The position numbers were made by a program, and so were the translations under genes. This document shows positions 1 through 41,268 of a DNA stretch of 41,268 nt, one piece after another. Below the pieces are notes generated by a model, which did no database searches, was not told the origin of the DNA, and saw nothing but the letters and a program-made list of their open reading frames with translations. The stretch covers positions 1-41,268 of the forward strand of contig NZ_SOBR01000011.1 of the NCBI RefSeq assembly GCF_004364315.1. Reading direction: 5' to 3'. Source of the stretch: Chromohalobacter marismortui (lineage in GTDB: Bacteria; Pseudomonadota; Gammaproteobacteria; Pseudomonadales; Halomonadaceae). Every line of letters starts with the position of its first letter. Position 1 is the first letter of the stretch.

Positions 1-315
1 TCGTCCGCGCGCTTCTGGAACGGCCTGCCCGACGATGTGCGCCCGGTGGTGGAAAAGGCCCTCGACAAGGCGATTGCTTACGGTAACAAGATCGCTGCGC
101 GCGAAAACCAGGAAGCCAAGGAAGCCATCATTGCCTCCGGCAAGTCCGAGATCATCGAGTTGACGTCGGAGCAACGTCAGAAGTGGGTCGAGGCGATGAA
201 GCCGGTGTGGAACCAATTCTCCGAAGAGATCGGCCAGGACGTGATCGATGCGGCCAAGGCCTCCAACCTCGGCGGCAAGACCATCGAGGAAGTTACCGCC
301 GACCAGAAGGGCTGA
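1..315 (+). CDS. TRAP transporter substrate-binding protein (DctP family), C-terminal part
   Basis: The frame is open from base 1 and ends at TGA 313-315, leaving the last 104 residues; the start lies left of the window. The helical, charged C-terminus (SSARFWNGLPDD near the cut, then EIIELTSEQRQKWVEAM and KPVWNQFSEEIG) is typical of the last helices of DctP-type periplasmic receptors, which capture organic acids for a DctQM permease. The position just before the tetronate catabolic genes suggests a sugar-acid or carboxylate ligand, but that is inference. It converges on otnI with a hairpin between them. Confidence 0.75.
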   Translation, partial: SSARFWNGLPDDVRPVVEKALDKAIAYGNKIAARENQEAKEAIIASGKSEIIELTSEQRQKWVEAMKPVWNQFSEEIGQDVIDAAKASNLGGKTIEEVTADQKG

Positions 316-335
316 TGCACGTCATTCCCATGTCT

Positions 336-370
336 TGAAGACGGCGGGCCATCATGGCTCGTCGTCTTCA
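336..370. terminator. Hairpin between convergent dctP-like gene and otnI
   Basis: TGAAGACG (336-343) pairs with CGTCTTCA (363-370). Inside, GGGCCA and TGGCTC form a second stem around a TCA loop. There is no long T tract. Its position between two convergent stop codons fits a bidirectional transcription terminator. Confidence 0.6.
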
Positions 371-399
371 TTCAAACGGGCCTGCCAGCGTCTCGGCCG

Positions 400-1188
400 C
401 TAGCCGGCTGGCCGCCTCCACGCCTCGAACCATCCCAGTCCCGCCCGCGTGTCGGCACGGGGCTTGTATTCGCAGCCGATCCAGCCCTCGAAGCCGTCTG
501 CGTCCAACTGCTGGAAAAGCCACGGATAATTCACTTCGCCGGTATCGGGTTCGTGGCGCTCGGGCACGCCGGCGATCTGAAGATGGCCGACCCCCGCGCG
601 ATGACGCTGATAGGTCGTCCAGATATCCCCGTCCATGATCTGGGTGTGGTAGAAATCCATCTGCACCTTGACGTTGGGCTCGCCCAGTTCGGCCACGATG
701 GCGTGTCCCTCGGCCTGGTGGTTGAGGCAGTACCCCGGCATGTCGCGGGTATTGATGGGCTCGATCAGCAATTCGAGGTCGTGCTCGGCGAGGCGGCGGG
801 CGGCATGGCGCAGGTTGTCCAGGTACACCGCACGCCATGTTTCCCGTGAAACACCCGCGGGGGCCAGCCCGGCCATGGCATGCAGACGCGAGCAATTCAG
901 CGCCCGGGCGTAACGAATCGCGGTCTCGACGCTGTCGCGGAACTCCGCCTCGCGCCCCGGCAGGGCGGCGATGCCGCGCTCGCCGGCGTCCCAGTCGCCC
1001 GGCGGCAGGTTGAACAGCGCCTGCTGCAAGCCATGACGCTTCAACTCGGCAGCGATGTCATCGGCTTCGAACGCATAGGGGAACAGGAACTCGACCCCTT
1101 CGAAGCCGCAGGCGGCGGCCTCGGCGAAGCGCTCCATGAAGGGCACCTCGTTGAACATCATGGACAGGTTGGCGGCAAAGCGGGGCAT
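400..1188 (-). CDS. otnI: 2-oxo-tetronate isomerase (hydroxypyruvate isomerase family)
   Basis: The 262-residue protein has the xylose-isomerase-like TIM-barrel fold of the Hyi/OtnI family and its usual length of about 260. The two catalytic glutamates fall where the family has them: E143 in LLIEPINTRDMPGY and E240 in GCEYKP. The MDFYHTQ strand (about 177-183) supplies further metal ligands. In tetronate catabolism OtnI interconverts 2-oxo- and 3-oxo-tetronate, so the product of LtnD or DenD becomes the substrate of the kinase OtnK. It is the last gene of the minus-strand operon, 24 bp after otnC. Hydroxypyruvate isomerase activity cannot be excluded from sequence, but the neighbours favour OtnI. 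Confidence 0.88.
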   Translation of the reverse strand: MPRFAANLSMMFNEVPFMERFAEAAACGFEGVEFLFPYAFEADDIAAELKRHGLQQALFNLPPGDWDAGERGIAALPGREAEFRDSVETAIRYARALNCSRLHAMAGLAPAGVSRETWRAVYLDNLRHAARRLAEHDLELLIEPINTRDMPGYCLNHQAEGHAIVAELGEPNVKVQMDFYHTQIMDGDIWTTYQRHRAGVGHLQIAGVPERHEPDTGEVNYPWLFQQLDADGFEGWIGCEYKPRADTRAGLGWFEAWRRPAG

Positions 1189-1212
1189 GGGGAGACTCCT
1201 TTCAGAAAGTGC

Positions 1213-1872
1213 TTACCAGTGGGCGCCGAAGGCCTGACGCAGCTCGTCGATTTCCGCTTCGCCCAGGGTGCGCACATCGTGCTGGCGTAGCAGGAGATAC
1301 AGCTTGGCGGTTTCTTCCAGTTCCTCGATGGCGTTGCGTGCCGCTTCCAGGGTCTTGCCCGCCACCACGGGGCCGTGGTTGGCCAGCAACACCGCGCCAT
1401 GGGACTTGGCGTGTTCGCGTATCGCGTCGCCGAGGGCGGGATCGCCGGGACGGTAGTAAGGAATCAGCGGCAAACGCCCCACGCGCATGACGAAATACGG
1501 CGTGATGGGGGGCAGGCAGGAGCGTTCATCGAGGCCATTGAGGCACGAGACCGCCGCTGAGTGCGTGGCATGCAGGTGAATGATGCCGCCGGTATCGGGA
1601 CGCTGATCGTAGAAGGCGCGATGCAGGAACGACTCCTTGGTCGGTGGCTCGCCGTCGAGCAGGTTGCCGTCCCAGTCCAGCTTGGAAATCGCGGCGGGAT
1701 CGAGGGCGCCGAGGCTGGCGTTGGTCGGCGTCATCAGCCAGCCGTCATCGAGCTTGGCGCTGATGTTGCCGGAGGTGCCGGGCGCCATGCCCAATAGTCG
1801 GAAGGCGCGGCCGATCTCGGCGATCTCTTCGCGCAGGCGGTTTTCGGTGGTCGTGGTGCTGATGTGGCTCAT
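1213..1872 (-). CDS. otnC: 3-oxo-tetronate 4-phosphate decarboxylase (class II aldolase family)
   Basis: A 219-residue class II aldolase/adducin-fold protein. Expected zinc ligands are visible: H99 and H101 in GIIHLHATHS and H166 in LLANHGPVVAGKT, with E80 (PTKES) as the catalytic acid/base candidate. Known OtnC enzymes decarboxylate 3-oxo-tetronate 4-phosphate to dihydroxyacetone phosphate and CO2. The start chosen is the ATG that overlaps the otnK stop as ATGA; it has GGGGGA 8 nt upstream. An in-frame ATG at 1887 would add five residues. The neighbouring kinase and isomerase decide the call over fuculose-phosphate aldolase or other family members. Confidence 0.88.
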   Translation of the reverse strand: MSHISTTTTENRLREEIAEIGRAFRLLGMAPGTSGNISAKLDDGWLMTPTNASLGALDPAAISKLDWDGNLLDGEPPTKESFLHRAFYDQRPDTGGIIHLHATHSAAVSCLNGLDERSCLPPITPYFVMRVGRLPLIPYYRPGDPALGDAIREHAKSHGAVLLANHGPVVAGKTLEAARNAIEELEETAKLYLLLRQHDVRTLGEAEIDELRQAFGAHW

Positions 1873-3140
1873 GGCAACATCCCCCATGCCTTGGTCATGA
1901 AGTCCCGGGCGCCGAAGTTGCCCGACTTGAGAGTCAGGGCGAGCGGCGCCGGCGTGCCAAAGGTGGTGGTCCAGGGCACGCCGGGGTCGATGCTCGGGCC
2001 GATGCGCAAGCCCTGCACGCCAAGGGCGTTGACCACCGCGCCGGAGGTTTCGCCTCCCGCCACGAGCAAGCGCCGTACGCCATGGTGCTCGACGAGGGAC
2101 TGGGCGATCTCGGCCATGGCGCGTTCGACCAGGGCCCCTGCCTCCGCGACGCCGAGGGCCTCCTGCGCCCGTCGCACGTCTTCCGGCGAGGCGCTGGCAT
2201 ACAGCAGCACCGGGCCGCGATCGAGATGTTCTTCGGCCAGCGCGAGCGCCGCCGCGATGACCCCCTCGAAATCATCGGCCAGGGCCAGGGCGTCGAGGTA
2301 ATGGCTCGGGTAGTGATCGCGGGCATGTTCGAGCTGCGCCAGGGTGGCGCGCGAACAACTGCCGCTCAAGATCGCCTCTCGCCCGGCGATGGCGGGCAAT
2401 GCATCGGCTTGTCCTGCCGCAGGCAAGCGGTCGGCCAGGTTGGCGGGCAAGCCCAGGGCCAGCCCGGAGCCGGCGGTCACCAGGGGCAGGTGGCGACAGG
2501 CGTGCGCCAGGGTATGCAAATGCTGGGTGTCGATGGCGTCGCAAATGGCGATGCCCACGCCCGCCGCGCGCAGCGCCTGGATGCGGGCCTCGACGGCTTC
2601 GACACCCTCGCTGAGCGTGGCGTAGTCGATCAGATCGACCCGCTGGTGCGTCTGGGCGCCGAGAACGCGCACCAGATTGGCATCCGTCATGGGCGTGAGG
2701 GGGTGATCCTGCATGCCGCTTTCGTTGAGCGGCACGCCCCCCGCAAACAGGTAGCCGTTGTAGACGGTGCGCTGGTTGGCGGGCAGTGCCGGACAGGCCA
2801 CGGTGAAGTCGGTGTCCAGTGCCGTCATCAGCGCGTCGGTCACCGGCCCGATGTTGCCTGCGGGCGTGGAGTCGAACGTCGAGCAGTACTTGAAGTAGAA
2901 CTGCTCGCAGCCCTGGGCCTGCAACCACGCCAGCGCTTCGAGAGACTGCGCCACGGCCTCGTCGGCCGGCAGAGTGCGTGATTTAAGGGCGACGACCACC
3001 GCCTCGACGTCATCGTCCAGCGCCGTCGACGGGACGCCGATGGTCTGCAGCGTGCGCATGCCGGCACTGACCAGCATGCTCGCCACGTCCGTGGCGCCGG
3101 TGAAATCGTCGGCAATGCAACCGATGATGGGCATCGTCAT
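1869..3140 (-). CDS. otnK: 3-oxo-tetronate kinase (DUF1537 family)
   Basis: A 423-residue acid-sugar kinase of the former DUF1537 family. The N-terminal substrate domain starts with the hallmark GCIADDFTGATD (about 7-18). The C-terminal nucleotide domain carries the glycine-rich VAGGETSGAVVNALG. Length fits the family (about 420). It phosphorylates 3-oxo-tetronate at O4 with ATP, making the substrate of OtnC. Start and stop overlap both neighbours by 4 bp (ATGA at 3137-3140 and 1869-1872), so translation is probably coupled through ltnD-otnK-otnC. A GGAGGA sequence precedes the start. Confidence 0.92.
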   Translation of the reverse strand: MTMPIIGCIADDFTGATDVASMLVSAGMRTLQTIGVPSTALDDDVEAVVVALKSRTLPADEAVAQSLEALAWLQAQGCEQFYFKYCSTFDSTPAGNIGPVTDALMTALDTDFTVACPALPANQRTVYNGYLFAGGVPLNESGMQDHPLTPMTDANLVRVLGAQTHQRVDLIDYATLSEGVEAVEARIQALRAAGVGIAICDAIDTQHLHTLAHACRHLPLVTAGSGLALGLPANLADRLPAAGQADALPAIAGREAILSGSCSRATLAQLEHARDHYPSHYLDALALADDFEGVIAAALALAEEHLDRGPVLLYASASPEDVRRAQEALGVAEAGALVERAMAEIAQSLVEHHGVRRLLVAGGETSGAVVNALGVQGLRIGPSIDPGVPWTTTFGTPAPLALTLKSGNFGARDFMTKAWGMLP

Positions 3141-4069
3141 TCCTCCTCCCCTGTGTCGGCATCGTTGGCCGCGTGAGACGGCAACCCGAAGCCCGGAAAC
3201 GTCTTGACCACGGCGGCGTCATCGTCGCTGCCGTGGCCGAGCGCCGAGGCGTGGGTAAACATGCTGAGCGCCTGACTGGTCAGCGGCAGGGGAAACTTGT
3301 CGCGATGGGCGGTGTCGTGAACCAGCCCCAGATCCTTGACGAAGATATCCACCGCCGAACGCGGCGTGTAATCGTTGTCGAGAATGTGCGGTACGCGATT
3401 CTCGAACATCCATGAGTTGCCGGCGCTCTGGGTGATGACCTCATACAGCACCCGTGGGTCGCAGCCGCCGCGTATGCCATAGGCCATGGCCTCGGCGGCA
3501 GCGGCAATGTGCACGCCCGCCAACAGCTGATTGACCAGCTTGACCTGCGATCCCTGTCCCATCGCATCGCCAAGCCGGAAGACCTTGGCGGCGAGGGCGT
3601 CGAGGACCTCCTCGACGCTGTCGAAGACATCGTCAGGCCCCGAGGCCATGATCGTCAGCGCGCCTTGGGCGGCCTTGGCGGCGCCACCGGAAATCGGCGC
3701 ATCGAGCAGACGCAGGCCCCGGGTGGCGAGCTCGTCGCCCAGGGCGACTACGGCCTCCGGCGCGCAGGTGGCGCATGAGATGACCACGCTGCCGGGCGCC
3801 AGGCCGTCGGCGATGCCCTGCGGCCCGAACAGGACCTCGCGGGTCTGTTCGGCGTTGACGACCACGCTGACGACGACATCGACGTGGGCGGCCATCTCGG
3901 CGGGCGAGGCGACCGCCCGGCCACCATGAGCGTCTAATGCCTGCCTGGCGTCGGGTCTCAGGTCGCATCCCCAGGTCGTGAAGCCGGCATCGACCAATGA
4001 GGTCGCCATGCCCATTCCCATCGACCCCAGGCCGATGATCCCCACCCGCGCGCGTCGTGCTTGTGTCAT
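3137..4069 (-). CDS. ltnD: L-threonate dehydrogenase (beta-hydroxyacid dehydrogenase family)
   Basis: A 310-residue NAD-dependent 3-hydroxyacid dehydrogenase. The Rossmann motif GLGSMG is at 13-18, the substrate motif DAPISGG at 123-129, and the catalytic lysine K177 in QVKLVNQLLAG. LtnD oxidises L-threonate to 2-oxo-tetronate. The frame stays open upstream into the regulator gene, but the ATG at 4069 with AGGAA 7-8 nt before it and the Rossmann start right after fix the N-terminus. It lies 43 bp after the regulator and overlaps otnK by 4 bp. GarR/HIBADH relatives look alike; the operon supports LtnD. Confidence 0.88.
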   Translation of the reverse strand: MTQARRARVGIIGLGSMGMGMATSLVDAGFTTWGCDLRPDARQALDAHGGRAVASPAEMAAHVDVVVSVVVNAEQTREVLFGPQGIADGLAPGSVVISCATCAPEAVVALGDELATRGLRLLDAPISGGAAKAAQGALTIMASGPDDVFDSVEEVLDALAAKVFRLGDAMGQGSQVKLVNQLLAGVHIAAAAEAMAYGIRGGCDPRVLYEVITQSAGNSWMFENRVPHILDNDYTPRSAVDIFVKDLGLVHDTAHRDKFPLPLTSQALSMFTHASALGHGSDDDAAVVKTFPGFGLPSHAANDADTGEEE

Positions 4070-4112
4070 CTCGCGTTCCTTGTCTGTGGTTCTTTGATGA
4101 AACGGCCGTTGG

Positions 4113-4868
4113 TCAGATCGGCGTGTCGGTTGCGGTGTCCTCGAGACGTTCCAGCAGATCCGTCGGTGCCTGGCGCAGGCGCCATTCGGCATGCTCAAGG
4201 TGGCGTGCGGCGGCCTGGGCGGCGGCCTCTTCGTCGCCCTGGGCGATGGCATCGACGATCGCTTGATGCTCTTCGATGACCTGCGCCATGAACGTGTCGC
4301 GCAACGACTCATTGGTGCGTGTCACGGTAATGGCGTGATGCAAGAAACGGTTGTAGAAGTCGATGACCGCCGTGAAGTGCGTGTTGTTCGACGCCTCGGC
4401 GATGGCGCGATGAAAGGCCATGTCCTGATCGACGCCGTCGGCGCCGATTTCGACGGCCTCGTCGATATCGACCATGGCATTACGGATGCGGCGCAATTGG
4501 GAGGGCGTGCGGCGCTGCGCGGCCAGCCGCGCCGCCTCGACTTCCAGGGCACGGCGCAGTTCGAGCAGGCGGATGACCGATTGCAGCGATGGGTCGGGAA
4601 TCGCCAGGCGCAGTGCCACGGTGGGTACCTCGGCGACGAAGCTGCCGCTGCCGCGACGCGATGTGACCAGGCCGGCGTTACGCAGCATCGAAATGGCTTC
4701 GCGCACCACCGAACGGCTGATGCCATAGCGTTCGCCGAGCGCCGCCTCGGTGGGCAAACGCTCCCCGGGGCGCATCTCGCCGGTATGGATGGCGTGCGTC
4801 AACTGCCGTGCGACCTGCTCCGAGAGTTGGGTGCCACGGGTCGGTTGGGTCTCTGGGGTAGTGATCAC
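4113..4868 (-). CDS. FadR-subfamily GntR transcriptional regulator of the tetronate genes
   Basis: A 251-residue protein with an N-terminal winged helix (about 20-85; GERLPTEAALGERYGISRSV, then REAISMLRNAGLVTSRRGSG) and a C-terminal all-helical FCD ligand domain whose metal ligands are probably the D/H residues around DQDMAFHRAIAEASNN. It is the first gene of the minus-strand operon and is divergent from denD. A perfect FadR-type operator lies about 100 bp upstream. By analogy with tetronate loci it would repress both directions until a sugar acid or an intermediate binds; that is inferred. The last residues (about 230-251) are low-complexity and acidic. Confidence 0.85.
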   Translation of the reverse strand: MITTPETQPTRGTQLSEQVARQLTHAIHTGEMRPGERLPTEAALGERYGISRSVVREAISMLRNAGLVTSRRGSGSFVAEVPTVALRLAIPDPSLQSVIRLLELRRALEVEAARLAAQRRTPSQLRRIRNAMVDIDEAVEIGADGVDQDMAFHRAIAEASNNTHFTAVIDFYNRFLHHAITVTRTNESLRDTFMAQVIEEHQAIVDAIAQGDEEAAAQAAARHLEHAEWRLRQAPTDLLERLEDTATDTPI

Positions 4869-4964
4869 CGCTGTTCCTTCGTTGATCGCCGCGAAGCGTG
4901 GTACGGCCTCGCCAGTGATAGCGCTGAGGCGTCTCCGACTAATGGCGGTGTTGCCTCAATGGAT

Positions 4965-4975
4965 TTGTCAGACAA
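4965..4975. promoter_or_regulatory. FadR-family operator, TTGTCAGACAA
   Basis: A perfect 11-bp dyad (TTGTC-A-GACAA) matching the FadR-subfamily consensus TNGTNNNACNA at every fixed position. It lies in the 211-bp region between the GntR-type regulator and denD, 1 bp downstream of the minus-strand -10-like TATAAT. A bound repressor would therefore cover the minus-strand start site and could reach the denD promoter. Confidence 0.65.
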
Positions 4976-4976
4976 C

Positions 4977-4982
4977 ATTATA
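4977..4982 (-). promoter_or_regulatory. -10 element (TATAAT) of the regulator-ltnD-otnKCI operon
   Basis: On the minus strand this reads TATAAT, a full match to the sigma70 -10 consensus, in a locally AT-rich stretch. No good -35 is seen; TTGTGT lies 15 nt upstream, which is short. The 5' leader to the regulator ATG would be about 100 nt. No convincing sigma70 promoter for the plus-strand denD was found in the same region. Confidence 0.4.
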
Positions 4983-5079
4983 AATAACGCGGTGACGACA
5001 CAATACGTCTTTGGATCAATGTCGCACTGCCAGTAGAGATTCATGCGAAGTATCGCTTCGCTCGACCGGGGATAAGTGA

Positions 5080-6039
5080 ATGCAAGTCATCGTGACCGGA
5101 GGTGCCGGCTTTCTCGGCGCACGCTTGATCCAGACGCTGCTCGAGGGTGGACGGCGTATTGAGGGAGAGACGATTACACGGGTGACGTCGATCGACCTCG
5201 CGCCCTGTCCTCTCGACGATCCACGCGTCGAGTCGTGGGTCGGGGATGTCGCCGACAAAGCGCTGATCGAGCGTGCTCTGAAGGACGATACGCTCGCCGT
5301 CTGCCATCTGGCGGCCGTGGTCAGCTCCCAGGCGGAGGCCGATTTCGAGCTGGGCATGCGCGTCAATCTCGAGGCAACACAGGCCCTGCTCGATGTCTGT
5401 CGTGCCCATCCGCGCCGCTTGCGTTTCTTGTTCGCCAGCTCTCTGGCGGTGTTTGGCCCCGGACTGGCACAGCCGGTACCCGAAGAGACCGGCCCTCAGC
5501 CGCGTTCTTCCTATGGCGCGCAAAAAGCCATCGGTGAGCTACTGGTCAACGACTACAGCCGGCGGGGCTTCATCGACGGACGCGTCTGCCGGCTACCGAC
5601 CATCGTGGCGCGACCCGGCAAGCCCAATCAGGCGGCCTCTTCGTTTGCCAGCTCGATCATTCGCGAACCGCTGGCGGGACAGCGTGCCGTGTGCCCTGTG
5701 GATCCCGACCTGCCGCTTTGGCTGTCGTCGCCGCGCGCGGTAGTCGGCAACCTGTGCCATGCCTTGCAGCTCGGCGGTGGCGCGCTGGACGAGTGGCGTA
5801 CGCTCAACTTGCCAGGCATCACCGTCACGGTGGCGCAACTGCTGGGCGCCTTGGAACGCCAGGCAGGGGCCGAGACGCGGGCGCTGGTGGATTTCGAGCC
5901 GGATGCTGCCATCGACAAGATCGTCGCGAGCTGGCCGGGAGGTCTGGATATCGAGCGTCCGCTATCGCTGGGGTTCCAGGCCGACGCCGATGTCGACGCC
6001 GTCATTCATGCCTATCGCGAGGATTACTTGAATACCTGA
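5080..6039 (+). CDS. denD: D-erythronate dehydrogenase (extended SDR family)
   Basis: A 319-residue extended short-chain dehydrogenase. The NAD motif GGAGFLG is at 7-13, the catalytic serine at S120/S121 (FASSLAVFG), and Y145 and K149 in SYGAQKAIGE complete the triad. DenD enzymes oxidise D-erythronate at C2 to 2-oxo-tetronate. The resemblance to DenD plus the adjacent otnI-otnC-otnK set supports this over a nucleotide-sugar epimerase. GGGGAT precedes the ATG by 7 nt. A small perfect hairpin (GCGAAG/CTTCGC, 5045-5061) lies in the leader. denD begins the plus-strand half of the locus, opposite the regulator. Confidence 0.85.
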   Translation: MQVIVTGGAGFLGARLIQTLLEGGRRIEGETITRVTSIDLAPCPLDDPRVESWVGDVADKALIERALKDDTLAVCHLAAVVSSQAEADFELGMRVNLEATQALLDVCRAHPRRLRFLFASSLAVFGPGLAQPVPEETGPQPRSSYGAQKAIGELLVNDYSRRGFIDGRVCRLPTIVARPGKPNQAASSFASSIIREPLAGQRAVCPVDPDLPLWLSSPRAVVGNLCHALQLGGGALDEWRTLNLPGITVTVAQLLGALERQAGAETRALVDFEPDAAIDKIVASWPGGLDIERPLSLGFQADADVDAVIHAYREDYLNT

Positions 6040-6164
6040 CGCCCGTCGAGGCCCGGCGGCGTTAGTGGCCGCCCGTGGCATCGGCGACATTCCACGCACG
6101 CTTGCATCCTTGGATACAACAACGCTGCTTAGCCAGTCACAACAATGCACAGGAGTACGCCACC

Positions 6165-7553
6165 ATGACGGAAACCGCTGCAGGCCCACAGGTCATCATC
6201 GGCCTGGGTATCGCTATCTTCGTAATGATCGCGCTGGTCTTGAAAACCCGCGTGCACGCCTTGCTGGCGCTCATCATCGCTGCCTCGATCGCCGGCTTGA
6301 TCGGCGGCATGCCGCCCAATGCGGTGATCGGAGCGATCACTGACGGTTTCGGTAGCACGCTGTCGACCATTGGGTTGGTCATCGGCTTCGGGGTGATGAT
6401 GGGACGTATCCTCGAAGTCTCGGGCGCCGGTCAGCGCATGGCCTACTCCATTCTCAAGATGCTCGGCAAGGAGCGCGAGGACTGGGCGATGGCACTGACC
6501 GGGTATATCGTCTCGATTCCGATCTTCTGCGACTCTGCCTACGTGATCCTCAACCCCCTGGTCAGGGCGCTGGCACGCAACAGCGGCCGGTCTGTACTGG
6601 CGTTGGGCATCGCCCTGGCGTCGGGGTTGGCCATCACCCACAGTGCCGTGCCGCCGACACCCGGGCCACTCGGGGTGGCGGGTATCTTCGGTGTCGATGT
6701 CGGCCTGATGATCGCCTGGGGGATCGTCTTCACGATACCTGCCTTGATCGTCATGGTGCTTTACGCACGGTTCATGGGGCCGCGTATCGAGGCGATGATC
6801 GAGCGTGATGTACCCGATACGTTACGTCGCGATGAAGATGAAGAAGACCCTCTCGCCGGTCAGCGTCCCATGGAAGAGCTGCCCACATTGCTGAAGTCGG
6901 TAATGCCCATCGCACTACCAATCGCTTTGATCTTTCTCAATACGTTGGTGACCGCGATAGTGGGTGAGGGCGACGATCCCGCCCTGGTGGTGCAGATCGT
7001 CCAGTTCGTGGGCCACCCGGTAATTGCCGTGGGCATCGGGGTCCTGGTGGCGGTGTACGGACTGGTACCCAAGATGCCGCGCGACCAAGTGTTGTCGCAT
7101 CTCGAAAAAGGCGTCGAAAGCGCCGGCATCATTTTGCTGGTGACCGGCGCCGGGGGCGCTCTGGGGGCCGTATTGCGTGCCAGCGGGGCTGGCGATTACA
7201 TCGGCGAAAGCGTGGCATCGCTGGCCATGCCGGCTTTCCTGATTCCCTTCATTATCGCCACGCTGGTGCGTTTCGTACAGGGTAGCGGCACTGTATCGAT
7301 GATCACCGGGGCATCGATTTCTGCGCCGATTCTATCGTCCATACCGGATGTCAATCTGGTGCTGGCGGCTCAGGCAGCGTGTCTCGGTGGGCTGTTCTTC
7401 AGCTATTTCAATGACAGCTATTTCTGGGTCGTCAATCGCATGCTCGGCGTGAGAACCGCCAAACACCAGCTATTGGTGCTATCGGTGCCCACGACGCTGG
7501 GGTGGGCGGCTGCGCTGGTCGCCTTGTTCATCGCCAATGCCTTCGTGGGTTGA
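6165..7553 (+). CDS. GntP-family gluconate/sugar-acid:H+ symporter
   Basis: A 462-residue polytopic inner-membrane protein with about 12 hydrophobic segments and GntP features such as [13 protein letters not shown] (about 115-128), [15 protein letters not shown], and [18 protein letters not shown] near the C-terminus. GntP proteins import gluconate-like acids with protons. The frame is open 90 nt further upstream, but the ATG at 6165 has AGGAG 9 nt before it and starts just ahead of the first membrane helix. It follows denD by 125 bp and is the likely uptake system for erythronate or threonate; the substrate is inferred from context. Confidence 0.88.
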
Positions 7554-7588
7554 GCGACTTCCGGTCCGCATGGAAGAGGAAAGATGCT

Positions 7589-8761
7589 ATGAAAATCACG
7601 CGAGTCAGGGCCCGTGTCTTCGAATGGAAAGGCGACACGGTGCCGCCGCAGCCACACTTCTGCACCAACGCCATGGACGTATTGTGGGATCGTGGCGATG
7701 CCATGGGCAGTTTCCGGTTCCATGGCTGGACGGTGGTCGAGGTCGAAACGGACGAAGGGATCGTCGGGCTCGGCAACGTGGCCCTGGCGCCACGTGTCGC
7801 CAAGACGATCGTCGATCAGCACCTCGCCCCCTTGGTCATCGGCCAGGACCCGTTCGACTACGAGTACCTGTGGCAGCGCATGTATCGCGCGACGCTGGCG
7901 TGGGGCCGGCGCGGCATCGGCATGGCGGCAATCTCGGGAGTCGACATCGCCATCTGGGACGTCATGGGCAAGGCGCTCGGCAAGCCGGTGTTCAAGCTGC
8001 TGGGCGGTCGGACCAAGGAGAAGATCCCGTGCTACGCCTCCAAGCTCTACAACACCGATCGCGAGACGATGCAGCGCGAGGCACAAGCCTATCTCGACCA
8101 GGGATTCGCGGCGATGAAGATGCGCTTCGGTTACGGGCCCAAGGACGGGCCCCGCGGCATGCGTGAGAACCTCAAAAGCGTGGCCGCGGTGCGCGAGGTG
8201 ATCGGCGAGGACATCGACCTGATGGCCGACTGCTACATGGGATGGAACCTCGACTACACGCGACGCATGCTGCCGAAACTGGAACCCTTTGAGCTGCGTT
8301 GGTTGGAGGAGCCGGTGATCGCCGATGACATCGACGGTTACGCCGAGCTCAATCGCATGGCACCGATGCCGATCTCCGGCGGCGAGCACGAATTCACCGT
8401 GCACGGTTTCCGACAACTCCTGGAGAAGAAGGCGGTGTCGGTGATTCAGTACGATACCAACCGGGTCGGCGGCATCAGCGTAGCGCGCAAGATCAACGCC
8501 ATGGCCGAGGCCTTCGAGATCCCGGTGATTCCGCATGCGGGTCAGATGCACAACTACCACCTGACGATGGCCTCGCTGGCCTCGCCGATGTCGGAGTTCT
8601 TCCCGGTGCATGACGTCGAGATCGGTAACGAGCTCTTCTACTACTTGTTCGAGGGCGATCCAGAGCCGGTCGAGGGGTATCTCGATCTGGATGACACGAC
8701 GCCCGGCCTCGGGCTGACGCTCAATACGCGCCATCTCGATCGCTTCCATATCATCGAGTGA
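7589..8761 (+). CDS. Enolase-superfamily acid-sugar dehydratase (rhamnonate-dehydratase-like)
   Basis: A 390-residue mandelate racemase/muconate lactonizing-type protein: capping domain at about 1-125, then a TIM barrel. Metal ligands are D214 (LMADCYMGW), E240 (RWLEEP) and E266 (SGGEHEF). An Asp/His dyad is present as D289 (QYDTNRVGG) and H316 ([11 protein letters not shown]). K177 sits in MKMRF; there is no KxK motif. The SGGEHE strand and the His/Asp dyad recall L-rhamnonate dehydratase, which converts an aldonic acid to its 2-keto-3-deoxy form. The ATG at 7589 with AGAGGAAAG upstream is preferred to upstream in-frame starts. The true substrate is unknown; dehydration is not a step of the known erythronate route. 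Confidence 0.8.
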
Positions 8762-8766
8762 CGACG

Positions 8767-8802
8767 CGCGGCGTCGCCCTGCCGAGGGAAAGCGACGCCG
8801 CG
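8767..8802 (+). terminator. GC-rich hairpin after the dehydratase gene
   Basis: CGCGGCGTCGC (8767-8777) pairs perfectly over 11 bp with GCGACGCCGCG (8792-8802), with a 14-nt loop, 6 bp after the stop codon. No T tract follows, so it is either a weak intrinsic terminator or an RNA 3' end stabiliser. The remaining bases up to cdhC (8803-8915) hold no convincing sigma70 promoter; GATAAT at 8859-8864 is the best -10 match but has no -35. Confidence 0.45.
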
Positions 8803-8915
8803 ACGTAACACGCCAATCGCATGACGTTTCATGTCAATCTAAAGCGTGGCGAGCTTTCGATAATGGAGGAGTTCGACGGCATCGTGCCGCCCATTCAGAC
8901 GCTCAGGACGCCACC

Positions 8916-9797
8916 ATGAACCGAAACGTCATTCTTACCTGCGCCATCACCGGTGCCGGTGACACGGCCGACAAGCATCCCGACCTGCCCATCACGCCCA
9001 AGCAGATCGCCGATAGCGCCATCGAGGCCACGCGCGCCGGGGCGAGCATCGTGCACTTGCACGTGCGTGACCCGGAAACCGGTGGGGTGAGCCATTCCAC
9101 CGAGTACTTCCGCGAGGCGGTGGGGCGCATCCGCGAGGCGGATGTGGATGCGGTCATCAACATCACCGCGGGCGGCGGGGGCGATCTGTTCCCCGAGGTT
9201 CGTGATGGCGCCATCCACGGTCTCGAAGGCACCGACCTGCAGACGCCGGCGGAGCGCCATGCGCCGGTCGGCGAGCTGTTGCCGGAAATCTGCACCCTGG
9301 ATTGCGGCAGTCTCAACTTCGGCGACATGGTCTATCTCAACACCGCCGATTGGCTGCGCGAGCATGCCCGCCTGGTCAAGGACGCGGGGGTGAAACCCGA
9401 ACTGGAGTGCTTCGATCTGGGCCACGTGTGGTTCGCGCGCCAGTTGATCGAGGAAGGCCTGATCGAGGACGATCCGCTGTTTCAACTGTGCCTGGGGATT
9501 CCCTGGGGAGCCGAGGCGGACACCGAGACCATGCTCGCGATGCGCAACAAGCTGCCCGCCAACGCGCACTGGTCGGCGTTCGGCATCGGACGCAGCGAGA
9601 TGCCGATGGTCGCGCAGTCGATGCTGCTCGGCGGTCACGTGCGGGTCGGCCTCGAGGACAATCTTTACCTCAGCCGCGGCGTGTTCGCCACCAATGCTCA
9701 ACTGGTGGAACGCGCCGCGACGATCGCCGAGAACCTGGGTGGCCGCGTGCAGACGCCGGCCGAAACACGCCAGACGCTGGGTCTGCGCCAGCCGTGA
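8916..9797 (+). CDS. cdhC: 3-dehydrocarnitine:acetyl-CoA trimethylamine-acetate transferase (BKACE family)
   Basis: A 293-residue beta-keto acid cleavage enzyme (DUF849/BKACE). The zinc histidines are H47 and H49 in IVHLHVRDP, and the R-x4-E-D signature is R242-E246-D247 in [15 protein letters not shown] enzymes condense a beta-keto acid with acetyl-CoA and cleave it. With 3-dehydrocarnitine the products are betainyl-CoA and acetoacetate. The following carnitine dehydrogenase and thioesterase make carnitine degradation very likely and match the cdhA/B/C genes of Pseudomonas aeruginosa. AGGA precedes the ATG by about 8 nt. It starts the plus-strand operon; the gap to cdhA is 17 bp. Confidence 0.87.
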
Positions 9798-9814
9798 GCG
9801 ACAAGGAGAACATG

Positions 9815-10804
9815 ATGTCTCGACAAGACACGGCCGCGGCGGGCGATGTGCCCGCGCGGGTCGCCGTGATCGGCACCGGCGTGATCGGCAATGGCTGGAT
9901 CGTGCGGGCCCTGGCGGCGGGTTGCGATGTGGTGGCGTTCGACCCGGCCCCCGGCGCCGAGGCGACGACGCGCGCCTTCTTGGAACGGGTCTGGGATTCG
10001 GTGGCGACGATGGGCCTCGCCGACACGGCGGACCCGAGCCGGCTGCGTTTCGCGGCCTCGGCTAGCGAGGCCGTCGAGAAGGCCGACCTGGTCCAGGAAA
10101 ACGTGCCCGAGCGGCTCGAGATCAAGCATCGCGTCCTGGCGGAGCTGGATGCACATGCCCCCGAGGGCGTGGTGATCGGCTCCTCGACGTCCGGCATCAA
10201 GCCCAGCGAGCTGCAATCGGCCTGCACGCGCGACCCCGGTCGCGTCATCGTCGCGCACCCGTTCAACCCGGTGTATCTGCTGCCGCTGGTCGAGCTGGTG
10301 GGCGGCGAGCACACCGCGCCGGTCGTCACCGAGCGCGCCCGGGCCCAGTATGCTGCGCTGGGCATGCGGCCGCTGGTGGTGCGTCGCGAAATCGAGGGCC
10401 ATGTGGCCGACCGCCTGATGGAGGCGCTGTGGCGTGAGGCGCTGCACCTGGTCAACGACGGTGTCGCCACTACCGAGGAAATCGATGCTGCCGTGGTCTA
10501 CGGCGCGGGCCTGCGCTGGTCACTGATGGGCACCTTCCTGACCTTCCACCTGGCGGGTGGCGAGGGTGGCATGCGCCACATGCTGCACCAGTTCGGGCCG
10601 GCACTGAAGCTGCCGTGGACCAAGCTCGAGGCGCCGGAACTGACCGACGAGCTGATCGAGAAGGTCGCCGATGGTTGCGAGCATCAAGCCGCCGGGCGCA
10701 GCGTCGCCGAACTGGAGACGCGGCGTGACGAATTCCTGACCGAACTGCTGGCATTGACTCGCAAGTACTGGCCGGAAGCCGAGGGGCTCGAGGGGCGCAT
10801 CTGA
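9815..10804 (+). CDS. cdhA: L-carnitine 3-dehydrogenase
   Basis: A 329-residue 3-hydroxyacyl-CoA-dehydrogenase-fold enzyme that oxidises L-carnitine to 3-dehydrocarnitine with NAD+. The Rossmann motif GTGVIG is at 20-25. The catalytic His/Glu pair is H148 in IVAHPFNPVYLLP and E160 in LVELVGG. The frame is open upstream over cdhC; of two adjacent ATGs (9812 and 9815) the second sits 6 nt from AAGGAG and is chosen. Its stop overlaps the cdhB start (TGATG, 10802-10806). Length fits single-domain carnitine dehydrogenases; some bacteria carry a version fused to the thioesterase, here encoded separately. Confidence 0.92.
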   Translation: MSRQDTAAAGDVPARVAVIGTGVIGNGWIVRALAAGCDVVAFDPAPGAEATTRAFLERVWDSVATMGLADTADPSRLRFAASASEAVEKADLVQENVPERLEIKHRVLAELDAHAPEGVVIGSSTSGIKPSELQSACTRDPGRVIVAHPFNPVYLLPLVELVGGEHTAPVVTERARAQYAALGMRPLVVRREIEGHVADRLMEALWREALHLVNDGVATTEEIDAAVVYGAGLRWSLMGTFLTFHLAGGEGGMRHMLHQFGPALKLPWTKLEAPELTDELIEKVADGCEHQAAGRSVAELETRRDEFLTELLALTRKYWPEAEGLEGRI

Positions 10805-11289
10805 TGAGCCGGATACCAGACAGCTCAACGTTCGGCCCCTTGTTGGAAACCCGGGTGGCCGACGCCTGGGTCGACTACAACGGCCACATGAACGATGCCG
10901 AGTACGCGCGGGTCTTCTCGCTGGCCGTCGAGGCATTGATGGCGCGTATCGGCCTCGATGTGGCGGGGCGCGCCGAGCATGGTTACACGCTCTATACCCT
11001 GGAGACGCATCTCTGCTACCGCCAGCAAGCGCATCGCGGCGAGGCACTGATGGTCGATTTGACGCTGCTCGACCATGATGCCAAGCGGTTGCATGTCTTC
11101 TTCACTCTGCGCAACGTTGACGGCGACCCGCTGGCGACCAGCGAGCAGATGCTGATGGGCATCGATGTCGCTAGCGGTAGGCCCGGACCGTTCCCCGCAC
11201 CGGTGGCGGCGGTTATCGAGACATTGCCGCCCGCTGGAGACGAGTGGCCGAGCGCCGCGGGGCGGCGTATCGGCATCGTGCGCCGCTAA
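10804..11289 (+). CDS. cdhB: Betainyl-CoA thioesterase (hotdog fold)
   Basis: A 161-residue 4-hydroxybenzoyl-CoA-thioesterase-type protein. The hallmark WVDYNGHMNDAEY lies at about 19-31, with the aspartate in the usual catalytic place. In carnitine catabolism this enzyme hydrolyses betainyl-CoA to glycine betaine and CoA. It overlaps cdhA by 1 bp (TGATG), implying coupled translation, and is the last gene of the operon, followed by a strong terminator. The family is broad, so the substrate rests on operon context. Confidence 0.85.
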   Translation: MSRIPDSSTFGPLLETRVADAWVDYNGHMNDAEYARVFSLAVEALMARIGLDVAGRAEHGYTLYTLETHLCYRQQAHRGEALMVDLTLLDHDAKRLHVFFTLRNVDGDPLATSEQMLMGIDVASGRPGPFPAPVAAVIETLPPAGDEWPSAAGRRIGIVRR

Positions 11290-11351
11290 GGAAGCGCCGG
11301 GTAAATCGGCGAGCGTCAAAACGCGCCATGACGTCTTTCCTCGCGGCAAGG

Positions 11352-11385
11352 AACCCGCCCACGGCAAGCCATGGGCGGGTTTTTT
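11352..11385 (+). terminator. Intrinsic terminator of cdhCAB
   Basis: A perfect 10-bp stem, AACCCGCCCA (11352-11361) with TGGGCGGGTT (11372-11381), a 10-nt loop, and six T residues (11380-11385). It is 62 bp past the cdhB stop. On the minus strand the AA flank is short, so termination is mainly for the plus-strand operon, although the convergent hydroxylase gene may use it too. Confidence 0.9.
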
Positions 11386-11414
11386 GTATTTGTAGGTGCT
11401 ACTGCGCGACTGGA

Positions 11415-12686
11415 TCAGCCCTGGCCGAGTACCTCGACGCGTTGCCGGCGGTGGGCACGGCGTAGCATGCGTAGCCGCGAGCGGGCTTCGTCACGCTCGA
11501 GATAGCAGCCTTGCAGCCAACGGCGCCCGCCCTGGCCGACATCGAAGGCATCGCGGGCATGCAACAAGCGGCGGTTGTCGAAGATCACCAGGTCGCCGGG
11601 GGTGTAGGTAAAACGCAGCGCGAACTCGGGCTCTCTGAGCAGGCGCTGCAGCGCCATCAAGGCGGCATAGGCAGGCTCCACGTCCTCGAACGGTGCCATC
11701 AGCGGGCCGCGCAGGAAATCGGCGATGCGCACCTCGTCGAAATTGCCGTCGTCATCGAGCTTGATCATCGGTGCGTACCACACATGATCGGTGGTGCGGG
11801 CCGTATTGGCGTAGCACCAGCGTACACGCGTGAGCGTCGCGAAATGCTCGGGATGACGCTCGCGCAGGGCCTCGGCCATGGCGAAGCCGTCCATCATCAC
11901 CGCTTCACCGCCGATGGTGTCGTTTTCCAGGCAATGCAGCAGCTGCAAGCCCGGCTGATACTCGCGGGTCGGCAGATCGACGTGCGGTGGCAGGGCGATC
12001 GAGGTGTAGGCATTGGAATCGGGATCGGGCTTGGCACGCACGTCGAATAGCGTGCCGAAGTTGGTGGCGCGCGGCGGGCCGATGCGCCGGGCGATGGCAT
12101 CCAGGCTGCCGGGCTCGGTGGGCAGGTTGCGTAGCCGCACCAGGCCTTCGCCGATGACGGCCTCGAGGGCGCTTTCCAGGCAGGCATCCGGTACCAGAGG
12201 ATCATCGTCGGTGTCCAGCCAGTCGCGCGCATCGAGGGTCGTGGGCGCGTCGCGTTCGCTGCCTTTCCATAATCTGGCAGGGGGCAGTGGGGCGTCGAGT
12301 TCCGCCAAATGCGTATAGTCGTGGGCGCGGAGCCAGCCGGGATGAAAGCGCAGGCGGCGTTGCTCCGGGGCGAAGACGATCTCCAGCGCACCGGCGTCGT
12401 CGAGGCGCGCCTCGACGACGGTGGGCCACGCCTCGAGACGCGACAGGTCGAGGATGCGCTCGCGCGTGGCCGGATTGACGGTGCTGTCGTCGGCGGCGTT
12501 TTCGCGCAGCCAGATGCTGTGGTACTGGCTGACGCGACCGTCTTCCCAGCGCACTTCCACCTGGCGGGGCGTGTGGCTCACGTTGTGGATGGCGACCTCG
12601 ACCGGCCAGGCGTCGTAATCAGGCGTCGCGGGGAGCGTGCCGCCGGGCGTATTGGCAGACGTGGCAGCAGGCGTGGAAAGGGGCAT
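11415..12686 (-). CDS. Gamma-butyrobetaine hydroxylase-like 2-oxoglutarate dioxygenase
   Basis: A 423-residue protein with an N-terminal GBBH-like (DUF971) domain (about 25-125) and a C-terminal TauD/TfdA double-stranded beta-helix (about 165-410). Iron ligands are H235 and D237 (PPHVDLPTRE) and H376 (RRLLHARDAF); R388 can bind 2-oxoglutarate. The expected reaction is gamma-butyrobetaine plus 2-oxoglutarate and O2 to L-carnitine, feeding cdhCAB. The start at 12686 has AAGGA 7 nt upstream; an in-frame ATG at 12722 would add 12 residues. Oddly, the N-terminal cysteines that bind zinc in human BBOX1 are absent (WLREN is followed by AADDSTV). The gene converges on cdhB and lies 92 bp after cdhR. 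Confidence 0.82.
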   Translation of the reverse strand: MPLSTPAATSANTPGGTLPATPDYDAWPVEVAIHNVSHTPRQVEVRWEDGRVSQYHSIWLRENAADDSTVNPATRERILDLSRLEAWPTVVEARLDDAGALEIVFAPEQRRLRFHPGWLRAHDYTHLAELDAPLPPARLWKGSERDAPTTLDARDWLDTDDDPLVPDACLESALEAVIGEGLVRLRNLPTEPGSLDAIARRIGPPRATNFGTLFDVRAKPDPDSNAYTSIALPPHVDLPTREYQPGLQLLHCLENDTIGGEAVMMDGFAMAEALRERHPEHFATLTRVRWCYANTARTTDHVWYAPMIKLDDDGNFDEVRIADFLRGPLMAPFEDVEPAYAALMALQRLLREPEFALRFTYTPGDLVIFDNRRLLHARDAFDVGQGGRRWLQGCYLERDEARSRLRMLRRAHRRQRVEVLGQG

Positions 12687-12778
12687 GACGGCATCCTTGG
12701 CTACAAGACATGGCCCCAGCATGGCCTGACGCGTGGCCCCTATTTACACCCCAAGCGACGGCTTCTTGCCGTAAACCG

Positions 12779-13759
12779 TCATGTTGTGTCGTCAGGGTGC
12801 GGGTGGCGTGCCTGGCGCGGGCTGGTGCCGAAATGCTGCTTGTAGGCCCGCGAGAAACTGGAAGCCGAGGTGAAGCCGCTGGCCAGGCCAATGCTCAAAA
12901 TATCGCGGTCGGTTTCCCGCAATAGCTGGCGGGCATGCTGCAAGCGCAGGCGCAGATAGTGATCGCGTGGCCGCTCGCCGAGCTCCTGTTCGAAGAGACG
13001 CTGAAGCTGGCGCAGCGAGATGCCGATGCGCGCGGCGAGCCGGGCGAGTGTCAGCGGTGTCTCGAGGTGCCGCTCCATCAAGGCGACGGCCTCGATCACG
13101 CTGTGCTTGTGGGTGCCCAGGCGCTGGGTCAGATCATGGCGCTGGTGATCGTGACGCGGGCGCATGCGGGCGTGAATCAACTGCTCGGACACATCAGCGG
13201 CCAGCGCATCGCCATGGCGACGGGCGATCAGGTCCAGTGTCATGTCCATCGCGGCGGTGCCGCCGGCGCAGGAGAAACCGCGTGGGCCGACTTCGAACAG
13301 CGACTCGACGGCGTCGATCTCGGGGAAGCGCTCGCGAAACGCCGGCAGGCTTTCCCAGTGCAGGGTGACACGCTGCCCCGCGAGCAGTCCGGCGCGGGCG
13401 AGGATCAGGCTACCGGTGTCGATGCCGCCCAGCACGCTGTCACCTTGATGGCGCTGATGCAGCCAATGCAGCAAGTGGTGGGTCAGGCGCTCCTCGGGCT
13501 CGAAGCTGGCACAGATGGCGATGCTGGGCAGTGCCGGTGCCGAGGCGAGGGTGTCGTCGGCGAGCAGCGTCATGTCGTTGCTGGCGGTGATCGAGGCGCC
13601 GTCCAGACCGATCACGCGCCAGGTGAACAGGCGCTCTCCAGCGATGCGGTTGGCAATGCGCAGTGGCTCGACGGCCGAGAAGAACGCCATCATCGAGAAG
13701 CGCGGCAACAGCAGAAAGCCGATGGGCTCGGGCAATGGGCCGGCATAGTGTAAGCGCAT
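12779..13759 (-). CDS. cdhR: GlxA-type AraC-family regulator of carnitine catabolism (CdhR-like)
   Basis: A 326-residue regulator: an N-terminal DJ-1/PfpI-like ligand domain (about 10-185) and a C-terminal AraC double helix-turn-helix (about 220-318; TLARLAARIGISLRQLQRLF, then GFTSASSFSRAYKQHFGTSP). This is the architecture of CdhR and GbdR, which sense carnitine and glycine betaine in Pseudomonas. Its place between the hydroxylase and the CaiX-like receptor, near cdhCAB, favours CdhR. AGGGAG sits 5 nt before the ATG. It probably activates the carnitine genes; no binding site could be assigned. GbdR is the alternative. Confidence 0.8.
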   Translation of the reverse strand: MRLHYAGPLPEPIGFLLLPRFSMMAFFSAVEPLRIANRIAGERLFTWRVIGLDGASITASNDMTLLADDTLASAPALPSIAICASFEPEERLTHHLLHWLHQRHQGDSVLGGIDTGSLILARAGLLAGQRVTLHWESLPAFRERFPEIDAVESLFEVGPRGFSCAGGTAAMDMTLDLIARRHGDALAADVSEQLIHARMRPRHDHQRHDLTQRLGTHKHSVIEAVALMERHLETPLTLARLAARIGISLRQLQRLFEQELGERPRDHYLRLRLQHARQLLRETDRDILSIGLASGFTSASSFSRAYKQHFGTSPRQARHPHPDDTT

Positions 13760-13874
13760 CGATCTCCCTCACGGCGATACATCGGGCGACGGTCGCCGCG
13801 ACGTGGTCACCATAGCAAATTCCCCGGGCATGGGGGACGCGTCGGGAGAAGGATCGCCACGGGCAGGGCAGAGG

Positions 13875-13897
13875 GGGCCGGTCCTGGTGACCGGCCC
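13875..13897. terminator. Hairpin downstream of caiX-like gene
   Basis: GGGCCGGTC (13875-13883) pairs perfectly with GACCGGCCC (13889-13897) around a 5-nt loop, 7 bp past the stop codon of the minus-strand receptor gene. There is no T tract on either strand. It may mark the 3' end of the minus-strand transcript and separate it from cdhR. Confidence 0.5.
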
Positions 13898-13904
13898 GGG
13901 GAGG

Positions 13905-14759
13905 TCACTCTTTGTCGAGCCAGCTGTCGACGAGATCGCGATGTCCCTCGATCCACTGCTTGGCGCCTTGCGTGGGGTCGCCGACCTTCTCGATGGTCAG
14001 CATGAGATCGGCCAACTGGGCGTGGCTCATGTGCCAAGTGTCGAGCATCTCGGTAACCTCGGGGTGGCGCTCGCCGAAGCCCTTGGGCGACATCCACATG
14101 ATATCGTCACCCCCGCCGTAGCTCTGCTTGGGATCCTCGAGGGCCTTGAGGTCGTACTGCGCGTAGGCCCAGTGCGGCTGCCAGAGCGTGACCGCGATGG
14201 GTTCCTCGTTGGCGTAGGCTTCCTCGAGGGCCGCGAGCATGGCCGGGCCGGAGCTGTTCAACTGACGGAACGGCAGATCGTAACGCTCGATGGCGTTTAC
14301 GGTCTCGCCGGAGATGGCCGAGCCCGACTCGATGCCGATGATGGTGGGCTGGCCCTGATAGGCGAAGCGCTCGGCGTTGGCTTTGAGGTCGCTGATGCTG
14401 TCGATGTCGTTCATGTAGGCGGGCACCACCAGTTCGTCCTGGGCGCCGTCGTACCAGGCATCGTGAACGGCGATCTTGTCTTCATAGGGCTTGAGGTACT
14501 GGGCGTCGCCGTTGGGCAGCCAGACTTCCAGCGAGATATCCAGATCGCCCTGTGCCAGCCCGCTGAACAGCACGCTTTTGCCGGTGGTGGTCAACTCGAC
14601 GTCGTAGCCTTGCGCTTCGAGCAATTGCTGCCACATGTGCGAGACGGCGATGTTTTCCGACCAGTTGTTGGTGCCGATGGTCAGCGTGTCATCGGCCGAG
14701 GCGGTCATCGAGAGGCCGGCCAGGCCGCAGGCGAGGAACAGGGGAGTCAACGGTTTCAT
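13905..14759 (-). CDS. caiX: Betaine/carnitine ABC-type substrate-binding protein (CaiX-like)
   Basis: A 284-residue OpuAC-type periplasmic receptor with a clear signal peptide (about 1-22, ending MTASA before DDTLTIG). Motifs of quaternary-amine receptors follow: NWSENIAVSHMW near the N-terminus and IAVTLWQPHWAYAQYDL (about 193-209), with W/Y residues suitable for an aromatic cage. No ABC permease or ATPase gene lies in the window, so like Pseudomonas CaiX it probably feeds a core Cbc-type transporter encoded elsewhere. AAGGAT is 5 nt before the ATG. It is 79 bp downstream of the M24 gene and may be co-transcribed with it, so its ligand could be that module's substrate instead of carnitine. 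Confidence 0.82.
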   Translation of the reverse strand: MKPLTPLFLACGLAGLSMTASADDTLTIGTNNWSENIAVSHMWQQLLEAQGYDVELTTTGKSVLFSGLAQGDLDISLEVWLPNGDAQYLKPYEDKIAVHDAWYDGAQDELVVPAYMNDIDSISDLKANAERFAYQGQPTIIGIESGSAISGETVNAIERYDLPFRQLNSSGPAMLAALEEAYANEEPIAVTLWQPHWAYAQYDLKALEDPKQSYGGGDDIMWMSPKGFGERHPEVTEMLDTWHMSHAQLADLMLTIEKVGDPTQGAKQWIEGHRDLVDSWLDKE

Positions 14760-14838
14760 ACGTATCCTTTTTTGTGTGGATCAAGTGGATGATGAGGGTG
14801 TCGGGCGGTGCATCGGCATCGCCGATCGGGCAGATGGG

Positions 14839-16107
14839 TCATTCTGCCATCAGCGTGTCGGAATAGCCGTAGGTCGAGAGGCGTTCGATGCCGTCTTCGG
14901 TGATCAGCACCTGTTCTTCCAGCTTGACGCCCTCGGTGCCGTCGCGATGGCCGATATAGGCCTCGACGCACAGCGTCATGCCGGGTTCGATGTCACCATC
15001 GTAGCCGACCTCGTCCCAGTCCATGTCGTGGGCGATCAGTGGCCATTCGCCGGTCATGCCGCAGCCGTGGACGATGTCCAGGTAGCGATTCTCGCGATAG
15101 CCGTCGGGGATCGGCCACGCTTGTTGCGAGTAGTCGCGAAAGCTCATGCCGGGGCGCAGCAGGGCGATGTTGCGTTCGAGCTGGTCGGCGGCCATGCGAT
15201 ACAGCGCCTTCTGCTCGGCGTTGGGCGCGCCCGCGCCAGGCACGTGGAAGGTCCGCGAGAAATCCGTGTAGTAGCCGAAGCAGCCCACGATGTCGGTATC
15301 GAAGGCGACCAGCTCACCCGGGGCGATGACCTTGTCCGAGCATTCCTGGAACCACGGGTTGGTGCGCGCGCCGGAACTGAGCAGGCGGGTCTCGGCGTAC
15401 TCGCCACCGGTGGCCAGCACATGCTGGTTGAAGATCGACCACAGCTCGTTTTCGCTCATCCCGGGCCGAATGGCGGCTTCCATACGGGTCATCGCGGCTT
15501 CGGTCAGGGTCACGGAGCGGTGGATGAGCGCCAGCTCGTCGACACTCTTGATCGACTTGGCGCCCTCGACCACGGTGGCGGCGTCGGTCAGTTGGAAACC
15601 GGCCTGGCCCAGCGCCTCGATGGCGCCGGTGGGCGCGGACTCGATGCCCAGGCGCTGGCCTTGGGTATGTGAACGTATGAACAGGTCCCGGATGTCATCG
15701 ACGAAGGCCTGGGTATGTGCTGCGCAGCGTGGGCCGCTGTACTGCGGCATTACCGCCCGGGCGGGATGCACCTCGTCGAGCAATTCGGCGTTGGCCGCCA
15801 GATGCAGGCAGGCGCTGAACTCAAACAGCACCACCGGGCCGTCCGCCGCGACGTAAAGATAACGGGCCGGGTTGCGCTGCGAGTAAACCTGCATGTTGCG
15901 CACGCCGCAGGCATAGCGAATGTTGATGGGATCGAACAGGATCACCGCGTCCAGTTCGTGGTGCTTCATCTGCTGGCGCAGGCGTTGCAGCCGGTAGCGC
16001 TCGACGCGCGAAAGCAGCGCGGCATCGAGCGTGGCGTGACGAAAGCCGCCGTCGGTGTAGGGGCCGCCCGTGGGGACAGACCCGGCGAGTGAAACGATAT
16101 CGCCCAT
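14839..16107 (-). CDS. M24-fold metalloenzyme related to DMSP lyase DddP
   Basis: A 422-residue creatinase/prolidase-type protein: N-terminal domain about 1-180, C-terminal pita-bread domain about 190-415. Six metal ligands are visible: D270 and D272 (AFDTDIVG), D282 (YTDFSRT), H347 (IVHGCGM), E382 (CVEAY) and E397 (KLEEQ). Their spacing (2, 10, 65, 35, 15) nearly equals that remembered for DddP (D295, D297, D307, H371, E406, E421), and RTNPWFQEC and the GEWPL region are also DddP-like. The DddP catalytic aspartate (D377, six residues after the histidine) is replaced by G353. So the fold and metal site fit DddP but the chemistry may differ. It lies 57 bp after the dioxygenase and upstream of the caiX-like gene. 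Alternatives: Xaa-Pro peptidase, creatinase. Confidence 0.75.
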   Translation of the reverse strand: MGDIVSLAGSVPTGGPYTDGGFRHATLDAALLSRVERYRLQRLRQQMKHHELDAVILFDPINIRYACGVRNMQVYSQRNPARYLYVAADGPVVLFEFSACLHLAANAELLDEVHPARAVMPQYSGPRCAAHTQAFVDDIRDLFIRSHTQGQRLGIESAPTGAIEALGQAGFQLTDAATVVEGAKSIKSVDELALIHRSVTLTEAAMTRMEAAIRPGMSENELWSIFNQHVLATGGEYAETRLLSSGARTNPWFQECSDKVIAPGELVAFDTDIVGCFGYYTDFSRTFHVPGAGAPNAEQKALYRMAADQLERNIALLRPGMSFRDYSQQAWPIPDGYRENRYLDIVHGCGMTGEWPLIAHDMDWDEVGYDGDIEPGMTLCVEAYIGHRDGTEGVKLEEQVLITEDGIERLSTYGYSDTLMAE

Positions 16108-16164
16108 TGAAAGGCATCCTTGTAAAGAGTGAACGAGATGCTGGGTGACGTACGCGGGGTGTCG

Positions 16165-17061
16165 TCAGCCCATGAGCGCGTCGTGACGGCGCTGATTGTC
16201 GGCGTCGATGTGCTGTTGCGTGACGCGGCCGTAGATTCGCTTGGTGTGCTCCAGGCTGCCCATCATGTCGGGCGTCTTGGCGTAGCCGAGCAGGGTGCAC
16301 AGACGCTGTCCCTTGGCGGCGGCGACGCGGTGCATGGAGTAGCGTCCCTTGAACAGCTGCAAGTCGCCGGTGTTGAGCGTCAATGATTCGACATCAGTGT
16401 GATCGCCTTCGAGTATGCGCTGCACGGCCGCGAAATTTTCCTCGCCCGGGCGACGGATGTTGGGTGCGTACTGGAATTCGCCGCCTTCGTTGGGGCGCCG
16501 CGTCATCAGGCTGACGATGAATTCGTTGGTATCGAAGTGCCAGGGCAGCTCGGTGTCGTCGGGCATCACGTTGATGACCAGCCCCGCGATGGGGTCGGCG
16601 AACTCGTAGATCACCGACTCTTCGAGGCAATCGGCCACGAAGCGTTGAAAGTCGGGGTCGCGATAGAGCTGCTGGACGATGGCGTCCTCGGGAATCAGGT
16701 CGCGCGCCACGAAACCGTTGGTGTAGTGCTGGAAGAAGCGAGCGGGGTGATCCTCGGGCAGTGACGGATCATCCGGCGTGACGTAGGGATTGACGTTGTT
16801 GTCCGAGTAGAACGCCTTGGGCGCCAGGGCCTCGCTTTCCTCGCGCAGCGGCTCGATGAGGTCCTCGCGGATGAACTTCGACAACAGGGCGCAGCCGTCG
16901 GTGCGCAGTTGATCGCGCACGCTCTCGACAGTGGCCCGGTAGGCGTCGCTGTCGCGCGCCAGGATCGGGTAGCGTTCGAGATCGATGAACCGTGCCAGGG
17001 GATGATGCTCGGCGGTGACGTCTTGCTCGGTGGTCTGTGTTGCGAGTGTTGCCTGTGACAT
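16165..17061 (-). CDS. Fe(II)/2-oxoglutarate dioxygenase of unknown substrate (ArpA/BesD-like)
   Basis: A 298-residue cupin-fold oxygenase. The iron triad is H175-x-D177 (PWHFDTNEF) and H244 (YSMHRVAA), with R253 positioned to bind 2-oxoglutarate. The GGEFQYAPNIR stretch (193-203) resembles the ArpA/BesD group, some members of which halogenate or hydroxylate free amino acids. Here the carboxylate ligand D177 is kept, so hydroxylation (not halogenation) is expected. AGGAGGGG precedes the ATG. The substrate is unknown; co-location with an onium receptor and a DddP-like enzyme suggests a betaine-type compound. It opens the likely three-gene minus-strand unit and is followed 57 bp later by the M24 gene. 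Confidence 0.75.
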   Translation of the reverse strand: MSQATLATQTTEQDVTAEHHPLARFIDLERYPILARDSDAYRATVESVRDQLRTDGCALLSKFIREDLIEPLREESEALAPKAFYSDNNVNPYVTPDDPSLPEDHPARFFQHYTNGFVARDLIPEDAIVQQLYRDPDFQRFVADCLEESVIYEFADPIAGLVINVMPDDTELPWHFDTNEFIVSLMTRRPNEGGEFQYAPNIRRPGEENFAAVQRILEGDHTDVESLTLNTGDLQLFKGRYSMHRVAAAKGQRLCTLLGYAKTPDMMGSLEHTKRIYGRVTQQHIDADNQRRHDALMG

Positions 17062-17086
17062 GAGATCGCCCCTCCTGATGGATCGT

Positions 17087-17136
17087 GGTTAGCCAGTCGT
17101 GGCCGGCCAGTCGGCGCTAGCCGGCCATGGCTAACC
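17087..17136. repeat. Nested long inverted repeat upstream of the dioxygenase gene
   Basis: GGTTAGCCA (17087-17095) pairs perfectly with TGGCTAACC (17128-17136). Inside it TGGCCGGC (17100-17107) pairs with GCCGGCCA (17120-17127), with a 12-nt loop and a 4-nt bulge on one side. The motif is echoed by CTAACCGGTCGTGACTAG just to the right. It lies between the LysR gene and the dioxygenase start, both minus strand, so it is either the LysR terminator or a leader/operator element of the dioxygenase unit. Confidence 0.6.
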
Positions 17137-17260
17137 GGTCGTGACTAGAAAGTGGCGATACGGTAAAAGCCCGGGGAGCGTGAAACTAATGAGAATGTCC
17201 GGCCATCTGCGACGAGATTCTTATCATTCGGTCTGAGCCGCTTGGCGACGCGTCTCGCGC

Positions 17261-18145
17261 TCACTCATCGGCGCGATAGAGATGGCGTAGCGTGTCCGCC
17301 AGCGGTTCGGCGACGGCGGCGATGTGGGGCGTCTGCGTATAGGCCAGGTACCAGGGAATGCGCGGGATATCGCCGGCCAGGGGGCGCATGACGACGTGGC
17401 CGGCCTGATGGGCGTCCCGGGCGGCCCAGCGCGACAGGATGCTCACGCCCTTGCCGGCGGCGACCAGCTCGAGGATCAGGGCGACCGACTCGATCTGTAC
17501 CATGTGCGAGGGGTAGACGCCGGCGGGCTGGAAGAAATGCTCGAACTCGTGGCCGGATTCGGGCGTGATGCTGTAAGTGAAGTGGCGCCCCTGATCGAAG
17601 ACTTCGGCGGGCACGGCATCACGCTGTGCATAAGGGTGCTCCGTTGGCAACACGGCCACCAGCGGCTCCTCGAACAGCAACTGGTGGGCGATGCCGCGCT
17701 GCGAAGGGACTTCGATCATGCAGATCATGTCGACCCGGTTGGCGAGCAGGGCCGTGGTCATGTCCGCCATGGGCAAGCGCACCAGGTCGATATCGCGCTC
17801 ATGCTGGTCGTAGAGATGCGGGATCGCCCGCGAGAAGGTGTCGTAGGGGCCGATGCCCAGACGCAGGGCGGGCTCGGCGCGGCGAGCCAGTTGCCACGCC
17901 TCGAGCTCGGCGTTGCGTAGGCGGGGTAGCACGTCGTGCGCGGCGTCGAGCAGACGCTCGCCCGAGGCGGAAAGCGTCAGCCGACGGCCTTCGCGATGGA
18001 AGAGCGCGACGCCCAGGCGGCGTTCCATCTCCCGAATGCGATGCGTCGCCGCCGGCTGGGTGATGCCGATGGCGGCGGCGGCATCGTGTACCGTGCCGTG
18101 GGTCGCGATGGCGTCGATCAATACGTAATACTTGATATCCAGCAT
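17261..18145 (-). CDS. LysR-family transcriptional regulator
   Basis: A 294-residue LysR protein: N-terminal winged helix (about 3-62; AAAAIGITQPAATHRIREME, then RRLGVALFHREGRR) and a two-lobed periplasmic-binding-type effector domain (about 90-290). It reads in the same direction as the dioxygenase-M24-receptor genes, 199 bp upstream, and is divergent from the ankyrin gene. The recognition helix and length are typical. No T-N11-A site was assigned with confidence. Control of the adjacent module is plausible but inferred; other LysR targets are possible. The Shine-Dalgarno region is weak. Confidence 0.88.
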   Translation of the reverse strand: MLDIKYYVLIDAIATHGTVHDAAAAIGITQPAATHRIREMERRLGVALFHREGRRLTLSASGERLLDAAHDVLPRLRNAELEAWQLARRAEPALRLGIGPYDTFSRAIPHLYDQHERDIDLVRLPMADMTTALLANRVDMICMIEVPSQRGIAHQLLFEEPLVAVLPTEHPYAQRDAVPAEVFDQGRHFTYSITPESGHEFEHFFQPAGVYPSHMVQIESVALILELVAAGKGVSILSRWAARDAHQAGHVVMRPLAGDIPRIPWYLAYTQTPHIAAVAEPLADTLRHLYRADE

Positions 18146-18255
18146 GGGACTCGCGAGGCTCTTGATGGATGGCTGAAGAGTGGCGCGTCGCGTGAAACGG
18201 CATGCTACGCTCGATACCAGATGTCACACGGAGATGCCACAAGGAGCAAGTAACG

Positions 18256-18777
18256 ATGTCGGAGGATCACGACACCGCCAACGCCGAACTGGACGAGGCG
18301 ACGATCCGGCTGGCCGCGGAAATCTTCAACAGCGCCCGCAACGGCGAGACGGAAAAACTGCGCGGCTGGCTGGCCCAAGGCTTGCCGCCCAACATGTGTA
18401 ACGACAAGGGCGACAGTTTACTGATGCTGGCCAGCTACCACGGTCATCTCGAGGCCACGCGGCTGCTGCTCGAGCAGGGCGCCGACCCCGAGATGTACAA
18501 CGACAATGGCCATCATCCGCTCTCCGGCGCGGCCTTCAAGGGTGACCTGGCCATGGCCGAGCTGCTGGTCTCGCATGGCGCCTCGGTCAATGCCCGCTCT
18601 CCCGACGACAAGACGGCCCTGATGTTCGCCGCCATGTTCGACAACGCCGAGGTCGTCGAATACCTGCTGGCCCAGGGAGCCGACCCACGCGCCACCGACA
18701 GCCGTGGCATGACGGCGAGCGAACTCGCCTCGGCGATGGGCGCGACGCAGACGCCGGCGATGCTCGACGCCGTCTGA
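18256..18777 (+). CDS. Ankyrin-repeat protein
   Basis: A 173-residue soluble protein made almost entirely of about four ankyrin repeats. Repeat signatures are GDSLLMLASYHGHLEATRLL (about 56-75), GHHPLSGAAFKGDLAMAELL and KTALMFAAMFDNAEVVEYLL, each followed by the turn (GADP or GASVN). No signal peptide is present. The frame is open 54 nt further upstream, but the ATG at 18256 with AAGGAG about 10 nt before it is preferred. Such short ankyrin proteins mediate protein-protein contacts; in some bacteria they accompany catalases or act as inhibitors, but nothing here identifies the partner. It stands alone between a divergent LysR gene and a convergent P-II gene. Confidence 0.85.
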   Translation: MSEDHDTANAELDEATIRLAAEIFNSARNGETEKLRGWLAQGLPPNMCNDKGDSLLMLASYHGHLEATRLLLEQGADPEMYNDNGHHPLSGAAFKGDLAMAELLVSHGASVNARSPDDKTALMFAAMFDNAEVVEYLLAQGADPRATDSRGMTASELASAMGATQTPAMLDAV

Positions 18778-18822
18778 GCGCTGGTCACGATCGCCTGGAA
18801 ACGGGCCGCCGGAAACGAAGAC

Positions 18823-18861
18823 GCCCCTCGCTGCCCCTGATATCCAGGGGCAGCGAGGGGC
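18823..18861. terminator. 17-bp perfect inverted repeat between convergent genes
   Basis: GCCCCTCGCTGCCCCTG (18823-18839) pairs without mismatch with CAGGGGCAGCGAGGGGC (18845-18861), with an ATATC loop. It sits 46 bp after the ankyrin stop and 31 bp before the P-II stop, so it serves both strands. There is no T tract; the very stable stem suggests a bidirectional terminator. Confidence 0.75.
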
Positions 18862-18891
18862 CTGTTGCACAGCGCGCTGGCAGGGGGTGGT

Positions 18892-19278
<387 letters not shown>

Positions 19279-19327
19279 TTATGCCCAACGATCATGCTTC
19301 CAAGCATACACCGCTGGTCGCGGGATT

Positions 19328-19351
19328 AAAAAAAGCCCCCCGAAGGGGGCC
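19328..19351 (-). terminator. Intrinsic terminator after amtB
   Basis: On the minus strand GGCCCCCTTCGGGGGGC folds into a GC stem with a small TTCG-type loop, followed by TTTTTTT. It lies 38 bp past the amtB stop codon and separates amtB from the downstream P-II gene. Confidence 0.9.
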
Positions 19352-19388
19352 AGGGGAGCACGCCAGCTCACTCGGTGTGTCGGCTCTC

Positions 19389-20639
19389 TTACTTCTTGCC
19401 GACGGAAAATTCGGGATAGGCTTCCAGGCCGCATTCGGCCAGGTCGACCCCTTCGTATTCTTCTTCCTCGCTGACTCGTACGCCCATCACGGACTTGAGG
19501 ATCAGCCACACGATCAGACTCGCGATGAAGCACCACAGGAAGATGGCGACGGCGCCGATGATCTGCGCGCCGAAGGAGGCGCTGGCATTGGTGACAGGCA
19601 CCACCAGAACGCCCCACAGGCCGGCCACGCCGTGCGCGGAGATGGCACCCACCGGATCGTCGATCTTCAGCTTGTCCAGCGCCACGATGGAGACGACGAC
19701 CAGCAACCCGCCAACGGCACCGATGAGCGTGGCGCCCAGGCCGGTGGGGGATAGCGGATCGGCGGTGATCGCGACCAGGCCGGCGATGGCACCGTTGAGC
19801 GCCATGGTCAGGTCGGCCTTGCGGAACCAGATCTTGGCGAGAATCAGTGCGGCGATTACTCCGCCCGCAGCCGCAGCGTTGGTGTTGACCAGCACCTGCG
19901 CCATGTTATTGGCGGAATCGATGTTGGAGACCATCAGCTCGCTGCCGCCGTTGAAGCCGAACCAGCCCATCCACAGGATGAAGGTCCCCAGCGTCGCCAG
20001 CGGCAGGTTGGCGCCGGGAATGGCGTAGATCGCGCCGTTCTTGCCGTACTTGCCCTTGCGCGGTCCGAGGACAATGACGCCAGCCAAGGCGGCGGCGGCC
20101 CCTGCCATGTGAACGATGCCCGAACCGGCATAGTCGGAGTAACCCAGTTCGGCGAGCCAGCCGCCGCCCCAGGTCCAGTAGCCCGACGTCGGATAGATGA
20201 TCGCGGTCATCACCACGGCGAAGGCCAGGAAGGCCCAGAGTTTCATGCGCTCTGCCACGGCGCCGGAAACGATGGACATGGCGGTCGCCACGAACACCAC
20301 CTGGAAGAAGAAGTCGGCCCGGTTGGAATAATAGATATCGCCGTTGCTACCCAGCACTTGATCGACGCTGTTTTCGCCGCCCAGCAGGAAGCCCAGGCTC
20401 GGCAGGAAGCCGCCCGCGCCACTGGAATACATCAAGTGATAGCTGAACAGCAGATACATGGTGCAAGAGATGGCGAACAACACCACGTTCTTGGTCAGTA
20501 TCTCCGCCGTGTTCTTGGCGCGGACCAGGCCCGCCTCGAGCATGGCGAAGCCGGCGGCCATCCACATGACCAGCACGGCGCAGACCAGAAAGTAGAAGGT
20601 GTCGAGCGCGTACGATAGCTGCGTAATATCTTCAGTCAT
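19389..20639 (-). CDS. amtB: Ammonium transporter AmtB
   Basis: A 416-residue inner-membrane ammonia channel with 11 to 12 hydrophobic segments. Signature residues are visible: WMAAGFAMLEAGLVRAKN near the N-terminus, and the pore histidine pair in GIVHMAGAAAALAG and AISAHGVAGLWG. The acidic C-terminal tail ends in a region able to meet P-II. It lacks an obvious cleavable signal sequence; the N-terminus (MTEDITQLSYALDTFYF) runs directly into the first helix. It begins 27 bp after the upstream P-II gene, so the two form a glnK-amtB operon driven by the sigma54 promoter at 21046-21061. Confidence 0.95.
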   Translation of the reverse strand: MTEDITQLSYALDTFYFLVCAVLVMWMAAGFAMLEAGLVRAKNTAEILTKNVVLFAISCTMYLLFSYHLMYSSGAGGFLPSLGFLLGGENSVDQVLGSNGDIYYSNRADFFFQVVFVATAMSIVSGAVAERMKLWAFLAFAVVMTAIIYPTSGYWTWGGGWLAELGYSDYAGSGIVHMAGAAAALAGVIVLGPRKGKYGKNGAIYAIPGANLPLATLGTFILWMGWFGFNGGSELMVSNIDSANNMAQVLVNTNAAAAGGVIAALILAKIWFRKADLTMALNGAIAGLVAITADPLSPTGLGATLIGAVGGLLVVVSIVALDKLKIDDPVGAISAHGVAGLWGVLVVPVTNASASFGAQIIGAVAIFLWCFIASLIVWLILKSVMGVRVSEEEEYEGVDLAECGLEAYPEFSVGKK

Positions 20640-20666
20640 TTATTGTGTCTCCCTTCAGCCCTTGCC

Positions 20667-21242
<576 letters not shown>

Positions 21243-21262
21243 TCAATCCGAGGGAACTCTCT

Positions 21263-21616
21263 ATGGCGACACACGACCTCTTCTCACGTCTCGCACAGCA
21301 AGTCGGCGACCGGCTTCAGGACGCCTCGCACGCGCCGGAAGACATTCAGCGCAGCGTTCAGGGCGTGATGCGCGGCGCCTTCGATCGCATGGAGCTGGTC
21401 TCGCGCGAAGACTTCGACATTCTGATGGAAGTGCTGCAACGCACGCGCTCGCGTGTCGAGTCCCTCGAGGCCCAGGTGGCGGCACTGGAAGCGGCGCTGG
21501 ATGTAGGGCAGAGCGTCCCGATGGCGGCCGCTGAAGGCGCCGAACCGGCGGCCGAGCACGCTGCCAAGGGCGACGCCGACGCGTCGAACGCGCCCGACGC
21601 TTCCCACGAGCGCTGA
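21263..21616 (+). CDS. ubiK: Ubiquinone biosynthesis accessory factor UbiK
   Basis: A 117-residue BMFP-domain protein (YqiC/UbiK). The N-terminal amphipathic region (about 1-40) contains VMRGAFDRMELVSREDFDIL, the family hallmark, followed by a coiled coil (about 45-75; RSRVESLEAQVAALEAAL). The C-terminal 35 residues are alanine-rich and acidic, with low complexity. UbiK binds UbiJ and lipids and helps the aerobic ubiquinone-8 assembly complex. The ATG at 21263 with AGGGAA upstream is chosen; the frame is open further left without a ribosome site. It is followed by comM/yifB in the same direction, a common gammaproteobacterial neighbour pair. Confidence 0.88.
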   Translation: MATHDLFSRLAQQVGDRLQDASHAPEDIQRSVQGVMRGAFDRMELVSREDFDILMEVLQRTRSRVESLEAQVAALEAALDVGQSVPMAAAEGAEPAAEHAAKGDADASNAPDASHER

Positions 21617-21632
21617 TCGCCGCTCGATAGCG

Positions 21633-21662
21633 GATGCCGTCTCGGCCGGTCGAGACGGCATC
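21633..21662 (+). terminator. Hairpin after ubiK
   Basis: GATGCCGTCTCG (21633-21644) pairs perfectly over 12 bp with CGAGACGGCATC (21651-21662), with a 6-nt loop. The following sequence is GCCCCTTGTACTTCTTCC, pyrimidine-rich but not a T run. Probable terminator 16 bp past the ubiK stop. Confidence 0.65.
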
Positions 21663-21770
21663 GCCCCTTGTACTTCTTCCTTGCCGGTAGTCCCTATCGC
21701 CGCTACGCGTGCGTTACCATCATCAATCCATTAGTGTATATGCATGTCTTGATGTGATCGGAGGGGCTGC

Positions 21771-23285
21771 ATGGCGCTTGCCATCATCAACACGCGCGCG
21801 GGGCTGGGGCTGGAGGCGCCGGATGTGCTGGTCGAGGTGCATCTGACCAACGGCCTGCCGGGCCTGGCGATCGTCGGTTTGCCGGAGGCGGCGGTCAAGG
21901 AAAGCCGCGAACGGGTACGCAGCGCGCTGATCAACGCCGGTTTCGATTTCCCCACGCGACGCATCACGCTCAATCTCGCCCCGGCGGATCTGCCCAAGGA
22001 AGGCGGGCGTTTCGACCTGCCCATCGCGCTGGGCATCCTGGTGGCGTCGGGGCAGATTCCCGGCGAGGCCGTGGCCGGCCTCGAGTGCCTGGGCGAACTG
22101 GCGCTGGACGGCAAGCTGCGCCCCGTGCGCGGGGTGTTGCCAGCGGCCCTGGAAGCGCGTCGGGCCGGGCGTGCCCTGCTCCTGCCCGAGAGCAATGCCG
22201 ATGAAGCGGCGTTGGCTGGTGATTTGGCCGTCCTGCCTGCCGCCGATCTACCGCAGGTCGTCGCGCACCTGTTCAAGCAAGCGCCGATCACGCCGCACCA
22301 ACTTGGTGAGCGGCCTGTACCGCGCTTGGCCGAGCCCGATCTCGCCGAGGTGCGCGGTCAGCACCAGGCCCGGCGGGCGCTGGAGGTCGCCGCCAGTGGC
22401 GGCCACAATCTGCTGTTCGCTGGCCCACCGGGTACCGGCAAGACCATGCTCGCCAGTCGATTACCCGGGATTTTGCCGCCCCTCCAAGAAGATGAAGCGC
22501 TGGAAGTGGCCGCCGTGCGCTCGGTATGTGGCCTGCCGATTCTCGAACGCTGGGGACAGCGCCCGTTTCGTACCCCGCATCACACCGCCAGCGGTGTAGC
22601 GTTGGTAGGCGGTGGCGGCAAGCCGCGTCCAGGAGAGATTTCCCTGGCCCATCACGGGGTGCTGTTCCTGGATGAATTGCCGGAGTTCGACCGGCGTGCG
22701 CTGGAGGTACTACGCGAGCCGCTGGAATCGGGCCAGATCGTCGTCTCGCGAGCATTGATGCAGAGCTGCTTTCCCGCGCGCTTTCAACTCGTGGCGGCCA
22801 TGAATCCATGCCCGTGCGGACATCTCGGTGATCCGCGCAAGGCCTGTGTGTGCACGCCGGCCCAGGTGCAACGCTACCAGGCGCGTATCTCGGGCCCGCT
22901 GCTCGACCGTATCGATCTGCAGGTGGAAGTCCCCGCGCTGCCCGCCGCGCAACTCACCGAGCAACGCCGCGGCGAAAGCTCCGCGGTCGTTCGCCAGCGT
23001 GTTCTCGCTGCCCGCCAGCGCCAAGCCCAGCGCGGCGCGCTCAACGCCTACCTGCCTGGCAGTACGCTGGAGGAGCTTTGCGCCCTGGATGGCCAGGAAC
23101 GCACCTGGCTGGCCGACGTGCTCAATCGTCTCAACCTTTCCGCCCGCGCCTACCATCGCGTGCTGCGCGTCGCTTTGACCCTCGCCGATCTCGCCGAGGA
23201 GCCCCGTCCCCGCCAGCCGCAACTGATGGAAGCCATCGGCTACCGTCAGCTGGATCGGCTGATCGGTGGCAATGGCGGGGCTTAG
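21771..23285 (+). CDS. comM: ComM/YifB AAA+ ATPase (Mg-chelatase-like)
   Basis: A 504-residue protein of the usual YifB/ComM length. The N-terminal Lon-like ChlI domain (about 20-145) includes GLPGLAIVGLPEAAVKESRE. The central AAA+ domain has Walker A GPPGTGKT at 218-225, Walker B GVLFLDELPEF near 305, and the cysteine-rich NPCPCGHLGDPRKACVCTP loop. A C-terminal Mg-chelatase subdomain ends the protein. ComM is a hexameric helicase that promotes branch migration during natural transformation. Its TAG stop overlaps the TAA stop of the convergent DUF4105 gene by 3 to 4 bp, with no terminator space. Confidence 0.93.
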   Translation: MALAIINTRAGLGLEAPDVLVEVHLTNGLPGLAIVGLPEAAVKESRERVRSALINAGFDFPTRRITLNLAPADLPKEGGRFDLPIALGILVASGQIPGEAVAGLECLGELALDGKLRPVRGVLPAALEARRAGRALLLPESNADEAALAGDLAVLPAADLPQVVAHLFKQAPITPHQLGERPVPRLAEPDLAEVRGQHQARRALEVAASGGHNLLFAGPPGTGKTMLASRLPGILPPLQEDEALEVAAVRSVCGLPILERWGQRPFRTPHHTASGVALVGGGGKPRPGEISLAHHGVLFLDELPEFDRRALEVLREPLESGQIVVSRALMQSCFPARFQLVAAMNPCPCGHLGDPRKACVCTPAQVQRYQARISGPLLDRIDLQVEVPALPAAQLTEQRRGESSAVVRQRVLAARQRQAQRGALNAYLPGSTLEELCALDGQERTWLADVLNRLNLSARAYHRVLRVALTLADLAEEPRPRQPQLMEAIGYRQLDRLIGGNGGA

Positions 23286-24328
23286 TCGGCCGTGTCGTAG
23301 GACGGCGCGTCGGCGCCGGGGATGCCGTCGCGAATGCGGGCAGAGAAATCCTCGGCGTCGTCCGCTTGCAGGGCGCGGGCGTTGATGTGACCGGCGGCCT
23401 TGAGCCTTGCGAAGGGCACGTGCGGTGCCAGTGCGCCGACACTGTGCACGTACTCCGGCAGGTAGCCCGAGAGCAGCAGGCGATGGTCGAAGGGCAGCCC
23501 GGGGACGATGCGCTTCATCATGGCGTAGACCAGCGTGGTGCAGTTGGTGGTGAGCGTGTTGTAGTAGCGTGGCTCGCGTTGCAGTCGGTGGGCCTCATCG
23601 AGATAGGCGAGAAACAGGTCCTGCATGACCGGCTTGGGCATCTGTACACGATACAGGTAGACGTCCTCGCCGCGCACATTGGTCCGCAGTCGCACGATAT
23701 CGCGCTCGTCGGCGGCAATGATGCTGACTTCGTATTCCTTGAAGAAGCCGCCCAGGGTGGAGAAGGCCTCGCCGCGCTCCTTGCGTATCTCCACCGAGAA
23801 CGTCAGGTAACGCCCGTCGTCGAAGCCGAAGCTGACCAGCGTATGGGCGATGGCCGGCCCCATCCAGTAGGACACCAGCAGGTCGACGGAGCGTATTCGG
23901 TCCAGGTCATAGCGGCGGGTGTCCCAGCGCTCGTCGAAGTCCTGCGGGGTGCGCCATTGGAAGTTGCGCACGTTTTCCAGCGTGACGCGGTGATCGTCCT
24001 GGCGTATGGCGTCGACGATATGGGCGACATCCGGCGCCCAGTCGCGATCGGCGGCGGGCTGTATCGAGACCCACCAGGCGCCCAGCACGAGATAGAGGAG
24101 GCCATAGGCCAGCATCGCCCGCTGCGGCCAGCCCTTGGCGAAGAGCCCGACGCAACAGGCCAGTGCGGCGGCGATCCATATCCCCGTGGCGACGTAGCGC
24201 AGCGCGGCGGGGCCGGGTAAGCGGTACCACAGCGCCAGCACCGCCCAGCCGCTGCTGGCGACGATGAGCAGCGCCATGAGGCTGGCCAGGACCCCGTGCC
24301 ACAGCGCTGCCACCCAGCCGCGCGCCAT
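23282..24328 (-). CDS. DUF4105 membrane protein
   Basis: A 348-residue protein. Three hydrophobic segments occupy the first 95 residues (for example WHGVLASLMALLIVASSGWA and YGLLYLVLGAWWV). A DUF4105 domain follows, with WRTPQDFDERWDTRRYDL, LLVSYWMGPAIAHTLVSFGF and the conserved NCTTLVYAM motif, whose cysteine and the H of AHTLV suggest a papain/NlpC-like catalytic pair facing the periplasm. Function is unknown. The long frame extends upstream over the aminotransferase gene; the ATG at 24328, 2 bp after that gene's stop, is chosen since the membrane segments begin there. It appears to form an operon with the aminotransferase. Confidence 0.78.
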   Translation of the reverse strand: MARGWVAALWHGVLASLMALLIVASSGWAVLALWYRLPGPAALRYVATGIWIAAALACCVGLFAKGWPQRAMLAYGLLYLVLGAWWVSIQPAADRDWAPDVAHIVDAIRQDDHRVTLENVRNFQWRTPQDFDERWDTRRYDLDRIRSVDLLVSYWMGPAIAHTLVSFGFDDGRYLTFSVEIRKERGEAFSTLGGFFKEYEVSIIAADERDIVRLRTNVRGEDVYLYRVQMPKPVMQDLFLAYLDEAHRLQREPRYYNTLTTNCTTLVYAMMKRIVPGLPFDHRLLLSGYLPEYVHSVGALAPHVPFARLKAAGHINARALQADDAEDFSARIRDGIPGADAPSYDTAD

Positions 24329-24330
24329 AC

Positions 24331-25440
24331 TCAGCGTTGTGTCTCGAGCGCGCGTTCCAGCGCGGCCAACCGGCCGGGCACCAGGGCGTCCTCGAGCGTA
24401 CTGATACGCAGCACGTGGCCCAGCGCCGGATGCGCGGGACGGTGCACGAGTGTGCCGGCCTCGAGTAGTTCGCGATGGACGCGGGCGGCGAGCTCCGCCT
24501 CTGGCAGGCGTACGGCGATGAAGTTGGTGGCGCTGGGCGGCACGTCGGCGCCCAGCGTGCGCAGGTGCTCGGCCAGGGCCTCGCGGCGGGCGATTACGTC
24601 GCGGATGTGCTGTGCGGTTTCCGCCGGGTGATCGAGTACGGTCTCGGCGGCCGCCAGGGCCAGCGACGAGACGGCATAATGAATGCGCACCTTGTGCATG
24701 ATATCGATCAGTGCCGGTTCGGCAATGGTGTAACCGATCCGCAGACCGGCCAGACCATGCGCCTTGGAGAAGGTCCGCAGACGCACCACGCCGGGCCATA
24801 CCTCACCGGCGGCGGGGGCGTCGGCATCGTCACGGAAGTCGTGATAGGCCTCGTCGAGCAACAGTGTGCAGTCCTCGGGCAGGGCGTCGCGCAGCGCGAG
24901 GACGTCGGCATCGCTGTGCAGGTGGCCGCTGGGATTGTCGGGGTTGGCCAGATAGACCACGCGGGCATGTTCATGCCCCGCACTGGCGGCCAGGGCGTCG
25001 AGATCCGGCGCCAGCAGGCCGGGGGCGTCGTGATAGTCGACCTCGACCAGACGACATCCTTGCCCCTCGGCGAAGTAGCGAAAGGTGGGATAGGTGCCCG
25101 CGCTGGCGATCACCGTGCTGCCGGGGTCGCACAGCGTGCGCAGGGCGAGCGCCATCAGGCTGTCGGCGCCGGCATCGACCAGCAGTGCCTCCAGTGGCGT
25201 GCCGAGCAGCGAGATGAGCCGCTGACGCACCTCCATGGCCTCGGCGTCGCCGTAGGCGCGGGCCAGCGTGGCGACTTCTCCGCCGAAACGCGCCTTGAGC
25301 GCCCGGTGGGGCATGTCGAGGCCTTCGTTGGAGCCCAGCCGATGAGGTACCTCGCGGTCCAGCTTGCGCTCCAGCGCCTTGAGGCCGGGGAAGGGATTGG
25401 TCGGGCCCGAGCGGTCGAGGTGGCGAGCATAGCGAGACAT
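24331..25440 (-). CDS. Histidinol-phosphate-aminotransferase-like class I/II PLP enzyme
   Basis: A 369-residue fold-type I aminotransferase. The PLP lysine is K226 in LRTFSKAHGLAGLRIGY; NPDNPSG (166-172) and LLLDEAYHDF (193-202) provide the usual cofactor contacts; the N-terminal SNEG (about 37-40) binds substrate. It resembles HisC, but with DUF4105, a lipoprotein and a lipase as neighbours a histidine role is not supported, and a separate hisC probably exists elsewhere. AGGAG lies about 6 nt before the ATG at 25440; upstream in-frame starts lack this. Possible substrates include histidinol phosphate, aromatic amino acids or phenylalanine. Confidence 0.82.
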   Translation of the reverse strand: MSRYARHLDRSGPTNPFPGLKALERKLDREVPHRLGSNEGLDMPHRALKARFGGEVATLARAYGDAEAMEVRQRLISLLGTPLEALLVDAGADSLMALALRTLCDPGSTVIASAGTYPTFRYFAEGQGCRLVEVDYHDAPGLLAPDLDALAASAGHEHARVVYLANPDNPSGHLHSDADVLALRDALPEDCTLLLDEAYHDFRDDADAPAAGEVWPGVVRLRTFSKAHGLAGLRIGYTIAEPALIDIMHKVRIHYAVSSLALAAAETVLDHPAETAQHIRDVIARREALAEHLRTLGADVPPSATNFIAVRLPEAELAARVHRELLEAGTLVHRPAHPALGHVLRISTLEDALVPGRLAALERALETQR

Positions 25441-25517
25441 GCAAGACTCCTGAGGGCAAAAGGCGCATTGTGCGACCGCGGCGGACGCGACACAACGTGG
25501 CCGGGCCCGTGCCGAGG

Positions 25518-26009
25518 TTACAGCGCGCTGGCATCCAGTGCCCCGGACAACGTGGCCCGCCAACTGGGCGCCTTCTGGCCGGGACGGCGTAGCGTGATTT
25601 CCCATTGATAGGGTAGCAACTCGCGATCGGATAGCCGGATCACGCCGTTGCTATTCAAATGGCTTTCGAGAATCCAGTGATTGTCCGGTGCATCGTCGGT
25701 CATCATGCCGGGCGTCCAGTCGAGCACCTGGGGGCCATCTTCCAGTGCCAGCAGGGCGCGGCCCAATGTTTCGGTCAAGCGCGCGGCGCTGATGTTGAAC
25801 GTGGCGTCGATCGTCGGCGGAGCCAGCATCACGACCATATTCTGCGTGTCTCCTGACCAGGGCGGCGACTCGAGCAGTGCGTCGGCGGCTTGGTCGCTCA
25901 TGCCATACACGGCCTGGCGCATGTCGTCGGGCGGTGCCTCGCTGAGCCCGGCGCATCCCGACAACAGCAGGCAGAGCGTGATGATGCCGACGGTGTGGGC
26001 CCGTCTCAT
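25518..26009 (-). CDS. Putative outer-membrane lipoprotein
   Basis: A 163-residue protein with a lipoprotein signal: MRRAHT, a hydrophobic stretch, then the lipobox LLSGC (cysteine at about 19). The mature part has an alpha/beta character (MVVMLAPPTIDATFNISAAR, then WTPGMMTDD), faintly like LpoB-type activators, but I cannot assign a family. The start overlaps the stop of the upstream hydrolase by 4 bp (ATGA, 26006-26009), with AGGGAA before it, so the two are translationally coupled. An extra in-frame ATG at 26027 is less likely. Confidence 0.72.
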   Translation of the reverse strand: MRRAHTVGIITLCLLLSGCAGLSEAPPDDMRQAVYGMSDQAADALLESPPWSGDTQNMVVMLAPPTIDATFNISAARLTETLGRALLALEDGPQVLDWTPGMMTDDAPDNHWILESHLNSNGVIRLSDRELLPYQWEITLRRPGQKAPSWRATLSGALDASAL

Positions 26010-27007
26010 GGCGTTCCCTGCGGACAAGTGTCGGTGCTGGGCAGCGTATCGTTCGGCTCGAGCCGGCGCTCGTAACCCGCCAGGAAATCGGCGAGTTCAT
26101 GGAAGAGCGGAGCTCGAATCGGTTTCGCCTCATTGACCAGGTGGTGGCGTGCCTCTGGATGACGATGAATATCGGCATTGGGAAATTTACCCGTCAGCGT
26201 TGCCAGGTTCCATTGCCAATCCACGGTCAGATCCTGCTCGCCCTGAAGAATCAGCACCGGCAATTCGCTGGGTGGCATGGAAAGCAGCAGTGGAATCCAG
26301 TCGCGCATGGCGCTGACCCAGGTCAGTGCCAAACGGTCGGGCTGCAAGGGGTCGCCGCTGCGCAGGAAATCGGCGAAGCCGAGATCGGTGGTGTTGGCGC
26401 GAAATCGGCGCGGCACCGAGCGGACGAAAGGGCTGACCACACGGTGCAGCCAGCTGGATTGCTGCCAGCCCCAGGGACGCACCAGCGGTGCCAGCAGGGC
26501 AAGGCCGTCCCAGCGTGTCTGATGGCCGTGAGCAAGGGCGTCGGTGGCGAGAATCGCCGCACCGGTGCTTTGGCCGATACCGATCCAAGGGCCATCGGCG
26601 AGCTCGAGGTGCGTGATTTCCTTGGTCAGTGCGCTCAGACAGCCGACATAGTCGCCGAAGTCGTCGATGGAGGCGCGTGCGCCGCTGGAAAGTCCGTGCC
26701 CGGGAAGGTCCCACATCACCACGCGCCACCCGCGCGCCAGCAACAATTCGAGCAGATGACGGTAGAGTCCCAAGTGATCGAAGTAACCATGCACGACGAA
26801 TGCCGTGCCTTGCGGCTGGGGGGGGCTCCATACCTGAGCCCACAACTGAAACCCCTGAGCCTCGAAGAAGCCGGCATGCAGGTCGATGTTTGCGGTCAAA
26901 AGCGACGCTAGGCGGTAGTGCTCAAGATAGGCGCTCATGATCGATGACACGGGGCGTGTCACCGGCCTCAGCGAGCCGAGCTGTTTCAGGGGCGTAAAGT
27001 CGGTCAT
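26006..27007 (-). CDS. Alpha/beta hydrolase (S33/monoacylglycerol-lipase type)
   Basis: A 333-residue alpha/beta hydrolase. The nucleophile is S147 in GIGQSTGAA, the acid probably D259 in LQGEQDLTVDW, and the base H288 or H289 in PEARHHLVNE; the oxyanion strand is VVHGYFDHLG (71-80). The pattern matches lysophospholipase/monoglyceride lipase-like proteins, acting on lipid or acyl esters. No signal peptide is seen. It is coupled to the downstream lipoprotein gene by an ATGA overlap. The 230 bp upstream to malate synthase carry a palindrome (27193-27209) and no clear promoter. Confidence 0.83.
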   Translation of the reverse strand: MTDFTPLKQLGSLRPVTRPVSSIMSAYLEHYRLASLLTANIDLHAGFFEAQGFQLWAQVWSPPQPQGTAFVVHGYFDHLGLYRHLLELLLARGWRVVMWDLPGHGLSSGARASIDDFGDYVGCLSALTKEITHLELADGPWIGIGQSTGAAILATDALAHGHQTRWDGLALLAPLVRPWGWQQSSWLHRVVSPFVRSVPRRFRANTTDLGFADFLRSGDPLQPDRLALTWVSAMRDWIPLLLSMPPSELPVLILQGEQDLTVDWQWNLATLTGKFPNADIHRHPEARHHLVNEAKPIRAPLFHELADFLAGYERRLEPNDTLPSTDTCPQGTP

Positions 27008-27192
27008 TCAATTCTCCCGGTGCGTTCCATGCTAGCGTCCGCGCGGTCCTCGAAGCTACAAGGAAGTGGTTGCCGGGCCCATTTTTTCAGCTCTTGCTCG
27101 GTCTGTGTCAGCATTTGCCCCGTTTTATTCGGGCGACGAGCGACGCTCAGACCAATGGTGGAGATGACAGCGCGAGGATTTACGTCTAATTT

Positions 27193-27209
27193 GTGGAATT
27201 ATTTTCCAC
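27193..27209. promoter_or_regulatory. Palindrome GTGGAA-N5-TTCCAC upstream of glcB
   Basis: A perfect 6-bp dyad with an AT-rich TTATT spacer, 29 bp before the malate synthase ATG and therefore in or near the promoter or leader. Size and symmetry fit an operator. No known regulator can be named. Confidence 0.4.
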
Positions 27210-27237
27210 GTTTGGGGCGACACCCGAGGAGAGCCGC

Positions 27238-29454
27238 ATGACAGACCGTACGACACGCCATCGTTTGCAGGTGGCCAGCCAACTCGACCGTTTCATCAAC
27301 GACGAAGCCCTGCCCGGCACGGGTGTCGACTCCGAGTCCTTCTGGGCCGGGTTCGATGCTTTGGTCCACGACCTTACGCCCACCAATCAGACGCTACTGG
27401 CCGAACGCGAGCGGTTACAGGCTGAGCTGGATGCGTGGCACAAGGCCCATCCTGGCCCGGTGCAAGACATGGACGCCTATCGCGACTTCTTGCAAGACAT
27501 CGGCTATCTGGTCGAGGCGCCAGCGAAAGTGCAAGCGACGACGACCGATATCGATGACGAGATCGCTATCCAGGCCGGGCCGCAGCTGGTGGTGCCGGTA
27601 AGCAACGCGCGTTATGCCCTCAACGCCGCCAACGCGCGCTGGGGCAGCCTGTACGATGCGCTCTATGGCACCGATGTGATTCCCGAGACCGATGGCGCCG
27701 AGAAGGGACAGGACTACAATCCCAAGCGTGGTGAGGCGGTCGTTGCCTATGCGCGTGGCGTACTCGATCAGGTCGCGCCGCTGGCCGAGGGTACGCACGC
27801 CGAGGCGAGCGGTTATCTCATCCGCGACGGCAAGCTGGTGGTGCAGTTGCAAGGCGGCAGCGAAACGGCGTTGGCGCGTCCCGCCCAGTTGGTGGGCTAT
27901 CAGGGCGGCGTCGATGCGCCCACGGCGATTCTGCTGGCCAACCATGGCTTGCATCTGGAAGTGCAATTCGATGCCACGCATCCCATCGGCAAGACCGACC
28001 CGGCTCACGTCAAGGACGTGCTGGTCGAGGCGGCGGTGAGCACCATCATGGACTGCGAGGACTCCGTGGCGGCCGTGGATGCGGACGACAAGACGCTGGT
28101 CTATCGCAACTGGCTGGGGCTGATGAAGGGCGACCTTGCCGAGTCGTTCGACAAGGGAGGCAAGACCGTCACACGGCATCTCAATCCGGATCGCGACTAC
28201 ACGGCACCTGACGGTGGTGACGTGCGCTTGCCCGGACGCTCGCTACTGTTCGTGCGCAATGTCGGCCATTTGATGACCACCCCGGCGGTGCTCGACGGCG
28301 AGGGCAACGAGATTCCCGAGGGCATCCTGGATGGCGTGATCACCAGCCTGCTGGCGATACATGACCTCAAGAAACGCCACGGTGAGGCCAGTAACTCGAG
28401 GGCCGGCTCGGTGTATATCGTCAAGCCGAAAATGCATGGACCCAAGGAAGTCGCCTTCGCCAACAGCTTGTTCATGCGCATCGAGGACATGCTGGGCCTG
28501 CCGCGCGACACGCTCAAGATGGGCATCATGGACGAGGAGCGCCGCACCTCGGTCAACCTCGATGCATGCATTCACGAGGCGGCGTCCCGCGTGGCGTTCA
28601 TCAACACCGGCTTCCTCGACCGCACCGGCGACGAGATGCATACCGCCATGGAAGCCGGCCCCATGTTGCGCAAGGGCGAGATGAAGGGCACCAAGTGGAT
28701 TGCGGCCTATGAGAAGAACAATGTCCAGACCGGCTTGGCGTGCGGCCTGCGTGGCCGAGCGCAGATCGGCAAGGGCATGTGGGCCATGCCGGAGCTGATG
28801 GCAGCGATGCTCGAGCAGAAGATCGGGCATCCCCAGGCCGGTGCCACCACGGCCTGGGTGCCGTCGCCCACCGCCGCCGTGCTGCATGCCCTGCACTACC
28901 ATCAGGTCGATGTCGCGACGATTCAGCGTGAACTGGAGGCCAAGCCGAACGACGACCTGCTCGACGATCTACTCAGCGTGCCGGTGGTCGAAAGCGCGGC
29001 CTCGGGCGCTAACAAGAACCCGAGCTGGAGCGACGACGAGATCCAGCAGGAGCTGGATAACAACTGTCAGGGCATCCTCGGCTACGTGGTGCGCTGGGTC
29101 GAGCATGGCGTGGGTTGCTCCAAGGTGCCGGACATCCATGATGTGGGATTGATGGAAGACCGCGCCACGCTGCGTATCTCCAGTCAGCACATCGCTAACT
29201 GGTTGCATCACGGCATCGTCAGCGAGGCGCGGGTCCGCGAGACGCTGGAGCGTATGGCCAAGGTGGTCGACGAGCAGAACGCCCACGACCCCGACTACAC
29301 GCCGATGACCTCGCACCTGGCGGAGTCCTGCGCCTTTCAGGCAGCGTCCGATCTGATCTTCAAGGGACGCGAGCAGCCCGCCGGCTACACCGAGCCGCTG
29401 CTGCACCACTGGCGCGCGGTGCACAAGGCGGGCCGGGCTACGCCCGGCGCTTGA
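27238..29454 (+). CDS. glcB: Malate synthase G
   Basis: A 738-residue protein, near the usual 720-730 of isoform G. Conserved blocks are present: [12 protein letters not shown] (about 278-289), the alpha/beta-domain blocks [19 protein letters not shown] and [20 protein letters not shown], and the C-terminal [20 protein letters not shown] with its conserved aspartate (catalytic base) and cysteine. It condenses glyoxylate with acetyl-CoA to malate in the glyoxylate and glycolate pathways; it could consume acetyl-CoA made from the acetoacetate released by CdhC. GAGGAG sits 6 nt before the ATG at 27238; the frame is open 15 codons further upstream without support. Confidence 0.95.
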
Positions 29455-29532
29455 AGTCATAAGCTGGAAGTCGGAAGAAAAGTCAAAAGCGAAAACCGGT
29501 TGTTGGGTTTTGTGGTGGTGGTTTGATCTTGG

Positions 29533-29630
29533 CTTCCAGCTTCCAGCTTCCAGCTTCCAGCTTCCAGCTTCCAGCTTCCAGCTTCCAGCTTCCAGCTTCC
29601 AGCTTCCAGCTTCCAGCTTCCAGCTTCCAG
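29533..29630. repeat. Heptanucleotide tandem repeat, (CTTCCAG)x14
   Basis: Fourteen uninterrupted, identical 7-bp units, with G before and CT after. Because 7 is not a multiple of 3, all three frames of a strand read the same heptapeptide cycle (minus strand GSWKLEA), so long spurious open frames cross it. An inverted copy, AAGCTGGAAG, occurs at 29461-29470 just after the glcB stop and can pair with the array. It fills most of the glcB-thioesterase gap. Confidence 0.98.
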
Positions 29631-29691
29631 CTCTCTGGTCTATCTTGACGACAGCGCCGCATTCGCCGTATAGCCGCAGGGGAGAGCCCGA

Positions 29692-30114
29692 ATGACCGTG
29701 ATGACCGCCGCCGCGATCGAGGAGTTTCTCGACGAGGTGTTTCCACAGCGCCAGGGCACCATCGAAGGCGTGGGCGAGATGCGCGCGACCATGAGTCTGG
29801 CCATCGAGGATGAGCACTTGCGGCCCGGGGGCTGTATCTCGGGGCCGACGTTGATGGGGCTGGCGGATGTCTGCCTGTACGTGGCGATTCTGGCCCAGAT
29901 CGGCCCGGAGCCGATGGCGGTGACCACGGACTTCAACTGCCACTTCCTGCGCCGCGCCCGCGGCGACCGCGACCTCATCGCCAATGCGCACATCGTCAAG
30001 CTGGGCCAGCGCCTGGCGGTCGGCGAAGTGCGTTTGTTCCCTGCCGGCGACGAGGAACCGGTGGCCACCGTCACCGCGACCTATGCCCTGCCCGACGAGG
30101 GCGACGACGATTGA
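29692..30114 (+). CDS. PaaI-type acyl-CoA thioesterase (hotdog fold)
   Basis: A 140-residue single hotdog domain. The central helix HLRPGGCISGPTLMGLADVC (about 42-61) carries the GG...GP...L-x-D pattern of PaaI/YbgC-like thioesterases, with D59 as probable catalytic residue, and TTDFNCHFLRRA (about 79-90) is the typical second strand. The substrate is an unknown acyl-CoA. GGGGAG is about 7 nt before the ATG. It stands between the heptamer repeat and the convergent DUF423 gene. Confidence 0.82.
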   Translation: MTVMTAAAIEEFLDEVFPQRQGTIEGVGEMRATMSLAIEDEHLRPGGCISGPTLMGLADVCLYVAILAQIGPEPMAVTTDFNCHFLRRARGDRDLIANAHIVKLGQRLAVGEVRLFPAGDEEPVATVTATYALPDEGDDD

Positions 30115-30142
30115 GCGCGCCTGGGACGTGGGGGGCGAGGTC

Positions 30143-30526
30143 TCAGTGAGCGGGTCGCTGTCGCCAGGCGCATATCGCCAGCGTCAGCCAGCCGGCCATC
30201 AGCAGCAGGCCACCGAACGGTGTGATGGGCCCCAGCCAAGGGGTGCCGGTCAGGGCCAGCAGGTACAGCGAGCCGGAAAACGCGGCCATTCCCAGGCTCC
30301 ATAGCCAGAGTACGGTTGTCTGACCCCTCAGGGGACGCTGCGCCCGCCAGATGAGCATCGCCATGGCGGCCAGGGTATGCCAGGCCTGGTAACGCACACC
30401 GGTATCGAAGGCCTCGAGCATCCGGGGCGCGAGTCGACCCTCAAGGGCATGAGCGCCGAACGCGCCCGCCACCACGACCACGAAACCGCTCAAGGCGACG
30501 AGTATCCAGCCACGACGGTTGTGCAT
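30143..30526 (-). CDS. DUF423 inner-membrane protein (YgdD-like)
   Basis: A 127-residue protein with four predicted membrane helices. The family signature is VVVAGAFGAHALEGRLAPRMLEAF in two parts (AGAFGAHALEG, then the helix after it), followed by GVRYQAWHTLAAMA and the C-terminal GPITPFGGLLLMAGWL. Length matches YgdD (about 130). Function is unknown. It converges on the thioesterase gene, and no strong terminator is seen in the 28-bp gap. Confidence 0.88.
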   Translation of the reverse strand: MHNRRGWILVALSGFVVVVAGAFGAHALEGRLAPRMLEAFDTGVRYQAWHTLAAMAMLIWRAQRPLRGQTTVLWLWSLGMAAFSGSLYLLALTGTPWLGPITPFGGLLLMAGWLTLAICAWRQRPAH

Positions 30527-30710
30527 GTCTCATCCTTTATCACTGACTACGCTGACGGGGTGAACGAGCGCCGAGACATCGTTTCTCGGAGGCTCGGTGT
30601 TGCCACACTGGCGCTTACCCTATGGCGTCGTCTGCGTCATGACAAGCGCCGCAGGATGGCGTATCGTCGCGGCCTTGCCGATCTCAAGAATCACAATGGA
30701 GCGTTAATCC

Positions 30711-32192
30711 ATGGACTCTCTCGCCAGTCTCGTCGCACCGCTGCACGATGCTATTTATGCGGTGATGACCCCTGTCAGCGATTTCATCTGGTCGTATATT
30801 CTCGTTTATCTCTTGTTGGGCGCGGGGGTGTTGTTCACCGTGCTGACGCGTGGCATGCAGTTCCGGTTGTTCGGCCACATGGCGCGCGTGACGTTCAATA
30901 GTCGTGGCGCGGGCGAAGGCGTCAGCGGCTTCCAGGCCTTCGCGACCTCGTTGGCGGCGCGCGTGGGCACCGGCAACCTGGCCGGTGTGGCCATCGCGTT
31001 GTGGATCGGTGGCCCCGGCGCGATCTTCTGGATGTGGATTACCGCCCTGGTCGGGTTTGCCACCTCGTTCGTCGAGTCGACCCTGGCGCAGGTCTACAAG
31101 AAGCGCCATGAGGACGGCGTGTATCGCGGTGGCCCCGCTTATTACATCGAACGCACGCTGGGCTGGCGCTGGATGAGCCTGTTGTTCGCCTTCTTCCTGC
31201 TGATGGCCTATGGCCTGGCGTTCAATGGCGCCCAGGCCAATACCATCGCCCAGGGCATGAACGAGGCCTTCGGTATTCCCAACTGGGTTACCGGGGTGAT
31301 CCTCGTCGGTGTCGTGGCCGTGGTCATCTACGGGGGGCTCAAGTCCATCGCGCGCACGGCGGAGAAGATCGTGCCGATCATGGCGATTGCCTATCTGCTG
31401 GTGGCGCTGGTGGTATTGGGACTCAACATCACCGCGGTGCCGGAGATGCTGGCGTTGATCGTCAAGAGTGCCTTCGGCTACGGGCCCGCAGTGGGCGGCG
31501 CGGCCGGCTACGCCATCAAGACGGCAATGGAGAACGGCATCAAGCGCGGCCTGTTTTCCAACGAGGCCGGCATGGGCTCGGCGCCCAACGCGGCGGCCCA
31601 GGCCAACGTCAAGCATCCCGCCGCGCAGGGGCTGGTACAGTCGTTCGGCGTGTTCGTCGATACCCTGGTGATCTGCAGCTGCACGGCGGTGGTGATCCTG
31701 CTTTCCGGTGTCTATGAGACGCTGATGGCGAACTCGCCGGGACAGGACATCGTGGGCATCCAGCTCACTCAGGACGCCATGGCGGATCACTTCGGCGGTT
31801 TCGGCGAGATCTTCATCGCCATCGCGATTCTGCTGTTCGCCTTTACCTCGATCATCGCCAATTTCTCGTTCGCCACGGTCAACATCGAGTACATGTTCAA
31901 GCGCCATGCCAAGGCGGCGGTGCAGGTATTGCGTCTTGCCGTGCTGGCGATGGTGATGATCGGTTCGGTGTCGCAGTTGACCTTCGTGTGGGACTTCGCC
32001 GATCTGTCCATGGGGCTGATGGCGACCACCAACCTGATCGCAATTCTGATCCTGGCGCCGATTGCCATGCGCGTGCTCAAGGATTACGAGCGTCAGCGGC
32101 GCGAGGGCGTGCATGAACCGCGCTTCGACCCCAAGGTGCTCAAGCGTCCCGAGCAAGTGGATGCCGACGTATGGCCGTCCAAGGATTCTTGA
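30711..32192 (+). CDS. Alanine/glycine:Na+ symporter (AGCS family)
   Basis: A 493-residue inner-membrane protein with about 10 to 11 helices. AGCS signatures are evident: FQAFATSLAARVGTGNLAGV (about 78-97), GGPAYYIERTLG, and GLFSNEAGMGSAPNAAAQA (about 281-299). These transporters take up L- or D-alanine and glycine with sodium, fitting a halophile. GGAG lies about 9 nt before the ATG. The 184-bp region upstream to the divergent DUF423 gene shows no clear promoter. Which amino acid it prefers cannot be told from sequence. Confidence 0.9.
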   Translation: MDSLASLVAPLHDAIYAVMTPVSDFIWSYILVYLLLGAGVLFTVLTRGMQFRLFGHMARVTFNSRGAGEGVSGFQAFATSLAARVGTGNLAGVAIALWIGGPGAIFWMWITALVGFATSFVESTLAQVYKKRHEDGVYRGGPAYYIERTLGWRWMSLLFAFFLLMAYGLAFNGAQANTIAQGMNEAFGIPNWVTGVILVGVVAVVIYGGLKSIARTAEKIVPIMAIAYLLVALVVLGLNITAVPEMLALIVKSAFGYGPAVGGAAGYAIKTAMENGIKRGLFSNEAGMGSAPNAAAQANVKHPAAQGLVQSFGVFVDTLVICSCTAVVILLSGVYETLMANSPGQDIVGIQLTQDAMADHFGGFGEIFIAIAILLFAFTSIIANFSFATVNIEYMFKRHAKAAVQVLRLAVLAMVMIGSVSQLTFVWDFADLSMGLMATTNLIAILILAPIAMRVLKDYERQRREGVHEPRFDPKVLKRPEQVDADVWPSKDS

Positions 32193-32208
32193 GCTAGGCA
32201 TTTGGCGT

Positions 32209-32214
32209 TATAAT
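32209..32214 (+). promoter_or_regulatory. -10 element (TATAAT) upstream of thiS
   Basis: A full -10 consensus 34 bp before the thiS ATG, just after the symporter stop. No clean -35 is present at 16-18 bp (TTCTTG at 32186-32191 is the 17-bp candidate). No thiamine-pyrophosphate riboswitch was recognised in this short leader. Confidence 0.45.
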
Positions 32215-32247
32215 GACGGTCTCTCCCCACCTACGTGAGAGGCCGCC

Positions 32248-32448
32248 ATGCACATTCAGCTCAACGGCGATCATCGCGAGCTCGCGTCCCAGCTGACGAT
32301 CAGCGAGTTGATCGATCAGCTTGCATTGACCGGGCGCCGGATTGCCGTCGAAGTCAACGAGGAAATCGTGCCGCGCAGCCAGCATGCCGACACGCGTTTG
32401 TCTCCGGGCGACCGTGTCGAGATCGTGCATGCCATCGGCGGCGGCTGA
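32248..32448 (+). CDS. thiS: Sulfur carrier protein ThiS
   Basis: A 66-residue beta-grasp protein ending in the diagnostic Gly-Gly (HAIGGG). The C-terminal glycine is adenylated by ThiF and thiocarboxylated, giving the sulfur for the thiazole ring of thiamine. The N-terminus MHIQLNGDHRELASQLTISE and LSPGDRVEIV near the end are typical. GAGAGG precedes the ATG. It is 82 bp upstream of thiG, with which it forms an operon. Confidence 0.93.
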   Translation: MHIQLNGDHRELASQLTISELIDQLALTGRRIAVEVNEEIVPRSQHADTRLSPGDRVEIVHAIGGG

Positions 32449-32530
32449 TATTACTCGCCCGCCGCTGCGCAGGGCCACTTAGTGGCTCAGGCGTGTCGGC
32501 GGCTCCCTTATACGCCAGAGGAGGTTCGCC

Positions 32531-33331
32531 ATGTCCGCTGATCAGCGCCAGGACATTCCATTGACCGTCGCCGGTCGCGTCTTCGCGTCACGTCTGCTGG
32601 TCGGCACCGGCAAGTACCGTGACTTCGACGAGACCGCCGCCGCCGTCGAGGCGAGCGGCACCGAGCTCGTCACCGTGGCGGTGCGCCGCACCAACCTGGG
32701 CCAGAATCCCGATGAGCCCAATTTGCTCGACGCCGTGCCGACGAGCCGCTATACGATCCTGCCCAACACGGCGGGTTGCTATACCGCCAAGGACGCGGTG
32801 CGGACCTGCAAGCTGGCGCGTGAGCTGCTGGATGGCCACAATCTGGTCAAGCTCGAGGTGCTCGGTGACGACGGCACGCTCTACCCCAATGTGGTCGAAA
32901 CCCTCAAGGCCGCCGAAACGCTGGTCAACGATGGCTTCGATGTCATGGTGTACACCAGCGACGACCCGATCGTCGCCAAGGAGCTCGAGCGTATCGGCTG
33001 TTGCGCGGTGATGCCGCTGGGCTCATTGATCGGCTCGGGGCACGGCCTGCTCAACCCGACGTCCCTGGCGATCATTCTCGACAACGCCGAAGTGCCGATC
33101 CTCGTCGATGCCGGCATCGGCACGCCCTCGGATGCCGCCCTGGCCATGGAAATGGGCTGTGCCGGCGTGCTGATCAATTCGGCGATCGCGCACGCGCGCC
33201 AGCCGGTGCGCATGGCGCATGCCATGAAACTGGCGGTCGACGCGGGGCGCGAGGCGTATCTTGCCGAGCGCATGCCGCGCCGTGCCTCTGCGAGCCCGTC
33301 ATCGCCCTTCGCCGGGCGCATCAACGCCTGA
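32531..33331 (+). CDS. thiG: Thiazole synthase ThiG
   Basis: A 266-residue TIM-barrel enzyme. The Schiff-base lysine is K107 in [10 protein letters not shown]. Other family blocks are [12 protein letters not shown] (21-32), VRRTNLG, and phosphate-binding [15 protein letters not shown] and [17 protein letters not shown]. It condenses 1-deoxy-D-xylulose 5-phosphate, dehydroglycine or iminoglycine and ThiS-thiocarboxylate to the thiazole phosphate. AGAGGAGG lies 6 nt before the ATG. The thiS-thiG pair next to trmB is common in gammaproteobacteria where thiazole genes are dispersed. Confidence 0.96.
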
Positions 33332-33388
33332 ATTTTCGCACGGCCTGACCGGCCGCCTTCACGACATGACCGATAATGCAGACTTGCC

Positions 33389-34129
33389 ATGAGTGACTCC
33401 TCCTCTTCTTCCGAGAATGCCCCGACGACCCCCGAGTCGCCGGGACGCCCGCCGCGCGGCATCAAGAGCTACGTACTGCGCGCCGGGCGCATGACCGCCG
33501 CCCAATCGCGGGGGCTCGAAGAGGTCTGGCCGCGCCTGGGCCTGAGTGTGGCCGAGGGACACCAATCGCTGGGGACTGTGTTCGGTCGGCAGGCACCTTG
33601 TGTCGTCGAGATCGGCTTCGGCATGGGGCTGTCGCTCGTCGAGCAAGCCGCCGCCAATCCCGAGACCGATTTCATCGGTATCGAGGTGCATGCGCCGGGA
33701 GTGGGCAAGTTGCTCGATGAAGCGGACAAGCGCGGCCTGACCAATTTGCGCGTGTATCGCGACGACGCCCTGGAAGTGCTCGACAAATGTCTGCCCGAGT
33801 CGAGCCTGGCGGGGCTGCAGCTGTTCTTCCCCGACCCCTGGCCGAAAAAGAAGCACCATAAGCGCCGGATCGTGCAGCCGGCGTTCGTCGAGTTGGTGCG
33901 CACGCGTCTCGCGCCGCAAGGTTATCTGCACATGGCGACCGATTGGGAAGCCTACGCCGAGCACATGGTCGACGTCATGGAGGAAGCACCGGGCTATCGC
34001 AACACGGCGCCGGCCGAGAGCGCGCCTTATGTGCCGCGCCCGGCATTCCGTCCGCTGACCAAGTTCGAAAGCCGCGGCGAGAAGCTCGGTCATGGGGTCT
34101 GGGACTTGATCTATGCGCGCGTGAACTGA
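33389..34129 (+). CDS. trmB: tRNA (guanine-N7-)-methyltransferase
   Basis: A 246-residue class I SAM methyltransferase that makes m7G46 in tRNA variable loops. The SAM motif is VEIGFGMG (73-80), the acidic loop FIGIEVH (95-101), and the TrmB hallmark FFPDPWPKKKHHKRR (146-160). The first about 25 residues are serine/proline-rich and vary in the family. The ATG has no clear ribosome site; it is kept because no later ATG occurs before the conserved YVLRAGR motif. It follows thiG by 57 bp and ends before a strong terminator. Confidence 0.94.
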   Translation: MSDSSSSSENAPTTPESPGRPPRGIKSYVLRAGRMTAAQSRGLEEVWPRLGLSVAEGHQSLGTVFGRQAPCVVEIGFGMGLSLVEQAAANPETDFIGIEVHAPGVGKLLDEADKRGLTNLRVYRDDALEVLDKCLPESSLAGLQLFFPDPWPKKKHHKRRIVQPAFVELVRTRLAPQGYLHMATDWEAYAEHMVDVMEEAPGYRNTAPAESAPYVPRPAFRPLTKFESRGEKLGHGVWDLIYARVN

Positions 34130-34160
34130 GCGCCGCTCGTGCCCACCTGTTTTTCGTTGC

Positions 34161-34186
34161 AAACCGCTGCCCGTCAGCGGTTTTTT
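34161..34186 (+). terminator. Intrinsic terminator of trmB
   Basis: AAACCGCTG (34161-34169) pairs with CAGCGGTTT (34175-34183) around CCCGT, followed by TTT. It is 31 bp after the trmB stop. A second hairpin, ATGCTGCC/GGCAGCAT (34188-34195 with 34210-34217), follows. Confidence 0.9.
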
Positions 34187-34267
34187 CATGCTGCCCTGAT
34201 CTGGATCACGGCAGCATAGTGAGGACCCTGGCACAGTCCCCGCTCGCTCGGCAGCGTGCGATGAACC

Positions 34268-34383
34268 TAAAAAAAGCCGCCCGAGTGGGCGGCTTAAAGA
34301 CCGTGACTAGCTTGATGAGGAGATAACCATGGGCAGGAACCTGACATTCGCTGCTTAGGTCAGTGGCGCTTGGCGGCGCCACG
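34268..34383 (-). ncRNA. Candidate small RNA with CU-rich seed and intrinsic terminator
   Basis: The minus strand has a complete transcription unit without a gene. There is a promoter-like sequence at 34390-34419. A 5' hairpin follows (GTGGCGC/GCGCCAC, 34363-34382), then an unpaired-looking stretch with UUAUCUCCUCAU (about 34313-34326). It ends with a perfect terminator, AAGCCGCCC/GGGCGGCTT (34274-34295), followed by seven T. The predicted RNA is about 115 nt. The CU-rich segment could pair with Shine-Dalgarno sequences. The opposite reading is a plus-strand mini-ORF (ATG at 34329, MGRNLTFAA, stop at 34358) behind GAGGAG. The minus-strand T run favours the RNA, but no expression evidence is available. 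Confidence 0.45.
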
Positions 34384-34389
34384 ATTGTT

Positions 34390-34419
34390 AAGGTAAACCA
34401 TTCTCATTTGATTCGTCAA
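34390..34419 (-). promoter_or_regulatory. Promoter with Fur-box-like sequence for the candidate small RNA
   Basis: On the minus strand TTGACG (34419-34414) is a good -35; 17 to 18 bp later TTACCT/TACCTT is a weak -10. The spacer contains AAATGAGAAT, equal to the ATTCTCATTT core common in Fur boxes (about 10 of 19 consensus positions over 34393-34411). A second ATTCTC core in the minus orientation lies at 34432-34427. Iron control is a hypothesis only. Confidence 0.35.
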
Positions 34420-34463
34420 GCGTAACGAGAATATTTTTCAATTGGATGCATCGGGAGGCTTTC

Positions 34464-35459
34464 GTGACGCATATCGCCATGTTCAGTGCCCAGCCTTATG
34501 ACCGGCGTTTCTTCGAGGCAGCGAATGCGCGCCATGGTTTCAAGATCGGCTATCACGAGGTGGCGCTCAACGCGGAGAGTGCCGTGCTGGCCCATGGTGC
34601 AGACGGCGTGTGCGCCTTCGTCAACGACACCCTGGACGTCACCGTGCTGACAGCGCTCGCGACCCAGGGGGTAGGGTTCGTGGCCATGCGCTGCGCCGGG
34701 TTCAACAATGTCGACATCGAGGCCGCCGCACGCTTGGGCATCGCCGTGGTACGCGTGCCGGCCTACTCGCCCGAGGCGGTGGCCGAGCATGCCCTGGCCT
34801 TGCTGCTGACGCTGAATCGCCGCACGCATCGGGCCTACAATCGCGTACGCGAGGGCAACTTCATGCTCGAGGGCTTGTTGGGCATGACACTGCATGGCAA
34901 GACGGTGGGCGTGATCGGGACCGGTCGTATCGGGCTGGCCACGGCACGCATCTTCGCCGGTCTCGGCTGTCGCTTGCTGGGCGAGGACCGTTATCCCGGC
35001 GAGGCGTTCACGACGCTGGGTGGCGAGTATGTCTCGCGTCGGCGCCTGCTGGCGGAGAGCGATGTGATCAGCTTGCATTGCCCGTTGACGGACGACACGC
35101 GTTACCTGATCGATGCCGAGGCCCTGGCGGCGATGAAACCGGGGGCCCTGTTGCTCAACACCTCGCGTGGTGCTCTGATCGATACGCGTGCGGTGATCGA
35201 CGCGCTCAAGGCGCGTCGACTGGGCGGGCTGGCCATCGATGTCTATGAGCAGGAAACCTCGCTGTTCTTCCGCGACCATTCCGGCGACATCATCGACGAC
35301 GATGTCTTTCAGCGTCTGGTGACCTTCCCCAACGTGCTGATCACCGGGCATCAGGGGTTTTTCACTCAGGAGGCACTGGCCGAGATTGCCGAGGTCACGC
35401 TCGACAACGTGGCCTGCGTGCAGGATGGCGCGCCTTGTGCCAATCGTGTCGATGCTTGA
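34464..35459 (+). CDS. ldhA: D-lactate dehydrogenase (2-hydroxyacid dehydrogenase family)
   Basis: A 331-residue NAD-dependent D-2-hydroxyacid dehydrogenase reducing pyruvate to D-lactate. The NAD motif GVIGTGRIG lies near 150, the catalytic residues are the Arg of LLNTSRGALID, the Glu of DVYEQE and the His of ITGHQGFFT. The DVYEQETSLFFRDHSG segment is specific to fermentative LdhA over other family members. The start is taken as GTG at 34464, 5 nt after GGGAGG; an ATG six codons upstream (34446) has no ribosome site. It converges on the AEC transporter, with a 3-bp gap. Confidence 0.88.
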   Translation: MTHIAMFSAQPYDRRFFEAANARHGFKIGYHEVALNAESAVLAHGADGVCAFVNDTLDVTVLTALATQGVGFVAMRCAGFNNVDIEAAARLGIAVVRVPAYSPEAVAEHALALLLTLNRRTHRAYNRVREGNFMLEGLLGMTLHGKTVGVIGTGRIGLATARIFAGLGCRLLGEDRYPGEAFTTLGGEYVSRRRLLAESDVISLHCPLTDDTRYLIDAEALAAMKPGALLLNTSRGALIDTRAVIDALKARRLGGLAIDVYEQETSLFFRDHSGDIIDDDVFQRLVTFPNVLITGHQGFFTQEALAEIAEVTLDNVACVQDGAPCANRVDA

Positions 35460-35462
35460 CGC

Positions 35463-36377
35463 TCAACTTGCCAGTGCCATCCATGCCGGCAGCGTCACCA
35501 TGGCCAGCAGCGTCTGGCCGGTGATCAGCGCCGCCATCAGCTCGGCATCGCCGCCGAGTTGGCGGGCAAGGATATAGGCCGAGGTGGCGGTGGGCAGGGC
35601 GGCGAACAGTAGTGCGATGTCGCGGCTCACTGGGTCGAGCCCGGTGAGCCAGGCCAAGGCCAGTACGATCACGGGAGTGGCGCCCAGCTTGAGCGTGGCC
35701 GAGTACCAGAACGCACGACCATGCCCCGCCAGGGCGCGGGGCCGCAGGGCAACGCCCACGGCGATCAGCCCCAGCGGCAGGGCCGCGCGTCCGGTGAGTT
35801 CGATGGTACTGCCCAGCCAGCCTGGCAGGCCAATGCCGCTCAGATTGAGCGTGATGCCGATCGCGCAGGCCAGGATCAGGGGATTGCGTGCCAGCGCGGC
35901 GAGACTGCGCCCGAGACTCGAGGCGCCCAGGGTGCCGGCGGCGATGAAGCCACTCACGCAGAGCACGTTGGCCAGCGGGACCATCAAGGCGACGGCGACT
36001 GCCGCCGCCGTCGCGCCGGCCTGACCGTGCAGGGCAGCGCCACCGGCCACGCCGACATAGGTGTTGAAGCGCAGCGTGCCTTGCAGCACCGAAGTGAATG
36101 CCGGTGGCGCCAGTGTCAGGCGATGACGCGCGCACCACAGCACGAGTGCGAACAGCAGCATGGTGCCCATCAGGACCACCGCCAGGCGGATGACCGGCAC
36201 CTCTGCGACGTCCGCCGTGGCCAGCGTCGCGATCAGCATGGCGGGGAAGAGCAGAAAGTAGATCAAGCGCTCCATCGCAGGCCAGAAATCGCCGCCGGGG
36301 AAGCGTCGCCAGCCCAGCAGGGCACCGAGTAGAATCAGTAAAAATAGCGGGCCCAAGGCCCCAGTGACACCGCTCAT
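35463..36377 (-). CDS. AEC-family transporter (auxin efflux carrier/malonate type)
   Basis: A 304-residue inner-membrane protein with about 10 helices in the two-fold pattern of the AEC family. Typical features are RLIYFLLFPAMLIATLA near the N-terminus, NPLILACAIGITLNLSGIGLP in the middle, and ALLFAALPTATSAYILARQL in the C-terminal half. Such carriers move organic acids (malonate, malate, lactate) or amino acids; the substrate here is unknown, though the convergent ldhA may hint at a carboxylate. GGAGG is 5 nt before the ATG. It is divergent from the small membrane protein gene. Confidence 0.86.
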   Translation of the reverse strand: MSGVTGALGPLFLLILLGALLGWRRFPGGDFWPAMERLIYFLLFPAMLIATLATADVAEVPVIRLAVVLMGTMLLFALVLWCARHRLTLAPPAFTSVLQGTLRFNTYVGVAGGAALHGQAGATAAAVAVALMVPLANVLCVSGFIAAGTLGASSLGRSLAALARNPLILACAIGITLNLSGIGLPGWLGSTIELTGRAALPLGLIAVGVALRPRALAGHGRAFWYSATLKLGATPVIVLALAWLTGLDPVSRDIALLFAALPTATSAYILARQLGGDAELMAALITGQTLLAMVTLPAWMALAS

Positions 36378-36495
36378 TGTGCCTCCGTTTGAGCAACTTC
36401 ATGGATACCGGACGCTGATCGCAGCCAAGCTCGCCGGCACACGAACTGGTAAGCTTAGCGCGATGCCCCTGGGTGATGGGATTCGACCTAACGAT

Positions 36496-36987
36496 ATGAA
36501 ACACCATGATGAAGACCCCGTAAGGCCGCCGCTGCTCAATCTGTTGACGCTACTGACGCTGGTAACGATTCTGGTGGCGGCCGGTTACCTGGCCGATTAT
36601 TACCTGCGCGATTCGCGTGACGATGTCATCTGGTATCCCCCGCAGATGCATTGCGATCTGCGCGACGGCCCGTGCCGTGCCGATATCGGTTTGAATGGGG
36701 CGTTGCGTTTCGCGATGCATGGCGATTTCGCTTCGTACGAACCGTTGACGCTGGATGTGCAGGTATCCGGGCTCGACGTGCAGTCGGCCGCCGTGGAATT
36801 CGTCGGGCGTGACATGAACACGGGCCTCACGCGGGTCGAACTGGAGAAAGTGGCTGATAATCACTTCCGGGGGGTGGGGGAACTCCACCCCTTTACGGAA
36901 ACGGTCATGCCGTGGCGAGCGCAGGTCATTCTCAAGACGCCCGAGGGACGTAAAGGCAGTTGGTTCGACTTCGATATTCACCGCTAG
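36496..36987 (+). CDS. Uncharacterised single-pass membrane protein
   Basis: A 163-residue protein with one N-terminal membrane helix (about 13-36; LLNLLTLLTLVTILVAAGYL) and a mainly beta-strand domain outside, rich in regularly spaced charged residues (YPPQMHCDLRDGPCRADIGL with two cysteines about seven residues apart that could form a disulfide; MHGDFASYEPLTLDVQVSG; WFDFDIHR at the end). Topology suggests a periplasmic domain. I do not recognise the family. Start is uncertain: ATG 36496 is next to the helix but lacks a clear ribosome site; ATG 36463 would add 11 residues. Confidence 0.62.
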   Translation: MKHHDEDPVRPPLLNLLTLLTLVTILVAAGYLADYYLRDSRDDVIWYPPQMHCDLRDGPCRADIGLNGALRFAMHGDFASYEPLTLDVQVSGLDVQSAAVEFVGRDMNTGLTRVELEKVADNHFRGVGELHPFTETVMPWRAQVILKTPEGRKGSWFDFDIHR

Positions 36988-37365
36988 TCATGGCACCAAA
37001 TCGTATTTGTCCACATTGTGACAGGTGCCCAACGTATACGACTTGTGGGTAAGCCAATGCTTACTCCGTGTTTGTCTCCGGGGAACGTCGGTTTAGAAAA
37101 GTGCAATGAAAACAATGTCTTTTTATTTGTTTTCAGGATTCCAGCGTGCCGCGCTTGACTGTTTGCGAGCGCCATGCAAGGGCCCCGCAGGGCAAAAAAC
37201 ACCGATGTTCACCGCCGAGCCACAGACGCTCCACAAAACTATCCACAGGCCGCGTGGGAATTGAAGCTGTGGAAACACCAGGCACGCCTCCGGGTGGAAG
37301 GCGGTACAAAGAAAGGTGGGGCAGGGAGGTGAGAGGTGCCCCGCGGGGCACCCCACATAACGCGC
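36988..37365. other. 378-bp non-coding region rich in inverted repeats
   Basis: No gene was found here. Inverted repeats seen: CGTATACG (37033-37040); GTAAGC/GCTTAC with a 4-nt loop (37049-37064); TGAAAACAA/TTGTTTTCA (37107-37115 with 37127-37135); and the 18-bp GC palindrome GGTGCCCCGCGGGGCACC (37335-37352), which lies 14 bp after the FKBP stop and may terminate that gene. The stretch around 37085-37140 is AT-richer than its surroundings. Three sequences differ by one base from the DnaA box TTATCCACA (37007-37015, 37044-37052 reversed, 37239-37247). Confidence 0.6.
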
Positions 37366-38082
37366 TTACTGGTCGTCCGACGCCTTCTGGCCGTCATCGG
37401 CTTCGATACCCAACAGCTCGATCTTGAAGGTCAGTGCTTGGTTGGGACCGATAGGGCCACGCGTGCCACCTTGCCCATAGGCGAGATCGGAAGGCACGTA
37501 GAGCATCCAGGTATCGCCGACCTGCATTTTCTGCAGTGCTTCCTGCCAGCCCTTGATCACCTGGTTGACCTTGAAGGTGACGGGTTCGCCACGTTCGTAG
37601 GAACTGTCGAAGACGGTTCCGTCGGGTAGCGTGCCTTCGTAGTTGACCTTGACGGTCGAATCGAGGCCGGGCGTTTTACCGTCGCCGGATTCGAGCTCCT
37701 TGTATTGCAGCCCGGAGTCGGTCACCTTCACGCCTTCCTTCTTGGCGTTCGCGGCGAGAAATTCCTCGCTTGCCTTGCGGTTCTCTTCGGCCACTTTTTG
37801 CTGTTGGGCCTTCTTTTCGGCCATCTTCTGCTTCTGGAATTCAGAAAGGGTGGCCGCGATCTCTTTATCGCTCATCTGCAGGTCGCCCCCGGCGTAGACA
37901 TCCTTGACCGCTTGGGTAAAGGCGTCGGTATCGAGATCCGGGATGTCCTGCTTGACGCTTTGGCCCAGCGTGGCGCCCAGGCTATAGCCGAGCTTGGCTT
38001 CGTCGCTTTGCGGGGCAGCCATGGCCAGCAGCGGCGTTGCTACGAGGCCGCCGAACGCTACAGCCGTCATTAAACGCTTCAT
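37366..38082 (-). CDS. Periplasmic FKBP-type peptidyl-prolyl cis-trans isomerase
   Basis: A 238-residue protein of the FkpA/Mip type. A signal peptide (about 1-23, ending LLAMAA before PQSDEAK) is followed by the N-terminal dimerisation domain with a long charged helix (about 75-110; EFQKQKMAEKKAQQQK). The C-terminal FKBP domain (about 120-228) has VKVNYEGTLPDGTVFDSSYE, VIKGWQEALQKMQVG and LAYGQGG. It speeds prolyl isomerisation and acts as a chaperone for envelope proteins. The last residues (EADDGQKASDDQ) are acidic, common in halophiles. It is transcribed away from the TRAP receptor gene. Confidence 0.93.
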   Translation of the reverse strand: MKRLMTAVAFGGLVATPLLAMAAPQSDEAKLGYSLGATLGQSVKQDIPDLDTDAFTQAVKDVYAGGDLQMSDKEIAATLSEFQKQKMAEKKAQQQKVAEENRKASEEFLAANAKKEGVKVTDSGLQYKELESGDGKTPGLDSTVKVNYEGTLPDGTVFDSSYERGEPVTFKVNQVIKGWQEALQKMQVGDTWMLYVPSDLAYGQGGTRGPIGPNQALTFKIELLGIEADDGQKASDDQ

Positions 38083-38169
38083 GAAAACTCCTTAACAAGA
38101 TAAACAAAACACCGCCCTTCAACTGTACCAGCCTGGGGGCCGTTGCGCACCTGCGCAGCGTGGAGCCAC

Positions 38170-38175
38170 TTGACA
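38170..38175 (+). promoter_or_regulatory. -35 element (TTGACA) upstream of the TRAP receptor gene
   Basis: A full -35 consensus 55 bp before the receptor ATG. The expected -10 place 17 bp on reads TTCTCT, a poor match, so activity may depend on an activator. The whole 147-bp gap between the divergent FKBP and receptor genes holds no other clear element. Confidence 0.35.
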
Positions 38176-38229
38176 TCGAGGCGACTTTGCTCTTCTCTGA
38201 ATCTACATTGATAAGAAAGAGGGAACTCT

Positions 38230-39255
38230 ATGCAACTGCGCAATATCGTTCTGAGTATCACGGCGTTGAGCTTGGCTGGTGTCGCTTCCACGGCGTCCGC
38301 CGATACCTGGCGTTTCGGCCTCGAAGAGACCGAAGGTAGCGTGCAGTACGGCTATGCGGAAGAGTTCAAGAAGTTGATCGAGGAAAAGAGCGACGGCGAC
38401 ATCCAGGTCGAGTTGCTGCCTTACGGCTCCTGGGGGTCGAGCTATTCGGCGTTGTATGACGCCATCCAGAACGGCGCCATCCCGATCGGCTTCGGCTCCG
38501 GCTTTCTGGGCGGTACCGTCCCTGAAAGTCAGCTGATGAGTCTCAACTTCGTCATGCCCAATGATCAGCTCGAGACGGCCAAGATTCTCAACTCCGACGA
38601 CTTCCTCCAGAGTGATGCTTGGCAGGAATCGTTCCGTGAGCGTGGTCTGGTGCCGCTCGCCACCTTGCCCGAGGGGTATCAGGTCTGGACGGCCAACAAG
38701 GAGATTCGCACGCCGGAGGACATGCAGGGGCTGCAAATCCGTGTCATGGACAACAGCCTGCTCCGCGCGACCTATGAGGCGTATGGCGCCTCGCCCATCA
38801 CGATCGCTTACGGCGAGCTCTACAGCGCGCTGCAGCAAGGCCAGGCGGAAGGTAACATTCAGCCGGTCTTCGCGCATGAAAACATGGGCTTCTATGAAGT
38901 CCAGGATTACATGATCTTCGCCGATCAATCGCAGTTCATCGCCAACCTCATCGGTAACGAGGAATGGTACGAGGGGCTGTCCGATGAAGAGCAACAGATC
39001 CTGACGTCCACGCTTGACGAGATGGTGCAAAAGGGTCACGACATCCAGACCCAGTTCAACTCCGAGCGCCTCGAGACTATCAAGGAAAAAAGTGACATCA
39101 ACATCATTCACCTGAACGAGGAAGAGCGTGCGGCCTTCCGTGAATTGGCCAAGCCGGTGCGTCAGACCTATGTCGACATGGTTGGCGAGCGTGGCCAGGA
39201 GGCGCTGGATATCGTGCTCAAGCATGTCGGGCAGTCCAGCGACAAAGCAGAGTAA
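38230..39255 (+). CDS. TRAP transporter substrate-binding protein, TeaA-like
   Basis: A 341-residue DctP-family receptor. A signal peptide (about 1-24, ending TASA before DTWRFGLEE) is followed by a two-lobed domain. The conserved substrate-carboxylate arginine lies in GLQIRVMDN, followed by GASPITIAYGELYSALQQGQ. The pattern WRxxxEExEGxVQ, PEGYQVWTA and FYEVQDY resembles, from memory, the ectoine receptor TeaA of Halomonas elongata, so a compatible solute or a related zwitterion is plausible; it could equally be a dicarboxylate. AGAGGGA precedes the ATG. It is convergent with dctM-dctQ, unlike the usual same-strand PQM order. Confidence 0.85.
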   Translation: MQLRNIVLSITALSLAGVASTASADTWRFGLEETEGSVQYGYAEEFKKLIEEKSDGDIQVELLPYGSWGSSYSALYDAIQNGAIPIGFGSGFLGGTVPESQLMSLNFVMPNDQLETAKILNSDDFLQSDAWQESFRERGLVPLATLPEGYQVWTANKEIRTPEDMQGLQIRVMDNSLLRATYEAYGASPITIAYGELYSALQQGQAEGNIQPVFAHENMGFYEVQDYMIFADQSQFIANLIGNEEWYEGLSDEEQQILTSTLDEMVQKGHDIQTQFNSERLETIKEKSDINIIHLNEEERAAFRELAKPVRQTYVDMVGERGQEALDIVLKHVGQSSDKAE

Positions 39256-39301
39256 GTCGCACCGCTAACGCCTGACCGATGCGCCATATGGCGCAAGCAA
39301 A

Positions 39302-39332
39302 AACCCCGGAAGCTTCGGCTTCCGGGGTTTTT
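39302..39332. terminator. Strong intrinsic terminator between convergent TRAP genes
   Basis: AACCCCGGAAGC (39302-39313) pairs over 12 bp with GCTTCCGGGGTT (39318-39329), capped by a TTCG loop and flanked by T's on the right and A's on the left. It can end transcription from both the receptor gene and dctM. Confidence 0.95.
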
Positions 39333-39364
39333 CATGCTTGGCCGTGGTGGGTGGGTGACAATGC

Positions 39365-40648
39365 CTAGTCGCCGCCCAGCGAGGGCAGCAGCAGCGATAT
39401 CTGCGGGAAGGCGATGAGAACCAGCGTCGCCACCAGCAGGATGAAGATGAACGGGGGCGTGCCGCGAATCACCTCCATATAGGGGCGCCGGAACACGGCG
39501 ATGGCGGTGAAGATATCGCAACCAAATGGCGGTGTGGCCGAGCCGATGGCGGCCTGCAGGGTGACGATCACGCCGACATGCACCGGATCCAGGCCGGTGG
39601 ATTCGACCAGTGGCTTGAAGATCGGCACCAGAATCAAGATGACCACGATGGGGTCGACGAACATGCAGCCGACGAAGAAGGCGGCGGCGATCAGCAGCAG
39701 TGCCAGGAACTGGTTGTCACCGATGCCGTCGATGATCGGACCGAGAATCTTGTCCGGCACGCCGGCGGTGCCCAGGGTCTGGGAGAAGGCGGCGCCGATG
39801 GCGACGAGGATGAAGACCACGGCGGTAATCATGCCGGTGGACAGTGCCAGGCTGCCCAGATCGCGGATCGAGACTTGGCGATAGATGACCACTTCCAGCA
39901 GCAGGGCATAGGCTACCGCGACCGCCGAGGCTTCAACGGCACTGAAGAACCCACCGTAGATACCACCGACCACCAGTACCGGGAAGCCCATCGGCAGGAT
40001 CACGCGGCGCATGGCACGCAAGCGTTCGCTCCAGCTGGCCTTGGGCTCCGCCTCGATGCCCTTGATGCGCGAATAGATGTAACAATACACGGCAAACATG
40101 GCCAGGATCAGCAGGCCGGGCAGGATGCCCGCGAGGAACAGATCGCCGATCGAGGTTTTCATGACCACGCCGTAGACGATGAAGCCGATGCTGGGGGGAA
40201 TCAGCAGTGCGATATCGCTGGCATTGACGATCAGCCCCAGGGCGAAGTCGTCTTTATACCCCTTGGCCAGCAGCCGTGGGCGCATGGGGCCGCCCATCGC
40301 CACGACCGTGGCCTGGGTGGAGCCGGACACGGCCCCGAACAGGGCGCAGGAGGCGGCGGTGGTGATGGGCAAGCCGCCACGGATATGGCGGGTGAAGGCG
40401 TCGACGACATCCAGCAACCGGTTGGCGGTATGGCCCTTGGTCAGGATGTCGGCGGCGAAGATGAACATCGGCACGGCGGCGAGCACCCAACTGCCGATGC
40501 CGTTGATCATCCAGCTCACGGCTTGATCGGGCCCGAAAAACGTCATGCCGGTGAACATCATGAACAGCGTACCTGCCGCCAGGGGAACCATCATCGGGAA
40601 CCCGAGCAGCAGCAGAACCAGCATGATCACGGCTAGCCAAGTTAGCAT
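39365..40648 (-). CDS. TRAP transporter large permease DctM
   Basis: A 427-residue membrane protein with about 12 to 13 helices, the usual DctM length. Family features are AVPMFIFAADILTKGHTANR (about 58-77), GAVSGSTQATVVAMGG, NASDIALLIPPSIGFIVYG and the late FVDPIVVILILVPIFKPL and GSATPPFGCDIF motifs that line the sodium and substrate sites. It works with DctQ to import a solute delivered by a TRAP receptor, using the sodium gradient. It lies 46 bp downstream of dctQ. With dctQ broken by an insertion, transcription from the original promoter is probably lost unless the IS supplies one. Confidence 0.9.
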   Translation of the reverse strand: MLTWLAVIMLVLLLLGFPMMVPLAAGTLFMMFTGMTFFGPDQAVSWMINGIGSWVLAAVPMFIFAADILTKGHTANRLLDVVDAFTRHIRGGLPITTAASCALFGAVSGSTQATVVAMGGPMRPRLLAKGYKDDFALGLIVNASDIALLIPPSIGFIVYGVVMKTSIGDLFLAGILPGLLILAMFAVYCYIYSRIKGIEAEPKASWSERLRAMRRVILPMGFPVLVVGGIYGGFFSAVEASAVAVAYALLLEVVIYRQVSIRDLGSLALSTGMITAVVFILVAIGAAFSQTLGTAGVPDKILGPIIDGIGDNQFLALLLIAAAFFVGCMFVDPIVVILILVPIFKPLVESTGLDPVHVGVIVTLQAAIGSATPPFGCDIFTAIAVFRRPYMEVIRGTPPFIFILLVATLVLIAFPQISLLLPSLGGD

Positions 40649-40694
40649 TGTATTATGTCCTCACGTTGATGGCGGTCGTGTGGCGGAAAACGCT

Positions 40695-41173
40695 TCAGGT
40701 ATCGCGACGTGCATCGTGGTTATTGTCACTGTCTTCTTCCGCTTCCGGGGGCACGTCGTCGTATTCCTCCTGTTGGTTGAAGGCACGATAGATGTTGTCG
40801 CTGACCATGTTGCGCACGGCCGTGAGCACGTATTGAATGCCGGCGAGAATGAAGCCGACGGGGAGGGCGAGATAGACGGTCCACATAGGGATGCGCAAGG
40901 AGGCACTGGTGCGCCCGCGGTCATAAATGGCCATGACGTACTCGATGGACTTGATGGCGAAATAGAACATCAAGAGCGCGGTGCCCAGGCAAATCAAGAT
41001 AAGAAGCGCCTTGCGCCAGCGGCCGCTGAGTTGGTCATAGATGGCGGACATGCTGATATGGCGGGCATTGCGTGCCGCATAGCCGACCCCGATGAAGGTG
41101 ATCACCACGATGAGCATCTCGGTGACTTCGTAGGTACCGGCGATGCCTTGTCCGAATAGCAGGTTGCCGACTA
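40695..41173 (-). pseudogene. TRAP small permease DctQ, 5' end removed by IS insertion
   Basis: The frame encodes the C-terminal part of a DctQ protein: VGNLLFGQGIAGTYEVTE continues into MLIVVITFIGVGYAARNARH, then helices near ALLILICLGTALLMFYFA and WTVYLALPVGFILAGIQYVL, and an acidic tail. The family is usually 160-200 residues with four helices; here 158 codons remain and the first helix and the start codon are missing, because the sequence switches to an IS end at 41174. The first ATG (41117) could give a 140-residue product lacking the N-terminal helix. Most likely inactive, which would disable this TRAP system unless the partner gene sits beyond the IS. Confidence 0.82.
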
Positions 41174-41268
41174 TGAACTGACCCCCAATCGTTGGACGGT
41201 TAGTTCTCTTAATCGGCGACCATGGCCTGAGTCCTGTATTGCACGGGGCTCAGGCCCTTTAGTCTCTG
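41174..41268 (-). mobile_element. IS3-family (IS150-type) insertion sequence, one end
   Basis: The element end starts TGAACTGACCCCCAATCG, like IS150-group terminal repeats that begin TG and carry a GACCCC core followed by GTTGGAC. It then contains the last codons of a transposase. The rest lies beyond the right edge, so the other end and the target duplication cannot be seen. Confidence 0.8.
41209..41268 (-). CDS. IS3-family transposase OrfB, C-terminal end (partial)
   Basis: Nineteen codons and a TAA (41209-41211) are in the window. They translate to QRLKGLSPVQYRTQAMVAD, the usual last segment of IS150/IS3 OrfB integrases, in which KGLSPVQYRTQ is highly conserved. The catalytic DDE part lies outside the window. 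Confidence 0.85.
   Translation of the reverse strand, partial: QRLKGLSPVQYRTQAMVAD

Follow-up and report, generated by a model that had tools for sequence, protein, structure and literature searches.

Four neighboring minus-strand genes in a 41,268-nucleotide stretch of DNA from the salt-loving bacterium Chromohalobacter marismortui (contig NZ_SOBR01000011.1; hereafter, the window) appear to make up a single module for the catabolism of a betaine-like onium carboxylate, in which hydroxylation would be followed by metal-based cleavage. We put the probability of this reading at roughly 0.55. The recurrent dioxygenase-M24 gene pair at the center of the module may represent an undescribed route for consuming betaine-like compounds, and a literature search of titles and abstract openings found no paper on the pair. 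The features are as follows.

17261..18145, minus strand: LysR-type regulator, first gene of the module (open reading frame; PF03466, 102.9 bits, and PF00126).
17186..17225, minus strand: block between the LysR and dioxygenase genes, within a stretch that shows partial conservation across 12 loci of the window's branch when their intergenic regions are aligned.
16165..17061, minus strand: Fe(II)/2-oxoglutarate dioxygenase related to HalD and BesD, with the hydroxylase-type HxD...H triad H175, D177, and H244.
14839..16107, minus strand: M24-fold metalloenzyme of the "G class," with the DddP metal site kept and the base Asp377 replaced by Gly353.
13905..14759, minus strand: orphan OpuAC-type periplasmic receptor with a Trp cage (PF04069; Trp residues in the alignment with 2b4l).

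The coordinates of the open reading frames confirmed the original prediction of four minus-strand genes in the order LysR, dioxygenase, M24, and receptor, with gaps of 57 bp between the dioxygenase and M24 genes and 79 bp between the M24 and receptor genes. The LysR and dioxygenase genes are separated by 199 bp, and the block at 17186..17225 is a possible LysR operator or promoter of the enzyme genes, judging from its position and partial conservation. No match was obtained in an Rfam search of the window at the gathering threshold.

Co-occurrence of the two enzymes had been named in advance as one of the points on which the module should stand or fall. Using thresholds of E 1e-3 for the dioxygenase and E 1e-40 for the M24 enzyme, we found both in 67 of 151 genomes of the window's family, the dioxygenase only in 3, the M24 enzyme only in 2, and neither in 79. 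The M24 gene was directly downstream in 101 of the 107 dioxygenase matches from these genomes, and five of the six remaining matches belong to a distant class; 101 of the 113 M24 matches follow a dioxygenase gene and 12 are unpaired. These results indicate that the association within the family is far above chance. Three paralogous pairs are present in the window's own genome. We further collected 118 pairs from searches seeded with both proteins and from hand-chosen loci, which are not a random sample: the named loci are the best 80 of at least 569 relatives, and others were picked from the dioxygenase and M24 match lists with solo cases included. Some genomes are present twice, leaving 112 distinct pairs. 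In all 118 placed pairs, the genes lie on the same strand with M24 downstream of the dioxygenase, and a LysR gene is near 115. The divergence of the two proteins was correlated (r = 0.97 over 47 nonredundant pairs, with none of 2,000 permutations as high), a value also expected from shared ancestry alone. G-class M24 genes that bear the Phe75 signature but stand alone, with no adjoining dioxygenase, were found at eight loci (seven distinct), six of which carry a receptor gene, and at one further locus that is cut short; a 48% identical dioxygenase (G045) has no adjoining M24 gene. For loci L198-L209, unpaired means within 1.5 kb of the match. When 18 of 20 loci drawn from the phylum outside the family were examined, an M24 gene adjoined the dioxygenase in 3 of the 7 loci with high scores and in none of the 11 with low scores.

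The receptor matched PF04069 (OpuAC) with 229 bits against a cut-off of 21.2 and scored 111.8 of the 379 bits demanded by TIGR03414, a model for choline receptors. All 46 receptors beside pairs and solo M24 genes (duplicates kept) have the Trp residues that align with the OpuAC cage. The family match and the cage bear out the prediction of an OpuAC-type receptor, for which betaine-type transporters substitute in other lineages. The protein shares the OpuAC domain and Trp cage with OpuAC-, CaiX-, and ChoX-type receptors but differs from them in having no permease genes alongside and in its association with the two enzymes; elsewhere, the genome encodes a ChoW-like permease accompanied by a receptor of its own. 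Since the receptor gene follows the M24 gene in many loci without cdh genes, we assign it to the enzyme module rather than to the neighboring carnitine (cdh) cluster. The 112 distinct pairs were then sorted by best-matching dioxygenase reference, and transporter genes within 4.5 kb were counted. OpuAC or BCCT genes accompany 26 of 28 pairs in the window's branch; OpuAC, BCCT, or ProX genes accompany 31 of 52 in the second branch, where 17 pairs have an OppA-type system; and in the third branch, OsmF was found at 4 of 32 pairs, with betaine-type transporters absent within 4.5 kb at 28. Transporters are exchanged even among close relatives, with OppA-type systems in most Pseudomonas loci and OpuAC in P. 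oryzihabitans. That so many pairs have genes for OpuAC receptors, BCCT carriers, or ProX-type ABC systems as neighbors makes a betaine-like onium compound their probable substrate.

The suggestion that a betaine product enters the cdh cluster was rejected. Carnitine genes occur near the pair at 6 of 118 loci, all from Chromohalobacter and including the window (two of the six are probably the same genome), and are therefore a poor guide to the product. The flag at a seventh locus, L083, reflects only a 24% AraC match. The neighbors in the second branch (MR/MLE enolase, AldA-like aldehyde dehydrogenase, Fe-ADH, and GMC) did not reveal the substrate.

A peptide-like or amino-acid substrate for the pair, with the receptor serving only the carnitine cluster, is unlikely. 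Free amino acids are the substrates of BesD-type enzymes, structural matches of the dioxygenase include structures with lysine and ornithine, and the M24 enzyme has a peptidase fold; the 17 pairs beside an OppA-type (peptide-type) ABC system, all from Pseudomonas, could indicate a larger or peptide-like substrate. However, receptor, BCCT, or ProX genes stand beside the pair in many loci free of carnitine genes, and two His positions of prolidase are replaced. In the alignment with prolidase 5giu, the His of PHG faces F253 and that of VHE faces G353; in prolidase, these two His lie near the metal site and are catalytic. An M24 peptidase (prolidase or aminopeptidase P) was rejected on the same replacements, and the ectoine hydrolase DoeA on its scores (61.6 of 575 bits for NF038259 and 38.9 of 613 for TIGR02993).

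The dioxygenase matched PF23169 (HalD) with 51 bits against a cut-off of 26, its sole domain match at E 1e-3, and a single-sequence search of PDB chains at E 1e-3 returned none. The best matches in the fold comparison were HalB, a lysine hydroxylase, HalA, and BesD, a list from which absence does not exclude a family; the predicted BesD-type assignment thus holds, the protein being BesD/HalD-like by fold. Halogenases of this family carry HxG, with Gly or Ala replacing the Asp of the iron triad. By contrast, the window dioxygenase has HxD, with D177 invariant among 16 aligned sequences, and a halogenase was therefore rejected; its partner genes also differ from those of the BesD, HalB, and HalD halogenases and lysine hydroxylases of PF23169. 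Identity with BBOX, a member of the TauD family, was rejected because PF23169 was matched and no TauD-type domain was found. In a nocardial family, a carnitine-type acyltransferase gene adjoins all nine close dioxygenase homologues, with a methyltransferase gene between the two in eight of nine genomes; locus L127 (Nocardia) ends at the dioxygenase and its neighbors are uninformative. The nocardial dioxygenases are placed in the tree with weak support. Because of the acyltransferase link, the dioxygenase product is probably a hydroxy-betaine, and the reaction is probably of the same kind as that of BBOX, the hydroxylation of a trimethylammonio acid. If this is true, the nocardial operon points to unrecognised bacterial carnitine synthesis.

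The M24 protein matched PF00557 (112.5 bits) and Creatinase_N (40.8 bits), and DddPs are its nearest relatives among solved chains (E about 1e-73). It shares with DddP (PDB 4b28 and 4rzy) the fold as judged by sequence, an Asn-Pro-Trp stretch, the six metal ligands, which are kept in 118 of 118 paired M24 enzymes, and Tyr366, kept in 116. It differs in that Asp377 is replaced by Gly353 and Trp95 by Tyr75, with further changes at positions 68, 70, 78, and 280. Hence, the label "DddP-like" is apt for the fold and metal site but not for the base Asp377 and Trp95. Among the 112 distinct paired enzymes, the residue at Asp377 is Gly in 109, Asn in 2, Ala in 1, and Asp in none. The change across the G class is coordinated at six positions, from D-T/S-W-H-C-D in DddP to G-R-Y/F-R-Y-G, comprising some smaller side chains and two new Arg. 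In the M24 tree (145 rows thinned to 31, with the remote match L209 omitted), the G class forms a clade separate from DddP; of the nine DddP-class rows, the eight that come from genomes all lack an adjoining dioxygenase, and the ninth is RdDddP.

We propose that the receptor, as its family and cage residues suggest, would capture the compound for a permease encoded elsewhere, and that the LysR protein would activate the enzyme genes in the presence of the compound. The dioxygenase, a HalD/BesD-type enzyme by family, would convert the compound to a carnitine-kind hydroxy-betaine. The M24 enzyme, with a two-metal site but no proton-removing Asp, would then cleave this product: the new hydroxyl could be activated on the metals, permitting C-C (retro-aldol) or C-onium cleavage without initial removal of an alpha proton, unlike in DddP. 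A hydroxylated M24 substrate fits better because the base was lost together with the gain of a hydroxylase. DddP is thought to form a metal-held enediolate, and the chemistry we tentatively favor, although it is itself doubtful, is a retro-aldol reaction via such an enediolate to give an aldehyde and a small acid. The same working logic is known from the two-step breakdown of trimethylaminoethylphosphonate, in which a 2-oxoglutarate hydroxylase (TmpA) acts before a metal enzyme (TmpB), the latter cleaving the hydroxylated onium compound, and in which a LysR regulator is also involved. The protein families differ, however: TmpA is of the TauD/BBOX type and TmpB is an HD-type oxygenase. The window also encodes a BBOX-like gene (11415-12722), and it is this gene, not the HalD-type dioxygenase, that matched the TmpA model NF049936. 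Of the original prediction, the enzyme co-occurrence and the OpuAC-type receptor stand and the full likeness to DddP does not, while we infer the onium substrate, the order of steps, and the reaction.

The M24 enzyme could instead act first, by hydrolysis or elimination, with the dioxygenase oxidizing the released onium acid. Gene order does not set reaction order, and solo G-class M24 genes accompany receptor and LysR genes. This sequence of events is nevertheless rather improbable in view of the absence of the base from all 112 paired enzymes and of dioxygenases beside the genomic DddP-class rows; moreover, no such M24 was detected at 1e-15 in four of four dioxygenase-bearing Nocardia genomes. 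A methylmalonate-semialdehyde dehydrogenase gene within 4.5 kb of 15 of 32 third-branch pairs is not explained by retro-aldol cleavage of a carnitine-like compound. Together with aldehyde dehydrogenase genes near many pairs, it would suit a dioxygenase that hydroxylates the carbon next to N or S and so removes the onium or a methyl group, the product collapsing by itself to an aldehyde and the M24 enzyme handling a side product. We regard this as quite improbable, as it leaves a dedicated M24 partner without clear need and does not fit the nocardial acyltransferase link.

Returning to hydroxylation followed by cleavage, a broader extension is speculative and unlikely to hold in full. The HalD-type enzyme would be an unrecognised trimethylammonio-acid hydroxylase unrelated to BBOX, making carnitine for the acyltransferase in Nocardia and feeding a DddP-fold retro-aldolase, which converts carnitine-like acids to a betaine aldehyde and acetate, in Halomonadaceae, Pseudomonas, and Burkholderiaceae; DddP and the G class would be sister groups differing by one catalytic base. 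We know of no onium breakdown route that yields a betaine aldehyde and acetate from a carnitine-like acid. In saline and root-associated habitats, onium compounds such as betaines are a major source of both carbon and nitrogen. If the module is correctly interpreted, enzymes that resemble DddP without cleaving DMSP are widespread and recognisable by one residue and a neighbor gene, and the six positions provide a ready annotation test. In PMC10686828, dddP gene counts serve as a gauge of marine DMSP cleavage, and PMC4108388 describes Asp377 as invariant in DddP lyases and as the favored base. An ordinary DddP converting DMSP to DMS and acrylate beside a bystander dioxygenase is therefore hardly credible, despite the closeness to solved DddPs and the conserved metal ligands and Tyr366, given Gly in place of Asp377, the separate clade, the tight pairing with the dioxygenase (101 of 113 family matches), and 330.3 bits against the cut-off of 600 in the DMSP lyase model NF043017. 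On this loss, score, and tree, we rejected a DMSP lyase as the explanation, and the window M24 is most probably not a DMSP lyase of known type. With the same model, four other G-class proteins scored 292-322 bits and three DddPs 739-818 bits; two Roseibium proteins with DddP residues also fell under the cut-off, at 482 and 499 bits.

The four minus-strand genes of the module were recovered as open reading frames, each with a Pfam match above cut-off.

17261-18145, minus strand: LysR-type regulator gene (LysR)
16165-17061, minus strand: dioxygenase gene (HalD, PF23169)
14839-16107, minus strand: M24 enzyme gene (Creatinase_N and Peptidase_M24)
13905-14759, minus strand: receptor gene (OpuAC)

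These reading frames and matches bore out the gene order in the original prediction, with its gaps of 57 bp (dioxygenase-M24) and 79 bp (M24-receptor). The LysR and dioxygenase genes are 199 bp apart. Twelve loci of the window's branch (the first of three branches into which the pairs were sorted by best-matching dioxygenase reference) show partial conservation of a stretch between the two genes, at ~17186-17225, which may be an operator or promoter. The closest named matches place the organism in or near Chromohalobacter.

The dioxygenase and M24 genes form one unit. When all dioxygenase matches were compared with all M24 matches from the same 151 Halomonadaceae genomes, an M24 gene was located directly downstream on the same strand in 101 of 107 dioxygenase matches, and 12 of 113 M24 matches were unpaired. 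Five of the six dioxygenases without a downstream M24 gene belong to a distant class (34-35% identity), and the sixth, from genome G045, shows 48% identity. Both genes were present in 67 genomes, the dioxygenase only in 3, M24 only in 2, and neither in 79; the window's genome carries three pairs with mutual identities of 43-48%. The protein distances of the two enzymes were correlated across 47 nonredundant pairs (r = 0.97; 0 of 2,000 permutations as high), which would equally arise from long shared inheritance. An M24 match was present in 72 of the 80 named loci that were the best of at least 569 relatives in a wider scan, and the eight without one were three Roseibium/Labrenzia and five Nocardia loci. 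Outside the family, the association is looser: across the phylum, 23 of 398 genomes had a dioxygenase match, and among the 18 outside loci fetched, M24 was beside the dioxygenase in 3 of the 7 with high scores and in none of the 11 with low scores.

The closest solved relatives of the window's M24 enzyme are DddPs (E about 1e-73), and all six metal ligands of DddP were present in 118 of 118 paired M24 loci. Position 353 of the window enzyme corresponds to Asp377 of DddP and aligns with a His of prolidase, presumably a catalytic one. This residue was Gly in 109 of the 112 distinct paired M24 proteins, Asn in two, Ala in one, and Asp in none. At positions 68, 70, 75, 78, 280, and 353, proteins with the DddP residues (the DddP class) carry D-T/S-W-H-C-D, and 108 of the 112 distinct paired copies carry G-R-Y/F-R-Y-G. 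In the RdDddP structure paper, Tyr366 and Asp377 are described as invariant among DddP lyases, with Asp377 favored as the base (PMC4108388). Against the NCBIfam DddP model (cut-off, 600 bits), three DddPs scored 739-818 bits, two Roseibium proteins with DddP residues were intermediate (482 and 499 bits), and the window enzyme scored 330 bits, with four other members of the G class (Gly at position 353) at 292-322 bits. In a 31-row M24 tree, the G class fell within one 20-row clade (support 100/99) that includes one Ala353 row and one row cut short, and the two Asn353 rows (L114 and L124, both paired) were sister to this clade. The DddP class comprised nine rows, eight genomic and RdDddP. No dioxygenase gene was found beside the eight genomic M24 genes (L201-L208 within a 1.5-kb flank only); at L074, a dioxygenase lies several kb from the DddP-class M24 gene.

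By position 353, the DddP model score, and the tree placement, the M24 enzyme is not a DddP, and peptidase and halogenase readings were rejected by further tests. These sequence comparisons make the M24 enzyme a DddP sister that lacks the DddP base. The gene layout of the original prediction was confirmed, and its reading as an onium-compound module was partly supported and sharpened; the M24 enzyme resembles DddP in its fold and metal ligands but not in the base. Relative to DddP, several substitutions free up space (Trp to Tyr/Phe and Asp to Gly) and two introduce Arg, changes that would fit a larger, hydroxylated substrate. Most unpaired G-class M24 proteins belong to a single subclade, which has Phe75; a LysR gene accompanies them, and often a receptor gene as well. 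Such LysR and Phe75-M24 units, with no dioxygenase directly beside M24, occur at L156-L160 and L051:8675-10864, and each except L158 includes an OpuAC receptor.

Genes within 4.5 kb were counted for 112 distinct pairs, split among the three branches. In the window's branch, an OpuAC receptor or BCCT carrier was present in 26 of 28 pairs. In the second branch, 48 of 52 pairs had a transporter (OpuAC, 19; OppA-type ABC, 17; ProX-type ABC, 9; BCCT, 3). In the third branch, a nearby transporter was mostly absent, with OsmF in 4 of 32 pairs, and a methylmalonate-semialdehyde dehydrogenase gene was found in 15 of 32. Most Pseudomonas loci have an OppA-type system, and P. oryzihabitans has OpuAC instead; transporter types are thus swapped while the enzymes remain close relatives. 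An onium compound is the probable substrate of the pair. Second-branch loci of Chromohalobacter and Salinicola have a second 2OG-Fe(II) oxygenase gene (PF03171 with DIOX_N) between the M24 and receptor genes; the copy of the window's genome is at L036:7758-8825 (contig C8). After the third pair of this genome (L037:9596-14437, contig C12) comes a gene for a CoA-acylating methylmalonate-semialdehyde dehydrogenase, an arrangement also seen at similar loci; this copy and two more in the genome scored above the model cut-off.

Trp residues aligned with the OpuAC Trp cage were kept in 46 of 46 receptors, duplicates included. There is no permease gene beside the window receptor; it may share the ChoW-like permease (315 bits against a model cut-off of 363) that is encoded, together with a receptor of its own, on contig C3. 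Among 118 paired loci, the carnitine cluster was seen near the pair in Chromohalobacter only. Its BBOX-like TauD dioxygenase (11415-12722) reached the cut-off of neither the gamma-butyrobetaine dioxygenase model (309.1 of 414.75) nor the TmpA model (292.5 of 400).

In the proposed DddP mechanism, the metals bind the carboxylate of the substrate and an alpha proton is removed, whereupon the sulfonium leaves (PMC4108388). For the pair, the analysis shows which families and folds the proteins have, which residues they carry, and which genes surround them; what the substrate is, where it is hydroxylated, which bond breaks, and in what order the steps run are inferences. The M24 enzyme shares the make-up of DddP without its base, and its gene goes together with that of a hydroxylase; this is best accounted for if a hydroxyl stands in for the missing base. 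The substrate hydroxyl would become an alkoxide on the M24 metals, supplying what the base did in DddP, and a C-C bond would break to give a metal-held enediolate of the same kind. A carnitine-like acid would yield acetate and a betaine aldehyde, and a 3-hydroxy amino-acid betaine would yield glycine betaine and an aldehyde. Neither route accounts for the third-branch methylmalonate-semialdehyde dehydrogenase without further steps. In its proposed workings, the module resembles the two-step onium-degrading pair TmpA/TmpB, but it is built from other protein families.

Other HalD-type genes were also observed. Solitary homologues occur in another family of the same phylum (L183-L186), two of them beside RNase J-, coaX-, and birA-like genes (named by eye), and all four genomes hold DddP-class M24 proteins elsewhere. 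At L190:3648-7627 and L197:3552-7482, a distant dioxygenase lies next to two genes resembling the enolase superfamily and one resembling GntR, as judged by eye and from weak matches. A nocardial operon (L125:7884-11481 and L221-L228) encodes a dioxygenase, a methyltransferase (weak Pfam match), and a carnitine-type acyltransferase, possibly an unrecognized carnitine-making pathway. Within the window, a cluster at 400-8761 (SBD_N/NBD_C kinase, class II aldolase, dehydrogenases, GntP permease, and enolase-type gene) looks like one for four-carbon sugar-acid breakdown, and an ammonium-transporter-like gene at 18892-21197 is flanked by two P-II-like genes, as judged by eye from translations.
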